Assembly (NCBI GenBank): GCA_008330645.1
Contig: VLTN01000034.1
Span: forward strand, 336,300-400,299
DNA from: Cafeteria roenbergensis
Lineage: Eukaryota > Sar > Bigyra > Bicosoecida > Cafeteriaceae
DNA length: 64,000 nucleotides
Direction of reading: 5' to 3'
Positions 1 through 64,000 of this stretch are shown piece by piece; within the stretch, counting starts at the first letter, position 1; every line of letters starts with the position of its first letter. A program made the translations under genes and the position numbers. The notes below the pieces were generated by a model. It worked only from the letters and a program-made list of their open reading frames with translations. It was not told the origin of the DNA and did not search any database.

Positions 1-669
1 AAGCGGCGCGAATCCTCACGTCATCGGCGTCGCTCAACGCCCCTGCGGCCAAAGCGGATGCGGTACGTGCCTGCTCGTAGCAAGCAGCGGGAGCGAGGCG
101 GGAGGGGGCAGTTATGGACCTTGTCGTGGGCTGTTTCAAGGAGGGAGGGCGCGTCTGGTGATGATGGATCGATGCCAATCCCCCTCCCTTCCCGCGAGTC
201 TCTGACGCGGACACAAATATAGCAGCCCGACCACAGAGTGCAGACCAGCTGCCGCGGGAAACTGGGTGCTCGGCCCGGGAAGCTGGGCCACAGCAGTCGT
301 GGCTGCCGGCCATCGCCTATGGTGAGCCAAGCATGCGGCCTGTGGGCGCCCGTGGCCGGACTCGGGACCAGGGAACAGCTCGCCGGCAAGCTGCCTGCGC
401 CTCAGGCGGGTTGCAGCGGCAACGACGGCTCACCATCGCACGCAGAAACGCGGGTGATCGGCACCGCGCGCAGGACGCGGGGCCGGGAAGACTGCCCTGG
501 TCGGCCCTTACGACTCAGGGGGCACGGGAGTGCGAGCTTCTGTTGCGGGACAGAACCGGCTCTGCTCCGCCGAGACATTTGCGCTGGCGCCGGCACTCCA
601 AGGCCCGGACTGGGTGGACGTTAGCACAACAACGCCGCCAAGGCGGCGTCGGGTCCTCCAGCTTGGCCC
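1..669. other. No gene recognised; upstream flank of the RING gene
   Basis: Short overlapping open frames occur on both strands, as expected in GC-rich DNA, but none shows a domain, a splice pattern or a clear codon signal. The stretch probably holds the promoter and 5' leader of the gene starting at 670. No TATA-like element stands out. Confidence 0.4.
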
Positions 670-2131
670 ATGGCCTCGGAGGCCATCCCCGGCATCGGCG
701 ACTTGACCTTCGCGCCGGCCGGACAAACGCTCCCGCCAGCTGCAGCAGCGTTCCTGGTGTCGGTGACGTTCGTGGTCGGCATCGTCCTCGCCTTCTCATG
801 GAGCCGCCTTGTCCTCGAAAAGGCAGCCCTCGCTCGCAAGTTCATTGTGCGGGGCCGCATGTCTGTGTTGCGTCCCGCGGCCCAGCGACGAGCGCGCTTG
901 CTCAACAGCGGCGAGCGTCGAGCCAGGCCAAGGTCAACTGACGACGGGCCGGCCGCCGCCCGCCGATGGACGCGGAGCCGTGACCAGACCGCCGCAGGCG
1001 CCGGCCTCGCTCAGGAATCCTATCCCCCGGCGGCTGGCGGTGTCGGGTCTCCCTCAGGGGCGGCGGAGAGCGCACGCGCCAATGGGCTTCCGTCGCCTCC
1101 GGCAAGCGCGACTGGCGCGGCCGCGCCGCCGCAATCAGCGCCGCTTGCAACGGCGGCAGCTGGCCAAGCGCCAAGCCTCACGGCTGCCAACGCTGCGGCT
1201 GCTGCGTCCGGGCCGCCGAGCTGCGTGGCATCAGCCGCTCCGTCTGGCGCTGCCTCTGCCACTGGCTCGGCCGCGGTCGGGCGCGACGTCGATCAGCCGA
1301 TGACTCTGCTGCTGCGGGCTGTCAACACCATCCGGCTATCAGACGTCCATCGCCGCGGCACCGGCGGCACGCTTGTAACGACACCTGCACTGCCGCCCGT
1401 CACCGCTTCTGAGGCACCACCTGCCTGCGCCCCCCCAGGCCCCGGGGGCGCGAGCCCGCTGGAAGGAGTGGGGCGGGGAGGTCAGGGACCAGTGCCTGCA
1501 GGGAGCATGGCCGCGGCAGCCTCGCGAGCAAGCGACGACGCGCAGCCGACGTCGCTGGCAGCAGCCACCGGCCCGCAGACCCGCCCGACGGCGACGCACT
1601 TCAGGCAGTGCCACCCATCGTCTGAACGCTCATCTGCAACTGCAACTAAAACTGCAACCGTTACTCCTTGCGCAACGGCGGGTCTGGCCGGTGCAGCATC
1701 CTCCGCGATCGCGCTGCGGCCACACGGGGCCCACGCGTGGGCCGACCCTGCCAGTGAGCCCTCTAGCCCGGTCACGCCGGAAAGCGGGTCTGCGATGACG
1801 TCACCGGCCAGTTTCGGCCGCAAGTCTGCTGCTGTCTCCCCGGCGTCCACACCGAGTCAGACGTTCGATGGCGGGTCACTCGGGAATCACGATAGCATCG
1901 GGAGAGCATCACCTCAGCGTCCCAGCGACGCCACAACCTCCTTCGTTCGGCGTGGCGCGTCGTGCCTGCGAGGGGCAGCTGCGCGGCTCTGCAGGTGGCT
2001 GGCGGCCGACCCAGGCTGGGGCGGTGCTGGTGCGCCCAGCACCTGGGTCCTGTCCGTTGGCACGATGAGCGATATGGTGCCGATTGAGGCGTCCCTCCGA
2101 TTAGACAGAGCCATTCAGCGCAGACGGCAGC

Positions 2132-2162
<31 letters not shown>

Positions 2163-3187
2163 GCTGCGGCAGCTGGCTCTGGATGGCGAGGGTGGCGTGA
2201 CTGGGCGGCAGCAAGCGCAGTCTGAAGAGCTGAGCGACGCTATGCTGCTGCGTCGTAGCGGGGCCGACGGCCCAGTCTCTGGCTGGGATGCCGCTAGCGA
2301 CCACACAAGCAACAACTCTGGAAGCGACTCGGGTTGGGCTCAAGGCTCTCACCGCAGCGGGTCACTGGCTAGTCGTGACGGCCTCACCTCCGATGAAGAG
2401 CCCACAGGGACGCACAGCAGCAGCGATAGCGAGTCCAGCGAGCCTGGCAGCCGTGGGGGAGCGCCCGCTGCGGCCTCTCACGGGACCGCGGAAGCTGAAC
2501 CCGCAATCGGACCCGACCACGGCGCTTTGCAATCAACGGCAGCGGCAGCGGCAGCAGCAGACGTGCCCGATGGCATGGCTGGCTCCGTAGCCGATGCCGC
2601 CGGCGCAACTGAAGACGCAGCCGCTGGGGCTGGGGCTGGGGCAGGGGCGGACCCTTCCGACGAGGCGGCCGCGGCCTGGCGCGCTGCAGAGCCGCCTGCA
2701 CTGGAAGGGTCAGGAAACAGCGCCGGACGCTCTCAAGCTCCGGCGTCAGCTGCTGGTGATCGCCCATCCATCGTGGATGGCGAGGTGATTCCGACTCGCA
2801 ATTGTCCAGTTGTTCGATCGTCGATCTGGGCAGAGCACCTCGGTTGCAGTGTTTCACGTCAAGGGGTGTCGATGGACCTTCATGTGCAGAGCAGGGGACC
2901 TGTCGGCGTCTGCGTGATCTGGGGGGCCCCTGATGAGGTGGAAACGCTTGAGCGTTTCGGCCTCGACGACGCCCTGGCCCGCATTCAACGGACAGTATCC
3001 GATGGGGCAGGAAACGGCGAGGCCCGTGGCGCTGGCTACCATCACACCCCCGGCAAAGCCAGCGGAGCGACAGGCGACCATCGTCGCGGAGGCAGCGCCG
3101 CTCGCAGCCAGCGAGGCCCTCATGGGGCCGGAGGCGACGGTGCCAGCGCTGAGAGCGAGCCTCGCATTGGCGCTGCTGCCGCTGCCT

Positions 3188-3220
<33 letters not shown>

Positions 3221-5292
3221 CTTCTGCTGCTGCTGCCTCAGGCTCAGTTCACAGGCAGAGGGCCCCTTCGCAGCAGTCAAACCAACGTCCCCAGCCCACC
3301 ATCACAACAGGGTCGCAGGCCCTGTCCGAGCTGCTGGGACTGCTTGTCGCGGCGTCCACGCACAGCCTGACTGGGATCGTCGGCTTGGACGATTCCGTTC
3401 TGCACCGGGCGGGGGTCCCAAGGCCCGGTGCAGAACGGGTCGCCGCCTCCGCTGGCTCTCCCTCGCAGCCGGCAGATCCGTTAAGTGGTGATGCCTCTGG
3501 CGTTTGGGACTTTACGCTCCGAGTCACATCCCCGTTGTCGCTTGCCCAGGCAGCGCTTTCAGCTGCACAAGCTGCAGGATCAGCTGGAGACGCCGCTGTG
3601 TCCGTTGCACCAGCGTCAGACCCAGCCGCTGATGCGCACTCCCGCAACCCTCCTCAGTCGGCAGGATCGTCTGTCGCCGGCTCTGCTGGTGAGGCCACAG
3701 CGGAATGCAGTCCTCGGGCAAGTGAAAGTGCAACCGAAACTGAAAATGCAGCTGCAACTGCAACTGCTGCAACTGCTGCTGTGGCTGCTGCTGCACCGGC
3801 TGCACCATCGCCTGACGGCGCAGCGGGCGCCGCTTCTGGCTCCGATGGTTCGCTCGAGCTCGCCGACGCCATGGGCGCGTCAACTGACGAGGACGAGTCC
3901 GAGCGGAAGACGGGTCTCGCTGTGTCCGTTGTCTTGTGGCCGCTGGCCGATGCGACGCGCGTAGATGCGCTGCGGGACCTGACTGCCTTGGGAATTCCCG
4001 CCTCGTCCGGCAGGGCTGGACATAGCGGTGGCTCTGCCGTCGGAGTGGCAGAGCCCTCGCGGGCGCATCTCCGGACCACAGGTCTTTCAAGTGGGAAACG
4101 CACGCGGAGAAACGTTTTGCCGATGGAAGCGGTTTCGTGGATCTGCTCTCGCAGACTGCGGATCAGCATCGCGACCCCTGGCGACAGAGCCGCTGGCTCG
4201 GAGCGACCATCCGGCAGAGCCACCGTCAAGGCGGTGACGAGTGCTGAGAAACGAGCTGCAGCCGCGGGGGCAGGTAACGACCGAACGGCGGGCGGGTCAG
4301 AGCTGCGCCTGGTGACGCTGGATGGCTCCGGCTATTCCAGCTCCTGCGCCATCACACGGGAGAGCGGTTTCGCGGTGGTTCCGCTGTTCGGGGGCCCGGC
4401 TGGGAGGACCAAGGCCTTCGTGTCCGCGCCAAAGGCGGGCGCGGCTTCTCTGAGCGCTGAGGTGCCGGCGGCTGAGCTGAAGGCAGCTTGGAGGCGCCCT
4501 GCCGAGGAGAGGTGCCAGACTGACGAAACCGGCGCAACTGGCGCTGCTGGCGCTGCTGGCGCTGCTGGCGCTGCTGGCGCTGCTGGCGCTGCTGGCGCTG
4601 CTGGCGCTGCTGGCGCTGCTGGTGCTGCTGGCGCTGGTGGCGCTGCTGGCGCTGCTGGTGCTGCTGGCGCTGGTGGCATCGCGGTTGCAGTCACGAGCTC
4701 TTCCACCCCGACCACTGGGCTGCAGCTGCAGCCACACAGCGAGGAGGGCGAGCGCATCGCCGTCGCTCGATGGTGGCTTGACGACAGGACCAGCGGACGC
4801 GCAAGTCTCTCAGCGGGCGGAGCGTCGCCCTCGGAAACTGGCTCTGCCGCATCGAGCGAGGGAGGTGGCGGCGCGGCTGCCGACGAAGCTACAAGCGATG
4901 GGGCGGCCTCTGGCGAGCTAGCGGACGGAGAGCAACGCTGCCAAACACCGGAGACAGCCGTGGCCATGGCGGCATCTGCGGAACCAGCAGCGGCTGCCCC
5001 AGCGGCTGCGGAGGGCTCTGCTCAGGCGCCCGCACCGGCTGCGGCGGCGCCCTCGCCCGCCGTGCAGCCAGCCCCGGCAGAGGCCCCCGGCACTGGCGGC
5101 AGGGCTGGCTCCGACGCGTCGACAGGCGAGGTGTGCGTGGTGTGCCTGGACCAGCCCGCAAGAGCCGCTCTGGTGCCCTGCGGACACGTCAGCTCCTGCT
5201 GGGAGTGCTCTGCCAGGCTCTCAGCGTGCCCGGTCTGCAGAGCCAACACCACCTCGCGGCTTTGTCTGCCAGTGCCGGCAGCAGAATCATGA
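670..5292 (+). CDS. Membrane-anchored RING-type E3 ubiquitin ligase, CGRRF1-like
   Basis: A single open frame of 1540 residues. Residues about 22-43 form one hydrophobic segment (AAAAFLVSVTFVVGIVLAFS) suited to a membrane anchor. Residues about 1489-1523 are a C3HC4 RING: C-x2-C-x11-C-x-H-x3-C-x2-C-x6-C-x2-C, beginning VCVVCLDQPARAALVPCGH and including CPVC, the class found in MUL1, IAPs and CGRRF1. Two ordered islands in the middle resemble the CGRRF1 layout: one with LGCSVSRQGVSMDLHVQ followed by a DDAL segment, and one with LAVSVVLWPLADATRVDALR. An N-terminal anchor, a GCSV segment and a C-terminal RING are the CGRRF1 order, an ER ubiquitin ligase. Between the islands lie very long Ala/Ser/Gly-rich inserts, so the protein is several times longer than animal CGRRF1 (about 330 residues). 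Introns could hide in these inserts; I saw no need for one. The RING assignment is firm, the CGRRF1 link is inference. Confidence 0.7.
4541..4676 (+). repeat. 9-bp tandem repeat (GCTGCTGGC)n inside the RING gene
   Basis: About fifteen copies of a 9-bp unit, nearly perfect, encoding Gly-Ala-Ala triplets with a few Gly-Ala-Gly variants. It stays in frame and sits between ordered parts of the RING protein, so it probably varies in length without harm. The same 9-bp unit (as its reverse complement) recurs near 8515-8606 in a different gene. Confidence 0.9.
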
Positions 5293-5354
5293 GCGACGCT
5301 TGACTGCGTCGAAGCGGCGAGTGACCCGCGGCGAGGCGCCAACGTTGGCTGGGC

Positions 5355-5490
5355 AGAGAGCATGTATGCGTACCGGGCAGAGCGTTCATGCGCGCCGGGC
5401 AGAGCTTGTATGCGCGCCGGGCATAGAGCGTGTGTTCGCGCTGGGAGAGCATGTTTGCGCGCCGGGCAGAGAGCGTGTTCGCGTGCGGCG
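5355..5490 (+). repeat. Degenerate tandem repeat carrying GGGCAGAGC
   Basis: About six imperfect copies of a roughly 22-24 bp unit with the core GCGCGCCGGGCAGAGC followed by a GTATGC or GTGTTCGC segment. It lies just past the RING stop codon, between convergent genes, so it is in 3' flanking or 3' UTR sequence. The core matches the GGCAGAGC word that recurs inside genes across the window. Confidence 0.7.
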
Positions 5491-5704
5491 ACGCACTCAA
5501 AAGCGATGCACCCGACGACGGATCACAATATTGGAATCGCTGCAAACATTCAAGAAATTGGAAAATCTTGTGCGATCGCTGGGTGCAGTCGAAACTTGGC
5601 TGCAGAGCTGCGCGCGCCAGCGGGCGCGGCCTACGCAGCAAATGTACCGACGCTGGCAAATGGCCAGGTCTGCGAGACGTGCTGGCCGATTCAATCGCCG
5701 GACC

Positions 5705-8700
5705 CTAAGCCAGCACGTCGAGTGGCGATCGGCCGACAACTGCCCGCGGTCGCGCTCGCCGCGGTTTCGCCGGGTGCCGCTCCATAGGTGGCTCCTCCCA
5801 CACTGGGTCCTGCGGCCCGGGCGCCTCTTGCCATGGGCTCTCTGCGTGATGCCCGTCTGCAGTTGCAGTTGCAGTTGAAGCCGTAGAATGCCCGGCGCGG
5901 GGCAACCTTGAGGGGCCCGCGCTGCTGCTGGGCCCTCCGCGGGCCCCGTAGCCGCCACCACCCCCGCTGCCGTATCCTCCGGGTGACATGCTCCTCTCAC
6001 CCGCAGCCGAAGCGGCAGAGCCAGACGGTGGAGGGATTCGGGTGGGCGACGCGCCGGGCGGCGAGAGACGCCGCTGGCGTCGGACGCTTCCGCGCTCTGC
6101 CGGCGAGACTGAGACCTTCCGCGCAAAGCCGCCTGAGCTGACGTCTCCACCGCCGTCGCCACGGCTCTGCCAACCTGCACCTCTGGTCGGATCCGGGCGC
6201 CGGGCCCTGCCAGACGCCTGCGCCGATCCTTCCAGTGCAGAGCTGGACCCGCCTCGGGGCCCGGGGCCCTGTGAGCGACCCCTGATACGGGCCCTGGTGG
6301 CCGCGTCCGCGGTGCGGTAGCGACCTCCGAGGCCGACGTCACCTGCTCCGGTAGAGCCGGTCCTGCCAGAGCCCCGGCCGTCGCGGGAAGCTCGTGCTGC
6401 TCGCCCCTCGCTGGAAGGATCGCGCCACCCTGCAGCGGCTCTGCCGGGGGTCGGTCCTGGGCGGGGCGCTGACCCTGCCGTGAACGGCCCTGTATCCTGC
6501 TCTGCCGACCACTTGTCAGACACGTGTCGCGAGGGTGTCACGGACGCATCACCGCGGGGGTTGCCCTCCTGGCCTGTGTAGTTGTGCCGGCCGCCGGGTC
6601 GTAGCTGCCCGCCACGGGCCGCGCCACGGGCCGCGCCACCGGCCGCGCCACCGGCCGCCGATGCCGACGCTGTGGCGGTTTCGGCTGCTGCCCGTGCGGC
6701 AGCTAGCGCTGCCTGAAGGGAGCTTTGCTGAATCGACCGCTTCCTCGCCATAGCAGCGTCAGCGGCTCGCTGACCCGGGCCCGCAGCGCGCTGGCGCCGA
6801 GCATGCCTCGCGGCGCTGCTGCCGCCACCAGACGCCCCCGCCGCAGCCCCGGCGCCGCCGTACCCGCCTCCGGCCGAGCCATCGACGGGCGAGGAGTGAC
6901 CGCGCCCCCCCATCCTGCGCGAGCGAGCGGGGTCTCTGTGGGATCGCGAGCCGGACACTGACGCCTTGGCGACTGAGTCGTGGCCCGCTGGTGACGGGTT
7001 CTCCAGCCAGCGGTCCGCCCCTCTGATGGCTCGTGGGGCCTCCGCCTCCCATGGGTCAACCGGCTTTCCGGTGGACCTGCCTGGGGTCTGCCTTGGCGAG
7101 CGATGAAACCGGCCGGCTCTGCCGGCTCTACCGGTCTTGCCAGCGCGCGATGCGCGTGATGGGCTGTGCCTGACTGCGTCGTGACTGGTGTCTGACTCAG
7201 TACCGTTTCCAGAGCCTGCTCCCACCGCCGACGGCGCGGACACTCCGGCCCTAACCGCGGCCTCCTTCCAGCGGCGGCCTTCTTCGCGTAACCGCCGCAG
7301 GGTAGAGCCAGCCTTCTTGAGCCGCTCCGCTGCTGACTGGGCGGCAGCGCGCGCCCGGGCCAGGCGGGTCTCTGCCGACCGCCGCTCCTGCTCTGCCTGC
7401 AGAGCCCCGTCCTCGGCGGCTCTGCATCGCTCTTCTAGCTCCGCCACCGAGGGCCCGGAGAGGGCCCCGCCTGCTTCCGCTGCCTCAACGGCTCTCGCGG
7501 CTTCCATGGCCGCACGCTCTCTGAGCTCTGCCGCCTGACGTCGCCAGCGCACGACGTCACTCGCTGCTTTGCGGAGTTCGGCCTCATAAAAGGCCGCGTC
7601 GGCCTGGGCCTTCTCCGCTCGCGCCTCTGCCGCCTGGAGCCTCTCGCGGGCGGCCTGCAATCGGCGTCGTGCTTCCGCCTTGAGCCGGGCAAACGAATCT
7701 TTGGCGCGCGCAAATACCTCTCGCAGCCGAGTCGCTTCTGCCTGGGCGGCTGCGAGGAGGCGTCGGCTCTGCAGCAGGGCCGGGCCGGCGAGGTCGTCCT
7801 GCCGGTGATGGTCGTGCGTGGACAGCGACTCGTCGGCAGAGCCATCCGACTCGCCGGTGATGGGGTGGTGATGCTTGGACCCGGTCTGGCCTCCGAGCGA
7901 GGATCCGGCAGCAGCTGACTTGGGCGAGTGTTGGTCATCGCGAGGAGAGAGCGCCGACGTCATCGCAGTCCCGTCCCCGGCTCTGCCAGGGATCGGGAGG
8001 CCCCCGTTGAGGGCCCCCTCCGTCTCCATCAGCATCACCCGCAGCTCTGCCGCGGCCCTGCGCGCGTCAGTCGCCTCCTCCTCCGCGGCCTCCCGACCGG
8101 CTCTCTCCTCGCGCAACTCGAGCAGCAGTGCCGCCAGGCGGCTGGACTCCTCGTCCGACCGTTTGGACTCCACTTCCTCCGCGGCCACCGACCGCGGCGA
8201 CGTCGCGCCGGCAGCCGCCGCAGCTGGTTCGGCAGCCTGCCCTGCCGCCGCGGCTGCTGCCTGCTCCCCGGAGGCTGAGGCAGCGCCTGACGCTTGCAGC
8301 TCTGCCAGTCGCTGCTCCATGGCGTTCACACGGCGGCCGTGCTCGAGCTTGAGCGACTCTGCGTCTCGCCGTGCCATGTCCGCCCGCTCCTGCGCTGCCG
8401 CTGCCGCCTCGTCGGCGGATTGTTTCGCCGTGAGCGCCTCCTTGAGAGAGCGCTGTGCTTCGGCAAGCTGCTCCCTGAGGGACGCTGCATCGCTCTTGGC
8501 GCCGTCGGTACTGGAACCAGCAGCACCAGCAGCACCAGCAGCACCAGCAGCACCAGCAGCACCAGCAGCACCAGCAGCACCAGCAGCACCAGCAGCACCA
8601 GCAGCGGCGGCGGGCTCGATGGCCGGCGTCGCCTCAGCCCCAGTCATCGGCCGATCTGGTCCCGGGGTCCCTGCAACCGCCGCCGTCGTAACGGACCGAC

Positions 8701-10588
8701 CAGGCGACGCGACCGGGGATGCGGCTGAAGAGCTTCGCGCACTCTTGGCAGTTGCAGTTGCGGTTGCAGCTGTCTCTTCAGCGTCCTTGGCACGCTTCAG
8801 CGCAGCAGTGACTCTGGCCTCAGCCTCGTTGAGCGACGCTGCGTCCCTCTCCGCCCGCTTCTGTGCTGCAGCGAGGTCGGCAGAAAGTTTGGCCGCCTTT
8901 GCCTCCGCCTGCTTGAGAGAGGCCTTGGCTTGTTCCGCTGCTTCCCTGGCCGCGGAGGCTTCGGCCAACCGTTTCGCCGACACGTCCTCGGCGGCTTGTG
9001 CCGCAGCTCGTTGCTCGGCAAGCTGCTTCCTGAGCGACTCTGCCTCAACGGACAGCTGCTGCTTGCTGGACTCCGCCTCCGCACGCTCCGACTCAGCTGC
9101 CCGAGCCGCAGCCTCAGCCGCCTTGGCACGCACTTCCAAAGCGGCGATCCGTCCCGACAGCTGCGACGTCTGCGACGCAGCGGCCGACGGAGCGGCCGAC
9201 GCAGCACCACCACCAGCAGCATCATCCGCAGCAGCAGCACCACCACCAGCAGCGCCCGCAGCGTCGTCGTGGCCAGCGGAGGTTGCCTGGTCAATCGCCG
9301 TCGCTGTCGCTTCCTCGTCGGATGCAGGGTCACTCATCCCCCCGCTGCCTGTGGCACGGCGGTCTGTGAGGTCAGCTGACTCACTGGCAGAATCTGGAGC
9401 GGCGCCGCGCGTCGATGAAACCGCTCCGTCCCCCGGCTCTGCCGGCGATTCGGCAGAGGATGCCTCCTCAGCGTCCGAGGCAGCAGGCCCAAGCGCAGAG
9501 TCGGCGGTTTCACTGGTTTCAGCATCACGGTCACTCGCCGCATCAGCTGCGAGTCCCGTCTCCTTGCGATCGACCAGCCTGGGACTGGAAGGATTCCTGG
9601 TTGCAGAGGCTTGGCTCCCTTTGCGTGACAGCGACCTGCTGCTCAGCCCTGAAGCGGCAGAGCCAGCAGCAGAGCCAGATGCAGAGCTCTTGGAGGCCTC
9701 GGACCTGGCCACTGCTGCTGCAGCCGTTGCAACGGCCGCTGCAGCAGCCGACTCAACAGAGTGCTTGTCACGCTCCAGCCCTCCGATGGTGGCGCGGAAC
9801 GCGCCGGCGCGCTTGGCCGTTGCCTCTGCGAGGCGTGCCTGCTCTTCTCGGCCGGCCTCAGCGGCGGAAAGTTTCACCGTCAGTGACTTCACTTTCGTTT
9901 CCGAGTCACGGAGCTTGTCCTTGAGCTTCTCCGTCTCTCGGCGTCGCTCATCCGCCTCCCGCTCGAGGCCCAAGACCCTTCCTCTGAGAGACGCCGCCTC
10001 TCGCTCAACTGCCTTGACCTGCTGGTCTCGCTCCTGCTGCGCCCCAGCCAGCTTCCGGGCGAGACGGCGCTGCTGAGCGGCGTCTGCGTTGGCCGCCGCC
10101 ACGGCCGCCCGCGCCTCCTCGAGCTCCTTCATGAGCGACGCCCAGCTCTCATGGGTGTCTCTCACTTCGCGCGCACGGGCAGCCACCTCTCGCTCCCGGG
10201 CGGCCACGGCCTCGTACGTGCCACCGGCGCTAGCAGCGCCGCCACCGCCGCTGCTAGGGCCGGCTGGCTTCCGTCTCGCTGCGGCGGCGACTCCGCCAGC
10301 TCTGCCGCGGTTTCGCGCGCTGCCTGGCTGCTGGCTGCCGTCTGAGCGGGGCGTGGCAGCCGCGCCCGTGGAGCCGGGCGGGCCCGGTCGGGGGGACGGC
10401 CGTGGGCTGCTGGAGGGGTTTCGCCGGCCTTGCGATCGACCAGAGGCAGAGCCTGACGGCTCCGATGGGCCCCTTCGGGGGGAGGTGCGGTGCCGCTGGG
10501 CTGCTGCGGCCTTGCCGGTCGGAAGCGACGGAACCGCCGGCCGAGGCGAGGCGGCCGTCGGCTTGCCGCCTGGACGGCCCGAGGCCAT
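5705..10588 (-). CDS. Large coiled-coil protein, unknown function
   Basis: One open frame of 1627 residues starting MASGRPGGKPTAASPRPAVP. Residues 1-115 are basic, Pro/Ser/Arg-rich and probably disordered. From about residue 120 a long coiled coil runs in blocks (AREREVAARAREVRDTHESW, LREQLAEAQRSLKEALTAKQ), broken by Ala/Ser inserts and a (GlyAlaAla)n tract. The last 500 residues are Gly/Arg/Ser-rich and low in structure, ending VVGRSPLDVLA. No catalytic or membrane motif is visible. It is convergent with the RING gene (412 bp between stops). A scaffold, centrosomal or flagellar role would suit the composition, but nothing in the sequence proves it. I do not recognise a family. Confidence 0.7.
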   Translation of the reverse strand: MASGRPGGKPTAASPRPAVPSLPTGKAAAAQRHRTSPRRGPSEPSGSASGRSQGRRNPSSSPRPSPRPGPPGSTGAAATPRSDGSQQPGSARNRGRAGGVAAAARRKPAGPSSGGGGAASAGGTYEAVAAREREVAARAREVRDTHESWASLMKELEEARAAVAAANADAAQQRRLARKLAGAQQERDQQVKAVEREAASLRGRVLGLEREADERRRETEKLKDKLRDSETKVKSLTVKLSAAEAGREEQARLAEATAKRAGAFRATIGGLERDKHSVESAAAAAVATAAAAVARSEASKSSASGSAAGSAASGLSSRSLSRKGSQASATRNPSSPRLVDRKETGLAADAASDRDAETSETADSALGPAASDAEEASSAESPAEPGDGAVSSTRGAAPDSASESADLTDRRATGSGGMSDPASDEEATATAIDQATSAGHDDAAGAAGGGAAAADDAAGGGAASAAPSAAASQTSQLSGRIAALEVRAKAAEAAARAAESERAEAESSKQQLSVEAESLRKQLAEQRAAAQAAEDVSAKRLAEASAAREAAEQAKASLKQAEAKAAKLSADLAAAQKRAERDAASLNEAEARVTAALKRAKDAEETAATATATAKSARSSSAASPVASPGRSVTTAAVAGTPGPDRPMTGAEATPAIEPAAAAGAAGAAGAAGAAGAAGAAGAAGAAGAAGSSTDGAKSDAASLREQLAEAQRSLKEALTAKQSADEAAAAAQERADMARRDAESLKLEHGRRVNAMEQRLAELQASGAASASGEQAAAAAAGQAAEPAAAAAGATSPRSVAAEEVESKRSDEESSRLAALLLELREERAGREAAEEEATDARRAAAELRVMLMETEGALNGGLPIPGRAGDGTAMTSALSPRDDQHSPKSAAAGSSLGGQTGSKHHHPITGESDGSADESLSTHDHHRQDDLAGPALLQSRRLLAAAQAEATRLREVFARAKDSFARLKAEARRRLQAARERLQAAEARAEKAQADAAFYEAELRKAASDVVRWRRQAAELRERAAMEAARAVEAAEAGGALSGPSVAELEERCRAAEDGALQAEQERRSAETRLARARAAAQSAAERLKKAGSTLRRLREEGRRWKEAAVRAGVSAPSAVGAGSGNGTESDTSHDAVRHSPSRASRAGKTGRAGRAGRFHRSPRQTPGRSTGKPVDPWEAEAPRAIRGADRWLENPSPAGHDSVAKASVSGSRSHRDPARSRRMGGRGHSSPVDGSAGGGYGGAGAAAGASGGGSSAARHARRQRAAGPGQRAADAAMARKRSIQQSSLQAALAAARAAAETATASASAAGGAAGGAARGAARGGQLRPGGRHNYTGQEGNPRGDASVTPSRHVSDKWSAEQDTGPFTAGSAPRPGPTPGRAAAGWRDPSSEGRAARASRDGRGSGRTGSTGAGDVGLGGRYRTADAATRARIRGRSQGPGPRGGSSSALEGSAQASGRARRPDPTRGAGWQSRGDGGGDVSSGGFARKVSVSPAERGSVRRQRRLSPPGASPTRIPPPSGSAASAAGERSMSPGGYGSGGGGGYGARGGPSSSAGPSRLPRAGHSTASTATATADGHHAESPWQEAPGPQDPVWEEPPMERHPAKPRRARPRAVVGRSPLDVLA
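8515..8606 (-). repeat. 9-bp tandem repeat coding (Gly-Ala-Ala)n
   Basis: About ten near-perfect copies of CAGCACCAG on the plus strand, read on the minus strand as Gly-Ala-Ala. It lies within the coiled-coil gene and keeps frame. It is the same unit as the repeat at 4541-4676 in the convergent neighbour, but in the opposite orientation. Confidence 0.9.
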
Positions 10589-11937
10589 TGACGGATCGCG
10601 CGCGCGCTGCTAGTGGCGTGCCGCGCTTGCGCTGGCTCGCGGTCGTCGGCCCTGTCGCAGCTTGAGCGAGGCCTGGAAGCGGCAGCGGCGGCACGGGCCG
10701 CTGTGCGGCGCGCCGCAGCTCTGAGTTCAGTGCAACTGCGAGCGTAGTTGGGAGGTGCAGGCTTGGGCGATTTGACTAGGCACTGTCGCGGGGGAGCGCG
10801 GCAGGCAGAGGCTTGGCCCGCGACAAAGCCGAGCGGCAAGCAAAGGCTCGAGGAGGCTGGCAGGGTGGGGCGCGGGAGGACAGCGCGCGCCGTGGTGCCG
10901 CGCAGACGGGGCTGTTGCGGCAAGGAGACGGACTCAAGGGTCAGGGAAACACTGGAACAGGAACTGGCTCGGCCGGCACCCGGCCATTGAGGGCGAGGCG
11001 GGCGGCGAATGCCGCGAGACGACCAGCCGCTCGCCCCTGCAACGCGAAGCCTGGGGCCTGGGGCCCGGAACGGGCGCGGAATTTTGAGCGCGCGCTTCTG
11101 CCGACTCCTGCGCGCCCGGGAACGCAGCCAGCAAGGCGCGCCTTCAACGGGCGGGCTCACCTGATTGGCTACTGGCGATGGAGCGCCAGAGTCCTCGCCG
11201 CAAGCCCCCCCCAGGTCGGTCGGGCGCTGCTCGCGGGGCGTTGCGTCAGTGCCGTTGCCTGTCACCTGCGGCGCAAGTCGAGCGCCCGGCCAGCTGCTGG
11301 CCAGGGGTTCCAATGTCGGTTGCTGGCTCCAGAGAACGACCCAACCCCATTCGAGCGCGCCCCCGAAGCTTCTCGGCCCGGGGGCGAGAATCACGGAGGT
11401 CGTGTCGCCTTGCCCTGCGTGCAGCGCGAGGCGAAGGGCTGCGTTGGCTGCAAGGCGGCCTGCATGCGCCGGTCGGAGCTGCGAGTGGCAAAAAGGCCTT
11501 GCATTTGCTGGTTGTGCGAGCGGGCACACTGGCGCGCACGCATAGGGGCCACTGTCGAGAATGTCTGCCGGCGGCGTTGCTAGCACGGAGCAACCGATCA
11601 GACGGCAAACTCGGCGACGCTTTTAAAAATGCTCTCGGCGCGGCACTGACAAGCGCGGCTGCAGCTTGCAGTCATCCGGCAGCTGAATGTTGGAGTCCCA
11701 ACGTTTGCAGGCACCGCAACGGCGGAGCCACCCGGCGAGGTAGGTCTTCCGACGCTGCCCATCCTGCCCGTCGCGCGTCGTGCCAGGCCTCGCTGAGTGC
11801 AGCGGCTGTGTGAGCCTGGGTCTTGCTCGGCGCGGCGGGGACTGCAGCCATCATCGCTGTTCCAACAGATCAATGCCACACTCGCCCGAACCACACCAAG
11901 GCTGCCCGAGCTACGGCCTGCCCGAGCTGCGGCCCGC
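10589..11937. other. Intergenic, 1.35 kb, no gene supported
   Basis: Lies upstream of the coiled-coil gene (start at 10588, minus strand) and downstream of the next minus-strand gene (stop at 11938). Open frames of up to about 470 codons exist on both strands but read as Arg/Ala/Pro-rich noise without domains. It should contain the promoter of the 5705-10588 gene. Confidence 0.5.
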
Positions 11938-14030
11938 TCACCCGTCGTTTGACAGCTCTTGCGGCCGCAGCACCGTGGCTCGCTTCGCGGGGAACCTCCC
12001 ATTCGCGGCATCAACCGCAGCGGCGGTTTCGCTGCCAGTCGCTGCCGCGTCACCCATCGCCGCGCCTCCCGACCGGCGCGCCTGCCGCCGCTGGCCCTCG
12101 GGAGACAGGCGCCGCCACGGCGCCGGCACGCTCGGAGCAGCGGGCGCCACGCTCCTTCCGCGGCCGTCCGTCAGCCCGCCCCCCGGCATCGCGCGCGTGT
12201 GCGCCTGACCGATCGCCAGCGGCTCTGCCAGCTCCGCCGCTGAGGCTCGTGGGGCGACCGACGCGCGCGCTGTCCCGACAGGCGACTGCGAAACGAAGAG
12301 CGATACCGAGTCGCTCGCGCCCACCATGCCGCCGGACAGTGCCGTCGCTGACGAGCCCCCGGCTCTGCCGCTGTGATCCAGCACACGGGTGGTAAGCATC
12401 TGAGGAGGGTGCCGGGACGAGGCAGCAGGGGCCAAAGCCGGGTCAACACCAGCCGAGACTCTCCGGTCAGCTGACCCGCCAGCCCAGCTCGCCCCGCCCG
12501 CGCCCGCACCTGCACCCGCACCCGTGCCCGTGCCGCCGTGCCCCGGGCCGGAACCCCATCCAACGGACACTACGGGGTCGGCAGAGCGGCGAAACCCGAC
12601 CACTCTCACGCCCGCCCCAGCCGCCCCCTGCGACCGTGGCACCCGCCCCTCAACGATGCTCTCCGCCCCGCCAGCGGCTCTGCCAGGCTGCGCACTTCGC
12701 GCTTGCGGAGAGAGACTCCTCCTCGCCTGGTCAGGCGACCGGCTCTGCAGGTGGTACTGTGAGGGTCCACGCGGTGAAACCGCTGCAAAGCCTGGTCGAT
12801 CGCGCGGGCGGGTTGACGAGCGCCCGTCCGGCTCTGCCAGCCTGACTGACGCTTCGACAGTCGCTGCAGCGCTGCTGGGAGCACCGAACCGTCCCGATGG
12901 CCGGAAAATTCTCGCCGACGTGGCACCTGCATGCGTCTGCGAAACGGCTGCAGAGCCGGCAGCACGTACCCGGTCGCTCTGCCGCAACCCGGCAGCGGCG
13001 CCAGCTGCATACTCTGCGCTGCCAGCACCGCAGCTCGTTGCGGGTCCTGCCGCTGCCGCCGCCGCAGCCGTATCAATGCCCTGACGGATTCGCGCACGGC
13101 GCAGCTCTGCCGCCGACAGGGCCAGCTCTTCATCCCGGAGCATCACGCCTGAGGCTCTGTCAGCAGAGCCCTTCGAACCCACTCCGCCGCGACTGGAAGG
13201 ATCTGGTTCTGCCCACGCCCGCCTCACACGCGAGTCTGTAGCGCCAGCTGCGGGTCCTGCACCGGCAGCTGCACCCGACGCGGGAAGCGATCGACCAAGC
13301 GGCCTGGCAGGGCCGGGCAGAGCGGACAGCCCTTGCTCAAGCGCCCGACGACGTCTGTCCTGGCCCGAAGCCGCAGCCGAAGCCGCAGCCGAAGCCGCAG
13401 CGGGCGGCATGCCGGCGGCTGTGGCCGCTGTGGCCGCTGTGGCCGCTGTGGCCGCTGTGGCCGCTGTGGCGTGGTGTGACGTCACGTCCGGAATATCCCC
13501 CGCTGACGTCACATCGCTCCTTTCCTTTCCGTGCAGAGCCACTTCAAGAGCACTCTGGGAATCCGCTCGTACAGCTCTGCCGACAGAGCTCGCGTTGCTC
13601 ACTGACAGGGACTCTGTCAGGCTCCACTCTGCAGGGGTAGCCAAGTCTGCGGAACCAGTGGAGGCGGCAGGAGCGTGCGCGGAGCGACTAGGGGCCCGCG
13701 GAGGGGCCCCGCCAGCGGCAACCGAGCGTCTCGCCTCGGGGTCAGTGGGAGCCGCAGTCACTAGCGATGACGATGGCAGGTTGATGGTCGCCTGACGCAT
13801 GGCTGACCCCTCCGCCGACCGGACGGCCAGCTGCTGGCTCTGCCTCGGCGCCCCGGCCGCCTCTGACGCGTGGCCGGATGGGTGGCTCTGCCCGCTGGGA
13901 GGGGCTGCAGAGCCCAGCTGGGCGGCTTCTCCCTCTCGTGCTGCAGAGCCACTTCCCGTCCGCAGGGCTGATGGCGAGGTGATGGGCCTGATCGACGGGT
14001 TGGGTATGGCCATTGCCCCGTCAGATCCCA

Positions 14031-14072
<42 letters not shown>

Positions 14073-17000
14073 TCGACGTTGCTCGCACGCCGTCGAAGCT
14101 GCTGTGGAAGGCACGCGTCGCGGACCCACTTCGTGACCCCCCCGCTGACCTGCTCTGCCGGAAGGACGCGCTGCTGGGGCTAGACGGCGGCCGCACCGGG
14201 CTCACGTCGCGCCGCGTGACGGAGGAGGGGACCAGGAGTCCGGGAGACTTGCGCCCCTCGACGGCTCTGCCGCCCACACTTCGGTATCCCGTCTCCGCGC
14301 CATCGAGACCGCCAGCGGTTCTGAGGGCGGGGCGGCCGCCGCTCGCTTCGAGAAGGGTGGTTGCCGGCAGGCGCAGCAACGCCTCGTGCATGCCTGCCTC
14401 CGTGACGGTCCTTCCTCTGCTGCCTCCAAAGACGTCGTCGGGTTGACGTCCGATCCTTCCGGTTCCGCCCCCGCTTGGCGCCGCGCCGCGCTTGGCGTGG
14501 CTGCGAGTGGAGCCATCGCTGGTGACTGGCCGGTGAGGCCGCAGCGACCACAGGGGCCCCTCGCCAGGTGCAACTTCAACAACCGCTCCGGAGCCGTGGC
14601 CAGTCGCATCGTCCACCAGCAACGCACGCATCCTCCTGCTGGTAGAGCTGCCACTGGCCGGTCGCGGACGCCCGCTCGCAGTTCCGCGAAACCGCGGATC
14701 ATTGCCAAAGGGCCGGATCGGCGACCCGGCAGAGCCGTGAAGTGCCGGAATGCCAATGTCCGTGATGGTCGATCGATCGATGCGCCGCAGCCGTTCCGCG
14801 TGCTGGAGCATGCGAGCAACAGCCGCCACGAGCGAAGCCACCGCCGCCCGCTCCGACGACCGGCCAGCGGCGGTTACCAACGCTCCCAGCCCGCGGAAGG
14901 CGGGGCCCAGGTCTCGCGAAACCGCCATGGGCGATCCTGGGCGCGAGGAATCGTCCCGCGGAGCCGCCCCCACAAGGCTCTGCCGGTGCTGCAGAGCCAG
15001 AGTCAGCCTCAGCCATGCTGCCCGCTTGGACGCTGCCCGGCAGAACATAAGGCCGTGAAGAGCGTCTGCTGCGTCGTTCAGCAGAGTGGTCGTGGTCAGA
15101 CGCACGGCGGCAGAGCCGGCAGCTGAGGCCCCTCCCTCCGACGAATCGGAAGGATTTGGGTGGGGGGTCCTGCCACTCTTGCCGGAAACATCGCGCGAGG
15201 GCCCCCTGTCAGCTGACCGGTCAGCTGACATCAAGTCACCACCCGCACCGCCACCGCCACCGCCGACGGCATCGCCCGGGAGCGCCAGCGTGACCCCCAA
15301 GGACGCCTCGGCCTCCATGACACACCGACGCAGCCACGGCGGCAGCTGCGACCGGCTGAGCAATGCTCTCCCAGCTGCGGCCGCCTGAGACCCGCCGGCC
15401 TCCTCCTCCCCCTCTGCCGCGCCGGCCGCACCCCCTGGGGGGCTTCTGCCACGCGGCCCGGCCTTGCGATCGATGAACTCCTGGCTCTGCAGCACCCAGC
15501 AGCAGAGCGACTCTGCGGCTTGCACTGCTCGTCGCGCGTGGGCCAGCTCCCCATCGAGCCGACTCACGTCTGCGCGTAACCGCGCTGCTTCGCTCCGGTA
15601 GGCCGCTTGCTCTGCCATGGCCCGCTGCGAAGCGGACTCTGGCCCGTGAGCCAGCGCCTCGAGCCGGCGCTCTGCCGAGTTGGCTCTGCCCTCAGCCTGA
15701 GCGAGCTCCTTCCGGAGTGCCGAAACCGCTGAGTCAAACTGCGAGCGAAGGTGCACTGCCGCAGTGGCGGCGCGAGCGTCGGCCGCGGCGGTGGCCTCAG
15801 CCACGGCCGCTGCAGTTGCTGCCTCGGCAGCAGCCGCAACGCTGGCAGCGTTGGCTGCGTCAGCGGCCGTGGCCTGCGCCGACTCGCTCGCAGATTTGGG
15901 TTCAGTTGCAGTTGCAGTTGCAGTTGCAGTTGCAGTTGTAGACGCGTGTTGGGAAGGTCGCGAGAGTTCCTCTGATGGCAGCGGCTGGCGCTTCTGGGTC
16001 CGGTCAGCTGACGCCGACTTGTCGGTGGCAGAGCTCTGAGAGACAGCAGCTCCTGCCGCCGCGGCTCCTGGCGGGCGAGTGACCGGTTCCGCGAAACCGA
16101 CCCGGGGGCCCCCGCCAGAGGACCCCCCGTGGCGTGCGGCGCCGATCCTTCCTGGCGTCGAGTCACTTCGCCCCGACGATTCTTGGTCGATCGCAACCGC
16201 CTGCCCGGCAGATCGCGCCACGCGCTCCCGCGAAACCGCTGGCTCGTGATCCAACGCCTGGGGGGGCCCGCCAGCGGCTCTGCTCCCCTCACGCCGTGCG
16301 GCTTCGAGCTCTGCCCTGGCTGTTGCGAGGGCTTCCGTCGCCTCTGCCAAGTCGGCCTCCAGGTGTGCGGCTCTGCCTCGAGCGAGGGACGCCGCGGTTT
16401 CGGCTCGCTCTAGCTTTTGCTGCAGGTCGGCGATGAGCGACGCGGCGTCGCCCGAAGCCGTTTCTGCTGCGGCAGCCCTGGCCGCTGCCGAGTCAGCTGA
16501 CGCCTTGGCAAGCGTGATCTGCGCCGCTGCCGCCGCCTCAGCAGCCGCCTTGGCCGCCGCAGTCGCCGCCGCCTGCCGCTCTGCCGCCTGAGCTGCAGAG
16601 CTCTCCTCCTGGTGGTCCAGGCTCACTTCGGCGTCCAGAGCGGCCGCCCGGACAGCCCTCGCGGCCCGCTGTTGCGCCAGCTCTGCAGCCTCCATGGCGG
16701 CCTTGGCAGCAGCCTCCGCCGCCGCGGCCGCCTCTGCCCGCGCCGCCGCCTCCGCCTCGGCCTCCTCGGCCTTGGCCCCAGACGCCATGGCATTGGCTCG
16801 CGTGGTGGTCAGCTGACGCTTCGCTGCCGCGGCCTCCTGCTTCACTTCCTCCAGCTCTGCCTCCAGCTCTGCAACCCTGCGCGCGCCCCTCCCAGCGGCT
16901 AGCTGCAGCTCTGCCGCCTCGGCCTCCGCAGCAGATAGCTTCGTTTGCAGGTCGGCGGTCAGCGCGGCATCACTTGCCTTTCGCGCCTCAATCTCCTCAG

Positions 17001-19797
17001 CGGAGCGCTTGAGCGACGCAGCCTCTGCCTCAGCCCTCTGCCGCCGCGAAACCGCGGCGGCCAAACTTTTCTCCGCGTCGCGCTGCGCCTGCCGCGCCTG
17101 GGCGAGCCGCGCCTGCAGACCCTCAACGGAATTGTCAGCGGAGGCGTCGTCGTCTTGTTCTGCGCCCCCCGCGGCCGAGTCAGCGGAGGCCTTGGCAGAG
17201 CCTGCGGCAGTGGCCTTGGCTCTGCCAGCAGGTCGACGTCCAGTCGATCCGGCAGAGCGCTTTCCGGTAGAGCGCCCGCCGGATTTACCTCCCTTGGTCT
17301 TGGTCGATCGCTTCGCCGGGCCGGCAGAGCCACCCCCGCCGGCGCTCGATTCCGTCTCGTCATCGTCGTCGTCTGCCTCTGCTTTCGCCGATCGCAAGGC
17401 CGCCGAAACCGCCGCCTTGAGCTCCGCCTTGTGTTTCAGGTCGGCCGCCCGGGTGGCCTCTTCGACGGCTTGCTCTGCCATTCGCTGGGCGTCAACCACC
17501 GACACGGCGTCCCCGCTGACGGCCGTCTGGCAGCCATTGTCGGCGACGTCCTTGGTCATTGCTTCGCGCTCTGCAGCGACGACGTCGCGCGATTGACGAA
17601 GCTCTGCCTCAAGACTGGCTCTGCCACCTGCTGCTCTGGCGAGCTCTGCCCGCGTGCGGTCCAGCTCCATGCGGAGTTCCATCTCCGCACGCGTGGTCGG
17701 CAGCGCCGATGCGGAGTCTCGGCTGCTGCTGCCTCCGTGGCTCTGCCGCTGGAGGGCCGCGTCCACCGCCTGCTTGAGGGCCGGCTCGATGAGCAGCTGC
17801 GGCGGCACGGGGGGCGGCAGTGCGGTGGGCGGCGGCACGGCGGGCGGCGGTGTGGTAAGCGGCGGTGTGGTTGTGGCATTGCAGCGAAGCGCGGTTTGTG
17901 CTGGAGCCAGGCTGTGGCGTCTCTCACCTCGGCCAAAGATTCCGCCGCCTCCTCCCAGTCCAGCTTTCCGGCAGCAACCGCCGCCCTGGCCTCGCGTCTC
18001 TCAGTCTCGCCCCAGGCCGCTCCGCCGCGCGTCCAGCCGCCGCCGTCGGCATCCTTGCCCTCTGAGGCGCCTGCAGCGGCGGCACCGCCCGACCCGCCCC
18101 CGGCGCCGCCGCCGCCGCCGCCGCCACCGCTGCCGCCGTCAAACCCGTCCGTCGACCGCACGGGCCGTCCCGAGGCGCTGGCCCGAGCCCTGTCAAGCTC
18201 CTGCCTGCGGTTGAAGCGGGCGCGCCACCACTGGGGAGAGTCATATGCGTGAATCGCAGGCGGAATCGAGCCAATTGCCACGCCGCAAGACGCGCCCCTC
18301 GCAACCGCCCGGCCGCCAGACAGCCAGAGATCCCTCTCTGCATCTCTCCCTGCCCCTCTCTCCCTGCTCCCACTGCCACGCTTCGCAGCAAGCACCGCCG
18401 ACCCGGTCTATCGCGACGGTTGTGTGCCCCTCAATACCCGCAGATGCCTCCGGCGGTGACAGCCCCCAGCATGCAGCAACGCAGCTCCCTAGGTAGCATA
18501 CCGCACCTCAGCCCCCAGCACGCCGCAACAGCCCCCTAGCTGGCACGCCGCAACGCAGCCCCCTAGCTAGCATACCGCGGGCCTCACCTCAGGCGCTGGT
18601 TCTCCATCTTCGCGGACTCCGCCAGCGTGTCCATGGCCTGCACCCGGTCCTGGAGCTCCTGCGCCTCCTGCCGCAGCCGCTCAACCAGCCGGCTGGACTG
18701 CGTCTGCTGCGCCTTGGCAGTTGCCAGCGCCGCTTCCGAGCGTCGCAGGCGCGCCTCCAGCGCCCTAGACTTTGCGGCGCCGAGGGGGTCGTCGTCGGAC
18801 CCGCCGGCGGCCCCAGCGCCTCCGGACGCGTTCATTTGCGCGGACAGGCTCGCGATCTTGCTCGCCTCGACCCCGTGGCGCCGGAGCAGCTCTCTGAGCG
18901 CGAGAATCTGCCTGTACATGGCCGCGCGCTCCGTGTCCCAGCCGTCTGAGCGGCGGGAGAGGCGCGCGTGAAGGGTTTGCACGTCCTTCTCGAAGCGGTC
19001 CGCCCGCGCGGCCGCAGCGGCTGCCTTGGCGTAGGCGGCCTGCACTTGCGTCGACAGCTCGTCCTTGTAAGCCGTCATCATACTGGCCGCGAACACGTCC
19101 TCGCGCCGCTGCACCATGTCGATCACGTTGCTGTCAAAGAAGGCAACAATGTCGGACGCAGTCGCCGGACCGTCCAGCAGCTCGTAGAGCGACGACCGCG
19201 TGGCTGCGACCATGGCCGCCTGCCGGCTCGCAATCGACTCCTCTGTGCCCGTCACGCCCTGCGGAACGTCACGAGGGCGACACAAAGCAGGGACCGAGAG
19301 TGCGCGACCAGACTTGGGCGGAGAGCAGCCCGCAGTGCACGGCGTGGCTCGGGCGGGCAAATGTCGCCCGGCGCAGCGAGGACCGCCTTGCCCTCCCCAG
19401 GCACCCGCTCGGGCCGCGGGGCCACAGACTCAGCGTGTCGTGCCGGGCATTTGTCCCCACGTGCCCCAACTACGCCCCGCCTCGCGCTCTGGCCTCGGGA
19501 GGAGGGCTGGCGCGACAGCGCTAGCAACGCCGCAAGGCCAGCCCCCATCAAGCACGCCGCAAGCAGGTGAGGAGCGCGCCCGACCTGCCACCCAACACAC
19601 CGCTGAAGGGCCGCCAGCGCCCTCTCGCCCTCTCCCCTCCAACGCTGCCGTTCGGCAGGCACCTGGGGCGTCTGTGAGGCTGGGCGCGGCACTGCCGCCG
19701 ACACCCGTTGCAGCGACGCAGCGCTCACCTGCTTCCGTAGCTGCGCCGACCTCGCCGAGTCCGTCACCGCCTTGAGGACCATTCCCGCCGCGGCCAT
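11938..19797 (-). CDS. Giant coiled-coil protein in four exons, unknown function
   Basis: Four exons join in frame to 2291 residues: 19797-19729, 19258-18588, 18204-17928 and 17796-11938 (introns of 470, 383 and 131 bp). Donors are GTGAGC, GTGAGG and GTGAGA; acceptors are CCGCAG, CCGCAG and CCGCAG; phases are 0, 2 and 0. The total coding length is divisible by three. Exon 1 gives MAAAGMVLKAVTDSARSAQL. Exon 2 has a compact region (YELLDGPATASDIVAFFDSN, then MMTAYKDELSTQVQAAYAKA) leading into coiled coil; the exon 2/3 join reads KMENQRLR-QELDRARA, continuing the heptads. Exon 4 has a long coiled coil, then a large Ser/Gly/Ala-rich C-terminal half with simple repeats. No enzyme or membrane domain is visible. 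It is probably a cytoskeletal or basal-body scaffold, by composition only. Confidence 0.75.
13362..13470 (-). repeat. Two adjacent short tandem repeats in the coiled-coil gene
   Basis: A 12-bp unit (GAAGCCGCAGCC, about three to four copies) is followed after a short spacer by a 9-bp unit (GGCCGCTGT, about six copies). Read on the minus strand the second encodes Ala-Thr-Ala triplets. Both keep the frame of the host gene. A 6-bp array (CGCCCG) at about 14031-14072 in the same exon encodes Gly-Ala. Confidence 0.8.
15902..15943 (-). repeat. Hexanucleotide repeat (GTTGCA)n
   Basis: Six to seven copies of GTTGCA, coding an alternating Ala-Thr run on the minus strand in the coiled-coil gene. Shorter runs of the same hexamer occur at about 5860, 8750 and 49280 in other genes. 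Confidence 0.85.
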
Positions 19798-20384
19798 GAC
19801 GGCCAAGCTCCTGGCAGCGGCCCCCTGACCTGCCGCCTGCCTGCTCGGCGGGGCGAGTGCGTTGCCCTGCAGCAAGCGCGAGCAACGCCGAAGCACCTGG
19901 CTCTGCCGGCTGCGCGAGCGGACCCAACGCGTCACCTGGAGCCAGGAGCACAGCCTGGTGCAAGGAACATCCCTCTCGGATGCGGGGCACAGCCGGCTGC
20001 CTTTGGGGCTGGCGCTACGAGCAGCGCGTTGCCCCGCGGGGCGCAGACGCACTCCATTGCTTGTGCTTGGCAAATATTTCCAGGGGAGCGAAAGCGTCGT
20101 TGCTTCGCTTGCTCAAGGACGAGTGTGCGTGTGTGGGTATGTGTGAGAGCTTGAAGTCTGTGCTGCTTTGCGCGCTGGGTGGCCAGGTGCGTGGCGTGTG
20201 CCGAGATTGGTGGCGGCGTGTGTGTTGGGGGGGCGGTGGGCGGTGGGGCGGCTGCGCTGACCAGTGTTGGGGGAAGGAGGCGGGGAGGAGGATCGTCGTC
20301 GCTGCGCTGACGAAACGGTTTGATAGACGCAGGGAAGGGGACAGCGGAAGGGCGGGTGCCGATCAGGAGCACCAAGCGGTGGCA
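19798..20384. other. Intergenic flank, no gene supported
   Basis: Between the start of the four-exon coiled-coil gene (19797, minus strand) and the minisatellite in the 3' flank of the alpha-glucosidase gene. No domain-bearing frame was found. Short TGTG-rich stretches occur near 20130-20160. Confidence 0.4.
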
Positions 20385-20577
20385 GTGCCGGGGCAGCCTC
20401 GATGCCGGGGCAGCCTCGATGCCGGGGCAGCCTCGATGCCGGGGCAGCCTCGATGCCGGGGCAGCCTCGATGCCGGGGCAGCCTCGATGCCGGGGCAGCC
20501 TCGATGCCGGGGCAGCCTCGATGCCGGGGCAGCCTCGATGCCGGGGCAGCCTCGATGCCGGGGCAGCCTCGATGCCG
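20385..20577. repeat. 17-bp minisatellite, about 11 copies
   Basis: The unit GATGCCGGGGCAGCCTC is repeated about eleven times with almost no mismatches. Because 17 is not a multiple of three, the open frames through it have a 17-residue period and exist on both strands; they are artefacts of the repeat. It lies about 120 bp past the stop codon of the alpha-glucosidase gene, so it is in that gene's 3' UTR or flank. Confidence 0.95.
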
Positions 20578-20696
20578 GACTGGTGCTGGGTCCGTGTGAC
20601 GGCGTGGTGCTGGCGGGGCGAGAGAGTTGGGAGCAGAGCTGCGGCGCGACCAGTCGGCAAGGCCTCCCGCAGCCCCCAGAGCGCGTCAGTGGCACA

Positions 20697-23600
20697 TCAC
20701 GCGGTCCACTCGATGAGCATGGCAGCGTTGAGAGACACCGCGTTGCTGCCGGCGTCGATGCGGAGGAACTCTCCGTCCACGGTTGCGGTTGCAGTCTGGC
20801 CGTTGATGGTGGCCTTGACAGGGGCCCCTGGCTTGAGCCCCTGCGCGCCAGCCACCGTCAGCTGGCCCAGCAGCGGCGGGGAGGCGGCCCCCGAAGCCGA
20901 GGGAGTCACGACGGCAGAGCCAGACCCGTCGGCTGAGGAGGTCACCTTGATCGCGGTCAGAGTGTAGGTCCCGGTCATGAGCGAGTCAGTGCTAACGCCG
21001 TCGTCCCAGAAGGCCGTGCCCGATGCCGTGAAACCGCTGGTCGGGTCGAGGAACGCGGCGAAACCGAAGGGGAGCTTGCGCGCGAAGGTGCTGTTTCGCG
21101 CCACGCCCTGAACCGGCAGAGCCACCCCTGCACGAACGAAGAGCGGGGACGGGTCGTATGTGGAGCTCTGCCACACGCGGGTGCGCGTCACATTGGACGC
21201 GACGGTGCCGGGCACGACCGCGCCGGTGTACCAGTCGAACCAGGCGCCGGCGGGCGGGAAGACGATGCTGCGGTTGGTGGCGCCCTGCTCGAGCACAGGC
21301 GCCGCCATCATGCCCGGGCCGACGATGGCCTGGGTTCCCTCGGCGGAGAGGTCCACGCCGCCGGCGGAGGCCGCGGACGGCCAGTCGAACCAGAGTGGCC
21401 GCACCACCGGCGTGCCTCTGGCCGCCGCGCGCTGGAAGGCCGCCGCCCACATGGGCAGCAGCGCCATGCGCTGGCGCATGTGAAACCGCATCGAGGCCTG
21501 CGCCTTGGCGCTGAAGACGAAGGGCGCCTGCTCCGGCATGCCGATGCTGTTGTGGTTGCGGTAAAAAGGGGCCATCGTCGCGGACAGGCCCATCCATCGG
21601 GTGCACAGCTCCTCGTTGGTGGGGCCGTTGAAGCCGCACGTGTCGGCGCCGACCAGGGGCACCTGGAAGAAGGCCGCAAACTGCATCACGCCGGCCACGT
21701 TCATGGCCATGTCGTGCCACGTGGCAGTGTTGTCGCCGAGCCAGTGGCCGGCGCCGGTGCGCGAGTGCGAGGGGAAGGACGACCGGCTGATGATGAGGGG
21801 TCGCTCGTTCGTGACGGACACCATGGCGGCGGCGGTTACGCGCGTCTCGGTGATGCCGTAGAGAGAGTGAACGTCGTAGTGGGGGCCGGTGACCTGCTGT
21901 GAGTCCATCGGGATGGTCTTCTCGTCGAGACGCGTCTCGCCGCCGAAGCGGCCGGGCAGGTACGGCGGGTACTCCGGGTCGAAGCCGGGGCCCGACACGG
22001 GGCCTGCGGCGCCGGACCGGCCGGCGCCGCGCACGCCGCCGGACGCTGCCGGGGCGGCGGCCCCGGCGGCCGCGACGGCCGCCTCTGCCGCGGCGTCGGC
22101 GGCGGCGGCGCTTCCCGCTGCCGGCTGGGGGGGAAGTGGCAGAGCCGACTGCGGGACGGTGCAGCCGTCGTCGTCGGAAATGATCGCCGGCTCGTTCATG
22201 TCGAGCCAGATGAAGCCCCAGCGCGTGACGTTCCGGAAGGTGCGCAGCTGCTCTGTCCACCAGCCCTGTGTGGAGGGCTTGATCCAGTCAGGGAACCACG
22301 TGGGGCCGGGCCACACGCCCTTGGCGGCGTACCCGTCGCCGGCGGCGTTCCGCACCCAGACGTCGGCGGCGGTGCCGCTGTCAAGCACATCGTACTGGCC
22401 GGGGGCGAGGTTGCACTGGATGGCGGGGTCGACGATGCCTCCGAAGCGGACGCCGCCCTCGATCAGGCCGTCGATGATGGGGCCCATCTGGGCCTCGCCG
22501 AAGCGCACTGGGTCCATCGTGAAGTCCCTGTGCTCCTCGAACAGGTCGATGTCGTGCCAGTACGCGTCGATGGGCATGTCCGCCGCCGCCATGCCCTTGA
22601 CGATGCTGTCGAAGTAGGTGGCGTTGTCGTAGCCCCACCGGCAGAGGTGGAAGCCCAGCGCGAAGTAGGGGGGCATGCCGGGCTTGCCGACGAGCTCTGC
22701 GTACTGCTCTGCCACTTCGACCGGCGACGGCCCCGCGAGCAGGTAGAGGTCGACGATGCCGCCGATGACGCGGATGGTGAGGGCCCCTGGGCGCACGACG
22801 ACGTCCATGGCGTTGCTGCTGAGCAGCACCATCGCGGAGGCCCGCCCGGTGGAAGGATCGAGCCGGTAGAGCACGGGGTGCTGGCCGTAGAGGTTGGTGG
22901 CGCCGTGGGCGGCGTGGTCCGGCGTGCCGCGGTCACGCGAGAAGATCGTGTAAGTCTGCCCGGCGCCGTCGGTGGAGTTGGCGTCGAGCTGGAGCGGGGT
23001 CACGTGCTCGCCCAGCCCGTAGAGCTTCTCGTTGGGGCCGAGGGCGGTGGACAGCTCGATGAACTGCCGCTCGAACACTGCGCCGCCAAACGCAGCGCCG
23101 GGCGTGGAGTCGAAAATGACGTCGGCGGCAGAGCCGTCGGCGTTGGGGCGGGTCACAACGAGGCCCCAGGGGGCCCCCGTGGTCTCCGTGGTCGCAGCCT
23201 GGAGGAGCGGGCTGGGAGCCCTCCTGGTGGCCGCGGGGGCCGCGCGCACCAGGGGCGTGACGTCCCACGCGTCGGGGTCGGCGGGGTTTGTCATCCTGAC
23301 CCGCAGGCGCGTGTTGGTCTCGTACTCGACGGCGACGTGCACCTCGTCCGGGTCGTTGCCGTAGGGGCCGCGGCGGTCAGCGTCGCCCCACACAAGGGTC
23401 TGGTTGAAGCCCAGGGCGGTTGTGGTGGGCGGGCCCGCGGGGGCGAGCCCCGGGGTCCAGGGGAAGAAGCACGCAGCGATGCCGCGCAACTGCCCGTCAG
23501 CCGGCGAGGCCACGGCGGCAGCGGCGTCCCAGCAGCAGCCGCGGGCGGTGCAAGAGGACGGGGACGCGTTCGGCTCGGGGTGGCAGTCGAGGCGCGCGGC

Positions 23601-23900
23601 TTCCGTCACGGCGCTGCACTTGCCAGGCGCGGGAGCGGGGATGGTGGGATAGAAGCACCACGGCACGCCTGCCACGCCGCCCTGCTCGGCCGAGGGGGAC
23701 GTGGGGTCCCAGCAGCAGCCGTGCGCCATGCACTTGCTTGCCGTGAGGTTGCTCGTCTGCCACGGGTAGCAGTCCTGCCGGTCGGAACCCTGTGCGGAGC
23801 ATTGCGCGCCCGACACGGACGGCCTTGCTGCCGCTGCGGGCCGCGACCACAGCGCCACAGCCGCGGACAGGCCCAGCAGCGCCACAGCGACGGTCCTCAT
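20697..23900 (-). CDS. Secreted or lysosomal GH31 alpha-glucosidase with two trefoil domains
   Basis: A 1067-residue protein from the ATG at 23900. This start is chosen because it opens directly into a signal peptide (MRTVAVALLGLSAAVALWS, cleavage near residue 24); the open frame runs 88 codons further upstream without coding character. Two P-type trefoil domains follow, Cys34-Cys82 and Cys95-Cys144, each with six cysteines and a GCCWD core. The GH31 barrel carries the nucleophile motif GFIWLDMNEPAI (Asp567) and the acid/base region HWLGDNTATWH (Asp723). The second family signature is present as GADTCGFNGPTNEELCTRWM. It should hydrolyse terminal alpha-1,4-linked glucose in a lysosome, food vacuole or outside the cell, as GAA and sucrase-isomaltase do. 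An Ala/Gly-rich insert sits just after the nucleophile. The gene has no intron. It is divergent from the TBCE-like gene. Confidence 0.93.
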   Translation of the reverse strand: MRTVAVALLGLSAAVALWSRPAAAARPSVSGAQCSAQGSDRQDCYPWQTSNLTASKCMAHGCCWDPTSPSAEQGGVAGVPWCFYPTIPAPAPGKCSAVTEAARLDCHPEPNASPSSCTARGCCWDAAAAVASPADGQLRGIAACFFPWTPGLAPAGPPTTTALGFNQTLVWGDADRRGPYGNDPDEVHVAVEYETNTRLRVRMTNPADPDAWDVTPLVRAAPAATRRAPSPLLQAATTETTGAPWGLVVTRPNADGSAADVIFDSTPGAAFGGAVFERQFIELSTALGPNEKLYGLGEHVTPLQLDANSTDGAGQTYTIFSRDRGTPDHAAHGATNLYGQHPVLYRLDPSTGRASAMVLLSSNAMDVVVRPGALTIRVIGGIVDLYLLAGPSPVEVAEQYAELVGKPGMPPYFALGFHLCRWGYDNATYFDSIVKGMAAADMPIDAYWHDIDLFEEHRDFTMDPVRFGEAQMGPIIDGLIEGGVRFGGIVDPAIQCNLAPGQYDVLDSGTAADVWVRNAAGDGYAAKGVWPGPTWFPDWIKPSTQGWWTEQLRTFRNVTRWGFIWLDMNEPAIISDDDGCTVPQSALPLPPQPAAGSAAAADAAAEAAVAAAGAAAPAASGGVRGAGRSGAAGPVSGPGFDPEYPPYLPGRFGGETRLDEKTIPMDSQQVTGPHYDVHSLYGITETRVTAAAMVSVTNERPLIISRSSFPSHSRTGAGHWLGDNTATWHDMAMNVAGVMQFAAFFQVPLVGADTCGFNGPTNEELCTRWMGLSATMAPFYRNHNSIGMPEQAPFVFSAKAQASMRFHMRQRMALLPMWAAAFQRAAARGTPVVRPLWFDWPSAASAGGVDLSAEGTQAIVGPGMMAAPVLEQGATNRSIVFPPAGAWFDWYTGAVVPGTVASNVTRTRVWQSSTYDPSPLFVRAGVALPVQGVARNSTFARKLPFGFAAFLDPTSGFTASGTAFWDDGVSTDSLMTGTYTLTAIKVTSSADGSGSAVVTPSASGAASPPLLGQLTVAGAQGLKPGAPVKATINGQTATATVDGEFLRIDAGSNAVSLNAAMLIEWTA

Positions 23901-24232
23901 CCTTGGAGGCGGGCGCTTGTCCCCGCTGCTTGTCAGCCGCGCGAAGAGCGCAGGCGAAGCGTGCCGCTTCGGGTGTTCTCGCGAGCGCGCAAGTTGAATC
24001 GCTTGTGACCCACGGAATACTTGCGTCCGCGCGTACATTGCGGGAGGCGCGACGCGTTCCGCTGCAGAGCGGGACTGCCGCACGGCCGGCGGACCCACCC
24101 AGCAGTCGGCCTGACGCCGCTGGGCGGTTCGTAGGGCGCCCTCGCTTGCACGTGTCGAGCGCACTGCGCTGGGGAGCTTGCGCTGCCCGAATCGCGAGCG
24201 CTTTGGCCTCGGGCCGCGCGCGTTTCGCTTTC
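23901..24232. promoter_or_regulatory. Shared divergent promoter region
   Basis: 332 bp separate the start codons of the alpha-glucosidase gene (minus strand) and the TBCE-like gene (plus strand). Both promoters and 5' leaders must lie here or the region must act in both directions. No TATA-like box is evident. The placement is by gene layout only. Confidence 0.5.
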
Positions 24233-25732
24233 ATGGCGGCGCCGGAAACGCTTGCCGACGCCCTGGTCGCGCGCTACGAGCCGCCCGACAGCGGCACTGG
24301 CGCAGAACGCGATGCGGGCGATGCCGGCATCGTCATTATGGCTGCAACGGGTCTCGAGGCGGTGCGCACGGCTTCGGTGCGCGGGAGCGGTCTGACCGCG
24401 CTGGGCAGCTGCGCGACGCTTGCGCGGTGCCGGCGCCTGCGCGACCTGGACGCGTCCGACAACGCGTTCGGGGATGCCACCGCGTTCGTCACGCAGCTCT
24501 GTGGATCCGTTCCCCAGCTGACGTCTCTGGATGCGAGTGGGCTTCGCTTCACCAGCCTGTCGGCAGCGCAGCCAGCAGCACCGGCACCAGCACCAGCGCT
24601 GCCCGGCGACGCCCCCGTGGCGCGGGGGCCCAGCCCCGACGCCCCGCGCGTCTCCGCTTCGGCAGCGGCAGCGGCGGCGCCGGCTTGCGCGGCGGCGCAC
24701 CTGCCCACGCCGTCGACGCAGCCCCCTGCCCCCGAGGGGCGCGTCGCGCTGCGGCCGACAGGGCTCCGGACGCTGGTCCTGGACCACCGCGGGGCCTCGC
24801 CAGCCTCCGTGAGCGACGCGGCCGGGGCCAGGAAGTGGGTGGAGCACCGACTGCCGCAGCTCTGCCCCCGACTCACTGAGCTGAGCTTGCGAGGGTGGCA
24901 GAGCGACGCGCTGGGGGCCTTCCTGCCCCGCCTCGGCTCGGCGTGCGCGGTGGGGTGCGGCGCCGACAGGCCTTCCCTCGGCCGCCTGAGCACGCTGAGG
25001 CTGGACCGTGCGGGCATTCGCTCGTTCGGCGCCGCGATCCGCGCGCTGGAGGGCCTCGCGTCGCTCACGTCGCTCAGCCTAGCAGGCAACCCGATCGCGA
25101 CCATCGACCTGGTCCTCGAGGGTGGGGACGCGCCGTGCCGCGAGGCCGCGGCAGCAGGTGCTGGCGGCGCAACAGCGGCTGGCCCCGGGGCTGAGAGCGG
25201 CGCAGGGCCTGGTGCGGCCGCCGCTGCTGCTGCAGAGCCGCCCCCCGCGCCGGCTGCCGCGCCGGGCGGGGCGGGCAAGTGCGCCGAGGCAGGCGGTGTT
25301 GTGCGGGGAGGGCTCTTGGGGCAGCTGCGGTCGCTGGACCTGTCTGGCTCGCGCATCGGCGACTGGCGCGCCGTCGAGCTGCTCGGGAGGCTGCCGGCGC
25401 TTCGGGCTCTGCGCCTGACGGGCGTGCCCCTCCTCGATGGCATGGAGCCCGACATTGCACGAATGCTCTGCATTGCAAGGCTGCCCAACGTGAGCGCCGG
25501 GGGCGCAGGGCTGCAGACCGTCGGCTCCGAGACTTGCGGCCGCTTCAACGGCGCCCCAGTGTCCAGGTCCGACCGCCGGGAGGCCGAGGCCTTCTCCGAG
25601 AGGTGGGACAGCGGCGAGTGGCGGCGGTTTCGCGAAGCCCATGGCCGTGGGGACGGCGCCGGCGGGCGCGCAGACTCGGCTCAGGTCCCGCGTGACTCAA
25701 CTGCGCAAGCGGCGCTCGCTCGCCTCGGCTGA
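24233..25732 (+). CDS. TBCEL: Tubulin-folding cofactor E-like protein (TBCE/TBCEL family)
   Basis: 499 residues from the ATG at 24233. The N-terminus ETLADALVARYEPPDS resembles the start of TBCEL, which lacks the CAP-Gly domain of TBCE. About eight leucine-rich repeats follow, for example LRDLDASDNAF, LTELSLRGW, LTSLSLAGNPI and LRSLDLSGSRI. They are interrupted by two Ala/Pro-rich inserts. After the last repeat comes LTGVPLLDG, IARLPNVS and, after a 12-13 residue insert, FNGAPVSRSDRREAEAF, which matches the family hallmark IARLP.V..LNGS.V...ER...E. TBCE-type proteins bind alpha-tubulin and control its folding or breakdown. The usual ubiquitin-like C-terminal domain is not visible; the protein ends about 40 residues after the hallmark, so it may be lost or sit in an unseen exon. 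The insert in the hallmark (near 25490-25535) could be a short intron read through. Confidence 0.75.
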   Translation: MAAPETLADALVARYEPPDSGTGAERDAGDAGIVIMAATGLEAVRTASVRGSGLTALGSCATLARCRRLRDLDASDNAFGDATAFVTQLCGSVPQLTSLDASGLRFTSLSAAQPAAPAPAPALPGDAPVARGPSPDAPRVSASAAAAAAPACAAAHLPTPSTQPPAPEGRVALRPTGLRTLVLDHRGASPASVSDAAGARKWVEHRLPQLCPRLTELSLRGWQSDALGAFLPRLGSACAVGCGADRPSLGRLSTLRLDRAGIRSFGAAIRALEGLASLTSLSLAGNPIATIDLVLEGGDAPCREAAAAGAGGATAAGPGAESGAGPGAAAAAAAEPPPAPAAAPGGAGKCAEAGGVVRGGLLGQLRSLDLSGSRIGDWRAVELLGRLPALRALRLTGVPLLDGMEPDIARMLCIARLPNVSAGGAGLQTVGSETCGRFNGAPVSRSDRREAEAFSERWDSGEWRRFREAHGRGDGAGGRADSAQVPRDSTAQAALARLG

Positions 25733-26484
25733 CGGGACGGCTGGCCGCCAGCCGCGGGCGCGCCGGAGGGGAGGCTCGGTCGGCGAAGCAGCACGCGGCG
25801 CATGCGCGGCGGCCGCGGCGCCCCCGGCCTCACGCGCACTGGCAGATTCAGTTCGCGGCGAACCAAGCTGTTGGAGCAGTGGCAAGCGCGTGCTTGTGCG
25901 CCGACCACACTGCAGCTTTGCCACAACCGCGGCGTGCCGCGGGATGCGGCCCGCGAGACTTGAACACACTGCAGCCACAACGCCCCCTTGCTGCTACAGC
26001 CTGGCCCGGGGAGGGGCCGGGCGCCCGAGAGCTGCCCTCCCGGCTGCTCTGCTGGCGCGGCGTCGGCGGTCGCAGCCGCACTCTTCCCCAGGTCCGTACA
26101 CAACCAACCATGGGTGAGCCCGGCCCCGCCATGTTGCTGCGTCCGCGAGCCACAGCAGCAGGCCGGGCCGTCTTGGAGCCGCGGGAGTCGGCGCTGCCCC
26201 GGCGCGCGGTATGCCGCTGCGCTTGCAACCAGCGCGCCCGGGGCGGTTCTCGCGCCCCGGGAGCCCCTGTCGCGCCCACCCGCGGCCAGATCCGCTAGCC
26301 AACTGTGGCATGCGTGGGATGGCGCGCCCGGAGGGTCCGGGAGAGGGCGGAGCCCGGCCGCCCGAGCCTGTCGAGCGGTGGAGTCATGCGCAAAGATCGG
26401 GCCAGATGCAACCTTGCTTCGGCCAGGGCTTGCCGGGCTCGCGACCGTCCTCCCCGGGCCCAAGGCACGTGATATTTCGCGCCG
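25733..26484. other. Intergenic, no gene supported
   Basis: Between the TBCE-like stop and the small lysine-rich gene. It probably contains the promoter and one or more 5' exons of the gene at 26485-27030, whose N-terminus is unsettled. Open frames here lack domain features. Confidence 0.4.
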
Positions 26485-27030
26485 GTGCCCGCTCGAGGCA
26501 GGCAGTTGCCGTGGCGTGCCCCGCTTGCGCTCCCCGTGGCCGCGCTTGGGGCCGCGCTGGCAGACTCGACGGGCACTCGCCGCCGCCCACCGTTGCCTCC
26601 TCTCGTTTTCCGTCCAAGCCGCCCATTCCACCGCGCAGCATCCACCGGCAAAGGCAGCCCCGCTGATCCGGCCAAGGTCGACGGCATTCTGGGAGCCCTC
26701 TCCAACTTCGAGGCCAAGACGGACAGTGCCGAGAAGGGCAAGGCTGCCGCAGAGGTCTGCAAGAAGGTCGCTGAGCTCGTTTCGGACGGCAAGGTCGACG
26801 AAAAGCTGCTCAAGGCGGTGCAGGACAAGGACGGGACCAAGTCTGAAGAGTTCTTCATCAACAGACTGACCAAGGCAATGAACGCCGTCGGCTCCGACGC
26901 GCGCAAGGACAAGGACTTCGACAAGGCCGACACCGTCCTCTCCGCCAGCCGCGCCAAGCACGCGGTCCTGGGCTGCGGCCCGGAGCCCGACGCGTTCATG
27001 GGAACGCGCATGTGCAGCTGGGTCTGCTGA
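26485..27030 (+). CDS. Small lysine/alanine-rich protein, likely highly expressed; N-terminus uncertain
   Basis: The open frame is 181 codons, but convincing coding sequence starts only near 26655 (PADPAKVDGILGALSNFEAK) and runs to the stop at 27030. This core of about 120 residues is charged and probably helical (AEKGKAAAEVCKKVAELVSD, EEFFINRLTKAMNAVGSDAR). Its codons are strongly biased to AAG, GAC, GTC, CTC and GCC, with few of the GCG/CGG codons that dominate the neighbours; this usually marks a highly expressed gene. The 55 codons before it are Arg/Pro-rich and may be 5' UTR or intron; AG acceptors occur at about 26640 and 26657. I do not recognise a family and see no targeting signal I would trust. 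Confidence 0.6.
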   Translation: MPARGRQLPWRAPLALPVAALGAALADSTGTRRRPPLPPLVFRPSRPFHRAASTGKGSPADPAKVDGILGALSNFEAKTDSAEKGKAAAEVCKKVAELVSDGKVDEKLLKAVQDKDGTKSEEFFINRLTKAMNAVGSDARKDKDFDKADTVLSASRAKHAVLGCGPEPDAFMGTRMCSWVC

Positions 27031-27375
27031 GGCGGCCAGCCTGCCCACCACCCTGGGGCCTGGCGAGGCGCCTTGGAGCAAGCGCAAGCGGCGGCACGGC
27101 GTTGCGCGTTTGCTCCCGCCGCGGCTTGGTTGTGGCGCGGCAGTGAGATCGGCTTGCGTTCTGCACAATCGCCTCTCGGCGTTGACTCCAGCCTTGCACC
27201 CCACGCACCCTGCGTAAACCCGCCGCCGCGAGCGCGTTCGCCGGCAACAATGTTCCTGGCGTTTGCATGCCAACGTCCTCTGCCAGGGCGCAGGGCAGCA
27301 ACTGCAACGAACCGGAGCACTCTTGCCGCAAGCTCGCGAATGATCCTCACCGGGAGGGGACGCCCCGTGCCTGGC

Positions 27376-29004
27376 ATGATTGAGCGCGGCACCTTCGCTG
27401 AGACCACGACGCATCTGCTGTCCAGGCTCTGGGACAAGAATTGCCTGGTCGACGTGAGGCCGGCTTGACACGTGGAGCGCGTGCTGAAACAACGGGACCT
27501 GGCGGCGGTCAGCAGCAGCCAGGGGGGCGAAAGCCCTGAGCAATGGACACGATCCGGTCCGGCAGCTCCGCGCACGGGCCGCGCGGTGCGGCGCGGCGTG
27601 GCGTGGCGTGGAGCAGAATCACGAGCGAGCAAACAGCAGCAGTCCCAATCGCCAGCGACCGTGTGCACCGCACTTCGCAGGGGCACGACACGCTGCTTGG
27701 TCTAGCTGCCAGGCACAACGAGTTGGCAATCGTGGCGAAGCTGTGCAGTCTGGACGGCATCTCCCTGGAAGCGACCGACCTGGTGAGCCAGGCGCGATCG
27801 GCTTGCCAGGAGTGGCGATCATGTGCTGAGGCAATCGCCGTGTTGTTCCATCCAGCTCGCGTCGGTGTTGCTGCCCAAGGGCGACGCAGGAAGGAAACAC
27901 GCCGCTGGCCATCGCCGCGAGCCGGGGGCATACTGAAGTCGTGAAGTACCTCATTGGCCAGGGAGCTAACCGCCGTGCGGTGAATGATGTGAGCTGCCAG
28001 GATCTCGAAGCTAATTTTTTTGCTTCGCGTGCCGGCCAAGGCCACGCATCGCTCAGGGGCGATGCTGCCGCTATGGAACGCAGGCAGGCTACCAGCCCAT
28101 CCACCTGGCCGCTCGGCATCACGTGGAAACTGCTCTCGCCATGATCATTGACCGTGAAGACACGACAGCGGTTGTGGCCAAGCCCGCAACCCTCAGCATT
28201 CTCTGGCGGCAATGCGCGCAGCAGGCCCGCCCAGTCTCTGCCTTCGTGCCCTGGCTTCTCGCCCATTGCGGTCTTGCCGGACCGATCAGTTTGGGGCATA
28301 CGCAAGGGCAATTGCCTGACATGGGGCCTGATCGGGAAGATGCTGACGAAGCTGCGCGGACCATTGCCCCCTCTCCCACTCACCTGCTTGGCGATGCCGA
28401 GGGCGGTGAAATCAAAGAAGAGGCACCTGCCTCGGACGCGGAGCCCGCCGCCGCCGCTGCCATGGAGCTCCTCGACTGCGACGCGGCGCCGCTCGGCGGC
28501 AACTCCGAGGCGGTGGCACCTGCCCCGGACGCGGAGCCCGCCGCCGCCGCTGCCGTGGAGCTCCTCGACTGCGACGCGGCGCCGCTCGGCGGCAACTCCG
28601 AGGCGGTGGCACCTGCCCCGGACGCGGAGCCCGCCGCCGCCGCTGCCATGGAGCTCCTCGACTGCGACGCGGCGCCGCTCGGCGGCGACTCCGAGGCGGT
28701 GGCGCCTGCCCCGGACGCGGAGCCCGCCGCCGCCGCTGCCATGGAGCTCCTCGACTGCGACGCGGCGCCGCTCGGCGGCGACTCCGAGGCGGTGGCACCT
28801 GCCCCAGACGCGGAGCCCGCCGCCGCCGCTGCCATGGAGCTCCTCGACTGCGACGCGGCGCCGCTCGGCGGCGACTCCGAGGCGGTGGCGCCTGCCCCAG
28901 ACGCCGAGCCCGCCGTCACTGCTGCTGAGGAAGATTGCTCGAAGACTGAGCTGGACGAAGAGGCTCGTCGCTTGGCTGACTTTCTGCGCGATTTGGCTGA
29001 GTGA
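27376..29004 (+). CDS. Ankyrin-repeat protein with a C-terminal 31-residue tandem repeat
   Basis: Four exons join in frame to 399 residues: 27376-27453, 27681-27782, 27890-27988 and 28084-29004 (introns of 227, 107 and 95 bp). All joins are phase 0 with donors GTGAGG, GTGAGC and GTGAGC and acceptors TTCGCAG, GACGCAG and AACGCAG. Exon 1 gives MIERGTFAETTTHLLSRLWD. Exons 2, 3 and the start of exon 4 each encode one ankyrin repeat (DTLLGLAARHNELAIVAKL; GNTPLAIAASRGHTEVVKYL; GYQPIHLAARHHVETALAMI). The rest of exon 4 is an acidic Ala/Pro tail with five copies of a 31-residue unit containing AMELLDCDAAPLGG, ending in DFLRDLAE. One ankyrin repeat per phase-0 exon is the same design as the cassette gene at 56.75-59.56 kb. 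It is probably a protein-binding adaptor; partner unknown. An earlier first exon is possible. Confidence 0.75.
28430..28916 (+). repeat. 93-bp coding tandem repeat, five copies
   Basis: Five near-identical 93-bp units coding 31 residues (core AMELLDCDAAPLGG, then EAVAPAPDAEP). Differences between copies are few (for example Asn/Asp before SEAV). It is entirely within the last exon of the ankyrin gene, in frame. Confidence 0.95.
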
Positions 29005-29772
29005 TTGCCTCCGTCCGCCTTACCAGACCTTCATCGCTTCAATTCGACTGCATTGCTGACCTCGCTGAAGCCCCACTGGGAATAGCACTCGTTGTTGGCC
29101 TGCAGGTGCTTTCGGTTTCTCTCTCTTTGGCGCTGCGGCAACTTGTTCGGCTGGCCAAGGTTTTCGCCGCTCGGCACAGTCTTGCTCTTCCGCACACATA
29201 TGCAACAAACTTTTCTTTGAACTTGCTGACGTGTTCAAAGAGGTTAAGCTTCGCGCCTTTGAAGAATGGCAACGTCCGACAAAGACCTGACAGCAAACTC
29301 GTTCGTCTTGTGCAGAATCGTCACAATCCTTGTTGTTTTCTCCCTGCTCCGCGGACGATGGATGCACGCTCATCACTTCTTCGTGAATTCCGAGCGCGCA
29401 CCTGCGGACGCGAGCATTCGAGTGTCCCTTGCCACTGCTTGGATGAGTCGACTTCTCGGGAGTTAATTGCTACTATCGAGACCCAACGAAGGTTCGTGGC
29501 GACCACTCACATTGGACCAACGATGTTCACCAGTTGTCGCGAGCAACTGACGCACTGCAGCTTCCCAGCCTCCAGTTGAGGATGCGCAGTTGCGGAGAGT
29601 CGATGCTAAAGGCTCGATGGTGGAGTGCTGCTTCGAGCACGCGGCAGCTGTTGTTTGTGTGCTGAGTGACGGCATCATGCCTCCATACGATTCTGCTCGA
29701 GCCACTTTCAGAGCACAGCAGCTGCAAGCGTCAAGCAAAGCAACCACGCCGCAAATGCACAACGAGAGCGCC
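29005..29772. other. Intergenic between convergent genes, less GC-rich
   Basis: 768 bp between the stop codons of the ankyrin gene (plus strand) and the calpain-like gene (minus strand). It is visibly richer in A and T than its surroundings and must hold both 3' UTRs. No gene is supported; short frames on both strands lack domains. Confidence 0.5.
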
Positions 29773-32700
29773 TCACGCAGGCGCGTCCGCAGCCGCAGGC
29801 GTGTCCGCCGTCTTGGCGTCGGCGGCCGCAGGCGTGTCCGCCGTCTTGGCGTCGGCGGCCGCAGGCGTGTCCGCCGTCTTGGCGTCGGCGGCCGCAGGCG
29901 TGTCCGCCGTCTTGGCGTCGGCGGCCGCAGGCGTGTCCGCCGTCTTGGCGTCGGCGGCCGCAGGCGTGTCCGCCGTCTTGGCATCCGCCGCCGCAGGCGT
30001 GTCCGCCGTCTTGGCGTCCGCGGCCGCAGGCGTGTCCGCAGTCTTGGCATCCGCGGCCGCAGGCGTGTCCGCCGTCTTGGCGTCGGCGGCCGCAGGCGTG
30101 TCTGCCGCCTTGGCATCCGCGGGGGCAGGCGTGTCCGCCGTCTTGGCGTCCGCGGCCGCAGGCGTGTCTGCCGCCTTGGCATCCGCGGGGGCAGGCGTGT
30201 CCGCCGTCTTGGCGTCGGCGGCCGCAGGCGTGTCTGCCGCCTTGGCATCCGCGGCCGCAGGCGTGTCTGCCGTCTTGGCGTCCGCGGCCGCAGGCGTGTC
30301 CGCCGCCTCGTCGTCCGCCTGGCCGGCACGCTGCGCTGCCCTGGCCCTCGCGCGCTGCATCGTCAGCCCGTCAGCAAAAATGCCTCCAAGCCCTCCGGGG
30401 GCCTTGCTCGTTCCGGACCCAATCTGCTTCAGAGTCCGAGCCTTCTCGGCCGTGTCGTGCACCTCGCCACGCGCCATCCGCACCTCCAGCGGCACCTCGA
30501 AGCAGCTCTCGCCGGTTTCGCCGTTGTACCAATACGACCGGCCGGTGACCGGGTCAGTCTGCTCCACCCACACCGTCGACGCCTCAACTGCCGTGGCAGC
30601 TCTCTCAACCTCGGCCTCGGCAGCCGCCTCCTCCATCGCGGAGAGCGCCGCCTCCGCCGCGGCCTCCTCCTCCTGCCGTGCCGCCAGCTCGACTGGGTCC
30701 ACCCCGACCATGGCCCGCTTGGCGAGGGCCACCGCGCCGCTGACCCACCGCACGAGGCGCGTCACCGGACTGCCTGAGGCGTACTCATGCGTGACCGACT
30801 CGTCGCGCGTGGGCGGCCACAGGCCCTGCAGCTCTACCGGGCAGTTGGAGCGGAGGGAGAGCGTGAAGGGGCCCTCCATACCGCGCTGGTAGGCGGCCAC
30901 CAGCACAGTGTACGCCCCTGGCGGCAGCCGGGCGTAGCACCGCACCTCCCGCCGCCGCTGGGGTCTGCCCGAGGAGGCCACGACGTTGGCCGCTGTGAGG
31001 GTGTACGTGCGCTCAGCCCGCTTGGGCGCCGCGCCGCCGGCCCCGGCCCCGTCCCCGCCCAGCCCCGCCGTGACCTGCAGAGCCTGTTCCTCCTCCCACG
31101 CCGCCTCCTCGGCCTCCTCCTTCGCGATGCGGGCCCGATCCTCGGCGTCGCGCCGCAGACGTTTCAGCTCCTTCTCCTTCTTGCGGATACGCCGGCGGAT
31201 CTCGCGCGGTTCCGGCACGCCGGAGCGCCCCTCGCGGGCGTACTCGGCGCGAAGCTCCGCCTCCACCTCGTTGTATAGCTGCCCGGCCTCTGTGCCCCCC
31301 GCCTCGGCGATGGCTTCGCGCTGCAGCCGCTCCCTGTAGGCCTCCTCGTCCTCCTCCTCGTCAGCGCGGCGCCGGCCCTTGTCCTCCGCCGCGCCCGCCG
31401 CAGCCATCACCAGCCGCACCGCCCCCCGGGCCTGCTGCTCCCTCTCGATACGCTTGCGCCGCTGCCGGTCGTGGATCTCGCTCTGGGATGACCCGGTCTG
31501 GGCAACCACAAACACGCCCACTGGGTGCGGCGTGGTCCGCGTGGTCACTCCCGGCAGAGCCTGCGTGAGCGTGATGGCAATGTCCGTTGGGCGGTCCAGC
31601 ACCAGCGAGAATTGCGGGTTGTCTGCCAGCCGGCAGTGGGGGTTGTGCCGCGATGGGAGCCCGGCGGCCGTGGGGCCCTTCCAGAAGCCTGCGAGGAGGT
31701 TAGGTCAGGGTTTAGAGGAGCGGACAGCGAGGCAGAGGTGGCGTGGGCGTGACGGGGGCGGGGGGGGGGGGTGGAGGGGGCGAGAGTGGGTGGGAGGCCC
31801 ACGCACACTCGCCGCGGCAGCAGGCGGGGCACGGTCGCAGGCCCGCGGCCGCAGGCGGGGCACGGTCGCAGGCCCGCGGCAGCAGGCGGGGCACGGTCGC
31901 AGGCCCGCGGCCCGCAGGCGGGGCACGGTCGCAGGCCCGCGGCCGCACCGCTCCGGCGTGCCTGCTGCTGTGCGGATGGGGCGAGGGCTTGCGCGGGGCG
32001 TGCCAGGAGTGACCGCAGGGCTGCTCCCCACGAGGCGGCGAGCGAGAGGCAACGGCTGTGCCGGGCGATCTCACCAGTGACCGTCTCAGGGAACCAGCGC
32101 TGAGGGTCGAACCAGCGGCAGAGGTATAGGGACCTGAACGCGAAGACGAAATCGTCCACCGACATCCAGAAGGTACCGTCGTCACTGTCATCGACCACTC
32201 CCAGCTTGTGCCGCAGCCGGCCCGTCCACAGGGGCGAGTTGTCCGACCAGTCGCCTTGCCACTCCCCGTGGTCGCCGGGCGGGTTGCGCAGCTTGATGAG
32301 GCAGTGGCCGTCGGCCTCCACCACCTGATACACGGTGTACACGGCCCCAAACACCAGGCCCGAGTCAAGAAGCTGCCGGTCCGACGCCGACCGCGAAACC
32401 GTTCCGGCTCCCATCAGGAAGCCGTTGGCAGACCACTGCTTGAGCTGCGCCCACAGGCGCAGCTTGGCGGCCCCGGTGCGGTTCTCGGACAGGAACACCT
32501 CCTCCGCGTCAGCGCCCTGCGATCAGAGGCGTTGCGGAGGGCGGGGGCAGAGGCGTTGCGGAGGGCGGGGGCGGCGCGCGGCGGGTTGGGAGCAACGCAA
32601 CATGGACACGACGGCAGCACTGGCGCGCTGCGCGTTGCACGGCAAGGCGCTGCAATCTGTCTCACTGTGAGGTCCGTGAGCGCGTGTTGGACGAACCCAG

Positions 32701-35700
32701 TCTCCAGCGCGGCGTATGATCCGTGGTATTTGGCATAAGCCTTTTCCAGAATTGGAACCCAAATCTCGGACATCTCGCTGGCGTGAGCGAAAGCCACACC
32801 CCGGCCGCGACGCACGACGGCCAGAGTGTCGGCGTCCATCTCCGAGAGCTTGGGGCCGACGCGCGACGCCCCGCCGCCTGCCCGGCGGCCGCCACCGCCC
32901 TCTGCCGCCTCCTCCTCGTCCTCGTCCTCGTCGTCCTCGTTGTCCTCGTCATCGATCCCCGCCGTGCCGTCTGCGTCGACGTCGTACACCACCGGGAAGT
33001 AGTCGTCCACCACCACCGTCTCCCACTGGGCGTTCTTCCAGAAACGCACGGCGTACATGCCGGTCTCAGTGGTCTGGTCCGTCACGAACAGGTTTGCCAC
33101 GAGAGCGTCGACGTCGCCGTCGTCCACGCCCCCCGACGCCGCCACAATGCTCACTGCCGAGAGGAACCAGTTGTCCTGCAGAAGCCCCGTGAACACGTCG
33201 TCCGGGTCGGTTCCGTCCTTGAACAGGCCGGCGCCCGGGTTGAGCGCCAACGACGACCGCCAGCCGATAATGTCCCCGGCGCGGCTTGCGGGCCCTATCG
33301 AGGAGGCGGAGTGAGGGAACTCCGAGTCCCTGAACTGCCACTCCCGCCCGTAGTCGCCTGGAACGCAACCCTTGTGGCCACGCTCGATCTCGTGAACGGT
33401 TTCGTTGTCGTTTTCGTCTGCCTCTGCCTCTGGCGCCGCGACCGCGGCAGCGCCGTCCCCGACGATGCCCGCCCGCCGACGGGCCGCCCGGCGCTGCGCA
33501 AAGTCCTGGGCGCGGAGTTTCGCCATGCGGAGCTCGCGGGGGCGGAGCGACTGCAAGTGTGCCTCCGCACGCGCAGTCGCCTCCTTGTCCTCCCGCCGCT
33601 GCGCCTCCAGCCGGGCGCGCTGCTCCGCAGCAAAGCGCTCGCGCTGGGCCCGGAAGCGCTGCCGCTGCTCGGGCGTCAGCGTTTGAAGCCACGTGGCCAC
33701 CAGTGCCACGTCAAGAGACGCAAACGACGCGGAGCTAAACACGGATTCAGGCGGCTCGACCCCAGCGGCGGAAAGTTCCGCCGCATACTCCCGGAGGAAC
33801 CTACGGAAGAGCACCGCCTCCGCCTGCAGCCGTGCCTCCGCCGCCACGAGCACCAGCAGCGAGAAGTGAGCGAAGAGCCGGCTCTCCTCAAAGTACTCGC
33901 TGCGATCGCGCAAAGGGTCCTCAGCATCGCACGCACGGGGCGGTCAAATACACATCAAAACAAAACAAACCAGAAAGCCAGGATGGCCAGCAAGGCGGGG
34001 CGGGCGGGGAAGGCTGGGGCGGTGGCAATCACGAACGCAGAACAACAACAACAGCTATTCACACGAGTGGCACAGCCACTCTGGTTGCTGGCCAGCGCCA
34101 CCCGGGCTGCAGGGCCTTGCTCGACCGCGCCACCCGGGCGGCAGGGCTGCAGGGCCTTGCTCAAAGCCTGGGGTATCGCGTTGCAAATCGTTTGATTTTC
34201 AATCCGCGCCCCAGCAAACGGCACTCGCGTATTTGGTCCCAACTCACCGGTTCAGAGTTGCGACGGCGTCCATCTCGTCGCTCAGGGATCCGGCGAAGTC
34301 AAGGCTGCGGTGCCAGCCGCCGCGCCTCACCGCCGAGGGCGCGACCACCACGCTGTCGAACAGCCCCCGGAGGGCGGGCCCCGCGTCGGGCGGGGCGGCG
34401 TCAGCTGATTCCAGCGTGTCGTCCGCCTGGGCCCAGCCTACGACGGCCATTCCAGAGTCCCGACGCGAGGCCGCCGCGGGCGTTCCTCCCTTGGCGTCCA
34501 GCGCAGACGCACCCCCGGCAGCGCCAGCCCCTGTCATAGCGGGCGCGGGCAATCCTTTCGCCGCCGCACGCTGTCTCTCCGCCTGCTGCGCAAGCGTCAT
34601 CTGCCCCGTCGCAACCGCCCTCCGAACAGCCACCTCCTCCTCGGCGCGGCGGTCGACGGCGCGTTCGGCCCGGGCTAGCGCCTCGAAAATTCCCTGAGAC
34701 ATGTCTCGCTCCTTCTGCTCCGCCTTGAGCTCCTGCAGAGCCGTGAGAGACTCGCCCTCCTGCGCCGCAAGAGCAGCCTCGAAGGCGTCCACAGGCGCAC
34801 CGGCAGAGCCGTCCCTGGCAGAGCCGGCTCCGGCCAGCCCAGCGCCAGATCCGCCTGCCTGCAGAGCCAGCGTGTCGGAGATGTCCTTCCCGTCCTTCTC
34901 CGCCTCGATGGCCGCTACGGCCTTCTTCTCCTCCTCCCGGCGTCTCTCACGAGCGATGCGCTCAGCCTCTTGCCGGCGCCGGACCGCCGCCTGTCGCCTG
35001 CGGGCTCTGACCTCCGCGGCGGCGTCCCCAGAGCACCCTGCTGCAGCGGCGAACACCACGCTGGCCATGGCTTGGCAGAGCAGACCCCTGCAGAGCCGCT
35101 TGAAAAAGAGCCGGCAGAAACCCCTAAGGCAGAGCCACGCAACCGGGCCATCACCGGACAGAGCCGAATCCCCCAGCGCCTCTCTCCATGTCATGTGTCC
35201 GTCCTGACGGCGGGCAGGCACGAAGACCGACATCTCCGAGCGACGCCGGGGGGGACGCAGGCCCCGCGCAACCTTGCCGCAGAGGCCGCAGCCGGGCCCC
35301 CCGATCAGCCCGCAGCAGCAGCCATCGGGCCCGCCGCAGCCGTCGGGGCTGCTGCCGCAGCAACCGCCCTTGGCAGGCTTGCCGCCCTTCGCCGACAGCT
35401 CTGCAGCCCGGCTGCGCTTCTCCACGAGCTGCGAAACCGCCCTGTCGGCGTCGTCTTCGCCGCCGCTCGAAGTAGACGCACGGGCGAGCAGAGCGCCGCC
35501 AAGTATCTCGCCGTCCGAGGCGGCGGCGGCCGCGGCGGCAGAGCCGGCGCCGCGACCTGCACGGCGCCGTGCCACGCCGTCGCCCGACATAGCGCCGCTC
35601 TCCAGGGGCTTGATCCGGGCGCCGCCGCCGCCGCCGCCGCCGCGGCCGCCTCTGCCCCCGCCCCCTGCCTCCTCGTCCTCGTACTCGTCGCCGTCGTGCC

Positions 35701-38700
35701 TGTGGTCGGGCGGCTGCGTGGTGGGGTCGATCCTGTTCGGATACGGGAGTACCATGGCACGCGTCGCCAGCCAGCGGTAGAGCGACCACCCGCGCCGACG
35801 TCGCTCTGCAGGAGTGATGGTCCTGGCGTCCCGCGACAAGATACCATCCCGGTCCGTGGAGGCGGCTCCCACGGCGCCCGACCATGCCGCGGCCGCCGCA
35901 GTGGATGAGTCCGCGTAAAAGGCGCCGCCGCCGCCTCCGCCGCCGCCGCCGCCGCCGCCAGCGCCCCCCGCCTGAAGCGACACGCCCGAGCGCTCCGACC
36001 ACCCAAAGGCGCGTGTCAGCTCTGCCACGCGGCCTTCGCGCAGGGCAGAGCCCCGCTGCCCCCCCCGCTTCAGGGGCGGAAGGATTGTCGGTTTCCCGAC
36101 GTCGCTCGACATCTCCGCGAGGGCGGGCGGGGTCGGACCCCACTCCCCGCCTGCCGCGTCGGGCTCCCAGGGCCAAGCGAAGCGCTGTTCCCAGCGCCGG
36201 CGGAGCCACTGCTCGGCAGCCTGCTTGGCTGAGTCACGGCGCATCAGCGCCGCTTGCTCTGCCGCCTTGCGTCGCTTGGACCGTTCTTCCGGGGATAGCC
36301 GCCCGGCCGCCCCGGCACCCCCCCCTCCGCCGCCGCCGCCGAAGGCGCCCCCTGCCAACCGGACCGCCTCCTCCTCCGCCTCTGCCTCGTCCCGCTGCAA
36401 GAACTCCTCGCAGTGGGCGTCGAGCGCCCGGCGTCTCTCAAAGAACGTCGCTCGGGCGCGGTCCCCTGCCAGCCGCAAGACGTCCTCATCCAGGAACTTG
36501 GACGATCGACCAAGGCGCAGCGCCGCGTCGCCGGCCACCGTCGCCGCGGCCACCGCGCCCAGCACCACCACCGTGCAGGCAATTCCCACGCCTGCGTCCA
36601 GAGGGTCGGCCAGCATCGTGGCGACCAGACCCCACAGCAGGGCCAGCCCCCACGCCGCCACCGCGTCGGCCGCCGCCGCGCTGAACGGAATGAGCTCGCT
36701 GGTGGCTGGGTCCAGCGCGTACGCCGGGAAGAGGAAGGGCGAGACCATCACTCTGGCACCGGGCGGCAGAGCCGACAGAGCCGACAGAGCCTTGGCGACG
36801 AGGAGGAGGACGAGGAATCCAAAGGCGATGCTGATTGCGAAGAAGATGTCCACGTCTGCGAGCAGCCCCACCACGACGCTCAGACAGGCGCAGGCCACGA
36901 GCAGCGACCCGGCGTAGGTGGGGTGGGGCTCCGGGAGGAAGAAGCCGTTGCGAACCCATACCCGCGCAAGGTAGGTTGCGTAGGCTGCAAAGACGACCAG
37001 GACTAGCAGGATGGCGCCGGCCGTGTAGCTGACCCAGCCGAACACCGCCAGAACGGCGACAAGCCACAGCGGCAAGGCCACTGCGAGGCCGTAGCGCGTC
37101 ACTGGCGGCATGAACCACTGGTTGTCGGGCCACGCCGCGAACGCGCAGACAGTGAGCAGGACAAGCGGCCACCCGAAGCCGCCGAGCGCCAGGTACACCG
37201 CGGCCGGGGCGGAGGCGTCGCCGTTGAGAGGGCCGAGGAACAGCCCCAGGAACAGCCCCACGTGGATCAGCGCCCCCCCCGCCAGGTACACCACGACGTC
37301 GGCAGAGAGCCGGTAGCGCTGGAACAGCTTGACGAGCGCCATGCCGCTGAGCAGCAGGCCGAGCGGCAGCGCGTACAGCACGTGCCCGAGCCAGACGGAC
37401 TCCACGGTGGCCAGCACCAGCCCGCCGTAGAGGCACAGCAGGACCACCAGGCCCAGCAGCGACGCCAGCGTGGCGTAGTCGGTGTGCGTCAGGAACCCCG
37501 CCACGAACGCGTCCCACGCCCCCACCGCCTTGGGATCGCTCATCTTGGCAAGCCACTTGGCGTAGCGCTGCTTCAGGGAGAGCGCCCCTGCCTGCTTGCG
37601 CCGATGCGCCTCCGCCTCCTCCGGGGAGCGGTTTCGCGCGGCCTCCTCCTCGGCGGCGGCAGCAGCGGCCGCCGCCGCATCCTCCTCGTCCTCCTCCTCT
37701 CCGCCGCTGAGCCCCAGGTCGCTGTCGTCGTCGCCGGCGCCAAGCGCGCCCGCACCTCCGAGAGCCAGCGCACCGGGCCGGCCCTTCTTTCCGCCGAGGT
37801 TCTGAGCCGCGGCCTCGGCAGCCGCCTGCCCGTCCGCAACGGACAGGTCGAGACCCCCGCCGCGCTTGGCTGCCGCCTCCGCCCGCGCCGCCTGCGCCTC
37901 TGCCCGCGCCGCCCGGCGCTGTTCCCGCAGCACCACCCCCACCGGAACACCGCGCTCCGCCGCCTCCGCCTCCGCGGCTCTTGCCTTGACCGCCGCCCTG
38001 AACTCCGGGGACAGGGACTGCCGCATGGAGGCGGGCTGGAGGAGGCTGTAGTCGTTGGCAACCCACTGGGTCACCACCTTGAGCAGGAGGCCGAGCAGCA
38101 GCGGCAGGAAGGCACAGGACAGCAGCACCAGCGGCGACTCCAGCACCGCGAACAGCAGCACCCCCGCCAGCAGAAGCAGCACCTCTGCCGAGACCGCCAG
38201 CACCAGCGGCACGGAGCAGGCGCGGAAGCAGAGGAACCCCTGAAGCTTGAGCAGGCCCCGCCCCTGCAGGTAGAGGGCGCGGGCGGTTGCCAGGGCCAGC
38301 CCGAACAGAGCGACGAAAATGAGAGACACGATGCCAACCACCCAGTCAGCCACAACAGTCCCGCCAATGTCGATGGCGGCGTGACCCGCCGAGTCCGTGG
38401 TCAGCTGACTGGAGGCTGCAAACGCCGGGGACGTGTCGTCGGTGGCCACGAAACCAGGAGCCGACGCCGGCTGCGCGCTGGCCAGCGCATCGCTCACTGC
38501 CAGCGACACCGACGCGGTCCCACCGGCTGCAGCGGCGGCTGGGTCGGCCCCCGTGAACACGGCGGCGAGCAGAGTCATGACAAATAGGATGCTCAAATAG
38601 GCCAGCACGAACTCCGGACTACCGGACATATCTAGGCGGCGAGCCTCCTGCTCCGCCGTCTCCTTCAGATCCGCGCCAGCCCGCCCCGCCCCGCCCAGCC

Positions 38701-39817
38701 TTGACCCGGGCCTGATGGACCCTGCCTTGGAAGCGCCGGCGCCGGCGCGACCGCCGCTCCGCGCGGCGGCTGCGCGTGACCCCGGCCTGCCCGCCGCCCG
38801 GCTAAACGAAATGCCGATGCGCGGCTTGTCCGCGTCAAGGTATGCGATGGCGCCCGCGGCGGCGGCGGACAGCCGCGGCAGAGCCCTCCCGACGATCTGC
38901 ACCGCTAGCGCGCCCCCCCACATGGCAAAACAGAGCGACGTGCCCACCAGCCACAGCCGCCCCGCGAACAGCGCCACCAGGCCGCGCGAAACCGCCATGA
39001 GCGCGCAGATGGCGCCAGGCGACCACTCCACCTTGCCGGAGCGCAGAGCGAAGAACACCACGCTGTCACCCGCCAGCACGGTGAGAGACGCCGCAATCCC
39101 CGCGTTGGGCGCCCCTCGCACGTGAGCCCAGGACACCACGCTCAGCACAAACAGGCAGAGCAGCGACGCCACGTACAGCAGCTTCAGCGTACGGGCGCGG
39201 TTTCGCCGCTCCGCAGCCTCGTGGGCCCGCGCCACCGACCGCGCGTCCGCCTTGGAGCCGGCGGCGGCGCCGGGGGCGTTGCTGGACCCGGAGGAGGCCA
39301 GGAGCCCGCTGAGCGGGTCGCTCAGCGCAAACACTCCCCCTGCTGATGCCGCGTTGATGGTGTACGCGGTGCCAAGCAGCGACGCCAAGGCGCTTCCCGC
39401 GCCGCCGTGCCTGGCAGAGCCGTCGGCAGAGCCGTCCTCGTCTCCCGTCCGGCCGCCAGCGGGGCCGTCCTCGTCGGCCCCATCGGCCGCCAGCGCCGCC
39501 GCGGCGGAGGCGTGATCGTCGATCCCAAGCCAGGGCTTGGAGTTGACCAGGTCTCGCATCTGCTTCGCCACGGCGCGCAGTCGCGCATCGCTCATTCCCT
39601 CGAAGCCCGGGGCCTCTTTGAGAGACGCCCAGGCCTCCTGCGCCTCCAGAAACGCCCCCCCCTCGCTGCCCCCGACGCCGCCGAACCCGCCGGCAGAGCT
39701 GGGAAAGCCGCCCCTGTCGTCCTCGGTCACGCGGGCGGAGCTGCCCGGCCCTGCGTCGGGCGCCCCGCCGAACCCACCGCCGGCAGAGCCTGGCGTGTCG
39801 GCCCCCGCGCCCGGAGT

Positions 39818-39850
<33 letters not shown>

Positions 39851-42240
39851 CGGGGTTGCGACTCCCGCGCGCAGCCGCTGCAACAGCCCCATCTTGCCCA
39901 TTGTGGCGAGGCGCCGGCGGGCCTTGCCGATGCGGCGATTGCGGCGTGACGTGGTGGCGATGGAGTCGAGACTGGTCCTCAGGCCGGGGTCGGCGTGGAA
40001 CGCCAGCCACACCAGCGGAAGCATGTTCAGCGTCAGCAGCACCGCGGTCAAACTAAACGCCGAAACGTCGAGAGGGTCGACGAACACGACGACGACCAGG
40101 TACGCCAGGACCAGCGCGAGGGACGTCCCGAAGAGCGAGAGCGTCGCCGCGTCCATGCGCCAGGCCGCGTGCCGCCACCGCCCCACGGCGAACGCCCCCA
40201 GCCACATTGCCTCCCCGACGAGGATGACGCCCCACCCCACCTGGGGCGGGCGAACCACCGCCGCCGTCACGATGCCGTGCGCGAGCGTGACCACGAGGGG
40301 GGCCCCCAGCAGGGCCCTGGCCAGGGTGCCTGCCCAAAACATGTTGCGGCGAAACTGCAGATTGCGGCTGGTCGCGCCGTGGGCGAGGAAGAGCGACGCT
40401 GTGAGCGACATCCGAGACCTGTCTTCCGCGCTGAAGGTCCCGAGCTGGCGGTTGACGTCGCGGGCCTCGGGGTGGGGCGGGTCCGGCAGGATGCGGGAGG
40501 CGAACCAGGCCTCAATTAAGGACGGGTCGTAGTTAATCTGGCGCAGAAATGACACCAGAATCAGAGCCAGAATCACGTTGGGGAGCTGGAACTCTATCAG
40601 CAGCTCGAGGAACTTGACGCGGTCGAACTCCTTGGACGGCACGGGGGGCAGCTCGTCGCTGTCCGGCACGTGCCGCACCACCACGGCGTACATGGCCGGC
40701 GGCTCAACGGCCGGATCCACCCCCTGCCTCGCCCCGTCCACCGTGATGACCGACCCGGGCGCGAAGCTCTTGTTGTAGGCTCGGTAGAGCGACGTCGTCT
40801 CCGTGGACACCAGGCCGCCCGGGGTGCCCACCGCCATGCGCACGGCCGGCCGCGTCGTCAGCTGCCACCCCGTGGCCGGCTGCAGCCAGGCGGGCTCCGT
40901 CGCTTCAAAGTCTAGCTGCCGCCGGAACACGAACACCACGGCGCGGAAATTTATGGAAAACGTCAAATATTCTGCGGGCAGGAACTCCAGGCGGTCCTGG
41001 TTGCGCGTTCGGACGATCATTCCCCCGCGGGCGGAGGCAAACTCCGGGTAGTTGGCGTCCACCTGGAGAACGCTCGACTGCGAGTAGATGAGACCCGACT
41101 GCTCGGAACCGAACGAGTTGGCCACGTCGACGATGCGTGGCATGTCCACGGCCGTGTCCTCGACCGTGACTGTGAAGGGAGTGACGCGGACGTCGATCTC
41201 CACGCAGGGGGCCCCAACGGACAGGCGCGACACGTTGCCGCTGACGTAGCAAGGCCGGTCCGCCTGCAGCGGGTAGAAGGCCCGCTCCGAGCACTCGGTG
41301 CCGGAGAACTGGGAGCAGGCGATCACCGCCGCGCCCACGCTCCCGATGACGTCATCATCGAATTCGAGGCCGGTGTCGGCGTCGAACAGCTGCACGGTGA
41401 AGGGCGTGCCGGAGTCGCGAACGCCAAAGTCCATGGCGTCCCCGCCCCCGGGCCAGACGGGGTTGTTGGAGTTGCGGACGACGGATGACACGCGCTTGAT
41501 GGCGCCGAGAGTGACCACCGCGTAGGGGTCAGACTCCCCGCTGATGGTGCCGAAGCTGTCCATCTGAGGCAGGTAGCGCGCTGACACGACCCTGACCGTG
41601 ACCCGACCGCCGACCCGGAAGTAGGAGGAGCAACGCTCGCTGCCGCGCGCCGCGTCGCAGGACATGGTGACGTACTCGGGGGCGCGGCAGAGCTGCTGGT
41701 TGCAGGGGCGGCTGCTGATGGGAGGCTCCCCGGGGCAGTTGGAGGCGTTGGTCAGCTGCGAGAGGGCGCGAGCGAGGCGGACCGGGCAGAAGCCCAAACA
41801 CGGAGCGCGCGTTGCGGGGCGCGGCACGGGGCGCGTTGCGGGGCGCGTTGCGGAGGAGTGGCACTGGCCACGCGGCATTGCCCAGGCGGAGCAGGCAAGC
41901 ATGGGAGCGCGACCCAAGCAGCGCCAGCGGCGGCGGCGCCAGCAGCGGCAGTGCAAGCCAACTGCAACAGCAGCAGAACTGGCAGCGGCAGCTCGCGGAT
42001 CCGGCCCAACAACACCAAAGGTCGGACAAGCGTGCGGGGGCTCACCAGGAGGATGCTGTCGCGGCAGTCGACGCTACGGTACTGCACGCCCCCGCCGCAG
42101 GGCCGGCTGCACTGGCCCCACTCGGTGGGCACCCACGCGGCAAAGACGAACGCCTGGGCCGCCGCGGGCTGCACGGCGCAGAGCGCGGCCAGCAGCACCA
42201 CCAGGAGCATCAGCACCCGGTTGGCGAGCCGCCTTGGCAT
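29773..42240 (-). CDS. TML-calpain (DEK1 type) with TSP1 and C2 domains; catalytic Cys and His lost
   Basis: Five exons join to 3764 residues: 42240-42046, 41755-34248, 33899-32666, 32516-32075 and 31688-29773. The summed length is divisible by three; donors are GTGAGC, GTGAGT, GTGAGA and GTGAGA, acceptors all CGCAG. The stop at 34244-34246 lies inside intron 2. Order: signal peptide (MLLVVLLAALCAV); TSP1 repeat split by intron 1 (WGQCSRPCGGGVQYRSVDC, then CNQQLC); C2 domain about 114-215; about 20 membrane helices with loops; coiled-coil linker; calpain protease core; calpain C2-like domain (FWKGPTAAGLPSRHNP, NPQFSLVLDRP); coiled coil; WW-like motif (WVEQTDPVTGRSYWYN; second Trp is Phe); 11-residue repeats. 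Membrane helices, linker, CysPc and C2L are the DEK1 order. The active-site segment reads LLQDNWFLSAV, so Cys is Asn (2811), and GLVFGAVYTV has Ala (3037) for His; Asn3057 (LRNPPG) remains. It is probably a non-proteolytic membrane sensor or scaffold. Confidence 0.82.
29776..30310 (-). repeat. 33-bp coding tandem repeat at the calpain C-terminus
   Basis: About sixteen copies of a 33-bp unit coding an 11-residue repeat (TADTPAAADAK, with variants AADTPAAADAK and TADTPAPADAK). It forms the last 175 or so residues of the calpain-like protein and runs to within a few residues of the stop. Confidence 0.95.
31818..31945. repeat. Intronic minisatellite of about 30 bp, four copies
   Basis: About four copies of a 30-31 bp unit beginning GCAGGCGGGGCACGGTCGCA, inside the last intron (31689-32074) of the calpain-like gene. 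Open frames crossing it on either strand are repeat artefacts. Confidence 0.85.
33900..34247 (-). other. Intron linking the membrane and calpain halves of the TML-calpain gene
   Basis: The donor at 34247 reads AACCG|GTGAGT, a textbook match, and includes the TGA that would otherwise end the membrane half. The acceptor reads GATCGCAG|C at 33900, nearly identical to the acceptor of the next intron (GATCGCAG|G). The phase is 2 on both sides (CG + C gives Arg). The calpain half has no in-frame ATG of its own near its start, which supports joining. RNA reads across 34248/33899 would settle it. Confidence 0.75.
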
Positions 42241-43741
42241 CGATGAAGGGGAATCCTGTGGGGGCGGCGAGTTCGGGGCCAGACTGCGATGGCAAGCACC
42301 AGAAAGGCGGGCACGGCGAGGGCGGGGGGTGGGTGGGGGAGAAAGACCGGGCACGGATAGGGAAAGTGCTCGCCGTCCGGCGGGCAGGATTGCGCTTGCG
42401 GCCGCTGGATGGCTGCGCGGCTCGGGGTGGGGCGGCGCACGCTGCTTTGCGTTGACGGGGTTCAGCGGCTGCCAGCGGGCCGGAGGGGGGAGTTGCACAG
42501 GCTGCAGCGCACGCGCATCCGGCACCAGGCACGCAGCGGCGGGCTCGTGACACAGCCGCTCCCCCTTGCGCGCCACAAAGAGCCACGGGCGGCGGCGAGG
42601 GGGCGGGCAAGCTCGAGCGCAGCGCCGGCAGAGTCAGCGTTGGGCTGGCCCGGGCGGCGGCGGCGGCTGCCGTCGGCTCGCGCAGCCAGCGGGCCAGAGG
42701 CCCAGAGGCGGGCCCACAGGCACAGGCAGGAGCCGTTCCGCGCTGGGGACCGCCTGGGGCGCCCGCCAGGGGTGCTGGGGGGCTGTGCCGCGCAGTCGCT
42801 CGGAGCGGTTGCCTCGGCTTCATCCCTCGCCGTGGTCGCAACCGAGACTGGGGCCAAGGGCGGCAGGCCCGCGAGGCCAGCACGGTCCACGGAAGCGTGC
42901 ACGACCAACGACGCGCAGGGCAGGCAAGCCTCACCGCGCTGATGTCGCGCCGGACCGCTGGAACCCGCCGTTGTGGCGACAGCCAGCAGCAGTCGCTGCG
43001 CTGGCCAACTGCTGGCCAGCCTCGAGACTCAAACCCAAACACCCGCGCTCGCCCGGGCAAGCACGCGGCGCCGCTGAGGCGCAAGCGTGCTGGTTCCGGC
43101 GGGCTCTTGGCGCACCTCTGCGCGCCGATCGCCGAGGCCAGTCCGGTGAGTGGACCACTGGCCGAGCCCGCGTCGACAGCTGGGCAATTGCGCTTGCAAG
43201 GCAACGGCGGGCAGCCCGAGCGCCCCCCCCGGCCCGCCGCATCGGCCCGCGCACACCCGCTGCGCGGCACAGGGGGGCGTGCGGCTCACGCAAAATGTGT
43301 GCGTGCGCTGCCGGGCACTGTCGATGCGTCGCGGGACCGCCGCGCGCTGGCGAGGAGGGGCAGGGCGGTTTGCGGCGCATTGGCGCTCGCCCTCGGCCAC
43401 ATTGCACCCTGCCGTCGCTGCATCCCGTTGGCATTGGGAGCCGCGGGCTGCGTTGCCACCTCTGTGGCGCTGCGGGCCGCAGCTGCCACCGTGCTCGGGA
43501 GGCAGGCCGGCCCCATTGCGCGCTCCGGATGCAGGCGCTCGTGCCCCCCCCCGTTCCGCAGCGGGTGCGCAAACAAGCCCTCCGAGCTCCACGCAGTGAC
43601 GCTGCTGCCCGGCTTCCGCGCCGCCATGGCCGCTGCCGTCGCCGCCGCCGCCGCCGCCCCCGCGCCCCGCTGCCGCCGGCCGCTCAACGCCGAGTTCACC
43701 CTCGCGCGCCGCTACCTGCCCACCCCCCTTCCCCCGCAGCG
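42241..43741. promoter_or_regulatory. 1.5-kb divergent promoter region between the TML-calpain gene and CEP290
   Basis: The start codons at 42240 (minus strand) and 43742 (plus strand) face away from each other. The interval is very GC-rich with long, unconvincing open frames on both strands. It may also hold upstream non-coding exons or a further 5' exon of CEP290, because the usual first 100 residues of CEP290 are not evident. Placement is by layout only. Confidence 0.45.
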
Positions 43742-46700
43742 ATGGCCGACTCGCCGCCGCCTGAGGGCGCAGATGAGGAGTTCGAGGCTCTGCAGGCGGA
43801 GGTGGCGTTCCTGCGCGACCAGCTGGACAGCGCGGTTTCGCGGGAGGACTACGAGGCGGAGCGCGAGCGGTCGGACGACCTGCAAGCGCGTCTCGACGAG
43901 GCGGAGGCCAGGGCGGAGGATCTCGCCGCGGAGCGGGAGGGCGCCGACCAGGACGTGTCCGCCGCCAACACGCGCCTCGTCGACCTCGAATCCAAGCTGG
44001 GGGATGCCAGGCGGGACAACGACCTGTACCGCTCCCAGCTGGAGCAGAAAGACGCTGAGATCGCCCGCCTTGGCTCCGAGCTGCGGGGCGCCCAGTCGCG
44101 CCTCAGCAAGGCAGTCGCCGACGCATCACGAGCCAGTCAGGCCGGCAGAGCCTCCACCCGCGAGCTCACGCAGCACGCCCGTGAGAACGCTCAGCTCAAG
44201 GATGAGATGCGCGGCCTGGTGGAGGAGGTGGCCGTTCAGCGGGCCGCCGTGGCCGACCTGCAGGCGCTCCTGCAGAGCAAGGCAGAGGTCATGGAGGAGC
44301 TGGAGAGACGCCTCGAGGAGGAGACGCAGGGACAGCGCGAGGCCGCGGCCGCCACAGGCGAGGCGGAGGCTGCCTTCCAGGACCTCGCCAAGATGAGAGA
44401 CACGGAGACGCAGCAGGCGGCCAAACTTCACGCCGAACTGAGAGCAGAGCTCGAAGACTGGCAGAGCCAGGCAGAGCAGGCCAGGGAGCGAGCGCGCAGA
44501 GCCGAGGCCGAGGCGGCAGCCCTGCGTGACGAGCTGCGCCGGGTCAAGTCGCAGACGCGGTGAGTGATGGGCGCGTGATGGGCGCGTGATGGGCTGGGGC
44601 GGCGGGGTCCCCGCGATGCAGCAGCAGCTTGCTGCGACGCCGCCACAGCGCCGGCGCGTCTGCAGGTTTGCCAATACCCGCTGCTGCTGCCGCTGCCGTC
44701 GTCGTCAGCGCGGCCGCTGCTGCTGCCGCTGCCGTCGTCGTCAGCGCGGCCGCTGCTGCTGCTGCTGCCGCTGCCGTCGTCGTCAGCGCGGCCGCGATCG
44801 TGCGCTGCCCCGACCCCTGCTTGGCTCGCCCTCTCGTCTGAGCGCCGGTGTTGCGCCTGCGCAGGGTGGCAGAGCTGGAGACCGAAGTGAGCGATGCCCG
44901 AAAGGACGTCGACGCCGCGGAGGCAGAGCGTGACGAGCTGGCGGAAGAACTTCGCGCCGCCCACACAGACCTGGCAGCCCTCGGCCAGAGGGTGGCAGAG
45001 CTGCAGAGCAAGACCGAGGAAGTGGTTGAAGTTGCGGTCGGGGAGGAGAAGGCACGGTGGGCAGGCGCCGACGAGGAGCTGGCTGCTCTCCGGCGCCGGC
45101 TGGCAGAGGCGCGCGAGGGCTCTGCCGCCCTGGAGGAGGAGCTTCGTCGATCGCAAGCCGCGCTGGAGGAGGCGCGCCACCGCATGGGCCAGTACGAGCG
45201 ACGCTACGGCCTCGAGGACGCCGTGAGGGAGCTCGACACTCTGAGAGACGCCCTGACCTCAACCCAGGAGGAGCTGGATGACGTGTCACGCAAGCTGGAG
45301 GACGGGCAGAGCCGCTTCATGACGCTGGTGGAGATCTCCCGGCTGCTCGCCGCCGAGGCAGGCCACGGCGAGGGCGTCGACGTCTTTGATATTTACCCGG
45401 AGCATAAGATCCGAATGGAGTACGCAACGGCCGTCGATCGGGTGCGGCTGGACAACGGCTTCCTCGCCCGCCGCGTGGAGGAGCTGGAGGCGGAGCGTGT
45501 GGAGCTGCTGCGTCAGCTGCGCATCAACGCGCAGCAGGTCGGCACTGACAGGTGAGTGATGGGCGCGCGATGGATGGCTGACCCGGGCGCGGCAGGCGCC
45601 GGCGCGGCGACAGCGTTTGCTGCTGCCGATGCGAGATATGCCGCGATAGGCGCTGCCGATGTGTGCGTGCTATCCGTCACCGCTGGTGGAGCGCTGTGCT
45701 GATCCGGCACCGCTGGTGGAGCGCTGTGCTGACCCGCCGCTGGTGGAGCGCCGTGCTGACCCGCCGCTGATTCGCAGTCTTCGTTACTTTGGGCTGACCG
45801 GCGATCAGATGACGCTGGTGAACGAGTTTGCCGAGAACTTGCGCGAGGGAACGGTGGCTCTGCCGGAGAGAGACGACTCCGCGGCGCTCCGGCGTGAGCT
45901 GGCGGCGGCAGGCGAGCGGTGGAACGCTGAGAGGCGGGAGCTGGCGGCGGCGCTGGCGGCGTCGGCTCGCGACGCAGCGGCCGCCCGTGCCGCGCTGGAG
46001 GCGGCTAGGGAGGAGGCGGCGGCGGCGCGCAGGCGTGCGGAGCTGGCGGCGGAACGTTTGGCCGGCGCCCAAACCACGGAGGCCTCGGAGGCAGCGGCGC
46101 AGGCGGCCAGGCGCGAGGCGCTCCGAGCCGCGGAAACCGCTTCGGCGTCACTTTCCGCCGAAAACGCTGCGCTTCGGGAGCGGCTCGAGGCCCTGTCAGA
46201 GAGCATTCCCAACCTGGTCAACGCCCAGTCAGCCTCCATCAAGGAGCTCGAGAACCGCCTCGTCGCCGACGCAGCCAAGCGCGACTCCTCAGACCGGGCA
46301 GCGGCCAAGGCTGCCAGGGCCGCGGCGGCGCGGGCGGCTCGAGCAGCGGCCGCGGCAGAGCAACGCCGGGGCATCGCGACGGCGGCGGAGGAGGCAGACA
46401 AAATGCTGAGGCAGGCAGAGGCTGCAGGTGAAACCGCAGAAGAGGAAGGATCGGCAGAGCTGGCAACGCCACTGGCAGGAGCCGCCGATGCCGATGCCGA
46501 CGGCGACGGCGCCTCTCCGTTGGTGGGACGGCCGCTGCGCGGCGGCAGAGCCACCAGCGTGCGTTCGGCTCTGCACGCATTGTCCGATCGTCTGGCAGAG
46601 CTGTCGAAGATGCACGGAGCAGAGGCCAGCAGAGCTGCAGAGCTGGACGCGCTGCTGACCGCCGCCCGGCGCGACGCAGCCGAAGCAAGAGCGGCGGCGG

Positions 46701-49700
46701 CGGCAGCAGCCAACGCTGACGCCTCGGGCGGCGGAGGCGGAGGCGGGCTCTCAGCGGAGCAGGTGGCTGAGATGCTCCGGCGGGCGCTGGCGGAGCACTC
46801 CGGCGCCAAGCCGCTGCCTGCGGCTGGAATGGGTGTGTCCTGTCTCTCTGACGAAGGAAGGATTGCGGTGGCAGAGCTGGGAAGTGACCCGGCTCTGTCG
46901 GGACCAGGGAGCGACGCCGAGCGATGGGCAGCTCTCGTGACAGCGCTGGAGGCGCTGAGAACGGAGCGGGCTGCGGCGGCGGCGGCGCGCCGCTCCGCCG
47001 AAGACGCTGAAACCGCGCTGTCTCTTGCGGCGTCGCGGCAAGCGTCGCTCTACCAGGAACACGTGAGAGTGGTTGCAGCGGCGGAAGAGGCAGCAGAGGC
47101 ATGGGCGAGGCGCGAAACCGCGCTCAGAGCCGATGCGGAAGCTCACGAGGCCCGGGCAGCGGCTCTGCAACGGACACTTGACGCGGTGAAGGACGACGCC
47201 GACGGAGGCGGAGGCGGTGCCGGCGGCGACAGCGGCTCTGCCGTGGCGTTGAGACGGGCCAAGGCGCAGGCGCGGTCGCTCGGCCGGGAGGCAGCAGAGG
47301 CGTCAGCGGCTCTGCCGGCGCTGCGGCGGCGCCTGGCCGTGGCGGAGGAGCAGACCCGCGGGCAGGCACTGGCGCGCGAGGCGGCGGAGGACGCCGCGGC
47401 CGAGGCGGAGGCCACGCTGCGGCAGCGGCTGCTCTACCTCGAGCTCTGGAAGCGTGGGGCTGAGAGACGCCTTCAGAGGCTGAGCGACGCGGCGACGAAG
47501 TGGGTTCCGGCAGAGCTGCACCGGGTTGCGCTGGATTCCTTGGCAGAGCTGCGCAAGCGCCATCACGCGCTGGTCGCCGACGTCGGAGCGACGCGGGCTG
47601 CGGCAGCAGCTGACAGGCTCAAGGCTGGTGAAACCGCTCGGCTGCGTGGCGCGCTGCGCGACGCGGAGGCGCAGATCGACTCCCTCAAGGGTCAGCTGAC
47701 AGCGTCGGACGCAAGGGCCGACGAAGTGACCGCGCGCCTCCGCGCGGCAGCGGCTGCCACTGGTTCCGACGCGGCGACTGGCAGAGCCGCCCTGGAGGCA
47801 GAGCTCGCGCGAATCCGCGCAGACGCCGCCGCGACCCAGGTCCGCAGCGGGGAGTGGCGGTCGCGCGCGGAGGCGCTTGGGGAGCGCGTGGCAGAGCTGG
47901 CTGCGGAGGCGGAGGAGGCGGCGCATCGTTTGGCCGGCGCCGAAAGCCGCGCTGCGGAGTCAGCTGACGTGGCGGCCAAGGCAGCTGACCAGCGTGACCA
48001 GCTGCGGGCAGAGCTGGCGGCCGGCATGTCCAAGAGCGACGCGGAGTCGCTCATCGCTCGCGCTGACGCCGCCGAGCGACGTGCTCACGAGGCGGAGGCG
48101 GAGGCTGCGAGGCTGGCAGGCGCCGCAGAGGCGGCGGCGGCACAGGCAGAGTCGCTCACGGCCCTTCGTCGATCGCGTGGCGCCGAGCTGGAGTCGCTCA
48201 GGGAAATCGTGCGCGAAACCGCCGAATCGAGCGACATGGCGGCAGCTGCTGCCAGGCTGCACGCACGCGTCCTGGCAGGCAAGGCGGCCTTTGCGGCTCT
48301 GCTGCGCAGGCACCGGGTCACATCGGCAGAGCTGAGCAAGGCTCGCGCTGCCGCTGCCGCGGCAGAGCTTTCCGCCGACGCGGTCAAGGCCGAGCTCACT
48401 TCGCGGACCGAAGAGGGCAGAGCCCGTGAAACCGCGCTGGAGGAGGAGGTTGCCGCGCTGCGTGGCAGAGCGGGAGATGCGCTGACGCTAGCGGCCACAG
48501 AGCGGCTCGCCGCTGCGGCGGAGGCCGCCCGGTCTCACGTGGCCAAGCGACAGCAGGAGGCGGAGGCGGCTGTTGCGGCGCAGCGTTCCGCCGAGGCAGA
48601 GGCGGCGGAGGCTCGTGCCGAGGCGGAGATGGCCCGGCGACTGACGGATGACCTGCTGATGGTGGTCGATGCCGTGTCAGACGACGACAGAGCCCGAGCA
48701 GCAGCGAGCCTTGCGCGGCGTAGGCAGGCCCGTGGTGCCGGCACCGGCACCGGCACCGAAACCGGAACAGCCGCAGCCGACGGAGGCGTCAGCGGGGGCA
48801 GCGGTGCAGGCGGGGTCACTGCGGACTCGATGGGCTCTGCCGGCAGAGCAGCTGCTGCGCGGGAAGCGGCAAGTCGCTTGGTGTCGCTCTCGGAGTCGCT
48901 GCGGCGCGAGCGACTCCGAGCGATGCGTGCGGAGCGGGCTTCAGCGGATGCGGAGCTGTCCGCTGCCACCCTCGAGAAGCGGGAGCGCGTCGCGTCTCGG
49001 AGAGTGTTGGTCCTGGAAGAACAGTGTGCCTCCCTGGAACACTCGCTTCGTCGTCGCGAAGGCGAAGTGAGGGTCATGCGCGCGGCTCTGCAGGCGGTGG
49101 AGGGCGGCTCTGCCGTCGCCGACCCGGCCGCTGCAGGAGGCACCCTCCGGTCAGCTGACGACGACGCGTGGTCAGCTGACGATCACAATCCCGGTGGCGG
49201 AGGCGGAGGCGGAGGCGGAGGCGGAGGCGGTGGCGGAGGTGGGCGCGATCCCGAAGGCGTGGCCGATGCGGAATCTGAAGTTGCAGTTGCAGTCGCGAGC
49301 GCCCGTGCGGCGTCTCGCGAGGCCGCTCGTCGGGCGTCAGCCGAGCGACGTCGTGCGGAGTTGTTGGCGTCGAAGCTCCGCACCGCGCGCTCGCACGTGC
49401 GACTGCTCGCGGCAGAGCTGGAGGCGCAGGGCGTCGACGTCAACGCGCTCGGCGTCGACCCTTCCGGCAGAGCCGCCGACCCTGACGGCGGGGGCTTTGA
49501 CGACGAGGACGTTGACGCAGGGAGCGACGCTGGAAGCGACGATAGCAGCGGCGGCGGCGGCGGCGGCGGCCGTGGCCGTATTCGTGGCCGTGGCCATGGC
49601 GGCGGCGGCGGCGGCGGCGGCTCCAAGTCGGCGGCCGAGGCTGACTGGGAGCGTGAGCGCCGCGACTTGCGCGAAACCGCCAGGACCACCATCGCGGGTC

Positions 49701-52700
49701 TCAAGTCGCTGCTCCAACGCAAGACGCGTCTCGTCGAGGACCTCCAATCTAGGCTTGCGGACAAGCATAGAGAGGCCGAGGCCGCGGCCTCCGCTGCCGC
49801 GGCAGAGCGACAGCGTCTGGCAAGCAGAGCCGCAACCGATAACTCCTCGGCTCTGCAGCGGCTGCGCGCTGCGGCAGAGGCGCTCGCCGCAGCGCCCGAC
49901 GGGCTTGGGCCGGAGGGTGCCGCCAGAGCCGCAGCGGTTTCGTCGGCGCTGGTGAGGCGGTGCGAAGAGGCCGAGGCGGCATTGCGGGAGGCGGAGCTGC
50001 GCGCCACGGTGGCCGAAACCGCCGCGGCCCAGTCGAAGAAGCGCCTTGCCGAGGCAGAGGCGCGTGCCGGCTCTGCCAAGGACGAAGTGGAACGTCTTTC
50101 GGCAGAGCTGCAAGACGCGCAGTCGTCGACGCAGCTGCGAGCGCTTGAGCGGATGGCAGGCACGTTGCGTGGCCATCTCCGCGCCAAGGACAAGAAACTC
50201 CGCACGTTGAGCGACGCGCTCTCGCGCTTGAAGGAGGAGTTTCTGCGCTCGCAGGCGGAGCACGAGGAGGAGCGCGCTCGTCAACGCATCCAAACCGTGG
50301 CTCTGCCGGCAGCAGGAGGGACGGTGAGCTCTGCCAACGGCGACGGCCCTGCTGGAGCTGCGGCTGGGGGAAGCCTTACCACAGCCGGCGCTGGCGCTGG
50401 CGCTGGTGGTGCGTCTGCCGTGGAGGCCGCCGCTGCCATGAGGCGGCGCCTCGAGGGCTTGCGCCAGCGCGTGGCCGCTGTGCGGAGCGAGCTGGAGTCG
50501 GTTCGGGGCGAGAAGAAGGATGCGGAGTCGCTCGCCGAAACCGCTGGCAGGGAGCGCGATGCAGCGGTGGCTGCAGCAGCGTCGGCCAAACGTGATGCCG
50601 AAGCGGCCGCACGGCGCTTGGCATCAGCTGACCGTGAGCTGGCGTCGCTCCGCCGTCAGCTGACCGGAGCCAGACGAAGTGTGCAGGCAGAGCAGCTTGC
50701 AAAGGCGGCGGAGGCGGGGGCCGAGGCTGAGGCGGCAGGGTCCAGAATGCGGGGCAGCGGTGGGGGTCAGACCCATCGCGACGGCAGGGACGGCGAGGCT
50801 GGCGGTGACGACGCTGATCCTTCCAACGGCGGGACGATGTCGCAGGCGTCCGACCCAGCAGCTGCCGTGGCGATGCTGAGGCGGCGGCTCGCCCTGCTGG
50901 AGGCGCAGAATGCGGCACTGCGCTCTGCCGTGAGCGACGCCGAGTCACGCGCGGGTCAGGCCGCCGCTGCACCGTCTCGCGGGAGCGGCAGACGACTGAG
51001 CGACGCAGCGTCTCTCATCTCCGCAACAGGCCACCGAGTGGTCGACACACCCTCCGGCCGAGCCAGCGGATCACCCCGGCAGGCTGCGACGTCGGCCGAC
51101 GCCGACGTCGTCCGAAAGCTGAGACGCCGCCTGGAAGTGGCGTCGCGCAGAGCCGACGCCGCGACCAAGGCTGAGTCTGAGGCAGCCTCGCGTCTCAAGG
51201 CCGCGGAGCTGCGCGCTGACCGCGCCGAGAAGGCTGCCAAGGTGGCGGAGCGACGGGCTCGAAAGGAGGCGGAGGCTCGGCGTCGCACAGAGGAGGCGGC
51301 AGCTGACGCCCTGGCAGAGCTGGCGCCGGCCGAGGCCTTGCGGCGGCGGCTGGTGGAGGCGGAGGAGGAGGCGGCGGGCTGGCGGTGCCGGCTGGAGGGC
51401 GAGGCGGCGGCGGCGGCGGACAAGCTGCGAGTGGAGTTGCGCGAAGCGGTTTCGCGTGCGGAAATCGCAGAGGCGGCAGCGGACTCCGCCGAGCAAGCGC
51501 TTCGTCGATCGCGAGAGGGCGACGCCGCCTCCGAGGAGGCCGCTTCACTACGCTCCAAACTCCGCACGGCGAGGCGCGAAACCGCCGCGCTCCGCACGGA
51601 AGCGGACACGCTGGCGGCCGAGGCAGCCGAAGCGAGGTTCGGGCGGCAGGAGGCGGAGGCGGAGGCGGGCCGGTGGCGGCGGCGGTGCCGGGAGGCTGAG
51701 GCTGCCAGTGCCATGATGCAGGCTGGATCGCGGGCCGCGCAGTCTCTCGGGCGCGACCCCGTGGCGGTCATGGCCGGATCAGCGGCAGGATCGGGAAGTG
51801 GGTCGGGCTCTGCCGGGGCGGAAGGAGGCTCTGCCGGATCGGCTGGGAGGGAGGCCGAGCTTGAAGCGGCGGTGCGGCGACTGCGCGCTGTTGCCGAGTC
51901 GCAACGTGACGAAGTGAGCCGCCTCCGCGCAAGGGTGGCAGAGCTGATGGCAGAGCGAAAGCGGATCCGTCAGGCGACGTCAGCAGCAGAAGGATCGGCG
52001 TCGCCTGATGCGGCAGAGCCGCCGAAACCGCCTCAGGCTCGCCAGCCGCGCGGTGCGGGAACGGCTGCGGATCTGGAGCGGCTGCGTGCGGAGGCGGAGT
52101 CTCTCGGGACTCGTTGTGGGGAGCTGGAAGCGTCTCTCGCCGGGACCCGCAAGGCTGCGAGAGACGCAGCCAGTCGCGCTGAGAGACGCCTCGAGGAGGC
52201 GAGAGACGCTGCGGAAGCCGAGAGACGCAGAGCGGACAAGGCCGAAGCGGAGCTCGAGGCGGCGAAACGTTCCGCCGAAGAGCATCGACGTGAAGCAAGC
52301 TCAACCGCCGCATCCGCAGGCGCCAGCGCAGAAAGGCTGGCAGAGCTAGCTGCAGAGGTGAAGGCTGCCCGGGAGGAGGCCGCGCGACAGGCTGGCAGAG
52401 CCAGAGAGGCCGCCGCAGAGGCTGCACGCGCGAAGGCCGACGCAGCCAAGTACAAGGCGGACGCGGAGGCGCGGGGGCAGCCGCCCGAGGGCGCCGAGTC
52501 ACGAGCACAGCCCAGCGACGCGGGCGCGTCCCTCCGGTCGGAGCTGGCGCGCGCACAGGCTGCCGCCGCGGCGCTCAGGGCCGAGAACGCGGCGCTGAAG
52601 GAGGAGCTCGGCGCCTTTGACGTGGGCTTCTTTGAGGAACTCGAGGACCTGAAATGGCGCCACGGGCAGGCGATCGACAAGTGCGCCGCGTTTGACCGGC

Positions 52701-52750
52701 TTCTTGCCGAGCTTGGGCGGCCGCCCTACGCCCAGCCAGACGAGACATGA
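43742..52750 (+). CDS. CEP290: CEP290, ciliary transition-zone coiled-coil protein
   Basis: Three exons, 43742-44559, 44865-45551 and 45778-52750, join in frame to 2825 residues (introns of 305 and 226 bp; donors GTGAGT; acceptors GCGCAG and TTCGCAG; both phase 2). Almost the whole protein is coiled coil. Family marks are clear. Exon 2 has YGLEDAVRELDTLRDALTST, then VDVFDIYP and LDNGFLARRVEELEAERVEL, matching the CEP290 block YGLEDAV...IDL...N..L..EIE.LEEER. The exon 2/3 join restores R...GTDSLRYFGLTGDQM, the LGLT segment. The C-terminus has LGAFDVGFFEELEDLKWRHG, matching ELENFDPSFFEEIEDLKYNY of human CEP290 (2479 residues). CEP290 forms the Y-links of the ciliary transition zone and gates entry to the cilium. 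Long Gly tracts and Ala-rich inserts make it longer than the human form. The first residue is uncertain; an upstream exon is possible. Confidence 0.9.
44680..44795. repeat. 36-bp repeat in CEP290 intron 1
   Basis: About three copies of a 36-bp unit with core CCGCTGCCGTCGTCGTCAGC inside intron 44560-44864, one copy having an extra CTG triplet. It reads as Arg/Cys-rich or Ala/Val-rich frames that are artefacts. Confidence 0.85.
49193..49240 (+). repeat. Hexanucleotide (GGAGGC)n coding a poly-Gly tract in CEP290
   Basis: About seven copies of GGAGGC encode a run of some 16 glycines. A second Gly-rich stretch from GGC repeats lies at about 49548-49622. Both interrupt the coiled coil of CEP290 and probably act as flexible hinges. 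Confidence 0.9.
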
Positions 52751-53260
52751 CGAGCCCGTCACTCCGGGGCCGGCAAGAGTCAGAATTGGCAGAGGTGTGC
52801 GTGGGTTTGTGTGATTGCATTTGCACACCAAGTGTCAAAGTTTCGTTCTGGCTCGCAAGGGCCGAATCGGCTTGGAATCCGCAAAGCGGTCGCGCGGCGC
52901 CACGGTACTGTCTCATGTTTCAAGCGGGAATCTTTCACATTGAGCTGATTGATCCAACTCGCAGCACGTGCTGCGCTGGATCTCACTCCCGTGCGTTTGG
53001 CACGTTGCGTCGGGCGGCCAGATTCGGCGGCAAGCGTACAATGATGCTCAGAGCACCGCGTCCAAAGGCGCCGAATCGACGACGGGAGCGTCGCTCAATT
53101 GTGAGAGCCTCGACCATGCCCTGACGGCGGAAGCAGGATTTAAAAAAGCTTGGGACTGAGGTCAACACAGTGTTGGGCGCAGAGGCAGCAGTGACAAAGT
53201 CTTCACGTTCAGCGAGCACCGTCTGGACGGGCGACCGAGCGTCGCCGTTCGGCTCAGCAC
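52751..53260. other. Intergenic, CEP290 3' flank, no gene supported
   Basis: Lower in GC than its neighbours, with T- and A-rich patches such as AGGATTTAAAAAAGCTTG near 53130. It should hold the CEP290 3' UTR and the promoter or 5' exons of the WD40 gene. No domain-bearing frame was found. Confidence 0.5.
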
Positions 53261-56200
53261 ATGTGTTTGTGCGTCCGCCACCACCACGAGGCTGCGCAGT
53301 ATTGCCTCTGGCCGGCAAGCTTCCTGGTCGCAGCAGAGCGACCGAACACATTTGAATCTTGCCGCGCCATCAGACATGCAGTTGACGAGGACTGCGGGAA
53401 GAGTCGAAAAACCTCTTGTCTGGCCTCCTTGTCAAAAAACTTCGATCCTTCAATTCGGACATTGAGGGCGGAGCACTGCTACGCTTCGCTCACCACCAGT
53501 GACTCCGCGGCGTCCATCAGCGCCCCATCTCTCGTGCCTGCCGTCATCTGGCCGGCGGGTCACGGCGCCGCGCTCTGCCTGCACGCTCCCGCCTCGGTCG
53601 GCGACAGAGGGCGCTGCCTCACCCGTCATGGCGTGATCTGGGCCCCGTCATGGGGACGGCGCGTCGACGTCAACCCTGGCCGCTGCGTGGCTCTGCCGTC
53701 CGGCAGGCTGCACGGGTCTGCAGCCGTCGGGTCACACGGGGCGTTCTGGGGCACGGGTGAGGCAGCTGATGGCCGCGTGACTGGCAGTGACGCGGTGCTG
53801 ACCGGCGCTGATGACGACGACACTCTGCCCGGGTGGGCGTCCTTCACTCCCCCGGCCCTGCCGGTGAAAGAATTGGCCAAAGCGGCTGCGGGCCGGTGCC
53901 GGCGGTTTCGGCAAGCCACGGCGCCCCGGCAGCCTGGCAGGCGCTGTGTCTGTGTGTTTTCGCGGAGGCCACCTCGCGGCTCTGCCGGGAATGGCGGCTC
54001 TGCCAGTACCTCCACGATCGAGTCCCTTCGTGGCGGTTCGTCGTCGTGGCTCTGCAGCTCGGTGGTTCCGGGCCACCGATGGACCCGTCTGTGGTCCGTG
54101 ACCCCGGGCGCCGTCGGTGGCGGCACCAGCGGCAGCAGCACTGTGGCCGATGGTCGATCAGCCTGGCTCTCAGCCATCAACGGCGGCAGCGGCGGAGGCG
54201 GCAGCGGCGCAGCTGGAGGTGGGCCAGCCGTCCATCACCGTCACGCGGCCATCAAGCGCGGGTCCCGTGCCGGTCTCATCGGCGACGCGTCCTCGAGCAT
54301 GGGAGCCGGCACCGCAGCCGGCGCCGCCGCAGCCGCGGCCATGGACTCAGTGCTGGGCCACCGGGGCCGCGTGCTGGACGGACCGCTCGGACTCGCCGCA
54401 CTGGTGTCGGCGGCGCCGTGGGCCGCTGCCTGCGGGCCGATGGACCCGTGCGACTCTGGCGCCGAGGAGGGGGGCATCGGCAGAGCCGGCTCTACCGGAC
54501 CGCCTACATCACTCGCGCCGCTGGCTCCGGGGAAGCATTCCCCCGAGGTGGTGCTGGGCTGCGGCTTCGCGGACGGGGCCCTGCGGTGGTCGCGCACGGA
54601 CGGCAGAGCTGCCGACGGGGCGGGAAGTGGGCCGGCCAGCGACGCGGCTCTGCCGGGGCTGCTGGCGCCCGGCTCTGCCACGGCCGTGGGCTCCACGGGC
54701 GACGGCACGCTGGTGTGCTTCGGCACGGCGTGCGGCGCAGTGCGGCTCTGCCGGTCGGTGAGCGACGCGGCCCGAGCGACGCCGTGGCTGCGGGGCCGGA
54801 CCGTGGGCGCCGAGTCGCTCAGCGGTGGAGCCGACTTCGGGCTGGGCGGCTCTGCCGACGGTCGGCCGGCGGGGCTGGCAGAGCAGGAGTGCCACGAGAT
54901 GGACGAGGCGGGTGCAGAGCCGCGAGGCGGGTCGCTGACGAGCTCTGCCGTGAGGGCTGCGGCTCGGGCGGGAATCGCTCTCGGCGTCTCTCAGGCGCGA
55001 TCAGCCTACGCCGAGGCGTCGGCTCTGCTCTCGGGCTCTGCCGGGGCGGGCGGCCTGTCAAAGACGGGGCAGGGCGGCGGCTGGGCGCGGTCTTGCGCTG
55101 ACGTGGCGCCCGGCCCGGCGACGGGCGTTTGCTTGGCCGTCATCAGCGGTTTCGCGACGGGGCATCAGTGCCCCATCACGGCCGTGTCGCTGAGCCGCAG
55201 CGCCAACGCGGTTGCAGTTGGTGGTGCTGATGGGCGCGTGATGGTGGGGCCGCTGACGGACATGAGGGTCCACCGCGTGCTCCGCACCGCCCCTCCTGAT
55301 GCGGCGTTGCTGGCAGCGGCGCTGCTGGCGTATCCCGGTCAGCAGGCCATCGCGAGCGCATCAGCGGCGGGTCACCTCGTGGCGGGGCTCGCAACGGCGG
55401 CAGCACCGGCGACGCCGGCTGATGCCGGAGCGACCGGCGACGCTGTCGCTGCTGCGGCCTGTGAACGGGACAGCGGCGGCGGCGCCGTCTCGATGAGTCA
55501 GCAGGGCATCGCTGTCCCATCCGCTGCGGCAGTGCTGGCGGCCTGCCCGCGCCCGCTCGGTGCCGTCACGACGGTCGCGGTTTCGCGTGCGGGGCTGGTG
55601 GTGGCGTGCTGGCGACGCGTCTCGCTGGTCTGCGGCTGGGACCTCAACGGCAACCTGATGGCAGCGCGTCGCGTGCCAGTCACCCTGACGACGGCCATCA
55701 CGTGCCCTGGAGACGGTGAAGCCGCCGTTGGCAGGCACGGGTCGGGGCACGCTCGTGGTGCTGGCCACCCTGGACCTGTCGTTGCGCCACGAAGTGGCGG
55801 TTGCCGGCGCCGGCATGGGGGCAGGCATCGCCCAGAGCAGCGACAGCGCCAGCCGCAACCGCAACCGCAACCGCAGGCATGACCGCTCCGCCAGCAAGGA
55901 GTCGACGTCGCGTCACGGCAGGTCGACGCCCGACCCCGCCACTCCGCGCGGGGTGGGCGGCGGCGCAGTGGGGCGGCAGAGCTCTCGATCCAGGGCGGCG
56001 ACGGCGGCGGCTGTTGGTGGGCGTTGCGGGCTCCGGCGGTGCCGGCAGCGGCGCTGCTGGTGCTGCTGACGACAGCGGCAAGCGCGGCGGCGGTGGTGGC
56101 GGCGGACGTGGCGGCGGGGGCATGTTCGGCGTGCTCGGAAGGCTCTTCGGAGGCGGAAGCGGCAAGGGGGCGGGGCCCGGCTCTGCAGGGGCCGGCACTG

Positions 56201-56431
56201 CGGCTGCTGCTGACGCGCAGCTGTGGATGACGGTGGCGGGCACGGATGCGGTGTCGGACGCGGCGTCCAACGGGAACGCCACTCCTGGCCGCTGCTGGCG
56301 CATGCGACGCGGCCGAGGCACCGCTCGTTGTCGCTCGTCTGGTCAAGGCGGCAGCCTGGAATGCATCGCAGGCGAGAGAAGCTGAGCCGCGAGGAACTTG
56401 TGTGCTGGCGCGGGGCAGCGTGACGCCGTGA
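53261..56431 (+). CDS. WD40-repeat protein (BEACH-type C-terminus), copy 1; reading frame changes three times
   Basis: One frame is open from 53261 to about 55730 and shows degenerate WD40 blades: EVVLGCGFADGALRWSR, TAVGSTGDGTLVCFGTACGA, HQCPITAVSLSRSANAVAVG followed by GADGRVMVGPL, and AVTTVAVSRAGLVVA with WDLNGNLMAA. The last two resemble the closing blades of BEACH proteins such as neurobeachin and LYST (AVS...G.IV...LYLW..NG.L.A). Coding character then moves to the next frame (GRGTLVVLATLDLSLRHEVA), to a third near 56000 (GGMFGVLGRLFGGGSGKG) and back to the first near 56290 (AEAPLVVARLVKAAAWNASQ), ending at 56431. No BEACH domain is seen. The true start is unclear; residues before about 53480 look non-coding. 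It is either a gene with very short introns or one with frameshifts. The part from 54195 on is repeated downstream. Confidence 0.45.
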
Positions 56432-56990
56432 GTGCAAGGCTGGCGGTGCGGCTCGGCTCCGCAGTCGCTGCAGCGACCAGTCGTGTCTCCGGACCGCGTT
56501 CGGTGTGACTGTTGGAGGGTTGACCGGGCCTTGCCGCCGTGAGTGGGCGGAGCTGGGCTGGGCAGTGTGGCGGCGACAGGCAGACACCACGCGCGACGCG
56601 GCTCAGCACGGACTGGTGCTGCCCCGCCGCCGGGTCGGGCGGTGGAATGCGGGCGAGCTTGACGTCGCGGCGCGGCGGGAGCCTGATCAGCCACGCGAAT
56701 ATGCACACAGACACGTGGTTCGCACGGCACGTGGCAGCCGTGCTGTGGGACGGTCAGAGCAGCTGGGCCAGGTCCTCGAGCTGCTTCACGCGGGCTTCGA
56801 GCGCTGCCATGGCGGCCACCGTGGCGGTGCGGTACGCTTGCGCGGCGTCGGCTTGAGCGTCCATCTCGGCCTGCTTGGCGGCCAGCGCCTTGGCACAGCC
56901 AGCCTGCGCCTCCTCCAGCTCGGCCTGCTTGGCGGTCAGCGCCTCGGCACAGCGCGCCCGTTCTCGCTCTCGAGCGCGCCTCGTGTTTCT
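54195..56990. repeat. Segmental duplication, copy 1
   Basis: This block is repeated almost base for base at 61119 to the window end, in the same orientation, offset 6919-6925 bp. It covers the WD40 C-terminal half on the plus strand and the 3' end of the ankyrin/coiled-coil gene on the minus strand. The left edge lies in a GGC-rich run (GGCAGCGGCGCAGCTGG against GGCAGCGACGCAGCTGG). Confidence 0.95.
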
Positions 56991-59557
56991 CTAGGATCTG
57001 CGGCACAAGCGCCTTCAAGTGCTCAGCCTTCACCCATTCCATTGCCGCTTTGCCTTCCTGCGACCAGCAGAGGCCAAGGGCGCGATCGCCAGATTGCAAT
57101 CTGGAACCGTCTGACAATGAAGGCGAACGCCATCGCTCGGTGGCCAGCGCACTCGCCCTCACATTATCCTTGGCCTCCAGGTCGGCGCCGCGGTCCAGCA
57201 GCAGCGCCATGGCCTCCACCTTGCCCCACCTGGCAGCCCGGATGAGGGCTGTGTAGCCATCCTGCAGCGTCCGAACACGCATGCCAGCCACGCCAGCACA
57301 CCCCATCGTCGACCACAGCCTCGCAAGCAACCGAAGCCCTCTCACGCCCCACACCCGCACCCGACACGCCGCTCCCCGGTGCGCGCTCCCGGCCCCGCCG
57401 CCCGAGCAGCGGGCCGGCCACGCTCAGCGCTGCAGCTGGCCGCATCGCGACCTCGGACGACGCCAGCGGGGCGACATGCCGGTGGCGCGGCCGATGAGCT
57501 GACCTTGTTCTTGGCCTCCAGGTCGGCGCCGCGGTCCAGCAGCAGCGCCACGGCCTCCACATGGCCACTGTAGGCAGCCCAGATGAGGGCTGTGGTGCCA
57601 TTCTGCAGCGTCCAAACACGCATGCCACCCACGCCAGCACACCCCATCGTCGACCACGGCCTCACAATCAACCGAAGCCCTCTCACGCCCCACACCCGCA
57701 CCCGACACGCCGCTCCCCGGTGCGCGCTCCCGGCCCCGCCGCCCGAGCAGCGGGCCGGCCACGCTCAGCGCTGCAGCTGGCCGCATCGCGACCTCGGACG
57801 ACGCCAGCGGGGCGACATGCCGGTGGCGCGGCCGATGAGCTGACCTTGTTCTTGGCCTCCAGGTCGGCGCCGCGGTCCAGCAGCAGCGCCACGGCCTCCA
57901 CCTTGCCGTTCCGGGCAGCCCAGAGGAGGGCTGTGTAGCCATCCTGCAGCGTCCAAACACGCATGCCACCCACGCCAGCACACCCCATCGTCGGCCACGG
58001 CCTCACAAGCAACCGAAGCCCTCTCACGCCCCACACCCGCACCCGACACGCCGCTCCCCGGTGCGCGCTCCCGGCCCCGCCGCCCGAGCAGCGGGCCGGC
58101 CACGCTCAGCGCTGCAGCTGGCCGCATCGCGACCTCGGACGACGCCAGCGGGGCGACATGCCGGTGGCGCGGCCGATGGGCTGACGTTGTTCTTGGCCTC
58201 CAGGTCGGCGCCGCGGTCCAGCAGCAGCGCCATGGCCTCCACCTTGCCATTCCCGGCAGCCACGATGAGGGCTGTGTTGCCATCCTGCAGCGTCCAAACA
58301 CGCATGCCAGCCACGCCAGCACACCCCATCGTCGGCCACGGCCTCACAATCAACCGAAGCCCTCTCACGCCCCACACCCGCACCCGACACGCCGCTCCCC
58401 GGTGCGCGCTCCCGGCCCCGCCGCCCGAGCAGCGGGCCGGCCACGCTCAGCGCTGCAGCTCCCCGCATCGCGACCTCGGACGACGCCAGCGGGGCGACAT
58501 GCCGGTGGCGCGGCCGATGAGCTGACCTTGTCCTTGGCCTCCAGGTCGGCGCCGCGGTCCAGCAGCAGCGCCACGGCCTCCACCTTGCCGTTCCGGGCAG
58601 CCACCATGAGGGCTGTGTCGCCATTCTGCAGCGTCCAAACACGCATGCCAGCCACGCCAGCACACACCCCATCGTCGGCCACGGCCTCACAATCAACCCA
58701 AGCCCTCTCACGCCCCACACCCGCACCCGACACGCCGCTCCCTGGTGCGCGCTCCCGGCCCCGCCGCCCGAGCAGCGGGCCGGCCACGCTCAGCGCTGCA
58801 GCTCCCCGCATCGCGACCTCGGACGACGCCAGCGGGGCGACATGCCGGTGGCGCGGCCGATGGGCTGACCTTGTTCTTGGCCTCCAGGTCGGCGCCGCGG
58901 TCCAGCAGCAGCGCCATGGCCTCCACCTGGCCACTGTAGGCAGCCCAGATGAGGGCTGTGTAGCCATCCTGCAGCGCCCAAACACGCATGCCACCCACGC
59001 CAGCACGCCCCATCGTCGGCCACGGCCTCACAAGCAACCGAAGCCCTCTCACGCCCCACACCCGCACCCGACACGCCGCTCCCCGGTGCGCGCTCCCGGC
59101 CCCGCCGCCCGAGCAGCGGGCCGACCGCGCTCAGCGCTGCAGCTGGCCGCATCGCGACCTCGGACGACGCCGGCGGGGCGACATGCCGGTGGCGCGGCCA
59201 ATGGGCTGACGTTGCTCTTGGCCTCCAGGTCGGCGCCGCGGTCCAGCAGCACTCGCATCGACTCAACGTGCCCGTTTTGCGCTGCCCCCATGAGAGGCGT
59301 TCGCCCCGTTCTGCGCGGATGTACCACACAGCGACCGAGAGAGACTTCAATCAGCCGTCCCTGAGCTCCTCGTCCGGCCCTTCAAGACCCCCTACGACCC
59401 CAGCTCCAGCCCCGCAAGCGCCCGTGCTCACCCGATCTGCCCAGTTCACCGGCGCGCCCGCCTCCAGCAGCCTCGTCACCTCGCCCGTGTTCCCGGCCTC
59501 CGCGGCATCCAACAGCGCCTTCCCCATATCGGCATCGCTCATCGCGGCGGCGGCCAT
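56754..59557 (-). CDS. Ankyrin-repeat protein built from tandem one-repeat exon cassettes, copy 1
   Basis: Exon 1 (59557-59432) starts MAAAAMSDADMGKALLDAAE and holds a first ankyrin repeat ending GAPVNWADR. Then come seven cassette exons, each one 33-residue ankyrin repeat: 59310-59211, 58968-58870, 58625-58527, 58284-58186, 57943-57845, 57602-57504 and 57261-57163. All have acceptor CTGCAG except the first (GCGCAG); donors are GTCAGC, except GTGAGG for the last. Each is 99 bp and phase 0 at both ends, so any number can be joined; the first is 100 bp. The last exon (57057-56754) encodes GKAAMEWVKAEHLKALVPQI and a coiled-coil tail (AALEARVKQLEDLAQLL). Two joins do not close: an extra base in a GGGG run of the first cassette (about 59304-59307), and a one-base shift near 56960-57000 in the tail. 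These may be real damage or sequence error. It is likely a ligand-binding adaptor that oligomerises through the tail. Confidence 0.7.
57163..59310 (-). repeat. Tandem array of 341-bp exon-plus-intron units
   Basis: Seven exon cassettes are spaced 341 bp apart (one interval is 343 bp because of an extra CA). Each unit is a 99-bp ankyrin exon plus a 242-bp intron. Introns differ from each other by about 1-3%. Exons differ mainly in their first 54 bp; the last part, coding ALLLDRGADLEAK, is constant in all but the first cassette. Open frames that run through the introns on either strand are by-products of this array. Confidence 0.95.
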
Positions 59558-61118
59558 GGCCCCGACTGCGCAGGCTGTCGGGAGTGCGCCGCCGCGGGAG
59601 CGCCGAGCATCGGAGCAAGCCCTGGGCTCTGCCGCCGCGGAATGTCGCGCGATCGCTGAGTGATGCCCGCTCTGGCGGGAAGCACGCCTGTATCCCCCAC
59701 CGGAGCACCGCCGCTGGGCCATGCAGCACACATGCATGCTGCAGTTGATGTCGCGGGCGAGTGGGCGGGGAGCCGTCCGCGGCTGCCGGCAGCAGTGCTG
59801 CTTGCGGAGCGATTGCAGCCGTTTGCGCCCGCCTCACTCCGACCGCACTCGCCCCACCGCCCTCCACGCCATCTAAGCATAGGCACGTGATGTGCTCAGT
59901 GGCGCCAGTCTGGTCTGGGCGCAGGCGCGGCAGCCGGGCAGCATCCCTGCACCCATTCGAGCGGCCGAGCGGCCGAGCCGAACAAGCAACACACCCTCCC
60001 GCCGGCCACCGCCCAGCACCGATGACAGCGCTACTGCTCGGGAGGCGCCCCCCCGAGCAGCATAAAGAGCGATGGGGCGCGGGAGGCCTCCTCCCGGCCG
60101 CTCCAAGAGCCCTCGGCCAGCGCCCTCGCGGCGAGGCGTCCCTTCCAAGCCGCGGCTGGCCAAGCCACCCAGCTCGACCACGGCCTGCCACGCCGGACCG
60201 CCGACCTCCACGCCGGACACCGATGCCAACCACGAGCAGCACACGCACACACACACACAGCACTCGGGGCGCGCATGTGTGCGGGAGCCACAGTCAGTCC
60301 GCCGGCATGGCGAGTCGGCGCCTGTCCGAGTCGGCCGGCGGCTCGCGGCCAGGAGCGGGATCGCGCCGCTCCACGGCGGCGGTCGACATGCGATGCCGCC
60401 GCAGGTCACCTCGGCCGGCGTCGCAGCGCCCCGTCTCAGCGGCTGCGACTGCGCTCGGCGCTGCCACTCGCGGCAGGGCTGCGGCAGTCCGCCGCTCCTC
60501 GATCGGCCAGCGCGGCCCTCTCGAGGGAGCGCACCCGTGCCGTCCGGGGCGTCGCTAGCTGCCCCGCCGTCCTGTGGCTGTGCCGGTCGCACCGTGCACA
60601 GGATCCGGCCTGGTGCGGCGAGGCGTGGCTGTCCCCAGCAGAGGGGCTGATTGCAGCTCCGCGTCAGACCATGGCTGACCTGGCTGCAGGCGGAAGCAGC
60701 AGAGCCGGTCAGACGTCAATCGGCGCAGTCTTTCCCGGAGCTGGAGCCCGCCACAGCCAACGTCAGCAGGCCGGCGGCTGGGGCCGGATCGACGTCGCCA
60801 GCGGCGGCTGCGCCTGCGGCAGCGGCAGCGGCGGGTGCTGCCGACCCGCGCGGAGCCGCTGGAATCGCTGAGCCTGACGCGGAGTCGCTGGAGCGGTCAC
60901 TGACTAGCGGGAGCGGGGGCGGCGGTTCACGCTCCGGTGTCAGTCGTGGCGGCAGCCGCAGCGGGGGCGGCAGCGCTGGTCGTGGCGGAGGCCGTGACGG
61001 CGGCGCCGGTGGCGGCAGGGGTCCCGATGGCAGCCCGTTCACGGGGGACTCACGCCGGGGTCAGGGGAATGTCTCTCCGGCATCACCCGCCAGTCGTCGG
61101 GGGGTGCTGGCGGCGGCG
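59558..61118. other. Flank between the cassette gene and WD40 copy 2
   Basis: Upstream of the cassette ankyrin gene (minus strand) and of the duplicated WD40 block (plus strand). From about 60690 a plus-strand frame reads Ala-rich then Gly/Ser/Arg-rich sequence (AADPRGAAGIAEPDAESLER) and runs into the duplicated block, so it may be a replacement 5' part of copy 2. Nothing else is supported. Confidence 0.35.
60239..60262. repeat. (CA)n microsatellite
   Basis: A short CA run (ACACGCACACACACACACAG) in the non-coding flank upstream of the cassette ankyrin gene. Confidence 0.9.
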
Positions 61119-63350
61119 GCGGCGGCAGCGACGCAGCTGGAGGTGGGTCAGCCGTCCATCACCGTCACGCGGCCATCAAGCGCGGGTCACGTGCCGGTCT
61201 CATCGGCGACGCGTCCTCGAGCATGGGAGCCGGCACCGCAGCCGGCGCCGCCGCAGCCGCGGCCATGGACTCAGTGCTGGGCCACCGGGGCCGCGTGCTG
61301 GACGGACCGCTCGGACTCGCCGCACTGGCGTCGGCGGCGCCGTGGGCCGCTGCCTACGGGCCGATGGACCCGTGAGACTCTGGCGCCGAGGAGGGGGGCA
61401 TCGGCAGAGCCGGCTCTACCGGACCGTCGACGTCACTCGCGCCGCTGACTCCGGGGAAGCATTCCCCCGAGGTGGTGCTGGGCTGCGGCTTCGCGGACGG
61501 GGCCCTGCGGTGGTCGCGCACGGACGGCAGAGCCGCCGACGGGGCGGGAAGTGGGCCGGCCAGCGACGCGGCTCTGCCGGGGCTGCTGGCGCCCGGCTCT
61601 GCCACGGCCGTGGGCTCCACGGGCGACGGCACGCTGGTGTGCTTCGGCACGTCGTGCGGCGCCGTGCGGCTCTGCCGGCCGGTGAGCGACGCGGCCCGAG
61701 CGACGCCGTGGCTGCGGGGCCGGACCGTGGGCGCCGAGTCGCTCAGCGGTGGAGCCGACTTCGGGCTGGGCGGCTCTGCCGACGGTCGGCCGGCGGGGCT
61801 GGCAGAGCAGGAGTGCCACGACATGGACGAGGCGGGTGCAGAGCCGCGAGGCGGGTCGCTGACGAGCTCTGCCGTGAGGGCTGCGGCTCGGGCGGGAATC
61901 GCTCTCGGCGTCTCTCAGGCGCGATCAGCCTGCGCCGAGGCGTCGGCTCTGCTCTCGGGCTCTGCCGGGGCGGGCGGCCTGTCAGAGACGGGGCAGGGCG
62001 GCGGCTGGGCGCGGTCTTGCGCTGACGCAGCGCCCGGCCCGGCGACGGGCGTTTGCTTGGCCGTCATCAGCGGTTTCGCGACGGGGCATCAGTGCCCCAT
62101 CACGGCCGTGTCGCTGAGCCGCAGCGCCAACGCGGTTGCAGTTGGTGGTGCTGATGGGCGCGTGATGGTGGGGCCGCTGACGGACATGAGGGTCCACCGC
62201 GTGCTCCGCACCGCCCCTCCCTGATGCGGCGTTGCTGGCAGCGGCGCTGCTGGCGTATCCCGGTCAGCAGGCCATCGCGAGCGCATCAGCGGCGGGTCAC
62301 CTCGTGGCGGGGCTCGCAACGGCGGCAGCACCGGCGACGCCGGCTGATGCCGGAGCGACCGGCGACGCTGTCGCTGCTGCGGCCTGTGAACGGGACAGCG
62401 GCGGCGGCGCCGTCTCGATGAGTCAGCTGGGCATCGCTGTCCCATCCGCTGCGGCAGTGCTGGCGGCCTGCCCGCGCCCGCTCGGTGCCGTCACGACGGT
62501 CGCGGTTTCGCGTGCGGGGCTGGTGGTGGCGTGCTGGCGACGCGTCTCGCTGGTCGGCGGCTGGGACCTCAACGGCAACCTGATGGCAGCGCGTCGCGTG
62601 CCAGTCACCCTGACGACGGCCATCACGTGCCCTGGAGACGGTGAAGCCGCCGTTGGCAGGCACGGGTCGGGGCACGCTCGTGGTGCTGGCCACCCTGGAC
62701 CTGTCGTTGCGCCGCGAAGTGGCGGTTGCCGGCGCCGGCATGGGGGCAGGCATCGCCCAGAGCAGCGACAGCTGCAGCCGCAACCGCAACCGCAGGCATG
62801 ATCGCTCCGCCAGCAAGGAGTCGACGTCGCGTCACGGCAGGTCGACGCCCGACCCCGCCACTCCGCGCGGGGTGGGCGGCGGCGCAGTGGGGCGGCAGAG
62901 CTCTCGATCCAGGGCGGCGACGGCGGCGGCTGTTGGTGGGCGTTGCGGGCTCCGGCGGTTCCGGCAGCGGCGCTGCTGGTGCTGCTGCCGACAGCGGCAA
63001 GCGCGACGGTGGCGGGGGCGGCGGAGGCGGCGGCGGGGGCATGTTCGGCGTGCTCGGAAGGCTCTTCGGAGGCGGAAGCGGCAAGGGGGCGGGGCCCGGC
63101 TCTGCAGGGGCCGGCACTGCGGCTGCTGCTGACGCGCAGCTGTGGATGACGGTGGCGGGCACGGATGCGGTGACGGACGCGGCGCCCAACGGGAACGCCA
63201 CTCCTGGCCGCTGCTGGCGCATGCGACGCGGCCGAGGCACCGCTCGTTGTCGCTCGTCTGGTCAAGGCGGCAGCCTGGAATGCATCGCTGGCGAGAGAAG
63301 CTGAGCCGCGAGGAACTTGGGTGCTGGCGCGGGGCAGCGTGACGCCGTGA
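61119..63350 (+). pseudogene. WD40-repeat gene, copy 2, broken
   Basis: Nearly identical to copy 1 from the GGC-rich junction onward, but with two extra defects in the main WD40 frame. A TGC Cys codon of copy 1 (after ATGGACCCG) is TGA at about 61373-61375, and an extra C at about 62221 (CCTCCCTGATG against CCTCCTGATG) shifts the frame. Between these the blades are intact (EDG-like TAVGSTGDGTLVCFG, GADGRVMVGPL). The three frame changes of copy 1 near its 3' end are also present here at the same places. The upstream half of copy 1 is absent. It is probably a decayed partial duplicate. Confidence 0.7.
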
Positions 63351-63672
63351 GTGCAAGGCTGGCTGTGCGGCTCGGCTCCGCAGTCGCTGCAGCGGCCAGT
63401 CGTGTCGCCGGACCGCGTTCGGTGTGACTGTGGGAGGGTTGACCGGGCCTTGCCGCCGTGAGTGGGCGGAGCTGGGCTGGGCAGTGTGGCGGCGACAGGC
63501 AGACACCACGCGCGACGCGGCTCAGCACGGACTGGTGCTGCCCCGCCGCCGGGTCGGGCGCTGGAGTGCGGGCGAGCTTGACGTCGCGGCGCGGCGGGAG
63601 CCTGATGAGCCACGCGAATATGCACACAGACACGTGATTCGCACGGTACGTGGCAGCCGTGCTGTGGGACGG

Positions 63673-64000
63673 TCAGAGCAGCTGGGCCAGGTCCTCGAGC
63701 TGCTTCACGCGGGCTTCGAGCGCTGCCATGGCGGCCACCGTGGCGGTGCGGTACGCTTGCGCGGCGTCGGCTTGAGCGTCCATCTCAGCCTGCTTGGCGG
63801 CCAGCGCCTCGGCACAGCGAGCCTGCGCCTCCTCCATCTCAGCCTGCTTGGCGGCCAGCGCCTCGGCACAGCGAGCCTGCGCCTCCTCCATCTCGGCCTG
63901 CTTGGCGGCCAGCGCCTCGGCACAGCGAGCCTGCGCCTCCTCCAGCTCGGCCTGCTTGGCGGCCAGCGCCCCCTCCAGCTCGGCCTGCTTGGCGGCCAGC
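63673..64000 (-). CDS. Ankyrin/coiled-coil gene, copy 2, 3' end only
   Basis: The last exon of a second cassette-type gene, running off the window. The stop at 63673-63675 matches that of copy 1 at 56754. The frame encodes a coiled coil of 18-residue units (EEAQARCAEALAAKQAEM) followed by DAQADAAQAYRTATVAAM and the same LEARVKQLEDLAQLL end. At least four heptad-like units are visible against about two in copy 1. The ankyrin exons would lie beyond base 64000. Confidence 0.7.
   Translation of the reverse strand, partial: LAAKQAELEGALAAKQAELEEAQARCAEALAAKQAEMEEAQARCAEALAAKQAEMEEAQARCAEALAAKQAEMDAQADAAQAYRTATVAAMAALEARVKQLEDLAQLL
63785..64000 (-). repeat. 54-bp coding repeat in the coiled-coil tail
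   Basis: At least three to four copies of a 54-bp unit (core TGCTTGGCGGCCAGCGCC on the plus strand) coding an 18-residue coiled-coil unit. One unit near the window end is shorter. Copy 1 has about two such units at 56865-56960, so unit number differs between paralogues. Confidence 0.85.

What the first reader, a model, noticed from the sequence alone, without database searches (positions are those of the whole stretch)
57163..59310. Ankyrin exon cassettes diversify at binding-surface residues while their introns stay nearly identical
Seven 99-bp phase-0 exons, one ankyrin repeat each, lie in 341-bp tandem units. Exons 57943-57845 and 58968-58870 differ at 8 of 99 bases, all within the first 54, and all five changed codons change the amino acid. 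Two introns I compared (57944-58185 and 58969-59210) differ at about 6 of 242 bases. Exons 57602-57504 and 58968-58870 differ at 5 bases, none silent. The variable residues (before and after the first Gly, after TALI, and the two residues after AA) map to ankyrin positions 3, 5, 10, 13, 14 and 16. Several of these are the positions randomised in engineered ankyrin binders (DARPins). Higher exon than intron divergence, all replacement and on the ligand face, suggests selection for diversity plus homogenisation of the rest: a natural binder library in an adaptor gene.
Basis: partly seen in the sequence, partly recalled or inferred. Interest (0 to 1): 0.9.

Follow-up and report, generated by a model that had tools for sequence, protein, structure and literature searches.

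The report
Ankyrin exon cassettes with diversified binding faces
In a marine flagellate, genes built from repeated one-ankyrin exons have copied themselves while their binding-surface residues were pushed to change, much like known fungal and brown-algal recognition genes, though what they bind is unknown.

Summary
The window is taken to be Cafeteria roenbergensis strain BVI. A minus-strand gene (59557-56754) has an N-cap exon, one-repeat ankyrin exons and a C-cap/coiled-coil exon.

The pattern is genome-wide: a conserved exon 29-mer lies at 538 places, reversed control 0. At six codons taken from DARPin design, replacement divergence between disjoint same-array cassette pairs is about 2.9 times synonymous and 2.9 times intron divergence; in arrays fetched later, 2.0 and 2.4 times (33 pairs). 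It exceeds synonymous divergence in 29 of 30 arrays and intron divergence in 28 of 30.

Against a simple arms race: 12 presumed allelic cassette pairs are conserved (pN 0.020, pS 0.068). Presumed haplotypes do differ in cassette and gene number.

Best reading: soluble ankyrin binders diversified by duplication, unequal exchange and positive selection on the binding face. Close precedents exist (fungal NLR ankyrins, brown-algal LRR exons). Transcripts, ligands and any immune role are unshown.

The parts
59432..59557 (-). N-terminal cap exon (42 codons), half-ankyrin cap ending GAPVNWADR; donor GT begins at 59431
   Evidence: sequence; the same cap type stands upstream of 19 of 26 arrays
59211..59310 (-). 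first ankyrin cassette, 100 bp, out of frame relative to the 99-bp first cassettes of paralogs
58870..58968 (-). ankyrin cassette exon, 99 bp, phase 0
58527..58625 (-). ankyrin cassette exon, 99 bp, phase 0
58186..58284 (-). ankyrin cassette exon, 99 bp, phase 0
57845..57943 (-). ankyrin cassette exon, 99 bp, phase 0
57504..57602 (-). ankyrin cassette exon, 99 bp, phase 0
57163..57261 (-). last ankyrin cassette exon, 99 bp; followed by donor GTGAGGGC; a donor of the type GTGAGGGC also precedes the C-cap exon in C101, C18 and C7
57262..59210 (-). stretch with the six introns between the seven cassettes (242 bp, one 244 bp), 3-12 differences between any two; the internal near-neutral yardstick
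56754..57057 (-). C-terminal exon: C-cap (GKAAMEWVKAEHLKALVPQI) then coiled coil; the coiled-coil part is out of frame here, open in paralogs C18 and C7
63673..64000 (-). coiled-coil 3' end of a tandem paralog whose array would lie beyond the end of contig C34
   Evidence: contig ends at 400299 = window 64000

Best explanation
A family of soluble ankyrin-repeat binding proteins (N-cap, n exchangeable one-repeat exons, C-cap, sometimes a coiled coil). Units of one phase-0 99-bp exon plus one intron of about 200-255 bp duplicate and are lost by unequal exchange; this keeps introns and framework codons alike within an array. After duplication, selection favours replacements at the residues that form the ankyrin binding face, so each array presents a different surface. 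Shown: the arrays, their genome-wide spread, the excess of replacements at face codons over synonymous and intron change, core conservation, and cassette and gene number differences between presumed haplotypes. Inferred: splicing of all cassettes into one protein, binding of ligands, and that the ligands are varied biotic partners (prey bacteria, giant viruses or non-self) rather than the cell's own proteins.
For: Spread: 156 cassettes in 26 arrays on 9 contigs, 256 in 35 arrays after later fetches (one of the 256 is a cap exon), and 538 places for a conserved 29-mer, reversed control 0. Selection: pN over codons 1-18 exceeds intron divergence in 19 of 21 arrays, p = 8e-5. Disjoint pairs at six codons taken from DARPin design: ratio to pS 2.35-2.89 and to intron 2.56-2.98 in four versions, lowest bootstrap bounds 1.78 and 1.88. 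Arrays fetched later: 33 pairs from eight arrays, ratios 1.96 [1.56-2.56] and 2.37 [1.73-3.33]. Overall 29 of 30 arrays above pS, 28 of 30 above intron. Positions: entropy is enriched at the six DARPin positions, p = 1.9e-4; without residue 31, p = 3e-5, and p = 2e-4 for these five in later arrays. Silent share of single-base codon changes: 0.10 at the six DARPin codons (0.17 expected if blind), 0.09 at seven data-chosen face codons (0.20), 0.77 at nine core codons (0.33). Model of database protein P0029: block pLDDT 95-98 for residues 11-200. Turnover: in presumed haplotypes C63/C78 one gene has 6 and 7 cassettes, and a stretch of about 3.7 kb with a whole array lies in C63 but not in C78, between flanks that match in 250-bp windows at mostly 97-100% on one side and 86-100% on the other.
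Against: Twelve cassette pairs that I matched between C63 and C78 (presumed alleles) show pN 0.020, pS 0.068, intron 0.033: constraint, not diversification. Synonymous divergence in codons 1-18 also exceeds intron divergence in 16 of 21 arrays (p = 0.02), and over the whole exon pN exceeds pS in only 13 of 21 (p = 0.12). C63_186077 has no replacement at the six codons, and C103 lies below its very divergent introns; C60 is barely above pS (0.229 vs 0.226). The window's own gene has two frame breaks. No transcript, ligand or expression evidence for any single array was obtained.
Confidence: 0.62

Rival explanations
1. Functional partitioning without a biotic race: duplicated repeats were pushed to differ so that one scaffold can hold several fixed self ligands (or to avoid misfolding between identical repeats), after which each cassette is conserved.
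For: Presumed alleles of cassettes are conserved: pN 0.020, pS 0.068 over 12 pairs; five of seven aligned cassettes of C10/C129 differ at 0-2 bases, one of the other two is frame-shifted in C10 and one differs at 7. No recognition or signalling domain above Pfam cut-off in the one spliced protein and three database proteins scanned.
Against: 538 cassette-like places and 223 distinct repeat sequences among 256 seem more than a fixed set of self ligands would need (judgement, not a test); cassette and gene number differ between presumed haplotypes.
Confidence: 0.28
2. Neutral concerted evolution with relaxed constraint at surface residues.
For: Surface residues of ankyrins are generally tolerant (general knowledge); arrays duplicate and homogenise.
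Against: Relaxed sites should at most match synonymous and intron change; they exceed both by 2-3 times in disjoint pairs while core codons are conserved.
Confidence: 0.05
3. Targeted mutagenesis of the exon (hypermutation or retroelement-like) without selection for replacement.
For: Changes cluster: 393 variable sites in the six DARPin codons against 213 (sd 10.5) for random placement, and several codons have multi-base changes.
Against: Single-base changes at seven data-chosen face codons are silent in 9% against 20% expected for a blind process (p about 1.5e-4 by a rough binomial on weighted counts); at the six DARPin codons the contrast is smaller, 10% against 17%, and was not tested.
Confidence: 0.04
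4. Somatic repertoire by alternative splicing: symmetric phase-0 cassettes are skipped or chosen so that one gene yields many isoforms (Dscam-like; reported for brown-algal LRR exons). Compatible with the best explanation.
For: Cassettes found by the scan are 99 bp and phase 0, so any subset stays in frame; brown-algal ROCO genes show it (PMC11378527, section 11).
Against: No RNA examined; the one gene model compared, P0029, joins five consecutive cassettes in order.
Confidence: 0.12

Closest known systems
Fungal NLR ankyrin, TPR and WD repeats of high internal conservation (Podospora; Dyrka et al. 2014, PMC4986451)
   Same: Ankyrin repeats alike within a gene, repeat-number polymorphism, positive selection at concave-face positions (section 17 and find passages read).
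   Different: There the repeats sit behind NACHT or NB-ARC domains; here no such domain was found in the proteins scanned, each repeat is its own exon with an intron that serves as yardstick, and there is an N-cap and C-cap/coiled coil.
Brown-algal ROCO LRR genes with shuffled one-repeat exons (Zambounis 2012 as cited in Teng et al. 2024, PMC11378527; abstract and section 11 read)
   Same: One repeat per fixed-length exon in tandem, constant intron phase, positively selected residues on the concave side; also stramenopiles.
   Different: LRR (72 bp, phase 2) with ROC-COR GTPase there; ankyrin (99 bp, phase 0) without GTPase domain here; alternative splicing reported there, untested here.
Tetrahymena 90-bp-exon LRR arrays (Xiong et al. 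2019, PMC6564038; abstract and section 27 read)
   Same: Thousands of young genes with tandem one-repeat exons, proposed unequal crossing over, in a bacteria-eating protist.
   Different: LRR, phase 2; the authors say most such genes show purifying Ka/Ks.
DARPins (engineered ankyrin binders)
   Same: N-cap, 33-residue repeats, C-cap (PMC8683736 passages); variability at most of the positions that DARPin libraries randomise (positions recalled).
   Different: Natural, encoded by separate exons; positions equivalent to DARPin 9, 10, 16 and 20 also vary, while position 33 (exon residue 31) varies little.

Membership tests
Fungal-type NLR with HIC repeats | NACHT or NB-ARC (NOD) domain before the repeats | tested here: not met
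   Pfam scan of the spliced C18 protein and of P0029, P0125, P0013: ankyrin families above cut-off only; other arrays not scanned
Fungal-type NLR with HIC repeats | positive selection at concave-face positions | tested here: met
Fungal-type NLR with HIC repeats | repeat number polymorphism | tested here: met
   only between contigs presumed allelic, C63/C78; not tested between strains
Fungal-type NLR with HIC repeats | 85% identity over 100 aa of repeats | not tested
   only nucleotide differences were counted: 5-15 of 99 between window cassettes
Stramenopile one-repeat-per-exon recognition genes (ROCO/LRR type) | one repeat per exon of fixed length and constant phase | tested here: met
   99 bp, phase 0; the scans looked for 99 bp; one search also allowed 96 and 102 in four loci and listed 99 only
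Stramenopile one-repeat-per-exon recognition genes (ROCO/LRR type) | LRR repeats with ROC-COR GTPase | tested here: not met
   (four proteins)
Stramenopile one-repeat-per-exon recognition genes (ROCO/LRR type) | alternative splicing of the repeat exons | not testable with these tools
   no RNA data held
Ankyrin-repeat protein | 33-residue ankyrin repeats folding as a stack of paired helices | tested here: met
   Pfam PF00023 E = 2e-58; solved ankyrins and DARPins matched; model of P0029
Diversity-generating retroelement target | template/variable repeat pair with A-specific changes and a reverse transcriptase | not tested
   only a blind-mutation test was made

The most novel reading that the evidence does not exclude
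Probability: 0.17. Interest if true: 0.88.

Novelty: new variant of a known kind. Interest (0 to 1): 0.62.

Why it matters
The significance statement of PMC10945749 (seen in the listing) says that defence systems of single-celled eukaryotes against viruses remain unknown. This organism is the laboratory host of CroV and mavirus, so a candidate recognition repertoire is directly testable. The introns give an internal near-neutral yardstick, which makes the case for selection unusually clean for repeat proteins. If the cassettes bind foreign proteins, the arrays are a natural source of ankyrin binders and a further example, beside LRR exons, of one-repeat exons used for diversity.

Tried and rejected
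Considered and rejected: simple satellite DNA (ankyrin frame, GT/AG borders, face/core contrast); relaxed constraint; blind hypermutation. A single continuous reading frame was rejected because the 341-bp period is not a multiple of three and most window cassettes lie in frames of 140 aa. Identification by 18S was tried four times and never answered; the organism was found instead from a database protein on a contig of the same length as C63, plus the size and contig number of the BVI assembly. Exact exon sharing between arrays was sought as proof of exon transfer: of six shared exons five are C63/C78 presumed alleles and one is shared by two arrays of C78, so transfer between distant loci is not shown. 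Correlation of exon and intron distances within arrays is mixed (p below 0.05 in 2 of 11 arrays). A fold comparison with solved structures was not accepted. Other strains: only P0125 (FNF28) joined P0029 as a named Cafeteria protein among the 120 listed of 562 hits, and P0013 (FNF31) among the 120 listed of 7295; strain comparison was not possible. The DARPin positions (2, 3, 5, 13, 14, 33) and their register on the exon are recalled; PMC6796971 passages confirm six randomised and one partly randomised position per repeat, not their numbers. The six codons come from that design, but a codon profile of these data had been seen; leaving out residue 31 in the five-position test was my choice after that profile.

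Rows dropped: first cassettes; arrays with fewer than two usable cassettes (5 of 35); introns outside 225-262 bp or under 180 bp; cassettes without AG|99|GT or with stops, which hides frame-shifted ones such as C10:276630.

Full report
WHAT WAS CHECKED. The window is G000:C34:336300-400299, the last 64 kb of contig C34, in a genome of 36,303,456 bases and 167 contigs. A homology search with a paralog's spliced protein returned P0029, 'hypothetical protein FNF29_07236 [Cafeteria roenbergensis]', on a contig of 194,794 bases, the length of contig C63 here. The four-strain genome paper (PMC6972860; passages only, including part of Table 3) lists strain BVI with 170 contigs, 36,327,047 bp, 70.1% GC. 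I therefore take the genome to be C. roenbergensis (C. burkhardae in later papers) strain BVI; this is inference. The paper calls the organism apparently diploid and says that redundant contigs arose from high heterozygosity.

THE LOCUS. On the minus strand the gene reads: N-cap exon 59557-59432; a first cassette 59310-59211; six 99-bp phase-0 cassettes at spacing 341 or 343; a C-terminal exon 57057-56754 with a C-cap and a coiled coil. Paralogs on C18 and C7 are open in cap, cassettes and last exon; C101 also has a shifted coiled coil. Whether the window gene is decayed or the assembly is wrong cannot be told from here.

THE FAMILY. A scan for AG|99 bp|GT ankyrin exons in the first fetched stretches gives 156 cassettes in 26 arrays of two or more on 9 contigs. 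The same type of N-cap stands upstream of 19 of the 26; the coiled coil follows 5 of the 26 within 1 kb, several others show instead a short C-terminus of a second type (by eye). Later fetches bring this to 256 in 35 arrays, 223 distinct peptides (one of the 256 is a cap exon that passes the filter). A second subfamily has units of about 299-323 bp and repeats of the KDTVELLLDRGADLEAK type. A conserved 29-mer of the exon's second half is found at 538 places at up to 3 mismatches, the reversed control at 0 (counts whole, places listed in part). The intron borders are backed by one database gene model: P0029 joins the cap and five consecutive cassettes of C63 exactly at the predicted borders; its sixth part is read in another frame. 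The annotation used BRAKER trained with E4-10P transcriptome data; whether reads cover this gene is unknown.

SELECTION. Within arrays, pN in codons 1-18 exceeds intron divergence in 19 of 21 arrays (p = 8e-5) and pS of the same codons in 15 of 21 (p = 0.012); over the whole exon pN exceeds intron divergence in 17 of 21 (p = 0.006) but pS in only 13 of 21 (p = 0.12). In the window array pN(1-18) is 0.190, pS 0.069, intron 0.023. To avoid counting shared history, I formed disjoint cassette pairs by the similarity of one flanking intron and measured the exon and the other intron. At six codons taken from DARPin design (exon residues 1, 3, 11, 12, 31, 33; register and numbers recalled; a codon profile had been seen before) pN is 0.216-0.258, pS of the exon 0.080-0.092, intron 0.077-0.088; ratios 2.35-2.89 and 2.56-2.98 in four versions with 41-47 pairs. 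In nine arrays fetched after this test, pN at these codons exceeds pS in 9 of 9 (C60 barely, 0.229 vs 0.226) and intron in 8 of 9; 33 disjoint pairs from eight of them give ratios 1.96 [1.56-2.56] and 2.37 [1.73-3.33]. Over the 30 testable arrays of 35: 29 above pS, 28 above intron; exceptions C63_186077 (both) and C103 (intron only). Some of these arrays are presumed alleles of each other and so not independent.

POSITIONS AND MECHANISM OF CHANGE. Mean within-array entropy is highest at exon residues 11, 3, 7, 12, 1, 8 and 33 (20 arrays) and at 1, 8, 11, 12, 33 and 7 in the later arrays (9 arrays). The six DARPin residues are enriched with p = 1.9e-4; without residue 31, which varies little, p = 3e-5 and 2e-4 in the later arrays. 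In the AlphaFold model of P0029 (18-row alignment, block pLDDT 95-98 for residues 11-200) helices fall at exon residues 5-12 (5-11 in two repeats) and 15-23: the variable residues lie mainly in the loop and the first helix, while most of the second helix is conserved (residues 18 and 20 vary). That this is the binding side rests on known ankyrin structures and on PMC4986451. Single-base codon differences are silent in 9% at seven data-chosen face codons against 20% expected for a blind process (10% against 17% at the six DARPin codons), and in 77% at nine core codons against 33%. So neither relaxed constraint nor blind hypermutation fits well.

HOMOGENISATION AND TURNOVER. Introns differ by 7.3-7.6% within arrays and 26% between. 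The left end of C78 starts inside C63 (C78:1 to C63:174177, 94.2% over 13.5 kb; 95.6% over a further 4.1 kb), as expected for two haplotypes at overlapping contig ends. In 250-bp windows C78 runs along C63 to about 185.9 kb, then jumps to about 189.6 kb just before the start of the next array: about 3.7 kb of C63 with the array at 186077-187440 is missing from C78, as unequal exchange between neighbouring paralogs would leave it. The following gene has 6 cassettes in C63 and 7 in C78. C10 and C129 align at 99.0% over 2.2 kb, after which the best match ends.

EVIDENCE AGAINST. Twelve cassettes that I matched between C63 and C78 give pN 0.020, pS 0.068, intron 0.033; one pair supplies 8.5 of the 17.5 replacements and 7.5 of the 20.5 silent changes. 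Thus cassettes diversified as paralogs and are then conserved between presumed alleles. This weakens a continuous arms race and keeps functional partitioning alive. pS in codons 1-18 exceeds intron divergence in 16 of 21 arrays (p = 0.02), perhaps because silent steps are counted inside multi-hit codons (my inference).

COMPARISON. Dyrka et al. (PMC4986451, section 17 and passages read) report repeat-number polymorphism and positive selection on the concave face for ankyrin repeats of fungal NLRs. Teng et al. (PMC11378527, abstract and section 11 read) report one-LRR-per-exon shuffling, positive selection and alternative splicing in brown algae, following Zambounis et al. 2012 (not read). Xiong et al. 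(PMC6564038, abstract and section 27 read) report 90-bp LRR exon arrays in Tetrahymena. The present case joins the fungal repeat type with the algal exon design, without NOD or GTPase domain in the four proteins scanned. Prior description: searches for Cafeteria with ankyrin repeat and exon (9 papers, listing only), Cafeteria burkhardae with ankyrin (2 papers), ankyrin repeat with tandem exon, diversifying selection and alga (none) and ankyrin repeat with exon shuffling and positive selection (1 paper, listing only) showed none; 'ankyrin' does not occur in the main texts of PMC6972860 and PMC8547959. The expression study PMC7852580 (section 13 read) lists the ankyrin repeat domain among functions enriched in genes up in stationary phase (log2 0.75, adjusted p 0.026), without saying which genes. 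Subscription papers and preprints were not searchable.

VERDICT. A real, strong and genome-wide pattern of positive selection on ankyrin faces in one-repeat exon cassettes; a new variant of a known kind. The recognition function is plausible but unshown.

Noticed in passing
window 54000-57000 and 61000-64000: A block holding the 3' end of the ankyrin gene and sequence beyond it is repeated in tandem (seen by eye); the second copy runs to the contig end.
   Followed up: partly
window 20697-24230 (-): Long open frame with glycoside hydrolase family 31 domains and two trefoil stretches (Pfam E = 2e-84).
   Followed up: no
window 32414-33943 (-) and 34244-42073 (-): Calpain-type protease domain and, next to it, a very long open frame with a C2 domain.
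   Followed up: no
window 28422-28915 and 29783-30318: Tandem repeats with periods of 93 bp (5.3 copies, 97%) and 33 bp (16 copies), both multiples of three; coding status not checked.
   Followed up: no
window 20386-20578: A perfect 17-bp repeat in 11.4 copies.
   Followed up: no
L011 (C63:101481-105871): Array in which two cassette types partly alternate, as if pairs of units had been duplicated together; unit distance at lag 2 is only slightly lower than at lag 1, 0.073 against 0.080.
   Followed up: partly
C8, C14, C15, C60, C61, C88: Further cassette places with other spacings (about 310-315 and 607-616 bp) seen in the pattern search; C15, C60 and C61 were then fetched.
   Followed up: partly
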